Origin: Halalkalirubrum salinum
GTDB lineage: Archaea; Halobacteriota; Halobacteria; Halobacteriales; Haloferacaceae
Assembly: GCF_005543295.1 (NCBI RefSeq)
Contig: NZ_SRSG01000012.1
Location: 1 to 42,716 of the forward strand
Direction of reading: 5' to 3'
DNA: 42,716 bases
The notes beneath the pieces were generated by a model, which did not search any database, was not told the origin of the DNA, and was given only the letters and a program-made list of their open reading frames with translations. This document shows positions 1-42,716 of this stretch, piece by piece. A program made the position numbers and the translations under genes. Numbering within the stretch: the first letter of the stretch is position 1; each line of letters starts with the position of its first letter.

Positions 1-502
1 CACGTGCTTTGATGCACGGAATACAGCTCGGTCTCTTGCGTCCCATAGTTGATTCACGCTCCGATGGGATAGCAGAATTTCCATCGAGTCAGCACGCTCG
101 GTGAAACAGGTCACCAATTGAGAGTTGCAACACAGCTGGGTTCGCAAATAGGGCTGTCCAAAACACAGACGGTCTATACGGTTTCGAGGCAGAGTACCAG
201 GGTCACCTGACCCGTGGGTAAATGACGACAAAATCTGTATCTTTAGAATCACTCATAACAAGTAATTGATAATACAAGAGTCAGACTCATCCAGACTCTT
301 TCTTTCGGATTGACCATCCACGAGAGGTTTTCTGACAACTTACACGAAGGAAATCTTGAAGCCGACGTATCCGTAACGAAGTCAACCGTCTCGATCGCAT
401 TTTTGCGTGTTTGGTCACCTCTAGACTGCCACCGCGTCACTATCGGAAAATCGGAAACCACCCACTTCCGCTTATTACCGTGGAACGAAAACACGACCAG
501 TA
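1..502. other. Intergenic region upstream of orc1/cdc6
   Basis: No convincing gene is visible here; the short reading frames lack family features and have no promoter context. A 7-bp inverted repeat (AAGAGTC at 276-282, GACTCTT at 294-300) could form a small hairpin. Regions beside orc1/cdc6 genes often carry replication origins, but I see no clear pair of origin recognition boxes, so origin function is not claimed. Confidence 0.4.
471..478 (+). promoter_or_regulatory. TATA box of orc1/cdc6
   Basis: CTTATTAC lies about 28 bases before the ATG at 503. That spacing places the transcription start almost at the start codon, as in typical haloarchaeal leaderless mRNAs. Confidence 0.45.
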
Positions 503-1510
503 ATGATTCGGGATGCACGTGTCCTTCAAGCCGACTTCGTTCCCAAAGAGATTGTCCACCGTGATCCCGAAGCGACCCAGCTTTCGAACGCATTAGAGCC
601 AATCACCCGCCATGAACCTGCCGAGACAGCATTCCTGTTTGGTCCGTCGGGCACCGGAAAAACCTGCTTAGCAAAATGTATGCTTGAACGGCTTCGCCAG
701 GAAGTCATCAACATCGAACACCAGTACGTCAATTGCTGGCAGAACTATACCCGCTTTCGGACGATATACCGGATTTTAGAAGGCATTGGACAGACGCTCG
801 ACGTACACCGTCAATCAACGCCAAAGGACGAACTGCTTGAACGACTCCGGCAGTACGACGGCCCACCGTACGTCGTCATCCTCGACGAAGTCGATCAACT
901 TGAGGATATGAACGTCCTCTACGACCTGTACACGCTGTCAAACATCTCGATGGTCCTCATCGCTAACCGCGAAGAAGAGTTGTTCGCACAGATCGAGGAT
1001 CGACTCGCCAGCCGGCTCATGAACTGCACTCGCATCCAATTCGACAAATACGGCACCGACGAACTGGTTGCAATCCTGCAGGCTCGCGTCGATCGCGGGC
1101 TCGCTACCGACGCGACCGCTCATACACAACTCGAACGAATCGCAGACGCTGCAGCCGGTGACGCCCGCGTGGCGATCGGTATTCTCCGGAACGCTGCCCA
1201 ACAGGCCGAGCGAAACAATGCCGATCGGATCACCCATACAGCGATCACTAATGCGATCCCAGACGCCCGAGCGGAAGTCCAACAGCGAACCGTCGAAACA
1301 CTGACGCCGCATCAACAGCAACTCTACGAGATCATTACTGACACGGGCAGTATTGCCCCGGGAGCGTTATACGAACGGTACTGCGAGGAGGTTGCGGATC
1401 CAAAGACGAAGCGCACAATTCGAAATTACCTCTCGAAGCTGTGCCAATACAACCTCATCGTCGCTGACGGCGAGAATCGCGGGCGCACATACCGGCCAGT
1501 TTCGGAGTAA
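503..1510 (+). CDS. orc1/cdc6: Orc1/Cdc6-family AAA+ ATPase
   Basis: Replication-initiator family protein of 335 residues. Family members bind origin DNA and load the MCM helicase, but haloarchaea carry many paralogues and not all serve an origin. Visible features are a Walker A GPSGTGKT at residues 47-54, a Walker B VVILDEVD around residue 128, a sensor-1 region (IANRE), a sensor-2 region (GDARVAI) and a C-terminal winged-helix segment (about 265-335). It is short for the family, which is usually near 400 residues, because the N-terminal extension is missing. It lies 189 bases upstream of, and on the same strand as, the PolB2 cassette, so a regulatory or recruitment link is possible but inferred. 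The family call is secure; its identity as an active initiator is not. Confidence 0.93.
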   Translation: MIRDARVLQADFVPKEIVHRDPEATQLSNALEPITRHEPAETAFLFGPSGTGKTCLAKCMLERLRQEVINIEHQYVNCWQNYTRFRTIYRILEGIGQTLDVHRQSTPKDELLERLRQYDGPPYVVILDEVDQLEDMNVLYDLYTLSNISMVLIANREEELFAQIEDRLASRLMNCTRIQFDKYGTDELVAILQARVDRGLATDATAHTQLERIADAAAGDARVAIGILRNAAQQAERNNADRITHTAITNAIPDARAEVQQRTVETLTPHQQQLYEIITDTGSIAPGALYERYCEEVADPKTKRTIRNYLSKLCQYNLIVADGENRGRTYRPVSE

Positions 1511-1670
1511 TATCCTCCATACCACTGAAGTCGTGAGTTTTCTCCTCGACATCTGTACCTGTGAGTTTGGGAGGAACTGGGCCCACTCACGCGATCGACT
1601 GTGTCTGTAATACTCCAAGGAGTTCATGAGAGCCATATAATCGGAAATTCCGGAAACGACGCGCCACGAC

Positions 1671-1676
1671 TTATTC
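1671..1676 (+). promoter_or_regulatory. TATA box of the RadA-like/PolB2 cassette
   Basis: TTATTC is centred 26-27 bases before the ATG at 1700. This supports that start over an upstream one at 1601, because a start at 1601 would put the promoter inside the gene. Confidence 0.45.
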
Positions 1677-1699
1677 AGCACGTCTGTCTCTTTCGAAGT

Positions 1700-2380
1700 A
1701 TGGAATCAGTCACTGCCAGCCAAGCAACACCAACACTCCCGTCGCTCAGCACCGATTGTTACCTACTCGACACAGACGACGCCGCGATCGGCCCGTTACA
1801 GTCACTCGTCCTTGATCACCTGTTACTGCATGAGCACACCGCGTACTGGGTTGACGCAGCAGGGCACGCACGGACAGACACGCTGGCCCGCCTCGCACCG
1901 AGCACGCGGCTGTTAGATCGGATTCAGGTCGCACGTGGATTCACCGCCTATCAACACGCGGCGCTCATTGACCGCGTCACCGATCGACTCACGGCGGACA
2001 CATCACTTGTTGTCGTCCCAGCGATCGATGCGATGTATCGCGCCGAGGATAGCCACGGCGTCGATGCTGAGCGACTGTTCCGATCGGCTGTCTCAACACT
2101 TACTACACAATGTCGTGCGTCCGAGACGCCACTGCTCGTGACCTGCCAGCGTCGGGATGAACTCACGGCACCACTTGCTCGTCAGGTTGAGAAGACGCTT
2201 CGGTGTGAGACGACACAGTTCGGACCCCGATTTGTTAGCGATCGCTTCGAAACGCTGGTGTACCCATGTACTGATGGGAGCGTCCAAACAACGCTCGCAT
2301 TCTGGGCACACGTCCTCACGCAGCGGGCAACCGTTGCAGCGACCGACCACCAGGAGGTGCTGGTCCATGGGTCGAACTAA
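1700..2380 (+). CDS. Inactivated RadA/RecA-fold paralogue of the PolB2 cassette
   Basis: A 226-residue RecA-superfamily protein without recognisable nucleotide-binding motifs. Segments align by eye with RadA: YWVDAAGHARTDTLARLAP matches the RadA strand YIDTEGTFRPERL, RIQVARGFTAYQHAALIDR matches VYVARAFNSNHQML, and LVVVPAIDAMYRAED matches the Walker B segment LLIVDSLTSHFR. Where the P-loop should be there is LDTDDAAIGPLQSL, with no GxxxxGK[TS], and the Walker B aspartate is replaced by proline. It is therefore probably a non-catalytic structural or recruitment subunit. Its 3' end overlaps the next gene by 14 bases, and polB2 follows. From memory, archaeal PolB2 genes are often linked to such defective recombinase genes. 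The start was chosen from the TATA spacing. Confidence 0.75.
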   Translation: MESVTASQATPTLPSLSTDCYLLDTDDAAIGPLQSLVLDHLLLHEHTAYWVDAAGHARTDTLARLAPSTRLLDRIQVARGFTAYQHAALIDRVTDRLTADTSLVVVPAIDAMYRAEDSHGVDAERLFRSAVSTLTTQCRASETPLLVTCQRRDELTAPLARQVEKTLRCETTQFGPRFVSDRFETLVYPCTDGSVQTTLAFWAHVLTQRATVAATDHQEVLVHGSN

Positions 2381-2642
2381 CCCGACCTACCGAGACACGG
2401 TTCGGGCCGTCGAACGCCGATGGGATAATTTCAAGCGCGCGCTTCGTCGCTACGACCAGCCACGCTTTGAGCGGCTGTTCGAATACGCGCAGACGCACGC
2501 TGATGCTGGTGGGTATCTGAATCACGAAGAGCCGTTGTTTTCGATACTGGTCTCTGTCGATCTCGAACAGGAGAAACGACTCGACGAACTTGAAGACCGC
2601 ATCGCTACGCTAGAAGCAAAAGTCGAAACCAACCGCGAGTAG
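2367..2642 (+). CDS. Small coiled-coil protein of the PolB2 cassette
   Basis: A 91-residue charged protein whose ATG lies inside the upstream RadA-like gene (14-base overlap); its stop is 9 bases before polB2, so translation is probably coupled. The N-terminal half (about 1-50) is basic and aromatic, with helices such as AVERRWDNFKRALRRYDQP that could contact DNA or a partner. The C-terminal 30 residues form a heptad-like coiled coil (LDELEDRIATLEAKVE), suggesting dimerisation. No catalytic motif is seen. From its position it is probably an adaptor or DNA-binding subunit acting with PolB2, which is inference. The in-frame upstream extension to 2157 lies within the upstream gene and was rejected. 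Confidence 0.75.
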   Translation: MGRTNPTYRDTVRAVERRWDNFKRALRRYDQPRFERLFEYAQTHADAGGYLNHEEPLFSILVSVDLEQEKRLDELEDRIATLEAKVETNRE

Positions 2643-2651
2643 TCGGGTCTC

Positions 2652-4751
2652 ATGCCGTACAAATTCGATTATCACAACGGCGACGTTGTGGCGTGGACCG
2701 CAACTAGCGACGGGGCAACCGCAACACGAATCGACTCGTATACACCGACGATCTACGTCGGTGCCGATGAACACGAGGAATTGGCAACCGCCAAACAACA
2801 CCTCACTGAACTCCCTGCGGTCAGTCGGACGACCGTTGAGCAGTGGCGCACTGGCTTTCGACATGACGAGGAGGCTGTGCTTCGGGTCGATATCGAACAC
2901 ATTGATGCAGTATCCGATGTTGCCAGCACAATCGCCGGATGGGGAACGCCCGGAACCTACAGATTGTACAACGTCGATCTCACACGTGAGTTCCGCTTCT
3001 GTCTCGAAACCGAGCAGGACCCAGTCCCTGATCGGTCACTCCGAACCGTTTCGATCGACGCACCGACAGCGCAACTCGCCCGCGAGCACCTCCAATCCAT
3101 AGCCGTCGATGGCGACACCGTCGAGGGCGAGACGGAAATTCTCAAAACGATCACTGAACGACTCGAAACGATCGATCCACACGTGCTGAGCCTCTCCTCA
3201 AGCCGGCTCGTTCCACAGCTATACGAACTGGCCGATCAGTGTGGCATGGAATCGTTCGATCTCGGCCGGCTGGCCGGATACGACACGCTAGCCGGGCAAT
3301 CGACATACGAAAGCTATGGGCAGGTCGGGCATTCACCAGCCCGCTACAACGTACCTGGCCGGGTGATCGTCGATCGGTCAAACACGTTCATGTGGACCGA
3401 AACAAATCTTGCGGGCTGTCTGTACTTGAGTGAACAGTCCGGTTTACCACTGCAAGAGTTAGCGTGGGCCAGCATCGGGCGGATTCTGACGGCCATTCAG
3501 ATCAGCCACGCCCGCGATCGGAACGTCTTGGTGCCGTGGCATTCCTGGCGTCACGAGCGATTCAAATCCATGCGGCAGCTTCATGACGCGGACCGTGGGG
3601 GATTCACACTTGCTCCCGATGTTGGGGTACACGACAACATCCACGAACTCGATTTTTCGAGTCTCTATCCGAATATTATCGTTACCCGAAACATTAGTCC
3701 CGAAACAGTCCGGTGTGAGTGTCATCCCGATCCTGCGGACGTGCCTGGGCTCGGCTACAGTATCTGTCCGGAACCCGGATACCTCCCTGACGTGTTGGAA
3801 CCGCTTATCGAAGACCGTGATGCAATGAAGCGGGAACTCCGTGAGACGGACGACCCACAACGGCGTGCTGCACTCAACGGCCAATCAAGCGCGATCAAGT
3901 GGATACTCGTCTCCTGTTTCGGGTATCAAGGCTTCTCGAACGCGAAATTCGGCCGGATCGAATGTCACGAAGCAATCAACGCCTACGCACGTGAAATCCT
4001 TCTTGCAGCGAAAACCATCTTGGAGTCGAACGGGTGGCAGGTCGTCCATGGGATCGTTGACAGCCTCTGGGTGACGCCACAGCCAGATACCAGCCAAACG
4101 TCTATCGACACGCTTTGTGAGATGGTCACTGCTGAATCTGACATTCGATTAGAACATGAAGCAGCGTATGACTGGGTCGCATTTGTTCCACAGCGGAATA
4201 GCGACACCGGAGCGCTGACAAAATACTTCGGGCGATCAACTGACGGCGAGTACAAATATCGTGGCATCGAGTGTCGCCAGCGAAGCACGCCGACATTTAT
4301 CAAACAAACCCAGCGTGAACTCGTCAAAACACTTGCTGAGCACAAAGACCCAGAACGTGTCTGTGAATTGCTCGCAGCACGGCTCGATGAACTTCGATCA
4401 GGAACGATTCCAACAGATGACTTGCGTGTTGAGATTCGCGTTTCAAAATCTGTCGACGCGTATACGCGGAATACACGTGTCGCTGCCGCAACCGCTCGTG
4501 CGAAACAACTGGGGTGTCCGAAACAGCCTGGCGAGCAGATCTCATTTGTCGTTGTAGACGATGATGTATCCACCGTCGATCGCGTGCAACTAGCGTTCGA
4601 ACAGCCCGAGACGTATGATCCGGAGTTCTATACGACACAGCTGTCTCGAGCTGCTGAAAGTGTTCTGTCCCCGCTCGGGTGGACTGAACAGAAGATTCGT
4701 TCGTATCTTTCCGATCGGACAGACACGAGTCTTGTTCGGTACTACTCGTAG
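2652..4751 (+). CDS. polB2: B-family DNA polymerase, PolB2 type
   Basis: A 699-residue family-B DNA polymerase, short compared with replicative PolB (about 780 or more). Motif A is intact (LDFSSLYPNIIV, Asp at residue 334). Motif B is recognisable but altered (IKWILVSCFGYQG instead of KxxxNSxYG). Motif C reads HGIVDS at 466-471: the first aspartate of YGDTDS is replaced, while the second (Asp470) remains. In the exonuclease region a DxE-like box is not clear (VSIDAPT), so proofreading is probably lost. Archaeal PolB2 was long considered inactive, though a crenarchaeal member (Dpo2) has been linked to DNA-damage tolerance. The gene ends a cassette with the RadA-like and coiled-coil genes, which fits a translesion or repair role rather than bulk replication. 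Confidence 0.88.
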   Translation: MPYKFDYHNGDVVAWTATSDGATATRIDSYTPTIYVGADEHEELATAKQHLTELPAVSRTTVEQWRTGFRHDEEAVLRVDIEHIDAVSDVASTIAGWGTPGTYRLYNVDLTREFRFCLETEQDPVPDRSLRTVSIDAPTAQLAREHLQSIAVDGDTVEGETEILKTITERLETIDPHVLSLSSSRLVPQLYELADQCGMESFDLGRLAGYDTLAGQSTYESYGQVGHSPARYNVPGRVIVDRSNTFMWTETNLAGCLYLSEQSGLPLQELAWASIGRILTAIQISHARDRNVLVPWHSWRHERFKSMRQLHDADRGGFTLAPDVGVHDNIHELDFSSLYPNIIVTRNISPETVRCECHPDPADVPGLGYSICPEPGYLPDVLEPLIEDRDAMKRELRETDDPQRRAALNGQSSAIKWILVSCFGYQGFSNAKFGRIECHEAINAYAREILLAAKTILESNGWQVVHGIVDSLWVTPQPDTSQTSIDTLCEMVTAESDIRLEHEAAYDWVAFVPQRNSDTGALTKYFGRSTDGEYKYRGIECRQRSTPTFIKQTQRELVKTLAEHKDPERVCELLAARLDELRSGTIPTDDLRVEIRVSKSVDAYTRNTRVAAATARAKQLGCPKQPGEQISFVVVDDDVSTVDRVQLAFEQPETYDPEFYTTQLSRAAESVLSPLGWTEQKIRSYLSDRTDTSLVRYYS

Positions 4752-4803
4752 TGACGCACCATGTCCGGAAGTATATGTATCCCGCCATCCGTACTCTCAA
4801 GTG

Positions 4804-5886
4804 ATGCTTCGGGACGCACTCTCGGCACCCATTCGCGGCCGAGATTCGTTCGGGACGACGGTGATCGGCAGTGTGCTCGTGGCGATCGGTATCGTGCTTG
4901 CGATCGCATGGATGGCCGCGGCGGCCGTTGTGCCGTTCATCGCGGTGATTGCGCTCCCGATTGTCGCGTTTCCGATTCTCGTCAGCCGAGGGTACCGGCT
5001 CCGCGTCATCAACGACAATATGCAGAATCGTCCCGAAACACCGTCGTTTGTCGGATGGGGTGGGCTCGCACGGGGTGGGCTCGGGTCAATTGTGTTGTCG
5101 GGGTTGTACCTGCTTCCCCTCGCCGCATTTACGCTGTTTGCTGGTATCCCCATTGTAACATACGCGATCTTCGGGTCTGCATCGAATCCGACAGGGCGGC
5201 TACTTGCGACGATCGCCGCTGCGCTCGGTGGGCTGTTCATGATCGGCTATCTGCTCGTGTACGCGTATATTCGGCCGGCAGCCGAGACCGTCTTCGCCTC
5301 GACAGGTCGGATCAGCGCGGCGGTGTCACCAAAACGTGTGCTCTCGGTGGCGCTCACCGGACGGTTCACGACAGCCTGGATCGTTGCTGTTGGCGTGTTT
5401 CTCACCGGGACGATCGTCGGCATCCTGACGTTTCCGTTGCTTGTCGGCACCGTCGTGTTGTTTCTCACCGGCACCGTCGTCGCGGCACTGATCGGGTCGG
5501 GCGCATCGACAGCCGCCACGCCGGCGACAGCCGCAGGAGGTGGCACGTCCGAGGAGCCAACCAGGCCACAGCCGGACCGATCGCCAGCGCCGATCACGAC
5601 CACCCCAACTGTCCTTCCTGACGGAGACTGGCGGCCCACGGAGGCACCAGCCGACGTACAAGTTGGCCGATCGGCGCCACTGACCGAAAATGACCCTCTG
5701 GCTGTGTTCGAGCCGGCAACGCTGATTGATCCCGAGCAGCCGTCCAGGGAGGTCGGATTTCAATGGGGGCAGATAGAAGACGACCGCGGATACGAGCATC
5801 TCGAAGATGATCGCGGACACAACCGCCTCGAAGACGACAGCGGCCGCGACCACCTCAAAGTCGATCGAACCGAAGCAGACGGGTAA
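4804..5886 (+). CDS. DUF4013-like multi-spanning membrane protein
   Basis: A 360-residue membrane protein of unknown function. The N-terminal two thirds contain several hydrophobic spans (about 18-58, 85-145 and 170-235). The segment RGYRLRVINDNMQNRPETPS followed by a Trp/Gly-rich stretch is typical of DUF4013 proteins as I know them. The C-terminal 110-120 residues are hydrophilic, Pro/Thr-rich and then acidic, ending in imperfect copies of a LEDDRG unit. The gene starts 52 bases after polB2 on the same strand and may be co-transcribed, but a functional link is not shown. A GTG directly before the ATG (4801) is an alternative start; the open frame further upstream overlaps polB2 and was rejected. 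Confidence 0.75.
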   Translation: MLRDALSAPIRGRDSFGTTVIGSVLVAIGIVLAIAWMAAAAVVPFIAVIALPIVAFPILVSRGYRLRVINDNMQNRPETPSFVGWGGLARGGLGSIVLSGLYLLPLAAFTLFAGIPIVTYAIFGSASNPTGRLLATIAAALGGLFMIGYLLVYAYIRPAAETVFASTGRISAAVSPKRVLSVALTGRFTTAWIVAVGVFLTGTIVGILTFPLLVGTVVLFLTGTVVAALIGSGASTAATPATAAGGGTSEEPTRPQPDRSPAPITTTPTVLPDGDWRPTEAPADVQVGRSAPLTENDPLAVFEPATLIDPEQPSREVGFQWGQIEDDRGYEHLEDDRGHNRLEDDSGRDHLKVDRTEADG

Positions 5887-5941
5887 CTGTTCTCGTGGCT
5901 GCGCGCAATCAACTGTGCGAACCGAAGCCACAGAGACAACG

Positions 5942-5948
5942 GTTTAAT
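5942..5948 (+). promoter_or_regulatory. TATA box of pelota
   Basis: GTTTAAT is centred about 26 bases before the ATG at 5971, consistent with a leaderless transcript. Confidence 0.45.
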
Positions 5949-5970
5949 CCCGGCAGCCAAAGCGATCCGT

Positions 5971-7038
5971 ATGCGCATCACGAGCCGCGGTCGTGGCGAG
6001 GAAGGCACTGAGCGAATCACGCTCGTGCCCGAAACCGTCGACGATCTCTGGCACCTTTCGCACGTGTTAGAGCCCGGCGACCGCATTTCGGGAGACACGA
6101 CCCGGCGGATCCAACGTGACGACGACCACATGCGTGACACCGGCGGCCAGCGCGAGCCAATGTCCGTCACGATCGAGGTCGAAGATACCGAGTTCGCGCG
6201 ATTTGCGAACCGCCTGCGTGTCGGCGGGCTCATCGTCGATTGCTCCAGAGAGGACCAACTCGGCCACCATCACACCCTCAACGTCGAGGAGCGCGAAGAG
6301 ATCACGATCGAGAAGCACTTCAAACCCGATCAGATCGAACGCCTTGAGGAGGCCGAAGAAACCGCGGACAATCCCGACGTTGCGATCGCGACCGTCGAGG
6401 AGGGCGAAGCGTACGTCCATCTCGTCAAAGAGTACGGAACCGAGGAATACGCCTCAATCACCCGGCCAACGGGCAAAGGCGAGTACGCCCGCCCGCGATC
6501 GGAGCTGTTCGGCGAACTCGCCTCGGCGCTGTCGCATCTGGATCCCGACGCAATCGTACTCGCCGGGCCGGGGTTCACCAAACAGGACGCCCGCGACTAT
6601 ATCGAAGAGAACGCCCGTGAGTTGACCGATCGACTCACCGTCGTTGACACGTCGAGCGCAGGCGATCGCGGGGTCCATGAGGTACTCAAACGCGGGGCAG
6701 TCGACGAGATCCAGGCTGAAACGCGGATCGCCCGCGAGGCCGAACTTATCGACGAACTGACTCGCGAGATTGCCCAGGGCGCGAAGGCGGCCTACGGCAT
6801 TGACGCGGTCAAAGAGGCCGCAGAGTTTGGGGCCGTCGAAACGCTGTTGCTCGTGGACGATCGACTGAGACAGGAACGACAGGGCGACGGCGACTGGAAT
6901 ATTGACGTCAACGAGATTATTGAGACAGTCGAACAGCAGGGCGGTGACGTGACCGTCTTCTCTGGCGAATTTGCGCCGGGCCAACAGCTCAGGAACCTCG
7001 GCGGAATTGCCGCAATCCTTCGATACAGACTCCAGTGA
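5971..7038 (+). CDS. pelA: Pelota/Dom34 mRNA surveillance protein
   Basis: Archaeal Pelota, 355 residues and full length. It mimics eRF1 and enters the A site of stalled ribosomes with aEF1A; together with ABCE1 it splits them (no-go and non-stop rescue). Three domains are apparent: an Lsm-like N domain (about 1-130, starting [12 protein letters not shown]), a central domain (about 131-260) without the GGQ hydrolysis motif of release factors, and an eRF1-type C domain ending in GELYVNE-like folds near residues 290-355 ([20 protein letters not shown]). A TATA box supports the ATG at 5971. The next gene begins 10 bases downstream. Confidence 0.93.
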
Positions 7039-7048
7039 GACAGCGACG

Positions 7049-7612
7049 ATGACAAACTCAACACCACGTGACGATCGCTCCGGCGACGACACGACAGAGG
7101 ATAGTTGGATCACTGACGACGATATGCCCACCGAAGCAGAACTGTGGGAGCGACGAGCTGGCAACGACCCAGCACCACCGACGGAGGATCCCGATTCGTC
7201 ATCCGAAGACGGCCCACTCTCGTTGACCGGCCGGATGGAACGCTGGCTCGAATACCTGTTCAACAGCGGCGTCGAGCTCTCATTTTTGGGCTCGTTCGGG
7301 CTGTTGATCCTGTTTTTCACCCCGCCGCTGTTGTCGGTTGACGGGATTTCGTTTTCCGGCCTGGTGGCGATCGCCTCGGGATCGACGTGGCTCGGACTCT
7401 TCCGGGGCGGCTACATTGATGTCGGAGAGTTTCCGGGATATGGGAACTTCGCGAGCGCGCCAGTCCGGTTTGCCGTATATAATGTTGCGCTCGTTGGCGG
7501 GACCTATGCGGGTGCGTACTGGTGGGACGCACAGTCGTCGCTCCTATTTGCGATCGTGTTTCCAGCGGTCATCACTGGAGTCGTGATTGCGTCTGTTCCG
7601 CGGCTCACGTGA
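7049..7612 (+). CDS. Haloarchaeal membrane protein, unknown function
   Basis: A 187-residue protein. The first 60 residues are hydrophilic, acidic and Ser/Asp-rich. Three or four hydrophobic helices follow (about 75-100, 105-125, 140-160 and 165-185). It contains no motif I recognise. The ATG at 7049 lies 10 bases after pelota's stop, so the two are probably co-transcribed. The longer frame starting at 6971 overlaps pelota and was rejected. Function is unknown. Confidence 0.7.
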   Translation: MTNSTPRDDRSGDDTTEDSWITDDDMPTEAELWERRAGNDPAPPTEDPDSSSEDGPLSLTGRMERWLEYLFNSGVELSFLGSFGLLILFFTPPLLSVDGISFSGLVAIASGSTWLGLFRGGYIDVGEFPGYGNFASAPVRFAVYNVALVGGTYAGAYWWDAQSSLLFAIVFPAVITGVVIASVPRLT

Positions 7613-7618
7613 TCGCGG

Positions 7619-7855
7619 TCACCGGTGCGTATACAAAAGCGGATTGCCGTCTTCGCTGGTGCTTACACACAGGTCCATTACTTCCGAGAGCGAGAGGCTC
7701 GTTGGGTCCTGCTTGCAGACGATGAGATAATCGAACGGATCGCCGCAGGCCGGACAGGCGATCGCCGTCGTGTTCTGGTAGGTCGCCATCATCTCGTTTT
7801 TCTCCCGCGGCGTGAGGTAGCTCACCAGTTCGTCGGGGGTGTCCATTTCCTCCAT
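7619..7855 (-). CDS. Small conserved zinc-ribbon-like protein
   Basis: A 78-residue protein with one CxxC knuckle followed by a third cysteine (CPACGDPFDYLIVC, about residues 38-51), which suggests a metal-binding turn. The N-terminal part is acidic and helical (DELVSYLTPREKNEMMATYQ). I recognise it only as the sort of small haloarchaeal protein sometimes labelled a 'flagella cluster' or DUF protein, which is weak evidence. The start at 7855 was chosen because the 35 residues upstream in the open frame look non-coding; a second ATG lies at 7846. It converges with the pelota-linked membrane gene. Confidence 0.65.
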   Translation of the reverse strand: MEEMDTPDELVSYLTPREKNEMMATYQNTTAIACPACGDPFDYLIVCKQDPTSLSLSEVMDLCVSTSEDGNPLLYTHR

Positions 7856-8019
7856 GACACTCGAAAGCTCTCTCCGAACAATCAAAAGCGTTCGGCCCCC
7901 AACAGCATGCTCAAAACACCCGACCAACAACAGCGCACGGCAAACCATCGGCCCCGACAATTCACCCTGTGCCGTTACCTGTCGGGGTGTTTATTCGCTC
8001 GGGGTGGCTACCTGCGCCC

Positions 8020-8295
8020 GTGTCCGATCGCCGAAAACGCTGTACTGCCTGCGGGGAGTCGATCCCTGCGTCTGCGAAGATCTGTCAACACTGCAAGTCG
8101 GTCCAGCCGTCGAACCTCTTGTTGTACGGCGCAATTTTACTTGGTGTGTTTTGTCTCCTCATTGGCGTCCCGATCGCGCTGTTTGCGGTTGGACTCGGCC
8201 GGCTGGTTGGGTTTCTCGTCGCCATATTCGGGCTAGCACTGATTTTCGGCGGGTACACAGCCTATCTCGATCGGACCGCAGGCCGCGAATTATAA
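8020..8295 (+). CDS. Zinc-ribbon membrane protein
   Basis: A 91-residue protein with an N-terminal zinc ribbon, C-x2-C-x10-C-x2-C (residues about 8-25), followed by two hydrophobic helices (about 32-55 and 58-78) and a short charged tail. This is the layout of double-zinc-ribbon or 'hydrophobic tail' proteins of unknown role. I chose the GTG at 8020 because a TATA-like TTTATTCG at 7990-7997 lies about 27 bases upstream; an ATG at 7969 would add 17 residues of poor quality. The gene converges with mptE. Confidence 0.65.
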   Translation: MSDRRKRCTACGESIPASAKICQHCKSVQPSNLLLYGAILLGVFCLLIGVPIALFAVGLGRLVGFLVAIFGLALIFGGYTAYLDRTAGREL

Positions 8296-8319
8296 CGGAC
8301 CGAAAACGGGCACTGGCAA

Positions 8320-9000
8320 TCAGTCGATCGGCTCGATCGACGCTCGCCGTCCGTCGAGTACCCCAAACCGATCGCCGCGCCGCTTTTCGAGCCAGCCGAG
8401 CAGCCGTTCGGCCCACCGGAGCTTCTGGGCTTTCATCGGATCGACGTCGGGATCGTCGAAATCCCAGCCGACGAACGTGAGCCGATCAGCCCCGAATGCG
8501 TCGGCGAGAAACGCCGCGCGATCGCCGTCGGTGAAGCCTCCGAAGTTGTACACACCCGTCGTGGGTTCTGCCTGTGTCGTTGCAAGGACGTTTGCTGGCG
8601 TCGCCTCTGGAAACCACGAGCGTACCGTCGGGATGTTGTCGCCGTGAGCGTGTGCGGCGACGATCGTTCCCGCGTGAGTCAGTGCCGCGGCGGTATCGTT
8701 GTTCTTGTCGAGGTCAGTGACCATCAGGTCGACCTCGTAGCCGGCCGCACGAACCACGTCAGTAGCCGTGGAGGCGGCGATAACGGCATCGGCGTCAGCC
8801 ACACGATCGACCGAAGACGAAAGCGACGGGGCAGCGCCGACGATCGCAACGCGCGCGCCGTCGAGCCAGGAGAGTCGATCGTGGTCGAACTCAGTCGCAA
8901 ACGTCGCGGCGACGTCACGCGCTCTCTCGTCGGCCGATCGATCGAACCCAAAGTCTTCGAGGATGAGTTCGTAGACTGGTTCCCACTCGTCGAACTGCAT
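8320..9000 (-). CDS. mptE: 6-hydroxymethyl-7,8-dihydropterin pyrophosphokinase, MptE type
   Basis: A 226-residue DUF115/MptE-family protein. It activates 6-hydroxymethyl-7,8-dihydropterin with ATP to give the diphosphate used in folate and methanopterin synthesis, as the archaeal replacement for FolK. Supporting segments are ARVAIVGAAPSLSSSVDRV (about 49-67), a region rich in acidic metal ligands (VTDLDKNND, about 94-102), AHAHGDN (about 115-121) and the C-terminal VGWDFDDPDVDPMKAQKLRW. Its ATG lies two bases after the folP stop codon, so the two consecutive pathway steps are encoded in one operon. Confidence 0.88.
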   Translation of the reverse strand: MQFDEWEPVYELILEDFGFDRSADERARDVAATFATEFDHDRLSWLDGARVAIVGAAPSLSSSVDRVADADAVIAASTATDVVRAAGYEVDLMVTDLDKNNDTAAALTHAGTIVAAHAHGDNIPTVRSWFPEATPANVLATTQAEPTTGVYNFGGFTDGDRAAFLADAFGADRLTFVGWDFDDPDVDPMKAQKLRWAERLLGWLEKRRGDRFGVLDGRRASIEPID

Positions 9001-9002
9001 CG

Positions 9003-10148
9003 TTACTCGAACTGTGCGGCGAGCCGAGTGAGTAGTCCTGCCGCCGGATTCGTGTCCTCGATTGCTCCGGCTAGCGATTGAATCGCCCCAGGCGTCCCGA
9101 ACAAAAGCGCTGCGTCGGTTCGATCGCCGGCGACAAACCGAACCGCAGTTCCCGTCGTGGCCGCCGAAAGCTCGTCGCGCGTCTCGGGCGAAAATCCGGA
9201 GAGCTCGAAGACGCGGGTTACCGTGTCTGCGGCAGCGTTCGGATCGCCGCCGAGACGATCGAGGTGTCTGTTTGCCTCGCGGGTCGTCGTCACGTCGAGC
9301 TCTTCAATCGTCCCCTCGTCGCTGGCCGTTCGCGTCCGATTGCGGGCGAACTCCGCGCCGATCAACGCGGCGTCGCGGGTCTCACGAACGTCGTGGGTTC
9401 TGATGATGTGTGCGCCCCGCTCGACGGCCATCGACGTCGCCGCCAGCGAGACCGCAAGCGCCTCCTCGGTGTCGCGGCCGGCGACGCTTCGGAGGAAGTT
9501 CTTGCGGTTGATCGAGACGAGGATCGGCTGGCCGTAGCCGCGGAACTCTCGCAGCCGCCGAAATGTCTCGCGGTCGTCCTCGATCGTCTTCGCCTCGCTC
9601 CAGCCGCCGAAGGCCGGATCAACGATCGTCTTGTCGGTGAGCCCGTTCAACGACAGGGCCTCGTAGATGTCGTCGACATCTTCGACCGCCCCGGGCCGTT
9701 CGAGATCGGGCGGGGAGGCCATCTTCGCGACGGCGACGTCGTACTCGCGGCAGACCTCGGGCATCTTCGGATCTGCAAAGCCGCAGATGTCGTTTACCAT
9801 GTCAAATCCTCGCGAGAGTGCCTCTTCGGCGACCTCGTGGTACCGGGTTTCGATCGAAAAAATCGCATCCCCAGAGACGCTTTCGATCGTCTCGATCGCC
9901 GTGTCGAGGCGATCAAGCTCGCCCTCTGCAGAGAGCACCTCGAACTTCTTGTTGGCGGACTCAAGTCCCACGTCGACGATATCCGCGCCCTCGTCGATCA
10001 GCTCGCGATCGACGTATTCAGCAGCCTCCCCGGCACTGTTGAAAACGCTCGGTTTGTACGGCGATTCCTGTGACACATTCAACACACCCATGATTCGAGG
10101 CGGGTGATCGTCACCGATTCCCAACCCTGCCGCATCCACGTTTCGCAT
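9003..10148 (-). CDS. folP: Dihydropteroate synthase
   Basis: A 381-residue protein with a pterin-binding TIM barrel. It condenses the pterin diphosphate made by MptE with p-aminobenzoate to form dihydropteroate. Typical segments are IMGVLNVSQESPYK (about 19-32), EGADIVDVGLESANK, FSIETRYHEVAEEAL, DMVNDICGFADPKMP, a Lys-type segment AVAKMASPPD and GAHIIRTHDVRETRDA near the barrel's end. It is about 100 residues longer than bacterial FolP; the extra C-terminal domain (about 270-381) has no motif I recognise. The start at 10148 was chosen because the 30 upstream residues lack conservation-like composition. It is first gene of the folP-mptE operon and is divergent from the 10278 gene. Confidence 0.88.
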   Translation of the reverse strand: MRNVDAAGLGIGDDHPPRIMGVLNVSQESPYKPSVFNSAGEAAEYVDRELIDEGADIVDVGLESANKKFEVLSAEGELDRLDTAIETIESVSGDAIFSIETRYHEVAEEALSRGFDMVNDICGFADPKMPEVCREYDVAVAKMASPPDLERPGAVEDVDDIYEALSLNGLTDKTIVDPAFGGWSEAKTIEDDRETFRRLREFRGYGQPILVSINRKNFLRSVAGRDTEEALAVSLAATSMAVERGAHIIRTHDVRETRDAALIGAEFARNRTRTASDEGTIEELDVTTTREANRHLDRLGGDPNAAADTVTRVFELSGFSPETRDELSAATTGTAVRFVAGDRTDAALLFGTPGAIQSLAGAIEDTNPAAGLLTRLAAQFE

Positions 10149-10247
10149 GTATCGTAATTTAGGTGATACAGACACATAGACCGTCCGATCGGGCACCCGT
10201 TTGGCAGTGTCACATGCGGTCAATCTCGACATAGCCAACCCACACGG

Positions 10248-10256
10248 CTTTTATTT
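10248..10256 (+). promoter_or_regulatory. TATA box of the TrmJ/TmcA operon
   Basis: CTTTTATTT lies about 26 bases before the ATG at 10278. It is in the 129-base gap shared with the divergent folP gene. Confidence 0.5.
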
Positions 10257-10277
10257 GCAGACGGACAAACTCCGAGT

Positions 10278-10880
10278 ATGAGCAAGGTGAGCGTCGGGCT
10301 TCGCGGGTGGCGTTTCGAGGAAGCCGAGATATTCGACGAGGAGGGCGAGTTCAAACCCTTGGCGGACATTCCCCAGGACCCACGTCAGCGGCTGATCCGG
10401 CTGACAACGCTTCTGAACAAGCCGTGTGACGTTTGTTATCTGATTCACGGCGAGGAGGAGATCAAACGCTGCAACGAGGCCGCGATCGTCTATGGCGAAC
10501 CGATGGGAGAGGTGGTTCTCTGTGAGCCACACGAACGTGAGTTTCTCTACTGGTTCCAAGAAGCCGGCGGCCGCGAGTACAAAGGAAGCGAGGAGCTCGC
10601 CGACGCCTTCCACGAGTGGTACGCCGCAGGCAACAGTGCTCCGGAGGGGTACGGGTCCGTCGAACACGTCGATACCGACCCAGCGGGCGTTCCCGAACCG
10701 CCGAGCCCAGAGGAGATGGAAGCACGGCTCAACGAGGGATTCGAACCCGAGCGCATCGACATTCGCGAGTACATGAGCGACGAAGAGCGCGCGAAAAGAG
10801 ACATGCGCAAGGAGGATGCAGTGACCGACGAGGACCTCGCAGAACTCGATCTCACAGCCGACTATCCAACGAAGCAATGA
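10278..10880 (+). CDS. Cys-containing haloarchaeal protein of the tRNA-modification operon
   Basis: A 200-residue acidic protein without a family I can name. A possible metal site is spread over residues about 50-83: C-x2-C (CDVC), a later Cys (KRC) and CEPH. The rest is rich in Glu/Asp, with a helical C-terminus. It is the first gene of an operon in which its stop overlaps the TrmJ-like start (ATGA), followed by tmcA and a DUF456 gene. That arrangement suggests, but does not prove, a role in RNA modification or translation. The start is supported by a TATA box at 10248. Confidence 0.72.
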   Translation: MSKVSVGLRGWRFEEAEIFDEEGEFKPLADIPQDPRQRLIRLTTLLNKPCDVCYLIHGEEEIKRCNEAAIVYGEPMGEVVLCEPHEREFLYWFQEAGGREYKGSEELADAFHEWYAAGNSAPEGYGSVEHVDTDPAGVPEPPSPEEMEARLNEGFEPERIDIREYMSDEERAKRDMRKEDAVTDEDLAELDLTADYPTKQ

Positions 10881-11671
10881 GCGAGGGTGCCCGACCGAAG
10901 CCCGCAGTGGTCGTCGTCGACGCACAGACACCGGGAAACATCGGGACGATCGCCCGCGCGATGAAGAACTTTGGGCTTTCGGAGCTGTTGCTCGTCGACC
11001 CGCCAGCGCTTGACCCGGACGGCGAAGCCTACGGATTCGCCGGCCACGCCCGCGAGGACGTCCTCCCGAACGCCAAGGAAGTCACATTTGAGTCGGTCGT
11101 CGAGAACTACCACACGATCGGCTGCACAGCGATCACCGGCGAGGACAGCCGCAGGCACATCCGGTATCCGTTCAAGACGCCGGTCGAACTCAAAGAAGAC
11201 CTGCGGACCCTCGACGCCGAAACTGCGCTGGTTTTTGGTCGAGAGGGAATCGGGCTAACGAACGATGAGCTGGCGCAGATCGACCAGATCTGTTCGATCC
11301 CCGCAAGCCAGGAATATCCCGTCCTGAATCTCGGACAAGCCGCGACTGTCCTGTTGTACGAGCTTCGGGAGCTGACCGTCGAGGAGACACAGCTTCCCGA
11401 CGCGGCCCAATCACGTGCAGAGGAAGCCGATATCGAGCGGTTCTACGGCTACCTATCGGCGTTTCTGGACGCACAGGGGTACAACGATCGCAAGCGCGAA
11501 AAGACAACCCGACTCTTCCGGCGGCTCATCGCCAGAGCCCATCCCACCGATCGCGAGGTCCATACCCTCATGGGCGTGTTCCGCCGGGCGAACGCACAGC
11601 TCGACCATCGCCGCGAACTGCTCGAAGCGTATGATGAGCCAGACAAACTGAGCAGCCAGACAGATCCCTGA
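10877..11671 (+). CDS. trmJ: SpoU-family tRNA 2'-O-methyltransferase, TrmJ type
   Basis: A 264-residue SPOUT methyltransferase. It transfers a methyl group from S-adenosylmethionine to a ribose 2'-OH; archaeal TrmJ modifies position 32 of tRNA. All three SpoU motifs are visible: motif 1 TPGNIGTIARAMKNFG (about 17-32), motif 2 ALVFGREGIGLTNDEL (about 118-133) and motif 3 IPASQEYPVLNLGQAATVL (about 140-158). These form the trefoil-knot cofactor site. The C-terminal 90 residues are helical, as in TrmJ. The start overlaps the upstream stop (ATGA), and tmcA begins one base after this stop. The family call is firm; the exact tRNA position is inferred. Confidence 0.88.
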   Translation: MSEGARPKPAVVVVDAQTPGNIGTIARAMKNFGLSELLLVDPPALDPDGEAYGFAGHAREDVLPNAKEVTFESVVENYHTIGCTAITGEDSRRHIRYPFKTPVELKEDLRTLDAETALVFGREGIGLTNDELAQIDQICSIPASQEYPVLNLGQAATVLLYELRELTVEETQLPDAAQSRAEEADIERFYGYLSAFLDAQGYNDRKREKTTRLFRRLIARAHPTDREVHTLMGVFRRANAQLDHRRELLEAYDEPDKLSSQTDP

Positions 11672-11672
11672 G

Positions 11673-13991
11673 ATGGCTACCACTACCGATCGGCCTGCGC
11701 TTCGATCGCTCGTTGAATCGCTCCACGCGGAGGCGACTCGGACGAATGAGCGACGACTGCTTGTCCTCTGTGGAGACCGATCGGATTGTATCGACGCTGC
11801 CTACACCGCAATTGAGGCGGCTGGCGCGGCCAAATCGGACGTCACACTCGTTACGACCGAAGAGGGATTCAGATACGATCGCGTCCACCCCGATCGATCG
11901 ACCCAGTTACTCGGCCAGACCCGCGAGATCGTCGTCCTCGACTGTCACGATCGGTGGTCACCGAACACGATCGGCCGAACCGTGGGCGCAGTTGACGGTG
12001 GCGGGCTGTACGTGCTGTTGACACCTCGGTTTTCGGACTGGTCGAACGAGACCTCTGCGCTCGCCGCAGGACTCACCGCGCCGCCGTACGAACTCGCAGC
12101 TGTGGGCGACAGAACCCAATCGCGGGTGATCGAGACGGTTCGCACCCATCCGGGAGTTGCGATCGTCCAGTTGGACGAATTAAATACGCCGGGTTCAACA
12201 GACGAGGGTGGTAGCGACGAGTCTGGGGAGGCCTCGACGATCCACCGCGACGGCTTGACTGGTGGGAGCGGGGTCCCGTCGCCGTCTCCGCCGGGCGTAC
12301 CGCGAGGCAGTTCGTTCCCCGACGTCGTGTACGAGACCTGCGCAACACGCGACCAACGCCGGGCGGTTCGATCGCTCGAACGCCTCAGCGGTCCAGGAAA
12401 CGCCTGCGTGCTCGAGGCCGATCGCGGCCGCGGGAAGTCGACAGCCGCTGGACTCGCCGCGGGGGTATTCGCCGCAGACGGTCGAACCGTACAGGTGACT
12501 GCCCCTGATCGATCGAACGCAGATACCCTCCTGGATCGCGCTCAAGAAACCCTCTCAGCTCTCGGCGTCGACTACGAGACAGCAGACGCCGATCGCCAGT
12601 CGGTGATCGACTGTGGTGGCGATCGCGGGGTAATTCAGTTCGATCGACCGACCGATGCGATCGAACGGGCGGCCGAAGCAGACGTGCTCCTCGTCGAAGA
12701 GGCTGCAGGACTCCCCGTCCGAGTGTTGTCGGCGCTGTGTACTGCCGACTCGATCGGCTTTCTCACGACGATTCGTGGCTACGAAGGGGCTGGCCGCGGG
12801 TTTACGGTTCGGTTCCGCGATCGCCTCGACGAGAGCGCCTATGCGGTCAGGACCGTCGAACTCACGGAGCCGATTCGCTACGCGGCCGGGGATCCGATCG
12901 AATCCTGGAGCTTTCGGACGCTGTGTCTCGATGCGAGTCCGACGCCCGGGTCGATCGTCGCTGGGACCGATCCAACGGATGCAACGTACGAACAGCTCAC
13001 GCAGGCGCAGTTGGCGAGCGACGAACGGCTGCTCCGGCAGACATTTGGGCTGCTCGTCGACGCACACTACCGGACGACTCCTGATGACCTCGGGCGGATG
13101 CTCGACGGGCCGAACCTGTCGGTTCGGGCGTTCACGATCGACGGCCACGTCGCCGCGGTTGCACTGCTCGCCGCCGAGGGTGGACTCGACGAGGAAACAA
13201 GAGAGCAGATCTACCGTGGCGAGCGAACCCGCGGCCACCTCGTTCCAGAGCTCCTGACAAGCCAGCTTCGAGACGAGGAAGCAGGCGTTCCGACGAGCCA
13301 GCGGATCGTCCGCATCGCGACACACGCCCAACTCCGGGGTGAGGGCTTTGGCTCTCGGCTGCTTTCGGCGATCGCCAGGGAGTTCGAATCCCGCGTCGAC
13401 TACCTTGCGGTGGCTTATGGCGCAACACCGCGGCTGCTGCGCTTTTGGATCAAGAACGGCTACCGGACAGTCTACCTCTCTGCGACCGAACACGACACTA
13501 GCGGCGAGCACTCGGCAATTATGCTCCGACCGTGTTCGAGCGCCGGAGAGGCGTTGGCCGATCGCCACAGCGAGTGGTTCACGAGTCAGCTCCAAAGTAG
13601 TCTTTCAGGGCCGCTTTCGACAGTTGACCCGGACGTAGTTCGCTGGACGCTCCGGTCGGTCGACGGTTCGATCGACCCTGAACTTACAGATCGTGAGGAA
13701 CGATTCGTCGCTGGCATGGCTTTCGGTCCAGGAATGTACGGGGCAGGGCCGACGGGCTTTGAGACGCTCGCGCTGGCCGAACTCGCGGACCCCAGCGGCG
13801 ATCTGGATCCCCGTGAGGAGCGACTGCTCGTCACAGTGGTCTTACAGGGCCGATCGTGGGAAGCGGCGAGTGAGCTGCTTGAGTACAACAGCCCCGGTCA
13901 CTGCATGCGATCGCTCGGTCGGGCCTACAGGCCGATCGCCGAGCGCTTCGGAGGCGAACTAACGCGAGCAGAACGGAGGCGATACGAATGA
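11673..13991 (+). CDS. tmcA: tRNA cytidine acetyltransferase TmcA
   Basis: A 772-residue TmcA/Nat10-family enzyme. It makes N4-acetylcytidine in RNA from acetyl-CoA with ATP hydrolysis. Layout: an N-terminal DUF1726-like domain (about 20-175), a low-complexity Gly/Ser/Pro linker (about 172-215), a helicase-like ATPase with Walker A DRGRGKST (about 249-256) and DEAD-like VLLVEEAAGLP, then a GNAT domain (about 440-600) whose acetyl-CoA loop is LRGEGFGSRL, and a C-terminal tRNA-binding tail. The linker is unusual. It is translationally coupled on both sides, to the TrmJ-like methylase and the DUF456 gene, defining a tRNA-modification operon. CGATCG is very dense here. Confidence 0.92.
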   Translation: MATTTDRPALRSLVESLHAEATRTNERRLLVLCGDRSDCIDAAYTAIEAAGAAKSDVTLVTTEEGFRYDRVHPDRSTQLLGQTREIVVLDCHDRWSPNTIGRTVGAVDGGGLYVLLTPRFSDWSNETSALAAGLTAPPYELAAVGDRTQSRVIETVRTHPGVAIVQLDELNTPGSTDEGGSDESGEASTIHRDGLTGGSGVPSPSPPGVPRGSSFPDVVYETCATRDQRRAVRSLERLSGPGNACVLEADRGRGKSTAAGLAAGVFAADGRTVQVTAPDRSNADTLLDRAQETLSALGVDYETADADRQSVIDCGGDRGVIQFDRPTDAIERAAEADVLLVEEAAGLPVRVLSALCTADSIGFLTTIRGYEGAGRGFTVRFRDRLDESAYAVRTVELTEPIRYAAGDPIESWSFRTLCLDASPTPGSIVAGTDPTDATYEQLTQAQLASDERLLRQTFGLLVDAHYRTTPDDLGRMLDGPNLSVRAFTIDGHVAAVALLAAEGGLDEETREQIYRGERTRGHLVPELLTSQLRDEEAGVPTSQRIVRIATHAQLRGEGFGSRLLSAIAREFESRVDYLAVAYGATPRLLRFWIKNGYRTVYLSATEHDTSGEHSAIMLRPCSSAGEALADRHSEWFTSQLQSSLSGPLSTVDPDVVRWTLRSVDGSIDPELTDREERFVAGMAFGPGMYGAGPTGFETLALAELADPSGDLDPREERLLVTVVLQGRSWEAASELLEYNSPGHCMRSLGRAYRPIAERFGGELTRAERRRYE

Positions 13992-14500
13992 GTGGGTCGC
14001 TTGTCGTCGGAACCGTCGGAGGGATCGACCTCGTCCTTGCGGCTGCGATCGCGCTACTCGCGTTGGGCGTCGTCGGCAGCGTGGTACCCCTGTTGCCCTC
14101 TGGGTTACTCTCGCTGAGTGGACTCCTCGTCTACTGGATCTGGGGCAACGGGCTGGTTCATCCGGTCGTGTTGGCGGCGCTTGCGATCGCTGCGCTCCTC
14201 GCTGCGGCACTTGAGCATCTCGGCGGGCCACTCGCCGCGAAGGCTGGTGGCGCGTCGAATCAGGTGATGGCTGCGGCGGCGATCGCCGGCTTCTTGCTGT
14301 TTTTTGTCGCCGGGCCGATCGGCGTTATTCTCGGTGTGGTGGGGACTGTCTTCGGGATCGAACTGTCTCGGGGCACGGCGATCGAAACCGCGGCGAAACG
14401 AGGCGTCTATACCGGCCTCGGCATCCTTGCGTCGACAGTCATGCAACTGCTCATGACCGCAGCGATCCTTCTAGGCTTCCTTCTCGCCGTCGTTATCTGA
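13988..14500 (+). CDS. DUF456 family membrane protein
   Basis: A 170-residue hydrophobic protein with about five membrane spans. Gly-rich features of DUF456 are visible: GVVGSVVPLLPSGLLSLSG (about 28-46), a central LAAKAGGASNQVMAAAA segment and a glycine-zipper-like stretch GPIGVILGVVGTVFGIEL (about 104-121). Function in this family is unknown. Its ATG overlaps the tmcA stop (ATGA), so it is coupled to the tRNA-modification operon. It converges with gltX across a 49-base gap. Confidence 0.8.
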   Translation: MSGSLVVGTVGGIDLVLAAAIALLALGVVGSVVPLLPSGLLSLSGLLVYWIWGNGLVHPVVLAALAIAALLAAALEHLGGPLAAKAGGASNQVMAAAAIAGFLLFFVAGPIGVILGVVGTVFGIELSRGTAIETAAKRGVYTGLGILASTVMQLLMTAAILLGFLLAVVI

Positions 14501-14549
14501 TCGCCGCTCTCCTCAGCGGATTATCACTTTTATCACCGGACCACCACGT

Positions 14550-16280
14550 TCAGCGGTGTGCGAAGTACGCGACTGATTCACGATCGGCGTGCTTGTCGAC
14601 ACGGGCAAAGCCGATCCGCTCGAACTGCACCACGTCGTCGATCGCGGTCTCCGCGAAGCCGGGCTCTGCGGCCCCGCGGACGTCCCCGTCGATCGTCCGC
14701 ATCCGGACAGGGATCGACTCATTCGCGGGGACCCAGTGGATTACGTCGACGCCTTCCTCACGAACCGCCGAGATATCGTCGCCAACGTACTCGAAGCCAG
14801 CATCGGTGTGGCGAACACAGCCGTATCCTTTCAGCCAGACCCGATCGCCCACCGCAGGGAGGTCGTCAGGTTCGATGAGGACCGCGTCCTCGACCGGGAT
14901 CTCTCGGCGGCCGCGATCGTCGTGTTCTGGGTGTACCGGTGGCGTTCCGGCAGTCGGCGCGTCGCCACCGGGACCCTCGAGTATCGGTTTTTCGATGCAA
15001 TCGCGGACGAGGAAGTAGCGGTTCGCGTCGTCATCGATCAGCTCGCGGTTGTTCGCGTACACGGTCGACATCGACAGATCGACATCTGTCGTCGACATTC
15101 CCAGGCCGATCATCGCGTCGACGATCGCATCCCCGCGAATTCCGCGCCGACGAACCGACTGAATGGTGGGCGCGCGCGGATCGTCCCAGCCGTCGAGATC
15201 GCCCGCGTCAATTAGTTCCTTGATTGTCGAGGTCGAGGCCTTCACGTCGTACTCGTCGAGTTGGACGTGGCCCCAGTGGAGTACCTCTGGGTACTCCCAA
15301 TCGAAGTACTCGTAGAGGAACCGCTGGCGTTTCGCGGAGTCCTGGAGGTCAATGCCGCGGATGATATGAGTCACGCCAGTAAGATGATCGTCGATTCCCG
15401 ATTGGAAGTCGAGCATCGGCCAACAGCGGTACTCGGCGGCGGCTTCACGCGGATGGGGGGTGTCGATCATCCGGAAGGCGACCCAATCACGCAGTGCAGG
15501 ATTCTTGTGGGTGATGTCGGTTTTGACCCGGAGCACCATCTCGCCGGCGCTGTACTCGCCGTCGATCATCGCTTCGAACTCCGATCGCACAGTTTCGGGT
15601 GCTTTGTCACGATTTGGTGAGGGTTCACCGGCGTTTTTTAGCTCTGAAAACTCCTCGCCAGGGAGGTCGCAGGTGTAGGCGCCGCCTGCCTCAATGAGCT
15701 CGAAGGCGTGATCGTAGTACGTTTCGAGGCGATCGGAGGCTTTCAGAACCTCGTCGGGCTCGAATCCGAGATACTCAATGTCGTCTAAAATCCCGTCGTA
15801 GGCGTCGAGATCGGGGCGTTTTGTCTCCGGATCAGTGTCGTCGAACCGGACGATGAAGCGACCGTCGTAGCGCTGTTTGTACGTCCCGATGACAGACGGC
15901 ATCCGCGCGTGACCAAGGTGCCAGGGGCCGTTCGGGTTCGGCGCGGCCCGCATCGTCACCCCGTCGTATTCCGCGGCGTTTGGGAGGTCCGGAAGCGTAT
16001 GCTCGTCAGTCTTGGGTTCGGTGTCGAGTTCGGCCGCGAGATCGGCATCGAGTTCCTCCAGCCGTTCGCGGCGGGCCGTGGCATCCATCCCGGCAACCGC
16101 GCCGACGACCTGTCCGGCGATCTGTGGGATTTCGTTGCCGTGCGGGCGGAACTCGGGGTTCTCGCCCATGAGCGGCCCCATAATCGCACCCACGTCGGGA
16201 TCGCTGTCGTGTTTCAGTGCGTTAAACAGCGCGTGTTTTTCAGCCTCCGCTCGCACGCGCGCTTCGAGATCATCGTCCAT
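14550..16280 (-). CDS. gltX: Glutamyl-tRNA synthetase, archaeal type
   Basis: A 576-residue class I aminoacyl-tRNA synthetase of the archaeal/eukaryotic GluRS-GlnRS type. It charges tRNA with glutamate. In haloarchaea it is expected to be non-discriminating, with GatCAB converting Glu-tRNA(Gln), although those genes are not in this window. The HIGH signature is HLGH in PNPNGPWHLGHARMPS (about 113-128). The KMSKS counterpart is KASTSTIKEL. The C-terminal anticodon-binding domain is a beta barrel rather than the helical bacterial type (GDRVWLKGYGCVR). The N-terminal 100 residues are an archaeal helical extension. The start at 16280 matches that extension; the frame open to 16556 runs through the neighbouring gene. 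Confidence 0.93.
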   Translation of the reverse strand: MDDDLEARVRAEAEKHALFNALKHDSDPDVGAIMGPLMGENPEFRPHGNEIPQIAGQVVGAVAGMDATARRERLEELDADLAAELDTEPKTDEHTLPDLPNAAEYDGVTMRAAPNPNGPWHLGHARMPSVIGTYKQRYDGRFIVRFDDTDPETKRPDLDAYDGILDDIEYLGFEPDEVLKASDRLETYYDHAFELIEAGGAYTCDLPGEEFSELKNAGEPSPNRDKAPETVRSEFEAMIDGEYSAGEMVLRVKTDITHKNPALRDWVAFRMIDTPHPREAAAEYRCWPMLDFQSGIDDHLTGVTHIIRGIDLQDSAKRQRFLYEYFDWEYPEVLHWGHVQLDEYDVKASTSTIKELIDAGDLDGWDDPRAPTIQSVRRRGIRGDAIVDAMIGLGMSTTDVDLSMSTVYANNRELIDDDANRYFLVRDCIEKPILEGPGGDAPTAGTPPVHPEHDDRGRREIPVEDAVLIEPDDLPAVGDRVWLKGYGCVRHTDAGFEYVGDDISAVREEGVDVIHWVPANESIPVRMRTIDGDVRGAAEPGFAETAIDDVVQFERIGFARVDKHADRESVAYFAHR

Positions 16281-16347
16281 TACGCGGTCGTTCGACGGGC
16301 GAACGCAAAAACAGCGTGGATCGCCGCGTCGTGATGAGACTATGAGA

Positions 16348-16575
16348 CTATGAGTTATCCGGTTCTTCGTCGAACAATCCCAGATCCTCCGCCGCCAGAT
16401 CCGCGATGTGCTCTGTGATCGCCGGATCGACGACTGCGATCTGTTCGCCGTCGTGGGCGCGCTCGTTGTGCCGATCGAGCGTGTCCGCGAGTTCGGATAA
16501 CGGAACCCGAGTGTCAGTTCCGCACTCCTCACAGACGATCGGCACTTGCGGCTCATCGTCGGCTTGGGTTGTCAT
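16348..16575 (-). CDS. Small C2H2-like zinc-finger protein
   Basis: A 75-residue acidic protein with a probable zinc site, C-x2-C-x17-H-x4-H (CEECGT to HNERAH, residues about 15-42), resembling archaeal C2H2 fingers. The remaining residues are acidic and helical. It lies just upstream of gltX (67-base gap), so it may share a transcript with it. The start at 16575 (MTTQADDE) was preferred because the residues upstream do not look coding. Function unknown; nucleic-acid or protein binding is a guess. Confidence 0.68.
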   Translation of the reverse strand: MTTQADDEPQVPIVCEECGTDTRVPLSELADTLDRHNERAHDGEQIAVVDPAITEHIADLAAEDLGLFDEEPDNS

Positions 16576-16681
16576 TACGTGGGTATCTCGTGGGCGGCAG
16601 TAAAACAAAACCGGTTCGTCGAACCAATCACCAGAGTGTTCGATCCGGTTCGATGGGCGGGCACTTCCGTTTTATTGATGT

Positions 16682-18949
16682 TTACTGGAATGCGCCGCCG
16701 GCTTCGATCGGATCGTCTTCGACCTCACTTTGCTTGAACCGCTTTTCGATCTCCTCGTAGCGCCGTTTGGTCTCGTCGGTGACGCTCGGAACCACCTCGT
16801 CGAGCGCCTGCTCGAAGTGTGCCATCGTGACGCGGACGTTGCCGACTGATTCGTCAATCTCCTCGCGTGTCACACTGTTAATGAACTCCCGTGAAGCGGC
16901 CATCGAAGCCTCTCGACACAGCGCTTCGAGGTCCGCGCCAACGTAGCCGCTCGTGCGGCGCGCGAGCGCGTCGAGATCGACATCGTCTGCCAGCGGCTTG
17001 TGCTCGGTGTGGACGTCGAGGATCGCCCGCCGCGCCTCCTCGTCGGGCACCGGCACGTGGACGTGCCGATCGAGCCGACCCGGACGCAACAGCGCCGAGT
17101 CGATCAAATCGGGCCGGTTCGTCGTGGCGATCACGACAACGTCCTCGAGCGTCTCGAGGCCGTCGAGCTCGGTGAGCAGCTGGCTCACGACGCGCTCGCC
17201 AACGCCCGAGTCAGTGGAGCCGCTACCGCGCTCGGTGGCGATCGAGTCGATCTCGTCGAAGAAGACGATCGTCGGGGCGTTCTCTCTGGCCTTCGAGAAC
17301 ACCTCGCGGACGCCCTTCTCGGACTCGCCGACGAACTTGTTGAGCAGTTCAGGGCCCTTAATCGAGATGAAGTTCGACTCGCTCTCGTTTGCAACCGCCT
17401 TCGCGAGCAGTGTCTTCCCCGTCCCCGGCGGCCCGTAGAGTAACACGCCCTTTGCGGACTCCATGTCCATCTGCTCGAACACTGCAGGGTACTCAAGCGG
17501 CCACTGGATCGTTTCGCGGAGCCGCTCTTTGGTGTCTTCGAGACCACCGACCTTCTCCCAGTTGACGTCTGGGACCTCGACGAAGACCTCCCGGAGCGCA
17601 GAAGGTTCGATTCCCTTCAGCGCAGCTTTGAAATCGTTCTCAGTGACCTGAATCGATTTGAGCACATCCGCGTCGATCTCGTCGCTTTCGAGGTCGAGCT
17701 GCGGGCGGATCCGTCGTAAGGCGTGCATCGCAGACTCTTTGGCCAGCGATTCGAGATCTGCGCCGACGAAGCCGTGGGTGTTCTCAGCGTACAGGTCGAG
17801 GTCGATTCCCTCCGCGAGCGGCATATTTCGGGTGTGGACCTGGAGAATCTCTTTTCGGCCATCGCGGTCCGGCACACCGATTTCGATCTCACGATCGAAG
17901 CGGCCGCCGCGGCGCAGCGCGGGGTCGATCGCGTCGACGCGGTTCGTTGCGCCGATTACGACCACCTGCCCACGCTCTTCGAGCCCATCCATCAAACTGA
18001 GCAGCTGTGCGACGACCCGGCGTTCGACGTCGCCGCCGGCCTCCTCACGCTTGGCGGCGATCGAGTCCAGTTCGTCCATGAAGATGATTGCCGGGGCCTC
18101 CTCTGAGGCTTCCTCGAAGACATCCCGAAGCTGCTCTTCGGACTCGCCGTAGTACTTCGACATGATCTCCGGGCCAGACACGGTGTGGAAAGAGGCGTCG
18201 ATCTCGTTTGCGACCGCTTTCGCGATCAGCGTCTTGCCGGTGCCGGGCGGCCCGTGGAGCAACACGCCCTTCGGCGGCTCGATCCCGAGACGCTTGAACA
18301 GCTCAGGGTGCCGCATGGGTAGTTCGATCATCTCACGGACCTGTTCGAGCTCGTCATCGAGTCCGCCAATGTCTTCGTAGGCAACGTCAGGCGATCCCGG
18401 TTCACGTTCTGATCCCGGCCCGCTCGATCGAATCTGTTCGGCGGGCTTTTCAGAGATCCGTACCTCCGTCTCGTCGGTCACCACAACAGTGCCGCTGGGA
18501 CTCGTTGAGGCGATCTTCAGCGGGACCGCCTGGCTCTGTCCGCCCATGAAGCCGAAGCCGAGCGGAAGCTGCACGTTTTGGCCCTTCGTGACGGGCTGGC
18601 CGCCCAGCTCACGCCGGATCAGCGAATCGATGTTGCCGCGGATGCCGAGCCGCTGTGGGAGTGCGATCGTCACGCTCTCGGCTCGCTTGACCTCGGCCTT
18701 CTCGACGGTTACCTTGTCGTCAATTCCGACGTTCGCCTCCTGGCGGAGCCGTCCGTCGATTCTGATCACGCCGGAGCCGTCGTCTTCGGGGTAGCCGGGC
18801 CACACGCGCGCGATTGCCGTACCCTCGGCGCCCTCGATCCGGATGAAGTCGCCACCGCTGAGGCCGAGCTCATCGGCTGCGAGGCGATCAACCGCGGCCA
18901 GACGGCGGTTCGCGTCCTTTTGTTTGAGCGGTTTGATTGTGAGTTTCAT
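16682..18949 (-). CDS. cdc48: Cdc48/VCP-type AAA+ ATPase
   Basis: A 755-residue archaeal Cdc48 (VAT-type) hexameric unfoldase, which unfolds proteins for the proteasome and for complex disassembly. The N domain (about 1-185) has a double-psi barrel ([19 protein letters not shown]). Two AAA modules follow, each with GPPGTGKT (near residues 233 and 506), Walker B (IIFMDELDS and IVFFDEIDS) and arginine fingers in the second region of homology ([26 protein letters not shown]). Both ATPase sites look intact. The C-terminal tail is short and acidic. The start overlaps the upstream Hsp20-like gene by 4 bases, so the pair is translationally coupled. Confidence 0.95.
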
Positions 18950-19194
18950 TTTGCCACCGTGATGGTGAGCACCCCATTTGCGATATCAACAGTTGCGTCA
19001 GGGCCGGGGAGCTCTAACTCCGTCTCAGTAACCTGATTGCCGTTGTCGATGACGACGATTGCAGTCGTGCCCACGATGTCAACGTCGATCGACGATTCTT
19101 CGACAGGTATGTCGGCCGCGAGGATCCATTCGTCACCGTACTCGTACTGACGAAGGAACTGCTCGTCGCGACCGGTTCGCTGCATTGAGTTCAT
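18946..19194 (-). CDS. Hsp20-like beta-sandwich protein
   Basis: An 82-residue protein composed almost entirely of beta strands ([35 protein letters not shown]). It resembles the alpha-crystallin core of Hsp20 but is much shorter, lacking the N-terminal arm and the IxI tail. The stop overlaps the cdc48 start by 4 bases, which makes a role as an adaptor or holdase for the Cdc48 unfoldase plausible; this is inference. Starts at 19194 (MNSMQR) and 19185 (MQRTGR) are both possible; a TATA box fits the first. Confidence 0.72.
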
Positions 19195-19216
19195 TACTAA
19201 CCCACAGTTAGTCTTC

Positions 19217-19226
19217 TAAGTATTTG
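19217..19226 (-). promoter_or_regulatory. TATA box of the Hsp20-like/cdc48 operon
   Basis: On the minus strand CAAATACTTA lies about 27 bases before the ATG at 19194, the usual leaderless spacing. Confidence 0.45.
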
Positions 19227-19330
19227 AACCTTTTGTGCAAAACCGCAATACGTGAGTGATTCTCGAACAAATCGATAGAATTGCGGTCCACACGACAAAC
19301 AATCCGCGATCGACACTCACGACGACCGAT

Positions 19331-19339
19331 GGTTTATGA
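19331..19339 (+). promoter_or_regulatory. TATA box of the hydrolase gene
   Basis: GGTTTATGA is centred about 28 bases before the ATG at 19363. A purine-rich GAGGAGAG also lies about 8 bases before the ATG, but the TATA position implies little or no leader. Confidence 0.4.
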
Positions 19340-19362
19340 CCTTCCTGTGAGGAGAGTATAGT

Positions 19363-20136
19363 ATGAAACGGGTCACACACCACGGACGCGAGACAGCCTA
19401 CCGTGTCTTTGATCGCGGGGCCGATGGTGCGACGGTGCTTTTCATTCACGGCAGCGGGGGAACAAGCGGCATCTGGAAGTCTCAACACCGGCTTGCGGAC
19501 GAACACCGAATCGTAACACTCGATCTGAGTGGCCACGCGAAAAGCGACGATGTCAATTCGGATCCGGGGTATGAGACACTCAGCGCGTATGTCGACGACG
19601 TGATCGCAGTCGCAGAGGCAACCGATACCGACACGGTCGTCGGACATTCGATGGGTGGTGCCGTGGCGCTTCAGGCCGTCCTTAATCGTGATCTCACCCC
19701 CGATCGGCTCGGACTGGTTGGAACGGGTGCACGCCTCGCAGTGCTAGAAGACCTCTTGGCCTGGCTCGAGACAGATTTCGATCGAGCGATCGAGTTCCTG
19801 CATAAACCCGATCGGCTCTTTCATGACCCCGATCCGCGCCTCGTTGAGCTCTCGCTCGCGGCGATTGACGATGTCGGACAGTCGGTAACTGCCCGGGATT
19901 TTCAGACGTGTCATAGCTTCGATGTTCGCGACTCGATCGACGAGATTACCGTGCCGACGCTTGCGATCGTCGGCGAGCACGACAAGCTCACCCCGCGGCG
20001 CTACCACGAGTACCTGGCCGACGAACTTCCGGACTGTCGACTCGCGATCGTCGAAGACGCCGCACATCTTGCGATGCTTGAACAGCCTCAGGCGTTCAAC
20101 GCTGCGCTATCGTCGTTCCTTTCGGCGGCTGATTGA
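19363..20136 (+). CDS. Alpha/beta-hydrolase
   Basis: A 257-residue single-domain alpha/beta-hydrolase. The oxyanion-hole loop is FIHGSGGTSG (about 28-37), the nucleophile elbow GHSMGG has its serine near residue 96, the acid is probably Asp in VGEHDKLTP (about 207), and the catalytic histidine lies in AAHLAMLEQP (about 235). The catalytic triad is therefore complete. Substrate cannot be read from the sequence; esterase, lactonase and epoxide- or haloalkane-hydrolase-like relatives share this layout. It is a single-gene unit, divergent from the Hsp20-like/cdc48 operon. Confidence 0.85.
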   Translation: MKRVTHHGRETAYRVFDRGADGATVLFIHGSGGTSGIWKSQHRLADEHRIVTLDLSGHAKSDDVNSDPGYETLSAYVDDVIAVAEATDTDTVVGHSMGGAVALQAVLNRDLTPDRLGLVGTGARLAVLEDLLAWLETDFDRAIEFLHKPDRLFHDPDPRLVELSLAAIDDVGQSVTARDFQTCHSFDVRDSIDEITVPTLAIVGEHDKLTPRRYHEYLADELPDCRLAIVEDAAHLAMLEQPQAFNAALSSFLSAAD

Positions 20137-20296
20137 GGCCTTACGTACGCATTCGCGACACCGGCTGTGATGGAATCGAATAGGCCAGTTTGATCCCTCG
20201 GGTCCATCGATCGTATGTTGATCCTTTCGACAGCACGGTGTGTTCTGCAGCGTGACGAGAATATACGAGTCGTCACGAATTCTCATTCGTCAACTG

Positions 20297-20317
20297 CCTC
20301 GGGGTCAAGCCCCGAGG
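20297..20317. repeat. Right-end hairpin of the TnpB element
   Basis: Perfect 8-bp stem with a 5-base loop. In complete elements this region overlaps the 3' end of tnpB and the reRNA/omegaRNA; here it has been brought close to the middle of tnpB by deletion. Confidence 0.75.
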
Positions 20318-20337
20318 CTTGTCAGTGAACTCCCGCT

Positions 20338-20973
20338 CTAACCGAGGAACGCTCCCGTCGAAGTGACAGCGACGTATCCATCCACGTTCAAGTCCACACC
20401 AAGAACCACTCCGTTCTCGGATTCTTCATCGCAAGAAGTGTCAACGTCTTTCTTCACAGCGACGTGGAGGTAGTACGTTCCGTCACGCTTGTGAAGCGTT
20501 GCTTCGGCTTTCTCCCATTCGTCAGTCCAGTAATCCTCGAAAGGCGTGCCTTCCTCGTTGACCGGCGTGACGTATTCTGCGGTCACGCGCTTGTCGGTCG
20601 TGGCGAGGGATACGTGGTCGTCGTTGTACGTGATAGTTCGACCGTTGTACACGACAACACTCCCTCGAAACTCGGGCTTGCTGGCTCGTTCACCGTCGAA
20701 CTTGCGATCTTTGCAGTTCCCGAGTGCGGTCGCCGCGAGGTTTCTCGCGGATTGGACGAGACTGGATTGCAGGGAAAGTTTCTCACGAACGTCAGAATAC
20801 GTCTCTTTGTGGAGCGTATTCTTGGTGTCCGTGATGTTGTAGGGGTTGTCGTCCCATCCGTGGTCAGCGACGTGTTGCGCCGCGTGTCGGAACTGCTCGA
20901 ACGTCTCGTCGAGGACTTCTACGTCCTCGTCGGAAACATCGAGTTTGACTTGGATGTTCCGAACAACCTCCAT
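20338..20973 (-). pseudogene. tnpB: TnpB (IS1341-type) nuclease, truncated
   Basis: Only 211 residues remain of a family that is normally about 400. The N-terminal part is present (MEVVRNIQVKLDVSDEDVEV, then a helical region and a beta-rich wedge). The frame stops just after the first RuvC motif (VVLGVDLNVDGYVAVTSTG), so the later RuvC acidic residues and the zinc finger are missing. TnpB is an RNA-guided nuclease that helps retain its element. This copy cannot cut DNA but could still bind guide RNA if expressed. The stop is followed almost at once by the element's right end, showing an internal deletion rather than a point mutation. Confidence 0.85.
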
Positions 20974-21073
20974 ACTTCATCAGCAAAGGTGAGACTATTT
21001 AAAACTACATATAGAGAGTGGGGAGTCAAGTTTGCTATCGAACGTGGTTTGTAAAGGATAGTGTCGGCTTCCT

Positions 21074-21094
21074 CCCCGAGATCAAGCCTCGGGG
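21074..21094. repeat. Left-end hairpin of the TnpB element
   Basis: CCCCGAG and CTCGGGG form a 7-bp stem with a 7-base loop about 100 bases before the tnpB start. This matches the left-end structure of haloarchaeal IS200/IS605 elements. Confidence 0.7.
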
Positions 21095-21112
21095 TATCCG
21101 CCTTGAATCTTG

Positions 21113-21509
21113 ATGAAAAGCCAGATATCCGGATCTTTACTCCCAGCGCTTTGGCTTTGAGTTGGCCCTCAGCAACCGGTGGCTCGTCCCCTTCCTGATC
21201 GGTAAACGGGTTGACCTCGCCTCTGGTGACATACCCCTCGTCGGTTTCGACGACGACACGGTGGGTAGTGAGCCCCCCGCCGTGGAGCTGATCTGCGTCG
21301 AAGGTCACGACGTTACCCTCTTCGACCGGTCCAGCGATCGCTATGGGAACCGCGATGAATCCATCGCCAGGTTCGAGCGTCGGTTTCATGCTGTCGGTTA
21401 CGACATATGAGGGGCCGACTGGGATGCCGTAGAACTGGCCGACGATCATGGCTCCGAGCAACAGCATGAAAAGGACGCCGACGGCATAGGTGAGGGATAC
21501 TTTACTCAT
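21113..21509 (-). pseudogene. Signal peptidase I, 3'-truncated by the TnpB element
   Basis: The open frame runs from 21509 to 20919 (196 residues), but only about the first 130 residues are signal peptidase; the rest is element sequence. Visible features are an N-terminal membrane helix (about 5-27), box B with the catalytic serine (SYVVTDSMKPTLEPGD, Ser about 40), the archaeal catalytic histidine (TTHRVVV, about 83) and an acidic box (RGEVNPFTDQ). The C-terminal part, including the second membrane segment, is absent and I did not find it beyond the element. Signal peptidases of this sort often sit beside genes for SipW-type exported proteins, as here. Loss of function is likely. Confidence 0.78.
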
Positions 21510-22314
21510 AATTTAGCAGTAGATGAGATATCTCAGAGTGTCGGTGGGATGGAATATTATTATGTAGAATGTATACAGCGGTAACGGCTGATTTCGGGTT
21601 AGATCGATAAAAATAGCCGTTTTATTTCTCCATTCGCCTGCTCGTTGACGGCCCTACTATCGTTAAAATTATCAAACGCTCTTCCAGGGATTTTCGGGAA
21701 CAGAAAGAGACGCAGTTGTCTGCGTATGAAATGCTCTATAGCACGGTATTTTTAGACGTGATAGATATGTTAACACCATTGAACGTGCGCGTAAGTATCG
21801 CAATTAGCCTGTTTTGAAAGTCTAAATAGTGACCGACTGACTGGGTATGTCTTAAACATTGAGCCACTCATCGCGTTCGACTGTATATAATTCGAAGTGG
21901 CATCGAAAGACCTGGTGTCGACTACGGCTCAAACTGGGAACACGTCATTGGATGCAAAAATATCATATAGTTGAAATTTTCTATGGACTTTTTTTGCTCA
22001 ACCGGCCAGCAACCCGCTCTCCTCAATTGCCTTGGCGATCGACATGACCAATTTGAATTTACTATTAGATCCCATGCAAAATTCGCTATCGCTGGAATAT
22101 CATTTAATACACGTGAATCTTATTTTTTATTCCCCTTTGATCGGTTCAACGGTTCTCGTGGGTAGGTCGTTCTCACAGCGGAATAGACATCACTGTCCGT
22201 TGCGACTCAGAAATCTCTAATTGGTCCTTTCCCGAGCGAACAAAACAACCACACTGGAAATTGCCGCGATCGCGGTGTGAGAATTTTTTGTAAGACTCCA
22301 GAAATATGTTTTAT
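21510..22314. other. 805-base AT-rich gene-free region
   Basis: No convincing gene. Several frames of about 60 codons exist (for example 21859-22047) but have no family features and unusual composition for this genome. The base composition is visibly AT-richer than the flanks, with poly-T runs and few CGATCG sites, as expected for decayed or acquired DNA. A perfect 12-bp palindrome occurs near its left edge (21524-21535). Confidence 0.5.
21524..21535. promoter_or_regulatory. Palindromic operator candidate upstream of signal peptidase
   Basis: TGAGATATCTCA is a perfect 12-bp palindrome ending 15 bases before the signal peptidase ATG (21509, minus strand). Its position over the expected transcription start fits a repressor site. 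No binding protein is known from the sequence. Confidence 0.3.
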
Positions 22315-22941
22315 TTAATCATCTCGAACACTACTTGGTGATTTTTCGGCATTGACGACGACCGTGCCAGAAACACTGTCTTCGTCATAATCTTCTTCAA
22401 CAATTTTCACACCAACTTGAAGTCCTGATTGTCCGGAATTAAAATTACTCTTTTTTCCACCTTGAGACCACAATGACTCCTCAAGTCGATCATCCGTATC
22501 CCCCTCAGCGTAGAATTCTACGCCAGGAAGTCCTGACGTGTTCAACCAGACGTCCACCTCGGTCGGCCCAGTTGGCCCACCGTTGACGGCGGCGTCGTTT
22601 CTGATTCTGAACACGTCGTCGAACGTGTACACCGAGCCTGGATTGACACCGTCTCCGGTTGGGAAGGTTCCTCGCGCATCCTCGTTGAAGTGCAGTTCGA
22701 TTGTTCCCGGGTCGTCAGTCTCGCTCGCGTACCGCCCGTTGGGATTGGTACCCTCTGGGTCGTCCGCTGCCGTATCGGAATCCGACGTGTAGATCGCTAA
22801 GAAAGAAGAACTGTCAGCTGTAGTACTGACTTCGACATCGCGTTCTCCCGACTCAGCACTTGTGAACGCACCACTACCTACCACAGCCGCTCCACCAGCG
22901 GCGATCGATCCTGTTCCGATTAGGAATTTGCGTCGTTGCAT
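22315..22941 (-). CDS. Secreted protein with SipW-type signal, TasA/DUF1102-like
   Basis: A 208-residue exported protein. The N-terminus MQRRKFLIGTGSIAAGGAA ends in VVGSGAFTSAES, the typical haloarchaeal 'SipW-dependent-type' signal with an RR pair and cleavage near residue 30. The mature part is acidic and beta-rich, with the DUF1102-like pattern: VSTTADSSSFLAIY after the signal, a Gly/Asp-rich middle and VGVKIVEEDYDEDSVSGTVV near the end. Related proteins (TasA, camelysin, archaeal bundling pilins) form extracellular fibres. The neighbouring truncated signal peptidase is probably its former processing enzyme. An AGGTGA ribosome site lies 6 bases before the ATG, so this mRNA has a leader. 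Fibre formation is inferred. Confidence 0.72.
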   Translation of the reverse strand: MQRRKFLIGTGSIAAGGAAVVGSGAFTSAESGERDVEVSTTADSSSFLAIYTSDSDTAADDPEGTNPNGRYASETDDPGTIELHFNEDARGTFPTGDGVNPGSVYTFDDVFRIRNDAAVNGGPTGPTEVDVWLNTSGLPGVEFYAEGDTDDRLEESLWSQGGKKSNFNSGQSGLQVGVKIVEEDYDEDSVSGTVVVNAEKSPSSVRDD

Positions 22942-23410
22942 ACTGTTTCACCTTGTCAGTGCACCCGTCTTCGCCGGGGCACCTACAGGAACCAATACCC
23001 ACCTATACCCACTTTGGAATAGAGACACCCCCGAGATCACAAACCCCTGTTTGCAAGAAAGCAATGCGTCGAAATCGGGTGTTTTCACTCCTGTGTACCG
23101 TTTGGACTCAGGCGGAGACGACCTGCAAACTGTCGTTTTCCTGAATTCTTCCTTGTCGAACCACAACTGCTCGCAAGCGTGCCGCCTGCGATAAGCCGAA
23201 GTTACTCACATCTGGGTCACAGTGACAAGCAATATCGTACAAAAAATCAACAGGCAATTTCTATGAAATGAACACTACAATCTTCGATTGCCAATTTCCG
23301 ATGTGTGAGAAAACACCTGCGAGAAAGGTAAGCAAACATATCAGCGAATGATGTTTGTGAACTTATAACTATTGGAAATTCTCTTGATTATGATTGTGTG
23401 ATGGGGGAAA
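22942..23410. other. Divergent intergenic region between secreted-protein genes
   Basis: 469 bases without a credible gene. It must hold promoters for the minus-strand secreted protein (with AGGTGA just before its ATG) and the plus-strand membrane regulator; a TATA-like ACTTATAACT is at 23359-23368. A five-codon frame beginning ATG at 23401 overlaps the regulator's start. Confidence 0.45.
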
Positions 23411-24046
23411 ATGAGTAGCTCATCTACGCCAAGAGGTGGGGGTACAGATCAAATAGACAATTCACCTGGTACGGATCACGCAACTATCGCGACCGATACG
23501 AACGGACTCACCCGTGACGAAATTTTTGAAGTTCTGAGCAATCAGCGTCGACGGTACGCTTTTCACTACTTGCGTCAACACGAGGGCGATACGGTCGACG
23601 TGGGAAAACTCGCCGAACAGATCGCCTCGTGGGAACTTGCTAAACCGCCCGAACAGCTCACCGCAGCGGAGCGCAAACGCGTCAAGACGGCGCTGCATCA
23701 GTTCCATCTTCCGAAGATGGACGATCTTCGGTTTGTCAAGTACGATTCCGATCGGGGTGCTGTTCGGCTCGCCGAGGAGGTTTCCGACGTCGAGATCTAT
23801 CTCGATATCGTTCCCAGACTAGACATTCCCTGGGGACAGTACTATCTCGGGCTCTCAGGACTCAATTTACTTCTTTTGACTGGCTCTCTGATCGATGCTC
23901 CATTGATTTCCGACGTATCATTCCTTTTGTGGGCCGTGTTTTTTCTCGTCGTCTATGGGATTTCCGCGATATTTCACACCTACTGGAACCGCACCCAGAC
24001 TCGATTTGGGGTTGACGAACAGCCGCCGGAGGTGGGCAGAGTGTGA
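23411..24046 (+). CDS. Membrane-anchored helix-turn-helix-like protein
   Basis: A 211-residue protein. Residues about 35-120 have the pattern of a haloarchaeal winged-helix domain (DEIFEVLSNQRRRYAFHYLR, then VDVGKLAEQIASWE and KRVKTALHQFHLPKMDDL). Two hydrophobic helices follow (about 150-165 and 172-192), placing the DNA-binding part in the cytoplasm. Such proteins occur beside secreted DUF1102-like genes and are probably their regulators. The stop overlaps the GTG start of the next secreted protein. A GGGGGA motif precedes the ATG by 4-9 bases and may act as a ribosome site. Confidence 0.72.
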   Translation: MSSSSTPRGGGTDQIDNSPGTDHATIATDTNGLTRDEIFEVLSNQRRRYAFHYLRQHEGDTVDVGKLAEQIASWELAKPPEQLTAAERKRVKTALHQFHLPKMDDLRFVKYDSDRGAVRLAEEVSDVEIYLDIVPRLDIPWGQYYLGLSGLNLLLLTGSLIDAPLISDVSFLLWAVFFLVVYGISAIFHTYWNRTQTRFGVDEQPPEVGRV

Positions 24047-24504
24047 CCACCCGGCTCCGGGTCGCTGCGTTCGCACTCAGCACGATCGCGATCCTGCTGG
24101 TCGTCTCCGGGACTGGCGGCTACTCAACGGCGGCCGCCGATCGATCGGTCGACATAGACGTCGTCTCCGATGAGAATGCATTCCTCGGGATCGAGCGCAA
24201 TGTCGTCGAAGTAGACAACGCAACGGTCGAAGTGCTCACCGTGAGGAATCAGTTCCCCGTCGAGATGACGGTCAATATCGATACCGAGCAAACCGAGAAC
24301 GAGTCGTTCGATGTAGAGATTGAAGCCGACGAGTTCACACTCGCACCCGGAGAGACTCGTGAGATCGAGCCGACTGTCAACTGCAACGACACGTCTGCGG
24401 GGACCACAGCCAACAACACCGAGGTCACGATCGACATCTCCGGCACCGCCCCCGGATCCAACGTCGAGTTATTGCGATCTGTCGAGGTCAGCTGTCGTCA
24501 CTAA
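24043..24504 (+). CDS. Small secreted beta-sandwich protein
   Basis: A 153-residue protein with a Sec-type signal peptide (TRLRVAAFALSTIAILLVV, cleavage near residue 32, AAADRS). The mature protein is acidic, Asn/Thr-rich and beta-stranded (EVLTVRNQFPVEMTVNIDT, DEFTLAPGETREIEP), resembling the DUF1102/TasA-like secreted proteins of the same locus. Two cysteines (NCND and VSCRH) could form a disulphide. The GTG start at 24043 overlaps the upstream stop codon, so the membrane regulator and this protein are coupled. Probably a cell-surface or fibre component; the exact role is unknown. Confidence 0.7.
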   Translation: MTTRLRVAAFALSTIAILLVVSGTGGYSTAAADRSVDIDVVSDENAFLGIERNVVEVDNATVEVLTVRNQFPVEMTVNIDTEQTENESFDVEIEADEFTLAPGETREIEPTVNCNDTSAGTTANNTEVTIDISGTAPGSNVELLRSVEVSCRH

Positions 24505-24623
24505 TACTGACCCCTAATATCGAATTGCTCCGGCTCACGAGGTATCCGTCATTCGCTCCATCGAACGGCTGTGGCTTCGTGGATCGTGTTACCGCTTTTT
24601 AGTCCGATCCGATCGATAAAGAC

Positions 24624-24635
24624 GGCTCTGTTGAA
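24624..24635 (+). repeat. IS-end-like inverted repeat, left copy
   Basis: GGCTCTGTTGAA is identical to the reverse complement of 26439-26450. It resembles terminal repeats of haloarchaeal IS elements. It lies 104 bases before the broken acetyltransferase gene. Confidence 0.6.
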
Positions 24636-24738
24636 TGCTTATTTGTTCGATACCTTCCCGCTGAAACAGTCATTAATTAGGACTGCGTCTCTCGCACTCG
24701 TACACGAAACTTATGCTTGGCCTCAAACGCATTGCTGT

Positions 24739-25554
24739 ATGAGCGAGCCATTGCCCGAAGATTGGTCGCCGGAACCTGTCACAGTCGAGTCGATGACGAG
24801 CGACCTGCACAACCTCGGCGTCGAGGCAGGGCAGAGGGTGCTAGTTCACGGCTCGCTCTCTGCGCTCGGCTGGGTCTGCGGCGATTCTCCCGCCGTCGTT
24901 GACGCTCTTAAGTGTGTTGTCGGCGAGAGTGGAACAGTTGTGATGCCGACCCACTCTCCCGGGAACAGGGACCCCACGAAGATGTCCGCCCCTCCCATTC
25001 CCGAATCGTGGTATGATCTCGTCCGCGAACAGATGCCATCGTATCGACCCGCGGTCACACCGACGCAGGGGATGGGTGCGATCGCCGAGTGCTTCCGCTC
25101 GTACCTCGGGGTGCGACGTAGCGATCATCCACAACACTCGTTTGCCGCGTAGGGGGCAGACGCCGCGTTCGTCACCGATGACCACGCGTACGATTTCTCG
25201 CTAGGAGAGCAGTCGCCGCTGGCCCGCGTTTACGACCTTGGCGGCGACGTGCTGTACCTCGGAACGTCCCACACGACTACTACGTCTCTCCACCTCGCCG
25301 AGTACCGGGCCGACATTGACCTCGATACGGTTACAAACGCCAGTGCAGTGCTCGTAGACGGAAAACGCGAGTGGATCCAGTGGGAGGACATTGACTTCGA
25401 CGACGAGGACTTCTCTGACTGTGGCATGGCATTCGAGCGTGAACACCCGGATGCGTTCGAGGCGGGAAATGTCGGGGTTGGTGACGCGAAGCTCCTCGCT
25501 CAGCGGCCGCTGGTAGACTTTGGGGTTGAATGGTTCGAAACAAACCGCAAGTGA
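24739..25554 (+). pseudogene. AAC(3)-type N-acetyltransferase, one in-frame TAG
   Basis: An antibiotic N(3)-acetyltransferase-family gene of about 271 codons. These enzymes transfer acetyl from acetyl-CoA to an amino group; family members in archaea have unknown substrates. The frame is intact except for TAG at 25150-25152. Before it are VLVHGSLSALGWVCG (about 34-48), TVVMPTHSPGN and SDHPQHSFAA. After it, in the same frame, are GADAAFVTDDH, SPLARVYDLGGDVLYLG and THTTTTSLHLAEY-like residues carrying family motifs. The usual residue at the stop is tryptophan (SFAAWG), so a single TGG-to-TAG change explains the break. No other lesion is seen, which suggests recent inactivation. The start at 24739 gives the normal family N-terminus. 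Confidence 0.85.
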
Positions 25555-25579
25555 TACCTACACCCTCTACATCTAACGT

Positions 25580-26314
25580 TCAGAGTTCCTTGTCGATGTT
25601 GTGAGTGAGACAGCTGACAACGAGTTCACGAAACTGCTTCCACCAGCGTCGTGAGCGGACGAATGCGCCATATTTCCTGTTTAATCCGAGAGTGTACCGT
25701 CTCGTTCTGACTACGTTGCCCGTAGCGGTCCGAATCCAACCGTGAGTTTCCCGCCTTGGGGAGCGCAGAAACTCTCGATACTTGATGACCGGACGAACAC
25801 CATCTTCACGGCTAACGCGCGAATCTTGTGGTCGTCGTATCCCTTGTCACCGAGAAGAATCGCTACGTAATCGGTATTCCGCTTGATGAGCGACGGTGCA
25901 ACTTTCGGGTCGTGTTTTCGTGTCGTCGTCACGTGTAAGTCGAGAATCGCGTTCGACTTTGTGTCTACCAGAAGCGTGACTTTCAATTGCTAAATCGTCA
26001 ACATCGTTCGCTTCGTGTAGTGCTTTGAGGCGTGACTGCGGTCGTACGGCGGCATCGATTCCGACGACACCGTTGGTCGGGAGAAGCGTGACTGAGAGAT
26101 TAAGCAGAACACGCCATACAGCCATATCGAGCCAGTTGAACGCCTTACACAGCGTTGAGGGAGACGGGAGTTCCTCAAGTTCAATTGCTTTCCGAATCCG
26201 AGGCATCTCGATAAGTTCGTCAAGAAGCGCCCGGTACGTCGTATTCTTCCGAATCTTGAGACCGCGGAGGACGATATATTGATGAAGTGTGTACCACTGT
26301 TTCGAGCACTTCAT
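25580..26314 (-). pseudogene. IS5-family (ISH-type) transposase, multiply frameshifted
   Basis: Pieces of one DDE transposase lie in successive frames. Frame one gives MKCSKQWYTLHQYIVLRGLK to LPTNGVVGIDA. A frameshift near 26050 leads to YDRSHASKHYTKRTMLTI. Then an in-frame TAG (25990-25992) precedes QLKVTLLVDTKSNAILDLHV and LLGDKGYDDHKIRALA. A second shift gives EDGVRPVIKYREF, a third SRLDSDRYGQRSQNETV and a fourth KYGAFVRSRRWWKQFREL to the true stop at 25580. Together these cover a whole transposase with its catalytic acids. At least four frameshifts and one nonsense codon make it dead, and older than the neighbouring aac(3) mutation. Confidence 0.85.
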
Positions 26315-26438
26315 GTAGTAACGAACGACAGTTCGTCAAGCCAAGTGCATCGCGTGCTCAACGAACCGGAGTAACCGTGACTTCGGGAGGGCTTCCATCC
26401 GGTCAGACTACCGGGCGAACCTGGAACTCTCTGAGGAT

Positions 26439-26450
26439 TTCAACAGAGCC
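26439..26450 (-). repeat. IS-end-like inverted repeat, right copy
   Basis: TTCAACAGAGCC is the inverted copy of 24624-24635 and should be the 5' end of the dead IS5-like element, about 125 bases upstream of its transposase start. No matching end is visible directly after the transposase stop. Confidence 0.6.
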
Positions 26451-26470
26451 ACAAAGACCGTAGATTTTGC

Positions 26471-26493
26471 GTATTCACGATGAGAGTGAATAC
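26471..26493. terminator. Perfect hairpin downstream of the HD gene
   Basis: GTATTCAC (26471-26478) and GTGAATAC (26486-26493) form an 8-bp stem with a 7-base loop, 60 bases beyond the 3' end of the minus-strand HD gene. It could be a terminator or a protein-binding palindrome. Confidence 0.35.
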
Positions 26494-26553
26494 ACTATAG
26501 AAAATCGTAAGTCGTGGTCGCCACGACGGGCCTAACAGCGGGAATGAGGTGTC

Positions 26554-27357
26554 CTACAGTTCGATCCGCTCGACGAGCGGATCCTCCGCGCGGGTGTTGA
26601 TAGCGACGATCCGGACCTGATCTTCGAGCATCGAGCGATCTAGCTTCGCCTTCAGGAGGTTGTCGACTTGATAGACGCCTGCGGCGTTGACCATCTGGAT
26701 CTCGACGAGCACCGGGTGGGTATCGCCCGCTTTGAGTGTCACCCGATCGATCGCCTGACTCGAGATCGTGTTGATCCCACGACCGCCGTGTTCGTACGGC
26801 ACTCGCGAGCGGCCGCGCTCCATGTCCAGGCCGTCGGCGACCCTGATGATGCCCGCCTCGCGAGTCAACGGCTCTTCTGAGGTGTGGTGACAGAGGATCG
26901 CGTGTAAGACCTCTGCCTTGATCCGGACAGCCTCGGGTGTGTCATAAAACTCCGGGAGAAGCCGATCGAGGATATCTGAGGCGAGTGGGATTGAGTAGTA
27001 TGAGTGATCGTCGCGGTGGACGATGTGGCCGATGTCGTGCAGCGTCGCCGCAAGTGCGATGATGACCGACTCGTCGGCCTCCGCAAGCCCCTGATCGGCT
27101 GCGCCATTAAATTCAATTCCAGCTTGTTTGAGCAGATCGTACAGCTGCAACGCGTGGTTGCGAACGATCTCGATGTGTTTTGGGCCGTGGTCGTTGTACT
27201 GCTTGCGATCGACGGCGTTGACGTTTTGGGCCCGCAGCAGCGTCGTGACCTCAGGGTCGCTCGTCAACACGGGGAGAATCTCGTTGAGTCGCTCGTCGGG
27301 ATATGCGTGATCGGCGGTCGGATCGTACGCCCTGTCGCCGTTCGGTGGCTCAGTCAT
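26554..27357 (-). CDS. HD-domain metal-dependent phosphohydrolase
   Basis: A 267-residue HD-superfamily protein. Candidate metal ligands are His in HGPKHIEIV (about 53-61), the HD pair in ALAATLHDIGHIVH (His-Asp about 104-105), HAILCHHTSEE (about 155-165) and Asp in RVADGLDMERGR (about 177-188). Relatives hydrolyse nucleotides, cyclic nucleotides or other phosphate esters; the substrate here is not evident. The C-terminal 70 residues form a beta-rich domain (VTLKAGDTHPVLVEIQMV). The start at 27357 (MTEPPNGD) was preferred over 27378. It is divergent from tatA across a 103-base gap. Confidence 0.83.
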   Translation of the reverse strand: MTEPPNGDRAYDPTADHAYPDERLNEILPVLTSDPEVTTLLRAQNVNAVDRKQYNDHGPKHIEIVRNHALQLYDLLKQAGIEFNGAADQGLAEADESVIIALAATLHDIGHIVHRDDHSYYSIPLASDILDRLLPEFYDTPEAVRIKAEVLHAILCHHTSEEPLTREAGIIRVADGLDMERGRSRVPYEHGGRGINTISSQAIDRVTLKAGDTHPVLVEIQMVNAAGVYQVDNLLKAKLDRSMLEDQVRIVAINTRAEDPLVERIEL

Positions 27358-27427
27358 CCGGAATGAGTTCGTCCTCAAGTGTGAAAACGCTTCGTAGTGT
27401 TGGTCTCACCCGTCGAAGGCAAAAAGC

Positions 27428-27435
27428 CTATAATC
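27428..27435 (+). promoter_or_regulatory. TATA box of tatA
   Basis: CTATAATC-like sequence centred about 30 bases before the ATG at 27461. Confidence 0.4.
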
Positions 27436-27460
27436 GCCAACAGGGTATCATCGGGTACAC

Positions 27461-27781
27461 ATGGCATCCATGATCCCGCTGTTCGGCGGCCTGCCGGTAG
27501 GTCCCGAGCTGCTCATCATCCTGCTCGTACTGGTGTTGCTCTTCGGCGCAAACAAAATTCCAAAGCTTGCCCGCTCGACGGGGCAGGCAATGGGTGAGTT
27601 CAAAAAAGGTCGCGAAGAAGTCGAAGAAGAGCTCAAACAGATGTCTGACTCTGACGATGACGATGCCTCTGGCACCCCAGAGCCCGACGAGGAACCCCTC
27701 GTTGAAGACGCTGAAACAGAGACAGAGACAGAGACAGAGACAGAGACCGAGGCCGCGGGCACAGCGGAAAAATCCACGTAA
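27461..27781 (+). CDS. tatA: Twin-arginine translocase subunit TatA
   Basis: A 106-residue TatA-type pore component of the Tat pathway, which exports most folded secretory proteins in haloarchaea. Layout: a short N-terminus, one membrane helix (about 12-29, PELLIILLVLVLLFGANKIP), the Phe-Gly hinge, an amphipathic helix (KLARSTGQAMGEFKKGREEV) and an acidic cytoplasmic tail. The tail contains a Glu-Thr repeat encoded by hexanucleotide GAGACA units at 27713-27748. No tatC is in the window. The gene stands alone, followed 87 bases later by tRNA-Arg. Confidence 0.92.
   Translation: MASMIPLFGGLPVGPELLIILLVLVLLFGANKIPKLARSTGQAMGEFKKGREEVEEELKQMSDSDDDDASGTPEPDEEPLVEDAETETETETETETEAAGTAEKST
27713..27748 (+). 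repeat. GAGACA hexanucleotide repeat inside tatA
   Basis: Six tandem units: GAAACA, four perfect GAGACA and GAGACC. They encode alternating Glu-Thr. Copy-number change would keep the frame and alter only the tail length. Confidence 0.9.
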
Positions 27782-27868
27782 CGAACGAACATACCGAACC
27801 TGGCAAGAGTCCTATCGGTCGTCGACGCGGTCCGGTTTTGAGTGGATATTCAATTAGCTGATTTTTGT

Positions 27869-27942
27869 GGGCGTGTGGCCTAGCGGATCAGGGCGAGGGG
27901 TTCCTAACCCCTCGATCGCGGGTTCGAATCCCGTCACGCCCG
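27869..27942 (+). tRNA. tRNA-Arg (anticodon CCT)
   Basis: A 74-base cloverleaf. The acceptor stem is GGGCGTG (27869-27875) with CACGCCC (27935-27941) and discriminator G. The anticodon stem AGGGG/CCCCT holds loop TTCCTAA, giving anticodon CCT, which reads the arginine codon AGG. The T loop is TTCGAAT. No intron is seen. A T-run follows directly and probably terminates transcription. Its 3' 22 bases are repeated at 28023. Confidence 0.93.
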
Positions 27943-28022
27943 TTTTCCGGCGAGCGATAGCGAGCCGTAAAAACGTCATAAGGAGTCGAACCTTACGAGA
28001 CGAGCGAAGTGAGTCTCGGTTC

Positions 28023-28044
28023 GGTTCGAATCCCGTCACGCCCG
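28023..28044 (+). repeat. Duplicate of the tRNA-Arg 3' end (att-site scar)
   Basis: GGTTCGAATCCCGTCACGCC plus CG repeats 27921-27942 exactly, 102 bases further on. Such duplications are the attachment-site footprint of integrases that target tRNA genes. No integrase gene is seen. The glycosyltransferase stop codon (28036-28038) lies inside this copy. Confidence 0.75.
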
Positions 28045-28977
28045 ATCGAGCAACTGCTGGGCACGTATCGCCCCGGTAAACCCAGGCCGACCGAAAATCG
28101 CGGAGAGAAACGCCAGGGTGTGTTTTCGTCGATCGTCGCCGCCGTAGTACGCCGCACGAGCGAAACAACCCAAGGCCGCGGCGCTCCAGATCGATCGCTT
28201 CAGACGGTGAGCACCCGATAAAAATTCGATGCGTGCCTTGACAGCACGCCGTATCTGTGGGTACGCCGCGTAGATCTCACGCTGGGCTTCGAGCACCTCT
28301 CGCATGCCGTCAAATCGATTGAGTCCGACCCAGATGCCACTGGATTCGCGCCGGTTGTACACCAGCGGTTCCTCGACAGCGTCGAACTGCGTCCGTTGGG
28401 CGAGTTCGATCATCAAATTGCTGTCGTTCCCGGCGGTAAGCTGCTGGAGCGGTAGGATCTCCGAGAGCAAGCGCCGTCGGATGAGCATCGACCCGGTATA
28501 ACAGGGAAACGTCTCAAACCTGAGTGTCTGTTCGATGACGTGCCCGCTCATTTCCGGCCCTGGCTCACATTCCCACCCGTCGTCTTGTCGAACCCCACAA
28601 AACGCGACGCCAACCTCATCGTTCTCCGCAAGAATCGACGCAGTCTTCGAGAGCTTTTCGGGCAACAACACATCATCATCGTCAAGGAAGTTCACGTACG
28701 TTCCGCCCGATGCCTCAAATCCCGTCTGGCGAGCTGTGACATCCCCGCCGTTTTGGTTGTGAACGATCCCCTGGATGTCATCAGCATATTTGTCCAAAAC
28801 AGGCATCGCGTTCCCCTCTCCAGAGTCGTCAACGACGATTATTTCCGTGCGGTCGTACGTTTGGTTCAGCACACTCTCGATGGCCGCCTCGAGGAGTTCA
28901 TTCCGGTAGTATGTCGGGATGATAACGGAAATCAGGGGGAAGTCACGATCGACCGCAGATGTCGGGGATTCAGACAT
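28036..28977 (-). CDS. Family 2 glycosyltransferase
   Basis: A 313-residue GT-A-fold glycosyltransferase. The N-terminal nucleotide-sugar domain has ISVIIPTYYRNELLEAAIES (about 16-35), EIIVVDDSG (about 45-53) and the metal-binding FLDDDD (about 96-101). The C-terminal third is helical and basic, with no obvious membrane span. It probably transfers a sugar to a lipid-linked or protein-linked glycan in the cytoplasm, but donor and acceptor are unknown. It starts inside the end of the sulfatase-like gene (8-base overlap). Its last codons and stop run into the duplicated tRNA end, so its natural C-terminus may have been altered by integration. Confidence 0.85.
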   Translation of the reverse strand: MSESPTSAVDRDFPLISVIIPTYYRNELLEAAIESVLNQTYDRTEIIVVDDSGEGNAMPVLDKYADDIQGIVHNQNGGDVTARQTGFEASGGTYVNFLDDDDVLLPEKLSKTASILAENDEVGVAFCGVRQDDGWECEPGPEMSGHVIEQTLRFETFPCYTGSMLIRRRLLSEILPLQQLTAGNDSNLMIELAQRTQFDAVEEPLVYNRRESSGIWVGLNRFDGMREVLEAQREIYAAYPQIRRAVKARIEFLSGAHRLKRSIWSAAALGCFARAAYYGGDDRRKHTLAFLSAIFGRPGFTGAIRAQQLLDRA

Positions 28978-29878
28978 AGCCAAGATCACGAAGGCGAGAT
29001 CGAGCAGTTGAGATATCCCCGACCACAGAGTCGGTAGGTGGCTCGGCTCGAATATGCTTTCTTGTCTCGTCAGTGACGACGACCCACGGAACCGTCCGGA
29101 GTGTCTTCGCACAGACACCGTCAGGGTGCCCAAACCGACGCCGATCGAATGGCGCAATCCGTTCGCCGACGAAGTTGCCGTGGTCAGCGGTAACCACAGT
29201 CCGGCCACGGACGATTTCGAGAAGGTGATCGACCTGTTCAAGCGCGAGTGCCAGGTTTTCGTCGTACGCAGTCCAGACGCGATCGATATCAACCGATCCA
29301 GCCTCGGCATGATCCCAGATGGTGGGGCTGTCGCGTGAGCCTTCACCAGTCATCGCGAGCCGATAGGACCACTCAAATCCGGCGTGTTCAATCTCTCTGC
29401 CTGTCGGGCCAATAAACGGATAGTGTGGTTGCATGAAGTGAACAAGAAGCCGTTTTTGTGGGAAGGTCTCGGAGGCCGCAACCGCTGCCTCGCGAACCGT
29501 CTCAGGGGTGACGGTCCGGAGTGTTTCGTCCCACCCAGTATTCCACACGTCGATCGTGGCGTGAAATGTTCCATCCAAGCCGACGTTTTTGTGCATTGGG
29601 TTTGCGGTGACGTACACGATATCGTGATGCTCGGTCGTCCCAAACGTTCGACGGAGAAATTCCTCAGTGCTGGAACCAACAGAAATCCGCGGTTCGACCG
29701 GCGAGTCCATGCTTGCGAGGCGCTGGAACTGATCGTACCGACACGCATCAAGGAGAATCAAGTTGTCCCAGTCTTCGTCGGTAATATTGGTCGTCGCGTC
29801 TGTCAGCCGGTACACGGCTTGTCGGATCCGTGAATGGGCGGTTGCGATCGTCGAACCGAGGTCAGACAACGTATACAT
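28970..29878 (-). CDS. Sulfatase/alkaline phosphatase-like hydrolase
   Basis: A 302-residue protein of the alkaline-phosphatase-like superfamily. Metal-site regions are visible: DNLILLDACRYDQF (about 39-52), LLVHFMQPHYPFIGP (about 146-160) and VVTADHGNFVGE (about 243-254). The usual sulfatase CxPSR is absent; instead the nucleophile position near DACRYD has a cysteine, a pattern common in archaeal surface-glycan clusters. It may hydrolyse or transfer a phosphate or sulphate ester on a glycan. It is the first gene of a pair with the glycosyltransferase (8-base overlap). An in-frame ATG at 29932 is an alternative start. Confidence 0.78.
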   Translation of the reverse strand: MYTLSDLGSTIATAHSRIRQAVYRLTDATTNITDEDWDNLILLDACRYDQFQRLASMDSPVEPRISVGSSTEEFLRRTFGTTEHHDIVYVTANPMHKNVGLDGTFHATIDVWNTGWDETLRTVTPETVREAAVAASETFPQKRLLVHFMQPHYPFIGPTGREIEHAGFEWSYRLAMTGEGSRDSPTIWDHAEAGSVDIDRVWTAYDENLALALEQVDHLLEIVRGRTVVTADHGNFVGERIAPFDRRRFGHPDGVCAKTLRTVPWVVVTDETRKHIRAEPPTDSVVGDISTARSRLRDLGYV

Positions 29879-30053
29879 TATGAACAGTGGGTTAGAGCGC
29901 GGAATTCGCTTGCACGGGTCTACGGATGTCATGGTATCTCTCAGACCGTGAGCTGCGTGAACGAGCAAACCCCCGATCGAATATTAAGTATGCTTGGCAT
30001 AACTGCGCCCTGAGCAAAACTGGGAGATTCTCCGCGAACCGAACCCAATTAAG

Positions 30054-30064
30054 AATAAAATAAC
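30054..30064 (+). promoter_or_regulatory. TATA box of the ParB-fold gene
   Basis: AATAAAATAAC is centred 28 bases before the ATG at 30087, which favours that start over a TTG at 30075. Confidence 0.5.
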
Positions 30065-30086
30065 CAGGTACACGTTGTCCCACAGC

Positions 30087-30974
30087 ATGGGTATGCGGGC
30101 TTCTGAGTTGCGAAATCGTGCCATCGGTGGTATCGGGCGTATACTCGATACGCTCGCCGTTTCGCAGGCAGTTCAGCGGTCTCCGCTCCCACCCCAGATC
30201 ACAGCACGTCTCTATTGGACAGTCGCACCACATATCTATCGGCACCAGTATCCCACTGATTTTTTCCATTCGAGTGACCCAGATCCATTCAAGATCATCC
30301 CGATCGACCCTATTCGGATCGAACGCTTCACTGGTCGTCGGTATCCACCGTGGTACGGCCGGCGCCAGTTGTTCGGTGCAGTGCGAAGTGGTGACTGGGA
30401 CTGTCGCCGACACGAGGATGTGCCGCACGAGGGAGGCCCTCCAGAAGAACTGTTTCACGCAGATCACATCGACGATACCCCGCTCTTTCAGGCGATATAC
30501 GACCGATTCAGGGAGGGGGTTCCATGGGCAGACACGTGGTTCATCAACCGGGCGATCGAGTTACTCGACGCAGGTCAGTATCCAGTTTGGCAGGATTGTG
30601 AGACGGAAACAGACGTTTATCGACGGTGTGAGGCGCTCGAATCAGTATACGAAAACATGGCTCAAAACGGGTGTCTCCACTACACCGAACGGACAGAGCC
30701 GATCGAAAGGTCGTTCGACTACGTCGGTGCTCGCGAACAAGAGATCGTCGTCGATATCGGCCGAGACGGAGCCCCCTTGCTCGTGAGTGGGAAACATCGT
30801 CTCTGTCTCGCACGAGTACTGAAGCTCGACACGGTCCCGTGCTGTGTGTTGGTCCGCCATGCGGACTGGATGGCGACCCGCCGGGCGGTGGCAGAAGTGA
30901 GGCGTCGGCCATGGACGCATCCGGATTTACTGGATCTTTCACCGGGGCGTGGCCGAAGCGGATATCATTCGTGA
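30087..30974 (+). CDS. ParB/sulfiredoxin-fold protein, unknown role
   Basis: A 295-residue protein. Residues about 195-270 have the ParB/Srx-like core: EQEIVVDIGRDGAPLLVSGK, HRLCLARVLKLDTVPCCVLV, where GKHRLCLA is the GxHRLxAA-type box that binds nucleotide in this fold. The N-terminal half is basic and aromatic-rich, with no helix-turn-helix typical of chromosomal ParB, so a partition role is unlikely. Solitary proteins of this kind occur in surface-polysaccharide clusters; here it lies between glycan genes and the pilus operon. It is divergent from the sulfatase-like gene. Enzyme activity (kinase- or CTPase-like) is possible but unproven. Confidence 0.65.
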   Translation: MGMRASELRNRAIGGIGRILDTLAVSQAVQRSPLPPQITARLYWTVAPHIYRHQYPTDFFHSSDPDPFKIIPIDPIRIERFTGRRYPPWYGRRQLFGAVRSGDWDCRRHEDVPHEGGPPEELFHADHIDDTPLFQAIYDRFREGVPWADTWFINRAIELLDAGQYPVWQDCETETDVYRRCEALESVYENMAQNGCLHYTERTEPIERSFDYVGAREQEIVVDIGRDGAPLLVSGKHRLCLARVLKLDTVPCCVLVRHADWMATRRAVAEVRRRPWTHPDLLDLSPGRGRSGYHS

Positions 30975-30987
30975 TACCGCCCCCGGA

Positions 30988-30997
30988 ATACTTTAAC
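30988..30997 (+). promoter_or_regulatory. TATA box of the pilus operon
   Basis: ATACTTTAAC is centred about 27 bases before the ATG at 31020, giving a leaderless pilB message; no other promoter is evident before 39100. Confidence 0.5.
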
Positions 30998-31019
30998 GGA
31001 TGAGGAATCACTGTCTGCC

Positions 31020-33671
31020 ATGGAACCGGACGGTACCTCGGATGACAACACTCCCGAGGAGACACTTGTGTCGGAGTCGTCAGTCGATTCCGGACCCGTC
31101 CAGAGACTGCAGCAAGCTACAGAAGCCGCACGTACGTTGGATCTTCATTTCGAGGCATTTTGCGACCCAGCAACGACGCCCGTGGTGAAGGACACATACC
31201 TGTGGGAACACTACAAGCGTGAGTACTACTATGAGCCCGACGGGAGTCGGCCTCGCGACACCAATGACGAGATTATTGCGTTCGACAAGACGGACGCGCT
31301 TGGATTCGATCCAAGCGTACTAGAGAACGCTCTCGCAGCGGGCGCAAAACGGGCCGAGGAACTTGATCCGGTGATCGACGAACGGACAGTAAACGTCCAG
31401 ACAGATTTCGACGAGGATCAATTTTTCACCGACGAAGTGGGCGCGACGACAATCGCAAACCGCTATGATCTCGAAAAGGCAGTCCCAATGGAAAAAAAGC
31501 GCCACTACGTCGAGGTCGAACGCTACTGGGTAAAAAAGCCTTACTCGTTTGTGGTCATTTTCCACTCGGAAAAAGAAAACGAAAAAAAGTACTACGCGAT
31601 CCAGCCGTATCAAAACGAGATCGAGGCGGAGGTCGCAGAGTACATTACTCAAAAACTCCGAACCGCAATCAAGTACGGAGACCATAGCACGGCAGTCGTG
31701 GACGATGATCGACGCCTTGAGGTGATCCACAGTGAGGCACACCGACTGCTCGAACGCTACGATCTCTACGATGTGCCCAAAGCATCGGTCGGCAACCGGG
31801 TTGTCGAAACGTGGAATGACATTCTCGACGCCATTGGACCACTGTTCGAACGGATTGGCAAAGACGCCACAGCGAAAGATCGATATCGGTTGCCCGCAGC
31901 AGCCGGGACGTATCTCAAACGGGTACTCGATCAGCTTGGATACGAACCCGAGACGACGGCCGGCCCAAACCTTCCGGGAATTGCTGCACGGCCCGAACCC
32001 GCCGTGCTCGCGGAAGACTCAGATCGGCTTACCCCATATCAGGTGGAAAAGCTCCTGTACGTTCTCAAACGCGATTTTATTGGCTACGAACGGATCGACC
32101 CGATCAAACACGACATTAATGTTGAGGATATCTCGTGTGACGGGTACAACTCCCCTGTATTCGTCTACCATTCGGAGTACGAACAACTCATTTCGAACAT
32201 TCTGCACGGCAGCGACGAACTTGACGACTTCGTCGTTAAACTCGCTCAGCGATCGGGCAAGGGCATCTCAAAACGCCGCCCGCAGGTCGATGCGACGCTG
32301 CCGGACGGGTCACGGGCACAACTCACCCTCGGTCGGGAGGTATCTGATCACGGGACGAACTACACCATCAGGCAATTCAAAGAAGTCCCGTTTACGCCGG
32401 TCGATCTGATAAACTGGCACACCTTCTCGTTAGAACAGATGGCGTATTTGTGGCTCTGCATCGAAAACAACAAAAGCCTCATCTTTGCCGGCGGAACCGC
32501 TTCAGGGAAGACGACGAGCCTCAACGCGGTGTCGCTGTTTATCCCCTCAAACAGCAAGATCGTCTCGATCGAAGATACCCGAGAGGTCGAACTACCACAG
32601 CGAAACTGGATTGCCTCAGTTACTCGACCATCGTTTTCCGACGACGACAAAGGGGATATCGACGAGTTCGACCTGCTCGAATCGGCCCTCCGTCAACGGC
32701 CGGATTACATCGTGATGGGCGAGATTCGGGGCCAGGAAGGTCGGACGCTGTTTCAGGTTATGTCGACCGGACACACCACGTACACGACGTTTCACGCTGA
32801 TTCGGTCGGCGAGGTGCTCAAGCGGTTTACGACCGAACCCATCAACGTCTCGAAGACAATGTTCACCGCGCTCGATTTGGTGTCTATCCAGACCTCCACA
32901 CGAGTGCAAGGACGGAAAGTCAGACGAAACAAATCGCTTACCGAAATCAACCACTACGATACCGAGAACGACGAAATCAATGTCCAAGATGTCTTTCAGT
33001 GGCAAGCAGAGACTGACGAATTTCTCCGGCTGGGAACGTCGAACACCCTCGACAGTATCCGGTTCGATCGCGGGTGGAGCCACGAAGAACTCCAAACCGA
33101 ACAGCTCAAACGCGAGGCTGTCCTCGCGTACCTGGTCGATCGCGACATACGAACCTACTCTGAGGTCGCTGCAACCCTGCAGGCATTTATTAACGACCAG
33201 GAGACGATCCTTGCACTGATCGCCAACGACGAACTTGAGGCGAGTCTCGCGGATCTTCGTCAGATGGAGTCGGTGCTTATCGACGTCGATCCAGAGACTG
33301 AGGCACTCGTACCGCGCCCAGAACCGGGACCGATCCAAGCCGAAACAGCCGAACGAGTCCTCGAACAGGCAGAAGAGGAGCTCTTTGACACCTATCGCGG
33401 GAGGGCCCCTGACTCGGTTGCCACTGCACTCGACAGTATCAGTAGCGCGAGAGACATTATCGTCGACGACGGTCCCGATAGGAACGTGATCGACACCGGA
33501 TCAGATACCGCAGTGTCGGATCCGGACACAGCGGGTGCTGATGGATTCAATTGGCAATCAAAAGAAAGCGAACGCGAAGACGGTACCGCTGCGGACGGCT
33601 CGGGTGCGTTCGATACGTATGTCGATAGCAGTGAGCCAACAGATGGCGATCCCAATCGATCGGAGGAGTAA
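31020..33671 (+). CDS. pilB: Type IV pilus assembly ATPase PilB
   Basis: An 883-residue secretion ATPase of the archaeal PilB/FlaI/VirB11 type. It powers pilin polymerisation from the cytoplasmic side. The N-terminal 450 residues are the haloarchaeal extension and N2 domain (WEHYKREYYYEPDGSRP near 61). The ATPase core has Walker A GGTASGKT (about 490-497), an Asp box VSIEDTREVELP, a Walker B-like YIVMGEIRGQEG and a His box STGHTTYTTFHAD. All appear intact. The C-terminal 200 residues are acidic and low in complexity. pilC begins two bases after the stop. The archaellum ATPase FlaI is ruled out by length and by the absence of archaellum genes. Confidence 0.92.
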   Translation: MEPDGTSDDNTPEETLVSESSVDSGPVQRLQQATEAARTLDLHFEAFCDPATTPVVKDTYLWEHYKREYYYEPDGSRPRDTNDEIIAFDKTDALGFDPSVLENALAAGAKRAEELDPVIDERTVNVQTDFDEDQFFTDEVGATTIANRYDLEKAVPMEKKRHYVEVERYWVKKPYSFVVIFHSEKENEKKYYAIQPYQNEIEAEVAEYITQKLRTAIKYGDHSTAVVDDDRRLEVIHSEAHRLLERYDLYDVPKASVGNRVVETWNDILDAIGPLFERIGKDATAKDRYRLPAAAGTYLKRVLDQLGYEPETTAGPNLPGIAARPEPAVLAEDSDRLTPYQVEKLLYVLKRDFIGYERIDPIKHDINVEDISCDGYNSPVFVYHSEYEQLISNILHGSDELDDFVVKLAQRSGKGISKRRPQVDATLPDGSRAQLTLGREVSDHGTNYTIRQFKEVPFTPVDLINWHTFSLEQMAYLWLCIENNKSLIFAGGTASGKTTSLNAVSLFIPSNSKIVSIEDTREVELPQRNWIASVTRPSFSDDDKGDIDEFDLLESALRQRPDYIVMGEIRGQEGRTLFQVMSTGHTTYTTFHADSVGEVLKRFTTEPINVSKTMFTALDLVSIQTSTRVQGRKVRRNKSLTEINHYDTENDEINVQDVFQWQAETDEFLRLGTSNTLDSIRFDRGWSHEELQTEQLKREAVLAYLVDRDIRTYSEVAATLQAFINDQETILALIANDELEASLADLRQMESVLIDVDPETEALVPRPEPGPIQAETAERVLEQAEEELFDTYRGRAPDSVATALDSISSARDIIVDDGPDRNVIDTGSDTAVSDPDTAGADGFNWQSKESEREDGTAADGSGAFDTYVDSSEPTDGDPNRSEE

Positions 33672-33673
33672 GT

Positions 33674-35713
33674 ATGGGAACCATCCCTGAGTTCGGCGAC
33701 AGCAATCCAGACAGCGATCCACTCTCAGATTTGTTCTATCCCGTTTTCAAATTGATTTTCGATCAGGACGGCGATTTCCTCGGCGATATCGATCGGAAGC
33801 TCACCGAGGCACGGATGTCGGCTCCGGTTGAGCTGTACGTGTCGCGATCGCTCGGGATCGGTATTATTCTTGGTGGGCTCTTGTGGGTCGTCGGCACACT
33901 TGTCGGCTATGGCCTGTTTCGGTTCGGAATCCTCTCTGCGGAGTCACTAAGCCTCGGTATTCCGGTCAGTTCACCAGTCATGATTGAGTTGCTCCGGTCG
34001 CTTGTCATCCCGAGTGCGATCGGGCTGAGTGGGTTAGTATTTGGAACACTTGGTTTCGCGACCGGATTCGGGTCGATGCTTGCGGTTCCGTACTCGAAGG
34101 CAGACAGCCGCAAGCGGGAGATCAACATGTTGTTGCCGGACGCGGTCGCGTTTATGTACGCGCTCTCGGTCGGCGGGCTAAATCAACTAGAGATCATTGA
34201 GTCGATGGCTGTCGCGGAGGACACCTACGGAGAGGTCTCTCGGGAGTTTCAAAGCATCGTCGCCGAGACGGAGTACTTCGGCACAGACTACCGAAACGCG
34301 ATCAGACAGCAGGCGATCGAGACACCGAGTTCGGATCTCTCGCAGTTTCTGACCGATATGCTGTCGATTATTAATTCGGGAGGAGACATGGAGCCGTTTC
34401 TCGACGATAAAAAAGACGCCCATATGCGGACAGCGAAACAACAACAGGAGCTCACCCTCGAAACCCTCGAGCTGTTCGGAGAGATGTATATGACGCTTTC
34501 GCTGTTCCCGTTGCTTTTAGTTATTATTCTTGTTATTATGGGAATGATGGGTGATGCAGACGAGGCGCTTTTGTATGGGACGATCTATGCGCTTGTGCCG
34601 CTTGTCGGTGCTGGATTTCTCGTCCTCATTTCCACGGTCAAACAAGACGAGCCCGGAAACGGCTATCTCGGCGCGACGGGCGGGAGCGATCGGCTTCAGG
34701 AGACCACAAAAGAGGGACTGCGCCATCTCGGACTCGTTGAGCGGTTTGTCGGGAGCAGACGGGTATTCAACCGGATTAAATCCCGTGAAGGGACGTACAA
34801 GACGATGCAGATACTCAAACGCCCCCACCTCTTTTTCCGTGATAATCCATGGTTCACGCTCGCATTCACTGTGCCGCCGACGCTTGTCCTCCTCATAATT
34901 GCAGTCACGTCAGGACGAGCGCCGCTGGCATACGAAGACTGGATTGCTCAGCCGATATGGAGTACCGTTATCTGGGTATATGTACCCTTATATCTCGTCT
35001 TGACGCCACTTGGCATTTTTTATGAGTGGAACGTCCGATCGCGACACGCGGTCACCGGCAAGCTTTCAGGAATGCTTCGGAAGCTCTCAAGTGCGAACGA
35101 TACCGGCCAGACCCTCCTCGAATCGATCTACACGGTTGCAGATACCTCCTCTGGGAAGCTCGCCGACGAGTTCGATATCATTTATATGAAGGTCAACTAC
35201 GGAGTTGGACTCCGAGACGCGCTCGTCGAGTTCAATAACAAATATCACATCCCCCGACTGGCCCGAACAGTCAAACTCATCACCGAAGCCCAGGAGGCGT
35301 CGAGTCAGATCACCGACGTCCTGTCGACCGCCGCACAGGCCAGCGAAAATCAAGACGACATCGAGCGAGAGCGGATTTCTCGAACCCGGATGCAGGTCGC
35401 GATTATCATTATGACCTACTTTACGCTGTTGGCAGTAATGGCAATCCTACAGACGCAATTTATTGACGTAATGGGTGGCATCGCCTCGGAGGGACAAAAC
35501 GCCGAGTTGGGCGGTGTCAGCGGCGGACCAAACTTCGGGGGCGGGTTCGATCCGGCGATGTTGTCGTTGCTCTTTTTCCATGCGGTGACGATTCAAGCCG
35601 TGCTGTCTGGGCTCATCTGTGGATACATTCGCAACGCAACGCTCATCTCGGGGGTGAAGTTTGTGGTTGCCCTGGCAACTGTCGCTCTCGCAACGTGGGT
35701 GGTGGTCGCATGA
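33674..35713 (+). CDS. pilC: Type IV pilus platform protein PilC
   Basis: A 679-residue polytopic membrane protein with two type II secretion F domains. The first runs from about 145 to 300 (INMLLPDAVAFMYALSVGG) and the second from about 450 to 590 (LRKLSSANDTGQTLLESIYT, then VGLRDALVEFNNKYHIPR). Hydrophobic helices flank each domain, with a pair near the C-terminus. It forms the membrane platform that PilB drives. It is separated from pilB by two bases and its stop overlaps the next start (ATGA). The double F domain matches haloarchaeal PilC. Confidence 0.92.
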   Translation: MGTIPEFGDSNPDSDPLSDLFYPVFKLIFDQDGDFLGDIDRKLTEARMSAPVELYVSRSLGIGIILGGLLWVVGTLVGYGLFRFGILSAESLSLGIPVSSPVMIELLRSLVIPSAIGLSGLVFGTLGFATGFGSMLAVPYSKADSRKREINMLLPDAVAFMYALSVGGLNQLEIIESMAVAEDTYGEVSREFQSIVAETEYFGTDYRNAIRQQAIETPSSDLSQFLTDMLSIINSGGDMEPFLDDKKDAHMRTAKQQQELTLETLELFGEMYMTLSLFPLLLVIILVIMGMMGDADEALLYGTIYALVPLVGAGFLVLISTVKQDEPGNGYLGATGGSDRLQETTKEGLRHLGLVERFVGSRRVFNRIKSREGTYKTMQILKRPHLFFRDNPWFTLAFTVPPTLVLLIIAVTSGRAPLAYEDWIAQPIWSTVIWVYVPLYLVLTPLGIFYEWNVRSRHAVTGKLSGMLRKLSSANDTGQTLLESIYTVADTSSGKLADEFDIIYMKVNYGVGLRDALVEFNNKYHIPRLARTVKLITEAQEASSQITDVLSTAAQASENQDDIERERISRTRMQVAIIIMTYFTLLAVMAILQTQFIDVMGGIASEGQNAELGGVSGGPNFGGGFDPAMLSLLFFHAVTIQAVLSGLICGYIRNATLISGVKFVVALATVALATWVVVA

Positions 35714-36294
35714 CGGCCCGATCGGCGGTCGCCTCCGGCTGGCAGGACGATCGCGGTCAGACCACGCTCGATTTTGCGGTCGGCGCGAGCGTCTTTTTGC
35801 TCGCGGTCGGGTTCGTCGTGCTCTTTGTTCCGACGATGTTTGACCCCTTCTCGTTCGGTGATGGGGCCGGCCCTGTCGTGGCCGAGCGATCGGCAACCTA
35901 CCTTGCCGACGGGCTGTTGGTTGCCGATCCCGGAACGCCCGGGACGCTTGATGGTGGCTGTACGATCGCGTTTTTTACCGCCAATACGACAGCCGCAGCC
36001 AGTGAAGACTGCCGAATTGTCCCGAGTGGTTCTCTCGCACGCGACGTCGGTGCGATCTCCGAAGAAGCGGCGACCGATGAATCGGTTCCAAGGCGGTGGC
36101 ACGTGAACGCGTCCGTCCAAGCGCTTGCGGAACGCAACGGGGGTGCCGTCCGTGCGGACGACGTACGGCCGGGATACGGCTCCGATCGACTCGAGCGGGG
36201 GCCCGATTCACGGGGATACAACGCTGATACGTATTCGACGGTTGTGACGATCGACGGCGGTCGCTATCGGATCGTCGTGAGGGTGTGGGCATGA
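35710..36294 (+). CDS. Prepilin-like protein 1 (DUF7287-like)
   Basis: A 194-residue protein with a class III (prepilin) signal: DDRGQTTLDFAVGASVFLLA, expected to be cut by PibD after the Gly at about residue 16, followed by a 20-residue hydrophobic helix. The mature domain is beta-rich and contains two cysteines (GGCTIAF, SEDCRIV). It resembles the haloarchaeal family I remember as DUF7287. It is the first of five different prepilin-like genes behind pilC and is coupled to it by ATGA. It is probably a minor pilin or initiation-complex subunit rather than the major pilin. Confidence 0.78.
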   Translation: MTARSAVASGWQDDRGQTTLDFAVGASVFLLAVGFVVLFVPTMFDPFSFGDGAGPVVAERSATYLADGLLVADPGTPGTLDGGCTIAFFTANTTAAASEDCRIVPSGSLARDVGAISEEAATDESVPRRWHVNASVQALAERNGGAVRADDVRPGYGSDRLERGPDSRGYNADTYSTVVTIDGGRYRIVVRVWA

Positions 36295-36911
36295 ACCGGG
36301 GGCAGGCGCACACGCTGGAGGCGTTCGTTGCCGTGTTGTTGTTGGTGTCAGGGATTATTTTTGCGTTGCAGGCGACCGCGGTGACGCCGTTATCGGCGAG
36401 TACGTCGAACCAACAGATCGAGAATCAACAACGCGCGATCGCAGCGGACATCCTCGCAGCCGCTGACAGCGATGGGTCACTCAAGGAGGCAACACTGTGT
36501 CGATACCCGGCGTCACACAACGAGACGCCACGACAGTTTGTCGGCACAGACGAGAATCAGACATCTTTCGTGGAGGGCGGGCCGCCAAGTGAGTGTGGTG
36601 GATTCGGTCCACTCCTCAACGAGACGTACGACGATCGTGGAATCGCGTACAACGTTCGAGTGTACACACACCTCGAAAGCGGTGGGATGGACGATGTAAA
36701 CGGGAGCCTCGATCACATGGTCGACATGGGGTCGCCAACCGACAACGCAGTCACTGCCGGGCGAACAGTCGTCTTATACGAGAATGACACGCTTATCACA
36801 GACGACAACGTGACTGTCGCTGAGTCAGGCCTGTACCAGGACAGATCGGCCACAGAGCGCGGCCAGATTCACGCAGTTATCGAAGTCGAGGTGACGGTAT
36901 GGCGGATGTAA
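36291..36911 (+). CDS. Prepilin-like protein 2 (DUF7288-like)
   Basis: A 206-residue protein whose prepilin signal is at the very N-terminus: MNRGQAHTLEAFVAVLLLVS, with processing expected after Gly4. The hydrophobic helix carries the Glu at +5-like position (TLEAF) typical of type IV pilins. The mature part is Asn/Thr-rich with several N-glycosylation sequons (NET, NQT, NGS, NDT) and two cysteines. The start overlaps the upstream stop (ATGA), and the next gene starts 13 bases before this stop. It matches the family I remember as DUF7288. Probably a minor pilin. Confidence 0.78.
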   Translation: MNRGQAHTLEAFVAVLLLVSGIIFALQATAVTPLSASTSNQQIENQQRAIAADILAAADSDGSLKEATLCRYPASHNETPRQFVGTDENQTSFVEGGPPSECGGFGPLLNETYDDRGIAYNVRVYTHLESGGMDDVNGSLDHMVDMGSPTDNAVTAGRTVVLYENDTLITDDNVTVAESGLYQDRSATERGQIHAVIEVEVTVWRM

Positions 36912-37810
36912 CGCATGAGGATCGTGGCCAGCTCATCTTGATCACCGGCTTCGCGCTGGCGGTGGTGCTTCTTACACTCGTGTTACTGTTGAATTCTGCA
37001 ATCTTTGTCGAGCACACCGCAACACAACGTCCCTCCGCAGATGCCGCTGCGCCGATCGAGTTCCGTGACGGGACAATTACCGCGACAGAGCGGACAATCG
37101 GTGCTGTCAACGAGCCACCGGGAACGAACGAATCGACGGCGATGGCGACGTTCGACACCCTCGCAAACCGCACCTACGACCGATATGCACGGAAAGGCGC
37201 GATCGCCAACGTGAGCTACGAGGTGACAGCAGGAACGGTCATCGAAAAGACGAACACGTCGGCGAATACCCAAAACGGCTCGCCCAGCGGGCCAGCGAAC
37301 TGGACAGTGCTCGACAATGCGTCCGAGACACGGGCGTACACACACACGTTCACCCGTCTCAACGAGACGACCGACCCGGTCGGGAACGCAACAGCGATCG
37401 TAGTCAACGGTCGAACGCTGTACGTTTCCGTCGAGGGGACTAGTGGATCAGTGAGAGATCTTACGAGCGGTGACACCGTTTTGGTAACCGAGGAAGGTGG
37501 GGACACGTGTTCGATCGAACTCGTCGATCACAATACAGTCACCTTCGACATCACCGCTGCGGAACTCCGATCGTCGAACGCACGGTGTTCGATCGAAACC
37601 GTTTCTGCGGGCGATTCGATCCAGGACGTGGCGATCACGCGTGGTGATCTTTCAAACGGAAGCTACACACTCGTGACGCGAGGGGGGACAACTGAGTCTG
37701 GGACCCAGCGCGAGGGCGTGTATAGTGTGATCGTCTCGATGCGATACGTAGGTGAATCGGTGACCGTCGACACGGCTGAGCGGGTTGCCCCGGGTGAGCC
37801 ACATGCGTGA
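36899..37810 (+). CDS. Prepilin-like protein 3 (DUF7261-like)
   Basis: A 303-residue protein with a prepilin-type start, HEDRGQLILITGFALAVVLL, followed by a long Leu/Val helix. The ectodomain is large, Thr/Asn-rich and has many N-glycosylation sequons (NRT, NVS, NTS, NGS, NAS, NET). Two cysteines around 205-230 could form a disulphide. It overlaps both neighbours. It matches the family I remember as DUF7261. The extended beta-rich ectodomain suggests a surface-exposed minor pilin or tip component. Confidence 0.76.
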   Translation: MADVTHEDRGQLILITGFALAVVLLTLVLLLNSAIFVEHTATQRPSADAAAPIEFRDGTITATERTIGAVNEPPGTNESTAMATFDTLANRTYDRYARKGAIANVSYEVTAGTVIEKTNTSANTQNGSPSGPANWTVLDNASETRAYTHTFTRLNETTDPVGNATAIVVNGRTLYVSVEGTSGSVRDLTSGDTVLVTEEGGDTCSIELVDHNTVTFDITAAELRSSNARCSIETVSAGDSIQDVAITRGDLSNGSYTLVTRGGTTESGTQREGVYSVIVSMRYVGESVTVDTAERVAPGEPHA

Positions 37811-38285
37811 AGATCGAGCCGTCTCTGTCACAGTCAGCTATGTCATCCAGATTGGCATCTCGACGGTGCTTTTGACCGGATTACTGATCGGTGCAGGATC
37901 GCTCATCGACCGACAGACAACGGGCGTTGCGACGACCGAACTCGAGGTTAACGGCAACCGCCTCGCCGGAGACTTAATGGCTGCTGATCGGCTCGGCGCA
38001 GTCGCGTACGGAACGAACACGACGGCAACCGTGACCGATCCGGGAGCGACAACGGTCCGCGTTAATGTCGATCTTCCCCGATCGATCGCTGGGGAACCCT
38101 ACCGAATCGAGGTGACAGAGACGGCGATCGTCCTCAGTGTCGATCGACACGATCTGACGGTTTCGGTGCCGTATGAGCCGTTGTATTCGGACTCGATTGG
38201 TACAACGGCTTTCCAGGGAGGGCCAGTGACCGTGACCGCAGTGTACGACGATCCTGGCGTTCGACTGGAGGTGACTCGACGATGA
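37803..38285 (+). CDS. Prepilin-like protein 4 (DUF7266-like)
   Basis: A 160-residue protein starting MREDRAVSVTVSYVIQIGIS, with the helix continuing TVLLTGLLIGAGSLI. This is the archaeal pilin pattern in which the cleavage residue is followed by AVSxxx. The mature domain is short and beta-rich without cysteines. The ATG at 37803 was chosen because it directly precedes the charged signal; it overlaps the upstream stop by 8 bases, and the downstream gene begins with an ATGA overlap. It matches what I remember as DUF7266. Confidence 0.77.
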   Translation: MREDRAVSVTVSYVIQIGISTVLLTGLLIGAGSLIDRQTTGVATTELEVNGNRLAGDLMAADRLGAVAYGTNTTATVTDPGATTVRVNVDLPRSIAGEPYRIEVTETAIVLSVDRHDLTVSVPYEPLYSDSIGTTAFQGGPVTVTAVYDDPGVRLEVTRR

Positions 38286-39100
38286 CCGATCGCGCTCGAT
38301 GGGTCTCCGATGACAGAGCGGTGAGCGAACTGATCGGCTTCATATTGATTTTTGGGCTGATTATCAGCACTGTTGCAGTCGTGTCAGTCGCCGGATTCGG
38401 ATCGCTGTCGGATCGACAGACCGCAGAGCAGGTGAACAACGTCGAACGGGCCTTCTCAGTACTCGCCGACAATATTGACGATCTAACCACGCATCAAGAT
38501 ACGGAGCGAGCGACGGAGGTTCGGCTCGCAGAAGGACAATTAACCACCGGTGAGCCACTTACCGTGCGATTCGGTGTTACTGAGGAGAACGCGACCGAGT
38601 TGAACAATAGCGTGCGGAATAATACCGAACCAGTCAACTTCACGGCGCAAAACGAGAGCGATACGATCGACCCGATCGTCTACGAAATAGATTCCCAACA
38701 AGTCATCGTCGAACTTGGGGGCGTGCTCAGAACGCGCGGGGAGCAATCGACCGTCGCCGTCGAACCGGATTTCTCAGTAGATCCCGAAAGTGGTACGATA
38801 CGGCTCTCGTATCCGTCGACCGTGATCCGTGGATCCGGGGAGTCGATCGGTGCACCCACGACGGTCCGAATCGAAACCGAGCGGGCAACCCGCCCAACAG
38901 TCGAAACGTTCGATATTGGCTCCGGACGGTTTGCCATGGAACTCAGCGGTGAGCGAGCGGAACTATGGGCGGCGTACTTCGAGACCGTCGATGGCCTCAC
39001 GGTCGTCACCGGAGAGTCGCGGGCTGTGATCTATGCGGATGCTGATTCGTACGATCAGGTTACGAGCACAATCACGGGCGTCAACGTTCGGTATACGTGA
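38282..39100 (+). CDS. Prepilin-like protein 5 (DUF7289-like)
   Basis: A 272-residue protein starting with a charged leader and DDRAVSELIGFILIFGLIIS, a classical archaeal pilin helix (residues about 10-40) with Glu in AVSELIG. The ectodomain is beta-rich and acidic, with repeats of Asn-X-Thr/Ser (NAT, NNS, NNT, NFT, NES). It is the last gene of the seven-gene operon, joined to the previous one by ATGA. Family as I recall: DUF7289. It may be the most abundant pilin of this set, but expression cannot be judged from sequence. Confidence 0.78.
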   Translation: MTDRARWVSDDRAVSELIGFILIFGLIISTVAVVSVAGFGSLSDRQTAEQVNNVERAFSVLADNIDDLTTHQDTERATEVRLAEGQLTTGEPLTVRFGVTEENATELNNSVRNNTEPVNFTAQNESDTIDPIVYEIDSQQVIVELGGVLRTRGEQSTVAVEPDFSVDPESGTIRLSYPSTVIRGSGESIGAPTTVRIETERATRPTVETFDIGSGRFAMELSGERAELWAAYFETVDGLTVVTGESRAVIYADADSYDQVTSTITGVNVRYT

Positions 39101-39142
39101 TTGAGGAGTGCCATCGGGCGGTCGATCGAAGCCGAGCCTATA

Positions 39143-40648
39143 CTACTGTAGTTCTACCCGAACGACGTTTTTTGTCACGTGGAGATACCGGATCCTGTTT
39201 GGGGAGGCAGTCGCGTCGATGGGTGACGCGCGGAACGTTGTTTCGTCTTGTTTGATCGTAACACTCCCACCACCGTCGATGCTCAGATCGTTTACAATCA
39301 ACGATCCACGGAGAGCAGAATTCCCCCCGCCGGAGAGCGTCACATCGGCGTTTGGCGCAAAAAGAACTGCATGGACGGTTCCGAATTGACCATTATTTTG
39401 AAGATCGATGTCATCACCGATAATGAATACCTGCCGGTGTGACTCCGTCGCCTCATTCGTCGTTGAGATCTCAATGTTGTTCGTGTCGAATACCAAGTCA
39501 TCACGGACATAATACGTCACGGTGCTGTTCGAGTCGTCGATCACTGACTGGTCTCCCCCGAGTACTACGCTTCCGTTAACCACGACCGAGATGTTTCCGT
39601 CAGTAGTGTTCATCGACACCGTATCGGCTATTCGAACGTCTGTGTCGAAATAGTAGGTGCCATTCGAGAGCGTACAATCTCCGATTTCGTTGGGGTTTGT
39701 GTCGATATTGCAGGCATCCCCATTGTCGTTCGTCGCTTGGGCGCTTTGGATCTGTTCGCGAATGAGTGGTCTCGAATCCGGTAAGGTCGATTTACTCGGC
39801 ATTTCAATATCAGAAGAACTACTACTAGATCCGTCGTATTCGCTGTTTCTCGAAATCGTCAGTCCAGATTCGATCTCCAGGGTCGTTGGAACGCTCAACT
39901 CTGTAATTACCGATTCCGATCGTTGACAGATATCCGCCGAGTCGGCTGATTGACAGCGTGTCGTCGTCCCTTCGGTGCGTTCGCTCAAAAACTGAGACCA
40001 TCCCTCGTAGTAGCGGCTCTCGATTTCGATGTAGACGCTGCCATTCGTAAGTGGGTTCGCGGGGAGTCCGTCGAGTTCCGTTCCGGATTCGATGCGGGTA
40101 AATTCACCCGTTATCGAGCCGCTCGTGGAATCGCTTCCGTTAACGGCGACGAGCGGAAGCGTGAGTGTCGATCCACGATAGTAGTACTCTGGCGGCGAAA
40201 CCATCGAACTGTTCGTGCCGTCGTGACTCCACACGCCGCCGTTTTGATACGCTAATTCTCTTGTGCCGGTGTCGTAAACGATCGATCCCAGCGACTCTTC
40301 AACGACGGGATCTTCATCTGAAAGATTGCTGTCTGATTCCACCTGGTAGATCCGAATCGTCCCCGCGGATTCTTTCACTGAGACGGACCCTTTATCGATC
40401 GATCCAAGCGAGAATTGTTTGCCATCGCTTTCGCCCAGTGCGACGAGGCTCGCTTTCGAACTGAACTGTGACATCGCGTTCTCGACGTTTGCGTACTCTG
40501 CATCTGCGGTCGAGTCAGCGTATGCGATCGAGCCAATTGCGACAGTGGTTCCAATAACGGCGATGACGAGGCCGACCAACAATACGTACCCGAGCACGCT
40601 CGACTGGGCACGCTCGGACGCCCGGTTGCTCTGCCGTACATCGCCCAT
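39143..40648 (-). CDS. Large pilin/adhesin-like surface protein
   Basis: A 501-residue protein with an archaeal prepilin-like N-terminus (ERAQSSVLGYVLLVGLVIAV, helix about 18-45) and a very large beta-rich ectodomain. Its C-terminal half (about 330-470) has Asn/Asp-rich strands resembling a beta-helix or bactofilin-like 'polymer-forming' fold (VVVNGSVVLGGDQSVIDDSN, then LRGSLIVNDLSIDGGGS). Many N-glycosylation sequons and a Ser-rich stretch near 275 are present. It converges on the pilus operon and has its own TATA box. A pilus-associated adhesin or tip protein is plausible; the N-terminus makes secretion by the PilB/PilC machine likely. Confidence 0.75.
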   Translation of the reverse strand: MGDVRQSNRASERAQSSVLGYVLLVGLVIAVIGTTVAIGSIAYADSTADAEYANVENAMSQFSSKASLVALGESDGKQFSLGSIDKGSVSVKESAGTIRIYQVESDSNLSDEDPVVEESLGSIVYDTGTRELAYQNGGVWSHDGTNSSMVSPPEYYYRGSTLTLPLVAVNGSDSTSGSITGEFTRIESGTELDGLPANPLTNGSVYIEIESRYYEGWSQFLSERTEGTTTRCQSADSADICQRSESVITELSVPTTLEIESGLTISRNSEYDGSSSSSSDIEMPSKSTLPDSRPLIREQIQSAQATNDNGDACNIDTNPNEIGDCTLSNGTYYFDTDVRIADTVSMNTTDGNISVVVNGSVVLGGDQSVIDDSNSTVTYYVRDDLVFDTNNIEISTTNEATESHRQVFIIGDDIDLQNNGQFGTVHAVLFAPNADVTLSGGGNSALRGSLIVNDLSIDGGGSVTIKQDETTFRASPIDATASPNRIRYLHVTKNVVRVELQ

Positions 40649-40670
40649 ACAGCTACAGACACTTTCATCG

Positions 40671-40680
40671 ATGATAAAGT
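40671..40680 (-). promoter_or_regulatory. TATA box of the pilin/adhesin-like gene
   Basis: Minus-strand ACTTTATCAT is centred about 27 bases before the ATG at 40648. Confidence 0.45.
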
Positions 40681-40724
40681 GGCTGGTCGACCTATCACAG
40701 TTGATAGCCCCGATCCCTGTCGGC

Positions 40725-41225
40725 TCACGTTGTCGGAGTGATCCGAACGCTCGTCTGTATGTCTCCGCCCGAGGTCCGAATCACAACCTCACCGCTGATC
40801 GCCCCCTCGATCGATCGTTCGCGTGAGATCTCCTGTGAGAACTGTGTGGCAATTGATTCGCCGGGTGCGACACGTATCGGCTCCGAGAGCAGCTCTTTTG
40901 GCCGTTCGAGTGCGGACGTGGAGAAAGTAATTGCGTGTATTAAAAGCGGGCCGGTGCCCGAGTTGTACCCTCGAAGATCGATCGTCAGTTCATGGTGAGC
41001 GCTCCACAGCTCACTCGTGGCTGGCCCATCTGTGGGTGAACGAGTTGTTGCTGGGTGGAACGTTCCAGATACCTCTCCGAGGAGTTCAAACCGACCAAAT
41101 CGTGGTTCGATAACCGTCCGTTGATAATACACCCCGTACACAGCGACGATAAGTGCGGTTGCGGCGACGACACCTGCCAAACCGGCGGTGCCGATTTGTA
41201 GGAGGGTAGGATCGTTCGGATTCAT
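40725..41225 (-). CDS. Single-span membrane protein, unknown function
   Basis: A 166-residue protein with one N-terminal membrane helix (about 11-33, IGTAGLAGVVAATALIVAVY) and a beta-rich domain outside or inside the membrane (HELTIDLRGYNSGTGPLLIH, GEVVIRTSGGDIQTSVRI). No family motif is recognised. It lies upstream of the pilin/adhesin-like gene on the same strand (76-base gap). A TATA box at 41246-41255 fits leaderless expression; GGAGGT directly abuts the ATG. Confidence 0.65.
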   Translation of the reverse strand: MNPNDPTLLQIGTAGLAGVVAATALIVAVYGVYYQRTVIEPRFGRFELLGEVSGTFHPATTRSPTDGPATSELWSAHHELTIDLRGYNSGTGPLLIHAITFSTSALERPKELLSEPIRVAPGESIATQFSQEISRERSIEGAISGEVVIRTSGGDIQTSVRITPTT

Positions 41226-41296
41226 ACCTCCCTTTTCAGTGGTGAGAATAAATTGGCTCTCGAAGGTAGTTCCCGTGACGCTTTTTGTGTCTCGAT

Positions 41297-41337
41297 CGAG
41301 GCGGTTGGACTCATCCTCGAGGCGGTTGGACTCATCC
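41297..41337. repeat. 21-bp tandem duplication at the cupin stop codon
   Basis: A 20-base unit (41297-41316) recurs exactly at 41318-41337, separated by one base. The cupin stop codon (41332-41334) lies in the second copy, so the gene is not lengthened by the duplication. Confidence 0.85.
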
Positions 41338-41712
41338 CTGGAAACCAGTCAGTGACCATTTTTCCGAGCCCGCATCAGACTCGTTGACGAGTTCGGGGGC
41401 ACTGACTAACACGAAGGTGCTTTCGGCATCACCGTTTCTGATCTGCCGGTCAGCAGTCGAATCAATCCATAGCGCATCACCTTGGTTCATTGCAACGTCA
41501 ACTTCGTCTACGACAACCGTCGCTTGTCCATCCACGAGGACGTAGATTTCCTCGTGGCCGTTGTCCGTGTGGTCGTGTCGCTGGCCGATCCAACCAGGCT
41601 CGCACTTTGCGATCGTTACCCCAACCTGTTCGGAATCCAGCGGTTCGCGCAGAAAATGCATGGCGCCGGAGACGCGATCGACATCCTCGTAGTTGACCTT
41701 TCGATAGCTCAT
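41332..41712 (-). CDS. Cupin-domain protein
   Basis: A 126-residue single-domain cupin. Motif 1 reads GQRHDHTDNGHEEIYVLVDG (about 43-62), giving the HxH, Glu and distal His metal ligands in their usual order. Motif 2 is weaker (GDALWIDSTADRQIRNG, about 84-100) and its histidine is replaced, so metal binding may use three ligands or be altered. Cupins include dioxygenases, isomerases and sugar-binding proteins; the reaction cannot be read here. Expression is from its own TATA box (41734-41745). Its stop lies in a 21-bp tandem duplication. Confidence 0.83.
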   Translation of the reverse strand: MSYRKVNYEDVDRVSGAMHFLREPLDSEQVGVTIAKCEPGWIGQRHDHTDNGHEEIYVLVDGQATVVVDEVDVAMNQGDALWIDSTADRQIRNGDAESTFVLVSAPELVNESDAGSEKWSLTGFQG

Positions 41713-42093
41713 AGCGAGTAGTCTGCGCAGTCACAGTATTAATCTTTGGCTGATGCTTCGGAATCACGTGAGCAGCGGCCAATAATATAATTCACAGTTA
41801 TATACTTCCGGGGGCTGGGACGCTGAACGACAGTTTGTGTCCTGTTAATACAAAATCAAATTGCTACCCACGTATACTCAATATGATGGTAACGGTTGCA
41901 ACGCTTTGCAACAGCCACATCAAAATCGTGTCTGAGAGAATGCGTGAATCAACAGTTTTTGAATTGAGTGAAAAATAATTGCAACCGCTATGATAAACCA
42001 CCAGGGGAATCCGAGAATGTAGCCGTATTGTGGCTGACAATCACACAATATGACAAGACACGCCTTTCACCTCGTGTACAGAGAGACTAGCTA
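41713..42093. other. AT-rich intergenic region
   Basis: 381 bases with no convincing gene. The left part holds the cupin promoter (ATTAAT at 41737-41742 region). A 31-codon frame at 41883-41978 (MMVTVATLCNSHIKIVSERM...) follows a TATA-like stretch but has no support beyond that. A GTTGC...GCAAC inverted repeat occurs near 41893-41911. The right part should contain the exchanger promoter. Confidence 0.4.
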
Positions 42094-42716
42094 GTGCTGG
42101 GCCTTGCTACCTCCCTCCTGCTCGTGGGTCTCGCTGTCATCGTCATCTGGAAGGGCAGCGAATACTTCGCCCAAGCCGCAGAGCGGCTCAGTAAACACTA
42201 TGGGCTCCCTGTCGCCGTCCACGGGGCGATCGTGGTTGCGGTCGGCTCAAGTTTCCCAGAGATCAGTTCGATCGTTATCAGTACGGTCTTTCACGGCGAG
42301 TTCTCGCTCGGTGTCGGGGCGATCGTCGGGAGTGCGATCTTTAATCTCCTCGTGATACCCGCACTGTCGGCCTTCGCCAGTGAAAAACTCGAAACGACCC
42401 GTGACCTCGTTCACAAAGACGCACAGTTCTACGTGATCAGCGTTCTCGTCTTGTTTATCATGTTCGCACTTGGCGCGACATACGTTCCGGGCGGAACGAA
42501 TGAGGCTGCGATCTTGACACCCACGCTGGCGTTGATCCCGCTTGCCACGTACGGAATCTATGTCTTTTTGCACTATCAGGACGCCAGCGATCACATCGCT
42601 TCAGAAACGGTTGACGTGTCACCGTTCCTATTTTCGGTAGCAATCAGCAGTGTTTTGCTGTGAGTGGCTGGGCCTCACTACGTTGCTACTATCTATTTTC
42701 GTGCTTCTCGCGGGAC
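42094..42716 (+). CDS. CaCA-family cation exchanger, partial and probably frameshifted
   Basis: An integral membrane antiporter of the sodium/calcium exchanger (CaCA) superfamily, of which only the first half is in the window. The frame from the GTG at 42094 gives 189 residues. The alpha-1 repeat reads GAIVVAVGSSFPEISSIVIS, with GSSxPE binding the cation, and GVGAIVGSAIFNLLVIPALS, typical of the family. About six membrane spans are visible. The frame meets TGA at 42661-42663, but the next membrane helix (EWLGLTTLLLSIFVLL, from 42662) reads in another frame. So either a one-base frameshift or a sequencing error interrupts the gene. The alpha-2 repeat is beyond the window. Confidence 0.75.

Follow-up and report, generated by a model that had tools for sequence, protein, structure and literature searches.

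Why is the palindrome CGATCG so dense at the start of tmcA, and does this density belong to the gene or to the genome around it? The original prediction counted eight sites in about 330 bases there, and our exact count is the same (Table 1). The sites lie at positions 11687, 11703, 11778, 11876, 11891, 11895, 11948, and 11968, with an overlapping pair at 11891 and 11895, and all 8 are kept in the sister species.

Density and spacing of CGATCG in the window and the genome

In the window, by which we mean the whole stretch of 42,716 bp that was analyzed (1..42716), CGATCG is the commonest hexamer. It occurs 197 times, compared with 54.4 ± 6.8 occurrences (maximum, 71) in dinucleotide-preserving shuffles. 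The predicted excess is thus far above chance, but the locus itself is unexceptional: tmcA as a whole carries 27 sites (11.7 per kb), and 8 sites per 328 bp are also reached in sampled contigs C5, C10, and C12, the last being the window's own. A local signal at tmcA was rejected because the same density occurs at other loci. A scan of the whole genome (3.416 Mb) revealed 15,984 sites, or 4.7/kb (∼1 per 200 bases). The tmcA cluster lies at the high end of a genome-wide distribution, and the true anomaly is the genome-wide density. Total counts given here are from whole-genome scans, k-mer statistics from a sample of ∼363 kb, and turnover from a 280-kb alignment.

CGATCG had further been described as dense over the core genes (5.9 to 20 kb), thinner in polB2 (about six sites), and missing from a TnpB element and an IS5-like remnant. 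All of this agrees with our counts. The core block is dense (Table 1), the stretch between 4763 and 20118 is collinear with the sister species, the polymerase gene holds exactly six sites (2.9 per kb), and the window's site list places zero sites within the two transposase-like stretches found by similarity, the first of which is probably the predicted TnpB element. Density is 5.7/kb in DNA common to the sister species versus 3.2/kb in unshared DNA. Since shared DNA is denser and the transposase-like stretches carry no sites, CGATCG is usable, as had been suggested, as a marker of native versus acquired DNA in a statistical sense, and within the clade its density offers such a marker ready-made. 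One sampled region of this genome (L010; G000:C1:1-20000) has 1.2 sites per kb and 55% G+C, and it is likely an acquired region or part of a plasmid.

Table 1. Features of the window and their CGATCG content or similarity
Feature	Positions	Strand	Description
Family B DNA polymerase gene (polB2)	2652..4751	+	Pfam DNA_pol_B
Native core block	5900..20136	none	98 CGATCG, 6.9 per kb
CGATCG cluster at tmcA start	11673..12000	none	8 sites, exact count
tmcA, tRNA(Met) cytidine acetyltransferase	11673..13991	+	Pfam TmcA_N, NAT10_TcmA_helicase, GNAT
Transposase-like stretch	20288..21110	none	90% identical to Haloferax plasmid transposase region
Transposase-like stretch	25559..26452	none	83-86% identical to IS5/IS6-family transposase regions of haloarchaeal plasmids

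For the suggestion of a DNA-organizing signal, a defined spacing of the sites is not supported. Distances between sites (mean, 195; CV, 1.17) follow a nearly exponential distribution without periodic peaks, which speaks against a regularly spaced, chromosome-organizing device.

Composition, codon use, and distribution among haloarchaea

Can the codon, dinucleotide, and amino acid use of acidic, G+C-rich haloarchaeal proteins yield this count? The trinucleotides CGA, GAT, ATC, and TCG are frequent, and in Markov models, the check that had been proposed, the observed/expected (O/E) ratio of CGATCG remains above 1 but drops with the order of the model (3.45, 1.78, and 1.48 at orders 1, 2, and 3) in the ∼363-kb sample. 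Because the subwords of CGATCG are themselves raised, high-order models absorb part of the signal, and we therefore took as control 259 predicted genes whose synonymous codons had been shuffled gene by gene. Against this control, 1431 coding sites were observed versus 507 expected (2.82-fold; z = 49), with excess in all three reading frames (4.4-, 2.3-, and 3.8-fold), and intergenic DNA is nearly as dense as coding DNA (4.3/kb and 5.1/kb). CGATCG has the biggest excess among all hexamers, and GGATCC, AGATCT, and TGATCA show no enrichment in the same test. Third-position context effects do exist (in-frame CCATCG is strongly avoided, at 0.17), and ordinary haloarchaea reach 1.5 to 1.8 over codon shuffles, but the excess is restricted to one clade and the turnover pattern reported below is unique to CGATCG. 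Neither composition nor codon usage nor the GATC background of haloarchaea accounts for the full over-representation. Codon and dinucleotide use, named beforehand as an explanation that could undo the claim, accounts for a background of ∼1.5-fold; as the main cause it is refuted, and it is highly improbable as the source of the count.

The unit of enrichment is the hexamer CGATCG. The octamer of cyanobacterial HIP1, GCGATCGC, exceeds codon shuffles 2.76-fold, compared with 2.82-fold for the hexamer, and the most over-represented octamer by composition is TCGATCGA rather than GCGATCGC. The motif had been called HIP1-like, which is apt for an iterated palindrome in excess of Markov and codon models but not for its unit. 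As a separate observation, in-frame CCATCG occurs 40 times versus 229 expected in the coding regions of this genome, a codon-pair effect that is stronger here than in related genera.

How widely is the excess distributed? Across 151 genomes of the family, CGATCG ranges from ∼0.03 to 5 per kb. The three enriched genomes are this one (G000; 4.7/kb), a sister species (G001; 5.0/kb), and a sister genus (G008; 3.5/kb at 51% G+C), and other genera of the family have 0.03 to 3.0/kb. The nearest named genome, "Halophilic archaeon SHRA6," is identical to G001 over 5.3 kb. Relative to codon shuffles, the O/E ratio is 2.8 to 3.2 in this genus, 3.8 in G008, 1.1 to 1.8 in most haloarchaea, and 0.03 to 0.7 in several (∼0.5 in Halorientalis and Haloplanus; 0.03 in Haloferax). 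The proposed comparison with related genera thus limits the excess, among those sampled, to this genus and its sister genus. In a gltX tree, this genus (g1) and G008 (g8) are sisters (support, 100/96), and the next clade (Halonotius, G012, and G021) has no CGATCG enrichment. Since g1 and g8 are sisters, one gain suffices, and a single gain at their base would be the simplest history. Based on its G+C content and tree position, our guess is that G008 is Haloquadratum or a relative.

Some genera show the opposite tendency. CGATCG is avoided (0.46 to 0.56) in samples from Halorientalis (L063, L075, L095, L098, L099, and L108) and Haloplanus (L065 and L066), where GATC itself is not avoided (1.1 to 1.3), a pattern resembling CGATCG-specific restriction. 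GATC is nearly missing (0 to 0.7 per kb) from several haloarchaeal genera, in samples L060, L080, L091, L101, L111, L117, L123, and L125, in contrast to ∼10 per kb elsewhere; in Haloferax, GATC is at 0.12 of the codon-shuffle expectation.

Turnover of CGATCG between species

Are existing CGATCG sites kept, and are new ones favored? We aligned 280 kb of this genome with the sister species G001 (91.3% identical). CGATCG ranked 1st of 349 abundant hexamers in conservation (0.839 versus a mean of 0.70), and hexamers that match it in composition and contain two CpG were conserved at 0.68 to 0.75. In other haloarchaeal species pairs, CGATCG ranked 547th of 1527. Preservation between species above control words, a mark of highly iterated palindromes (HIPs), was thus found for CGATCG here and not in the control genera.

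Each single-base change that creates or destroys CGATCG was then compared with the same change in contexts differing by one base. Relative to these control contexts, losses were 0.47 (bootstrap interval, 0.41 to 0.52) and gains were 2.35 (2.10 to 2.64), while loss and gain ratios were near 1 for eight control palindromes and 1.08 and 1.08 for CGATCG in other genera. The bias of CGATCG was 5.0, and that of the runner-up among 630 hexamers was 2.1. A gain/loss ratio by itself merely restates the frequency excess; what is informative is that the fall and the rise are about equal (geometric mean of gain and loss ratios, 1.05; CI, 0.95 to 1.17). Neither extra creation nor protection alone can explain this, as creation alone leaves losses unchanged and protection alone leaves gains unchanged.

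At codon position 3, losses of 0.36 and gains of 2.24 were observed, in agreement with the 0.35 and 2.18 expected under a fixation bias of 1.83, and intergenic sites gave 0.61 and 2.63. At codon positions 1 and 2 (105 changes), the values were 0.81 and 3.31; the rise in gains exceeds the fall in losses, and a single fixation-bias number does not fit. All three positions and nearly all nine base changes lean toward CGATCG, transitions and transversions alike. When sites were grouped by their distance to the nearest conserved one, the fraction that was unshared followed no trend (0.15, 0.13, 0.18, 0.11, and 0.22). These data show a bias on the hexamer as a whole that keeps CGATCG in place, about halving losses and doubling gains, independently of the distance to other sites. 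A density-dependent function, such as a saturating repair signal, found no support and was rejected, since loss does not depend on the distance to the next site.

Methyltransferases, candidate mechanisms, and known palindromes

What process could impose such a bias? The original prediction proposed methylation-linked repair, as in Elhai's model of HIP1, which rests on GATC and CGATCG methyltransferases (PMC4390886). An orphan enzyme of this kind, together with methyl-directed mismatch repair, would create and keep CGATCG. Consistent with this, the core palindrome is shared with cyanobacterial HIP1, which is accompanied there by both enzymes (PMC4390886), GATC is over-represented in most haloarchaea and more so when a Dam-like orphan enzyme is present (PMC6471742), and this genome encodes a Dam-family enzyme (C55:2094-2882; TIGR00571). 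However, the Dam gene is missing from the denser sister species, for which we rejected it as the cause, and from G008: among the three enriched genomes, D12 (Dam) methyltransferases were found in G000 only. C5 methyltransferases were found in none of the three (0/3), so that the proposed search for a cognate enzyme leaves the sister species with neither type, and Dam-type enzymes also occur in genomes without CGATCG enrichment. Among N6 (N6_N4, N6_Mtase, and HsdM-type) and Eco57I-type enzymes, none is common to all three except the sole PF01555 enzyme, whose ortholog is also present in CGATCG-poor genomes (copies there are 58 to 61% identical). It is presumably the conserved CTAG orphan methyltransferase that has been reported from Halobacteria. 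As for restriction-modification, CGATCG is enriched and not avoided, and no methyltransferase of the tested families is shared. The motif also does not extend to an octamer, and loss is independent of other sites, whereas the HIP1 model predicts saturation near one site per kb (PMC4390886). The methylation link is thus not supported; a very diverged enzyme or one outside the tested families might still methylate the sites, and we regard this explanation as unlikely. In this genome, a Dam-family adenine methyltransferase gene at L025:1480-2451 lies near a helicase fragment and is missing from the sister species; it is probably accessory.

Two further explanations were weighed. One is a mutational or single-mismatch repair bias, for example, Vsr-like very-short-patch repair restoring C in CGATTG or CAATCG. 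The strongest single effect is indeed the A-to-G change at position 2 (CAATCG to CGATCG; gain, 0.47 versus 0.18 in control contexts), but the lean extends over all three positions and both substitution types, and the geometric mean of 1.05 (0.95 to 1.17) is not raised as motif-creating mutation alone predicts, which makes this bias improbable. Rather unlikely, too, is a DNA uptake or Chi-like recombination signal that spreads because DNA with the motif is transferred preferentially. This drive would produce a uniform gain/loss bias over substitution types, and unshared DNA does hold fewer sites. At one site per 200 bp, however, nearly every fragment has several sites, so that a drive on whole fragments should saturate, and there is no density dependence; moreover, a palindrome has no direction.

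The reading that we prefer, and in which our confidence is evenly balanced, is that CGATCG is a lineage-specific HIP of one haloarchaeal clade, kept by a fixation bias without methyltransferases of the cyanobacterial type. The bias would act at fixation, either as weak selection for the sites of a putative DNA-binding protein or as allele-biased repair or gene conversion among polyploid chromosome copies, in which a putative sequence-specific DNA-binding or repair protein would treat the CGATCG-bearing strand or allele differently. This factor would be independent of the GATC and CGATCG methyltransferases known from cyanobacteria. Haloarchaea are polyploid, and gene conversion among their chromosome copies is documented; allele-biased repair is therefore a plausible source of a bias that acts per site and independently of density. 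The gain/loss asymmetry fits both versions. We slightly favor biased repair or conversion because the effect is per site, without saturation with density and without preferred spacing.

How does CGATCG compare with known systems? Like HIP1 (GCGATCGC) and the alternate HIPs of cyanobacteria (Elhai 2015, PMC4390886), it is the top over-represented word of its genome, palindromic, and lineage specific, and HIP1 and the haloarchaeal repeat share the core CGATCG (PMC4390886). Unlike the octamer HIP1, it is a hexamer without preference for G..C flanks. Its density is 4.7/kb versus 0.3 to 2.7/kb for HIP1 in cyanobacteria, the order-0 O/E ratio of GCGATCGC is 18 here versus 55 to 228 in most cyanobacteria, and HIP1 is accompanied by GATC/CGATCG methyltransferases, whereas the enriched haloarchaeal genomes share none. 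CGATCG thus has the general features of HIPs and lacks two features of HIP1 proper, the octamer and the cognate methyltransferases. The haloarchaeal GATC excess associated with the Dam-like orphan methylase cHG W (Fullmer et al. 2019, PMC6471742) likewise concerns a GATC-containing word; that study counts GATC and makes no mention of CGATCG, and what we observe, in a single clade that lacks a conserved Dam gene, is an excess of the full hexamer over the GATC background. The DndCDEA-PbeABCD phosphorothioate system of haloarchaea also recognizes GATC, of which it modifies only 1 to 3% of sites (PMC6459918); a search of ten genomes, the three enriched ones among them, gave no match to DndC. DNA uptake sequences and Chi sites are likewise short over-represented words kept by a whole-word process, but unlike them CGATCG is palindromic. 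It is also several times denser than known uptake sequences. The closest parallel to our turnover test would be the work of Xu and co-workers (about 2018), who reportedly examined selection on HIP1 in cyanobacteria.

In the literature searched, with most subscription journals outside it, there was no report of a CGATCG excess in haloarchaea or other archaea, and we regard it as a HIP variant not described there. What HIP1 does in cyanobacteria is debated, and the most prominent model links it to methylation. This archaeal clade has the core palindrome of HIP1 and a substitution bias that can be measured, but its enriched genomes have no methyltransferase of the tested families in common apart from the PF01555 ortholog. 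It therefore separates HIPs from methylation and is a second, independent setting for the search for the recognizing factor.

Among 64 palindromes scanned for in 89 samples, CGATCG in G000, G001, and G008 was far ahead, and CTCGAG in Natrialbaceae came next. There, CTCGAG is ∼2.0- to 2.8-fold over codon shuffles, at 3 to 4.4 per kb (L067, L071, L072, L076, L081, L082, L105, L131, and G057, with L149 and L150). Over 51 kb, its losses are 0.39 of control and its gains are not raised (0.93). CTCGAG is possibly a second lineage-specific iterated palindrome, and we note it as a lead. It is conceivable, although we are doubtful, that haloarchaea carry a methylation-independent, sequence-specific repair or conversion machinery whose recognition word becomes an iterated palindrome that depends on lineage, CGATCG here and possibly CTCGAG in Natrialbaceae. 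In a 20-kb sample of another genome (L217; G037), GGATCC is 3.8-fold over codon shuffles, at 1.7 per kb.
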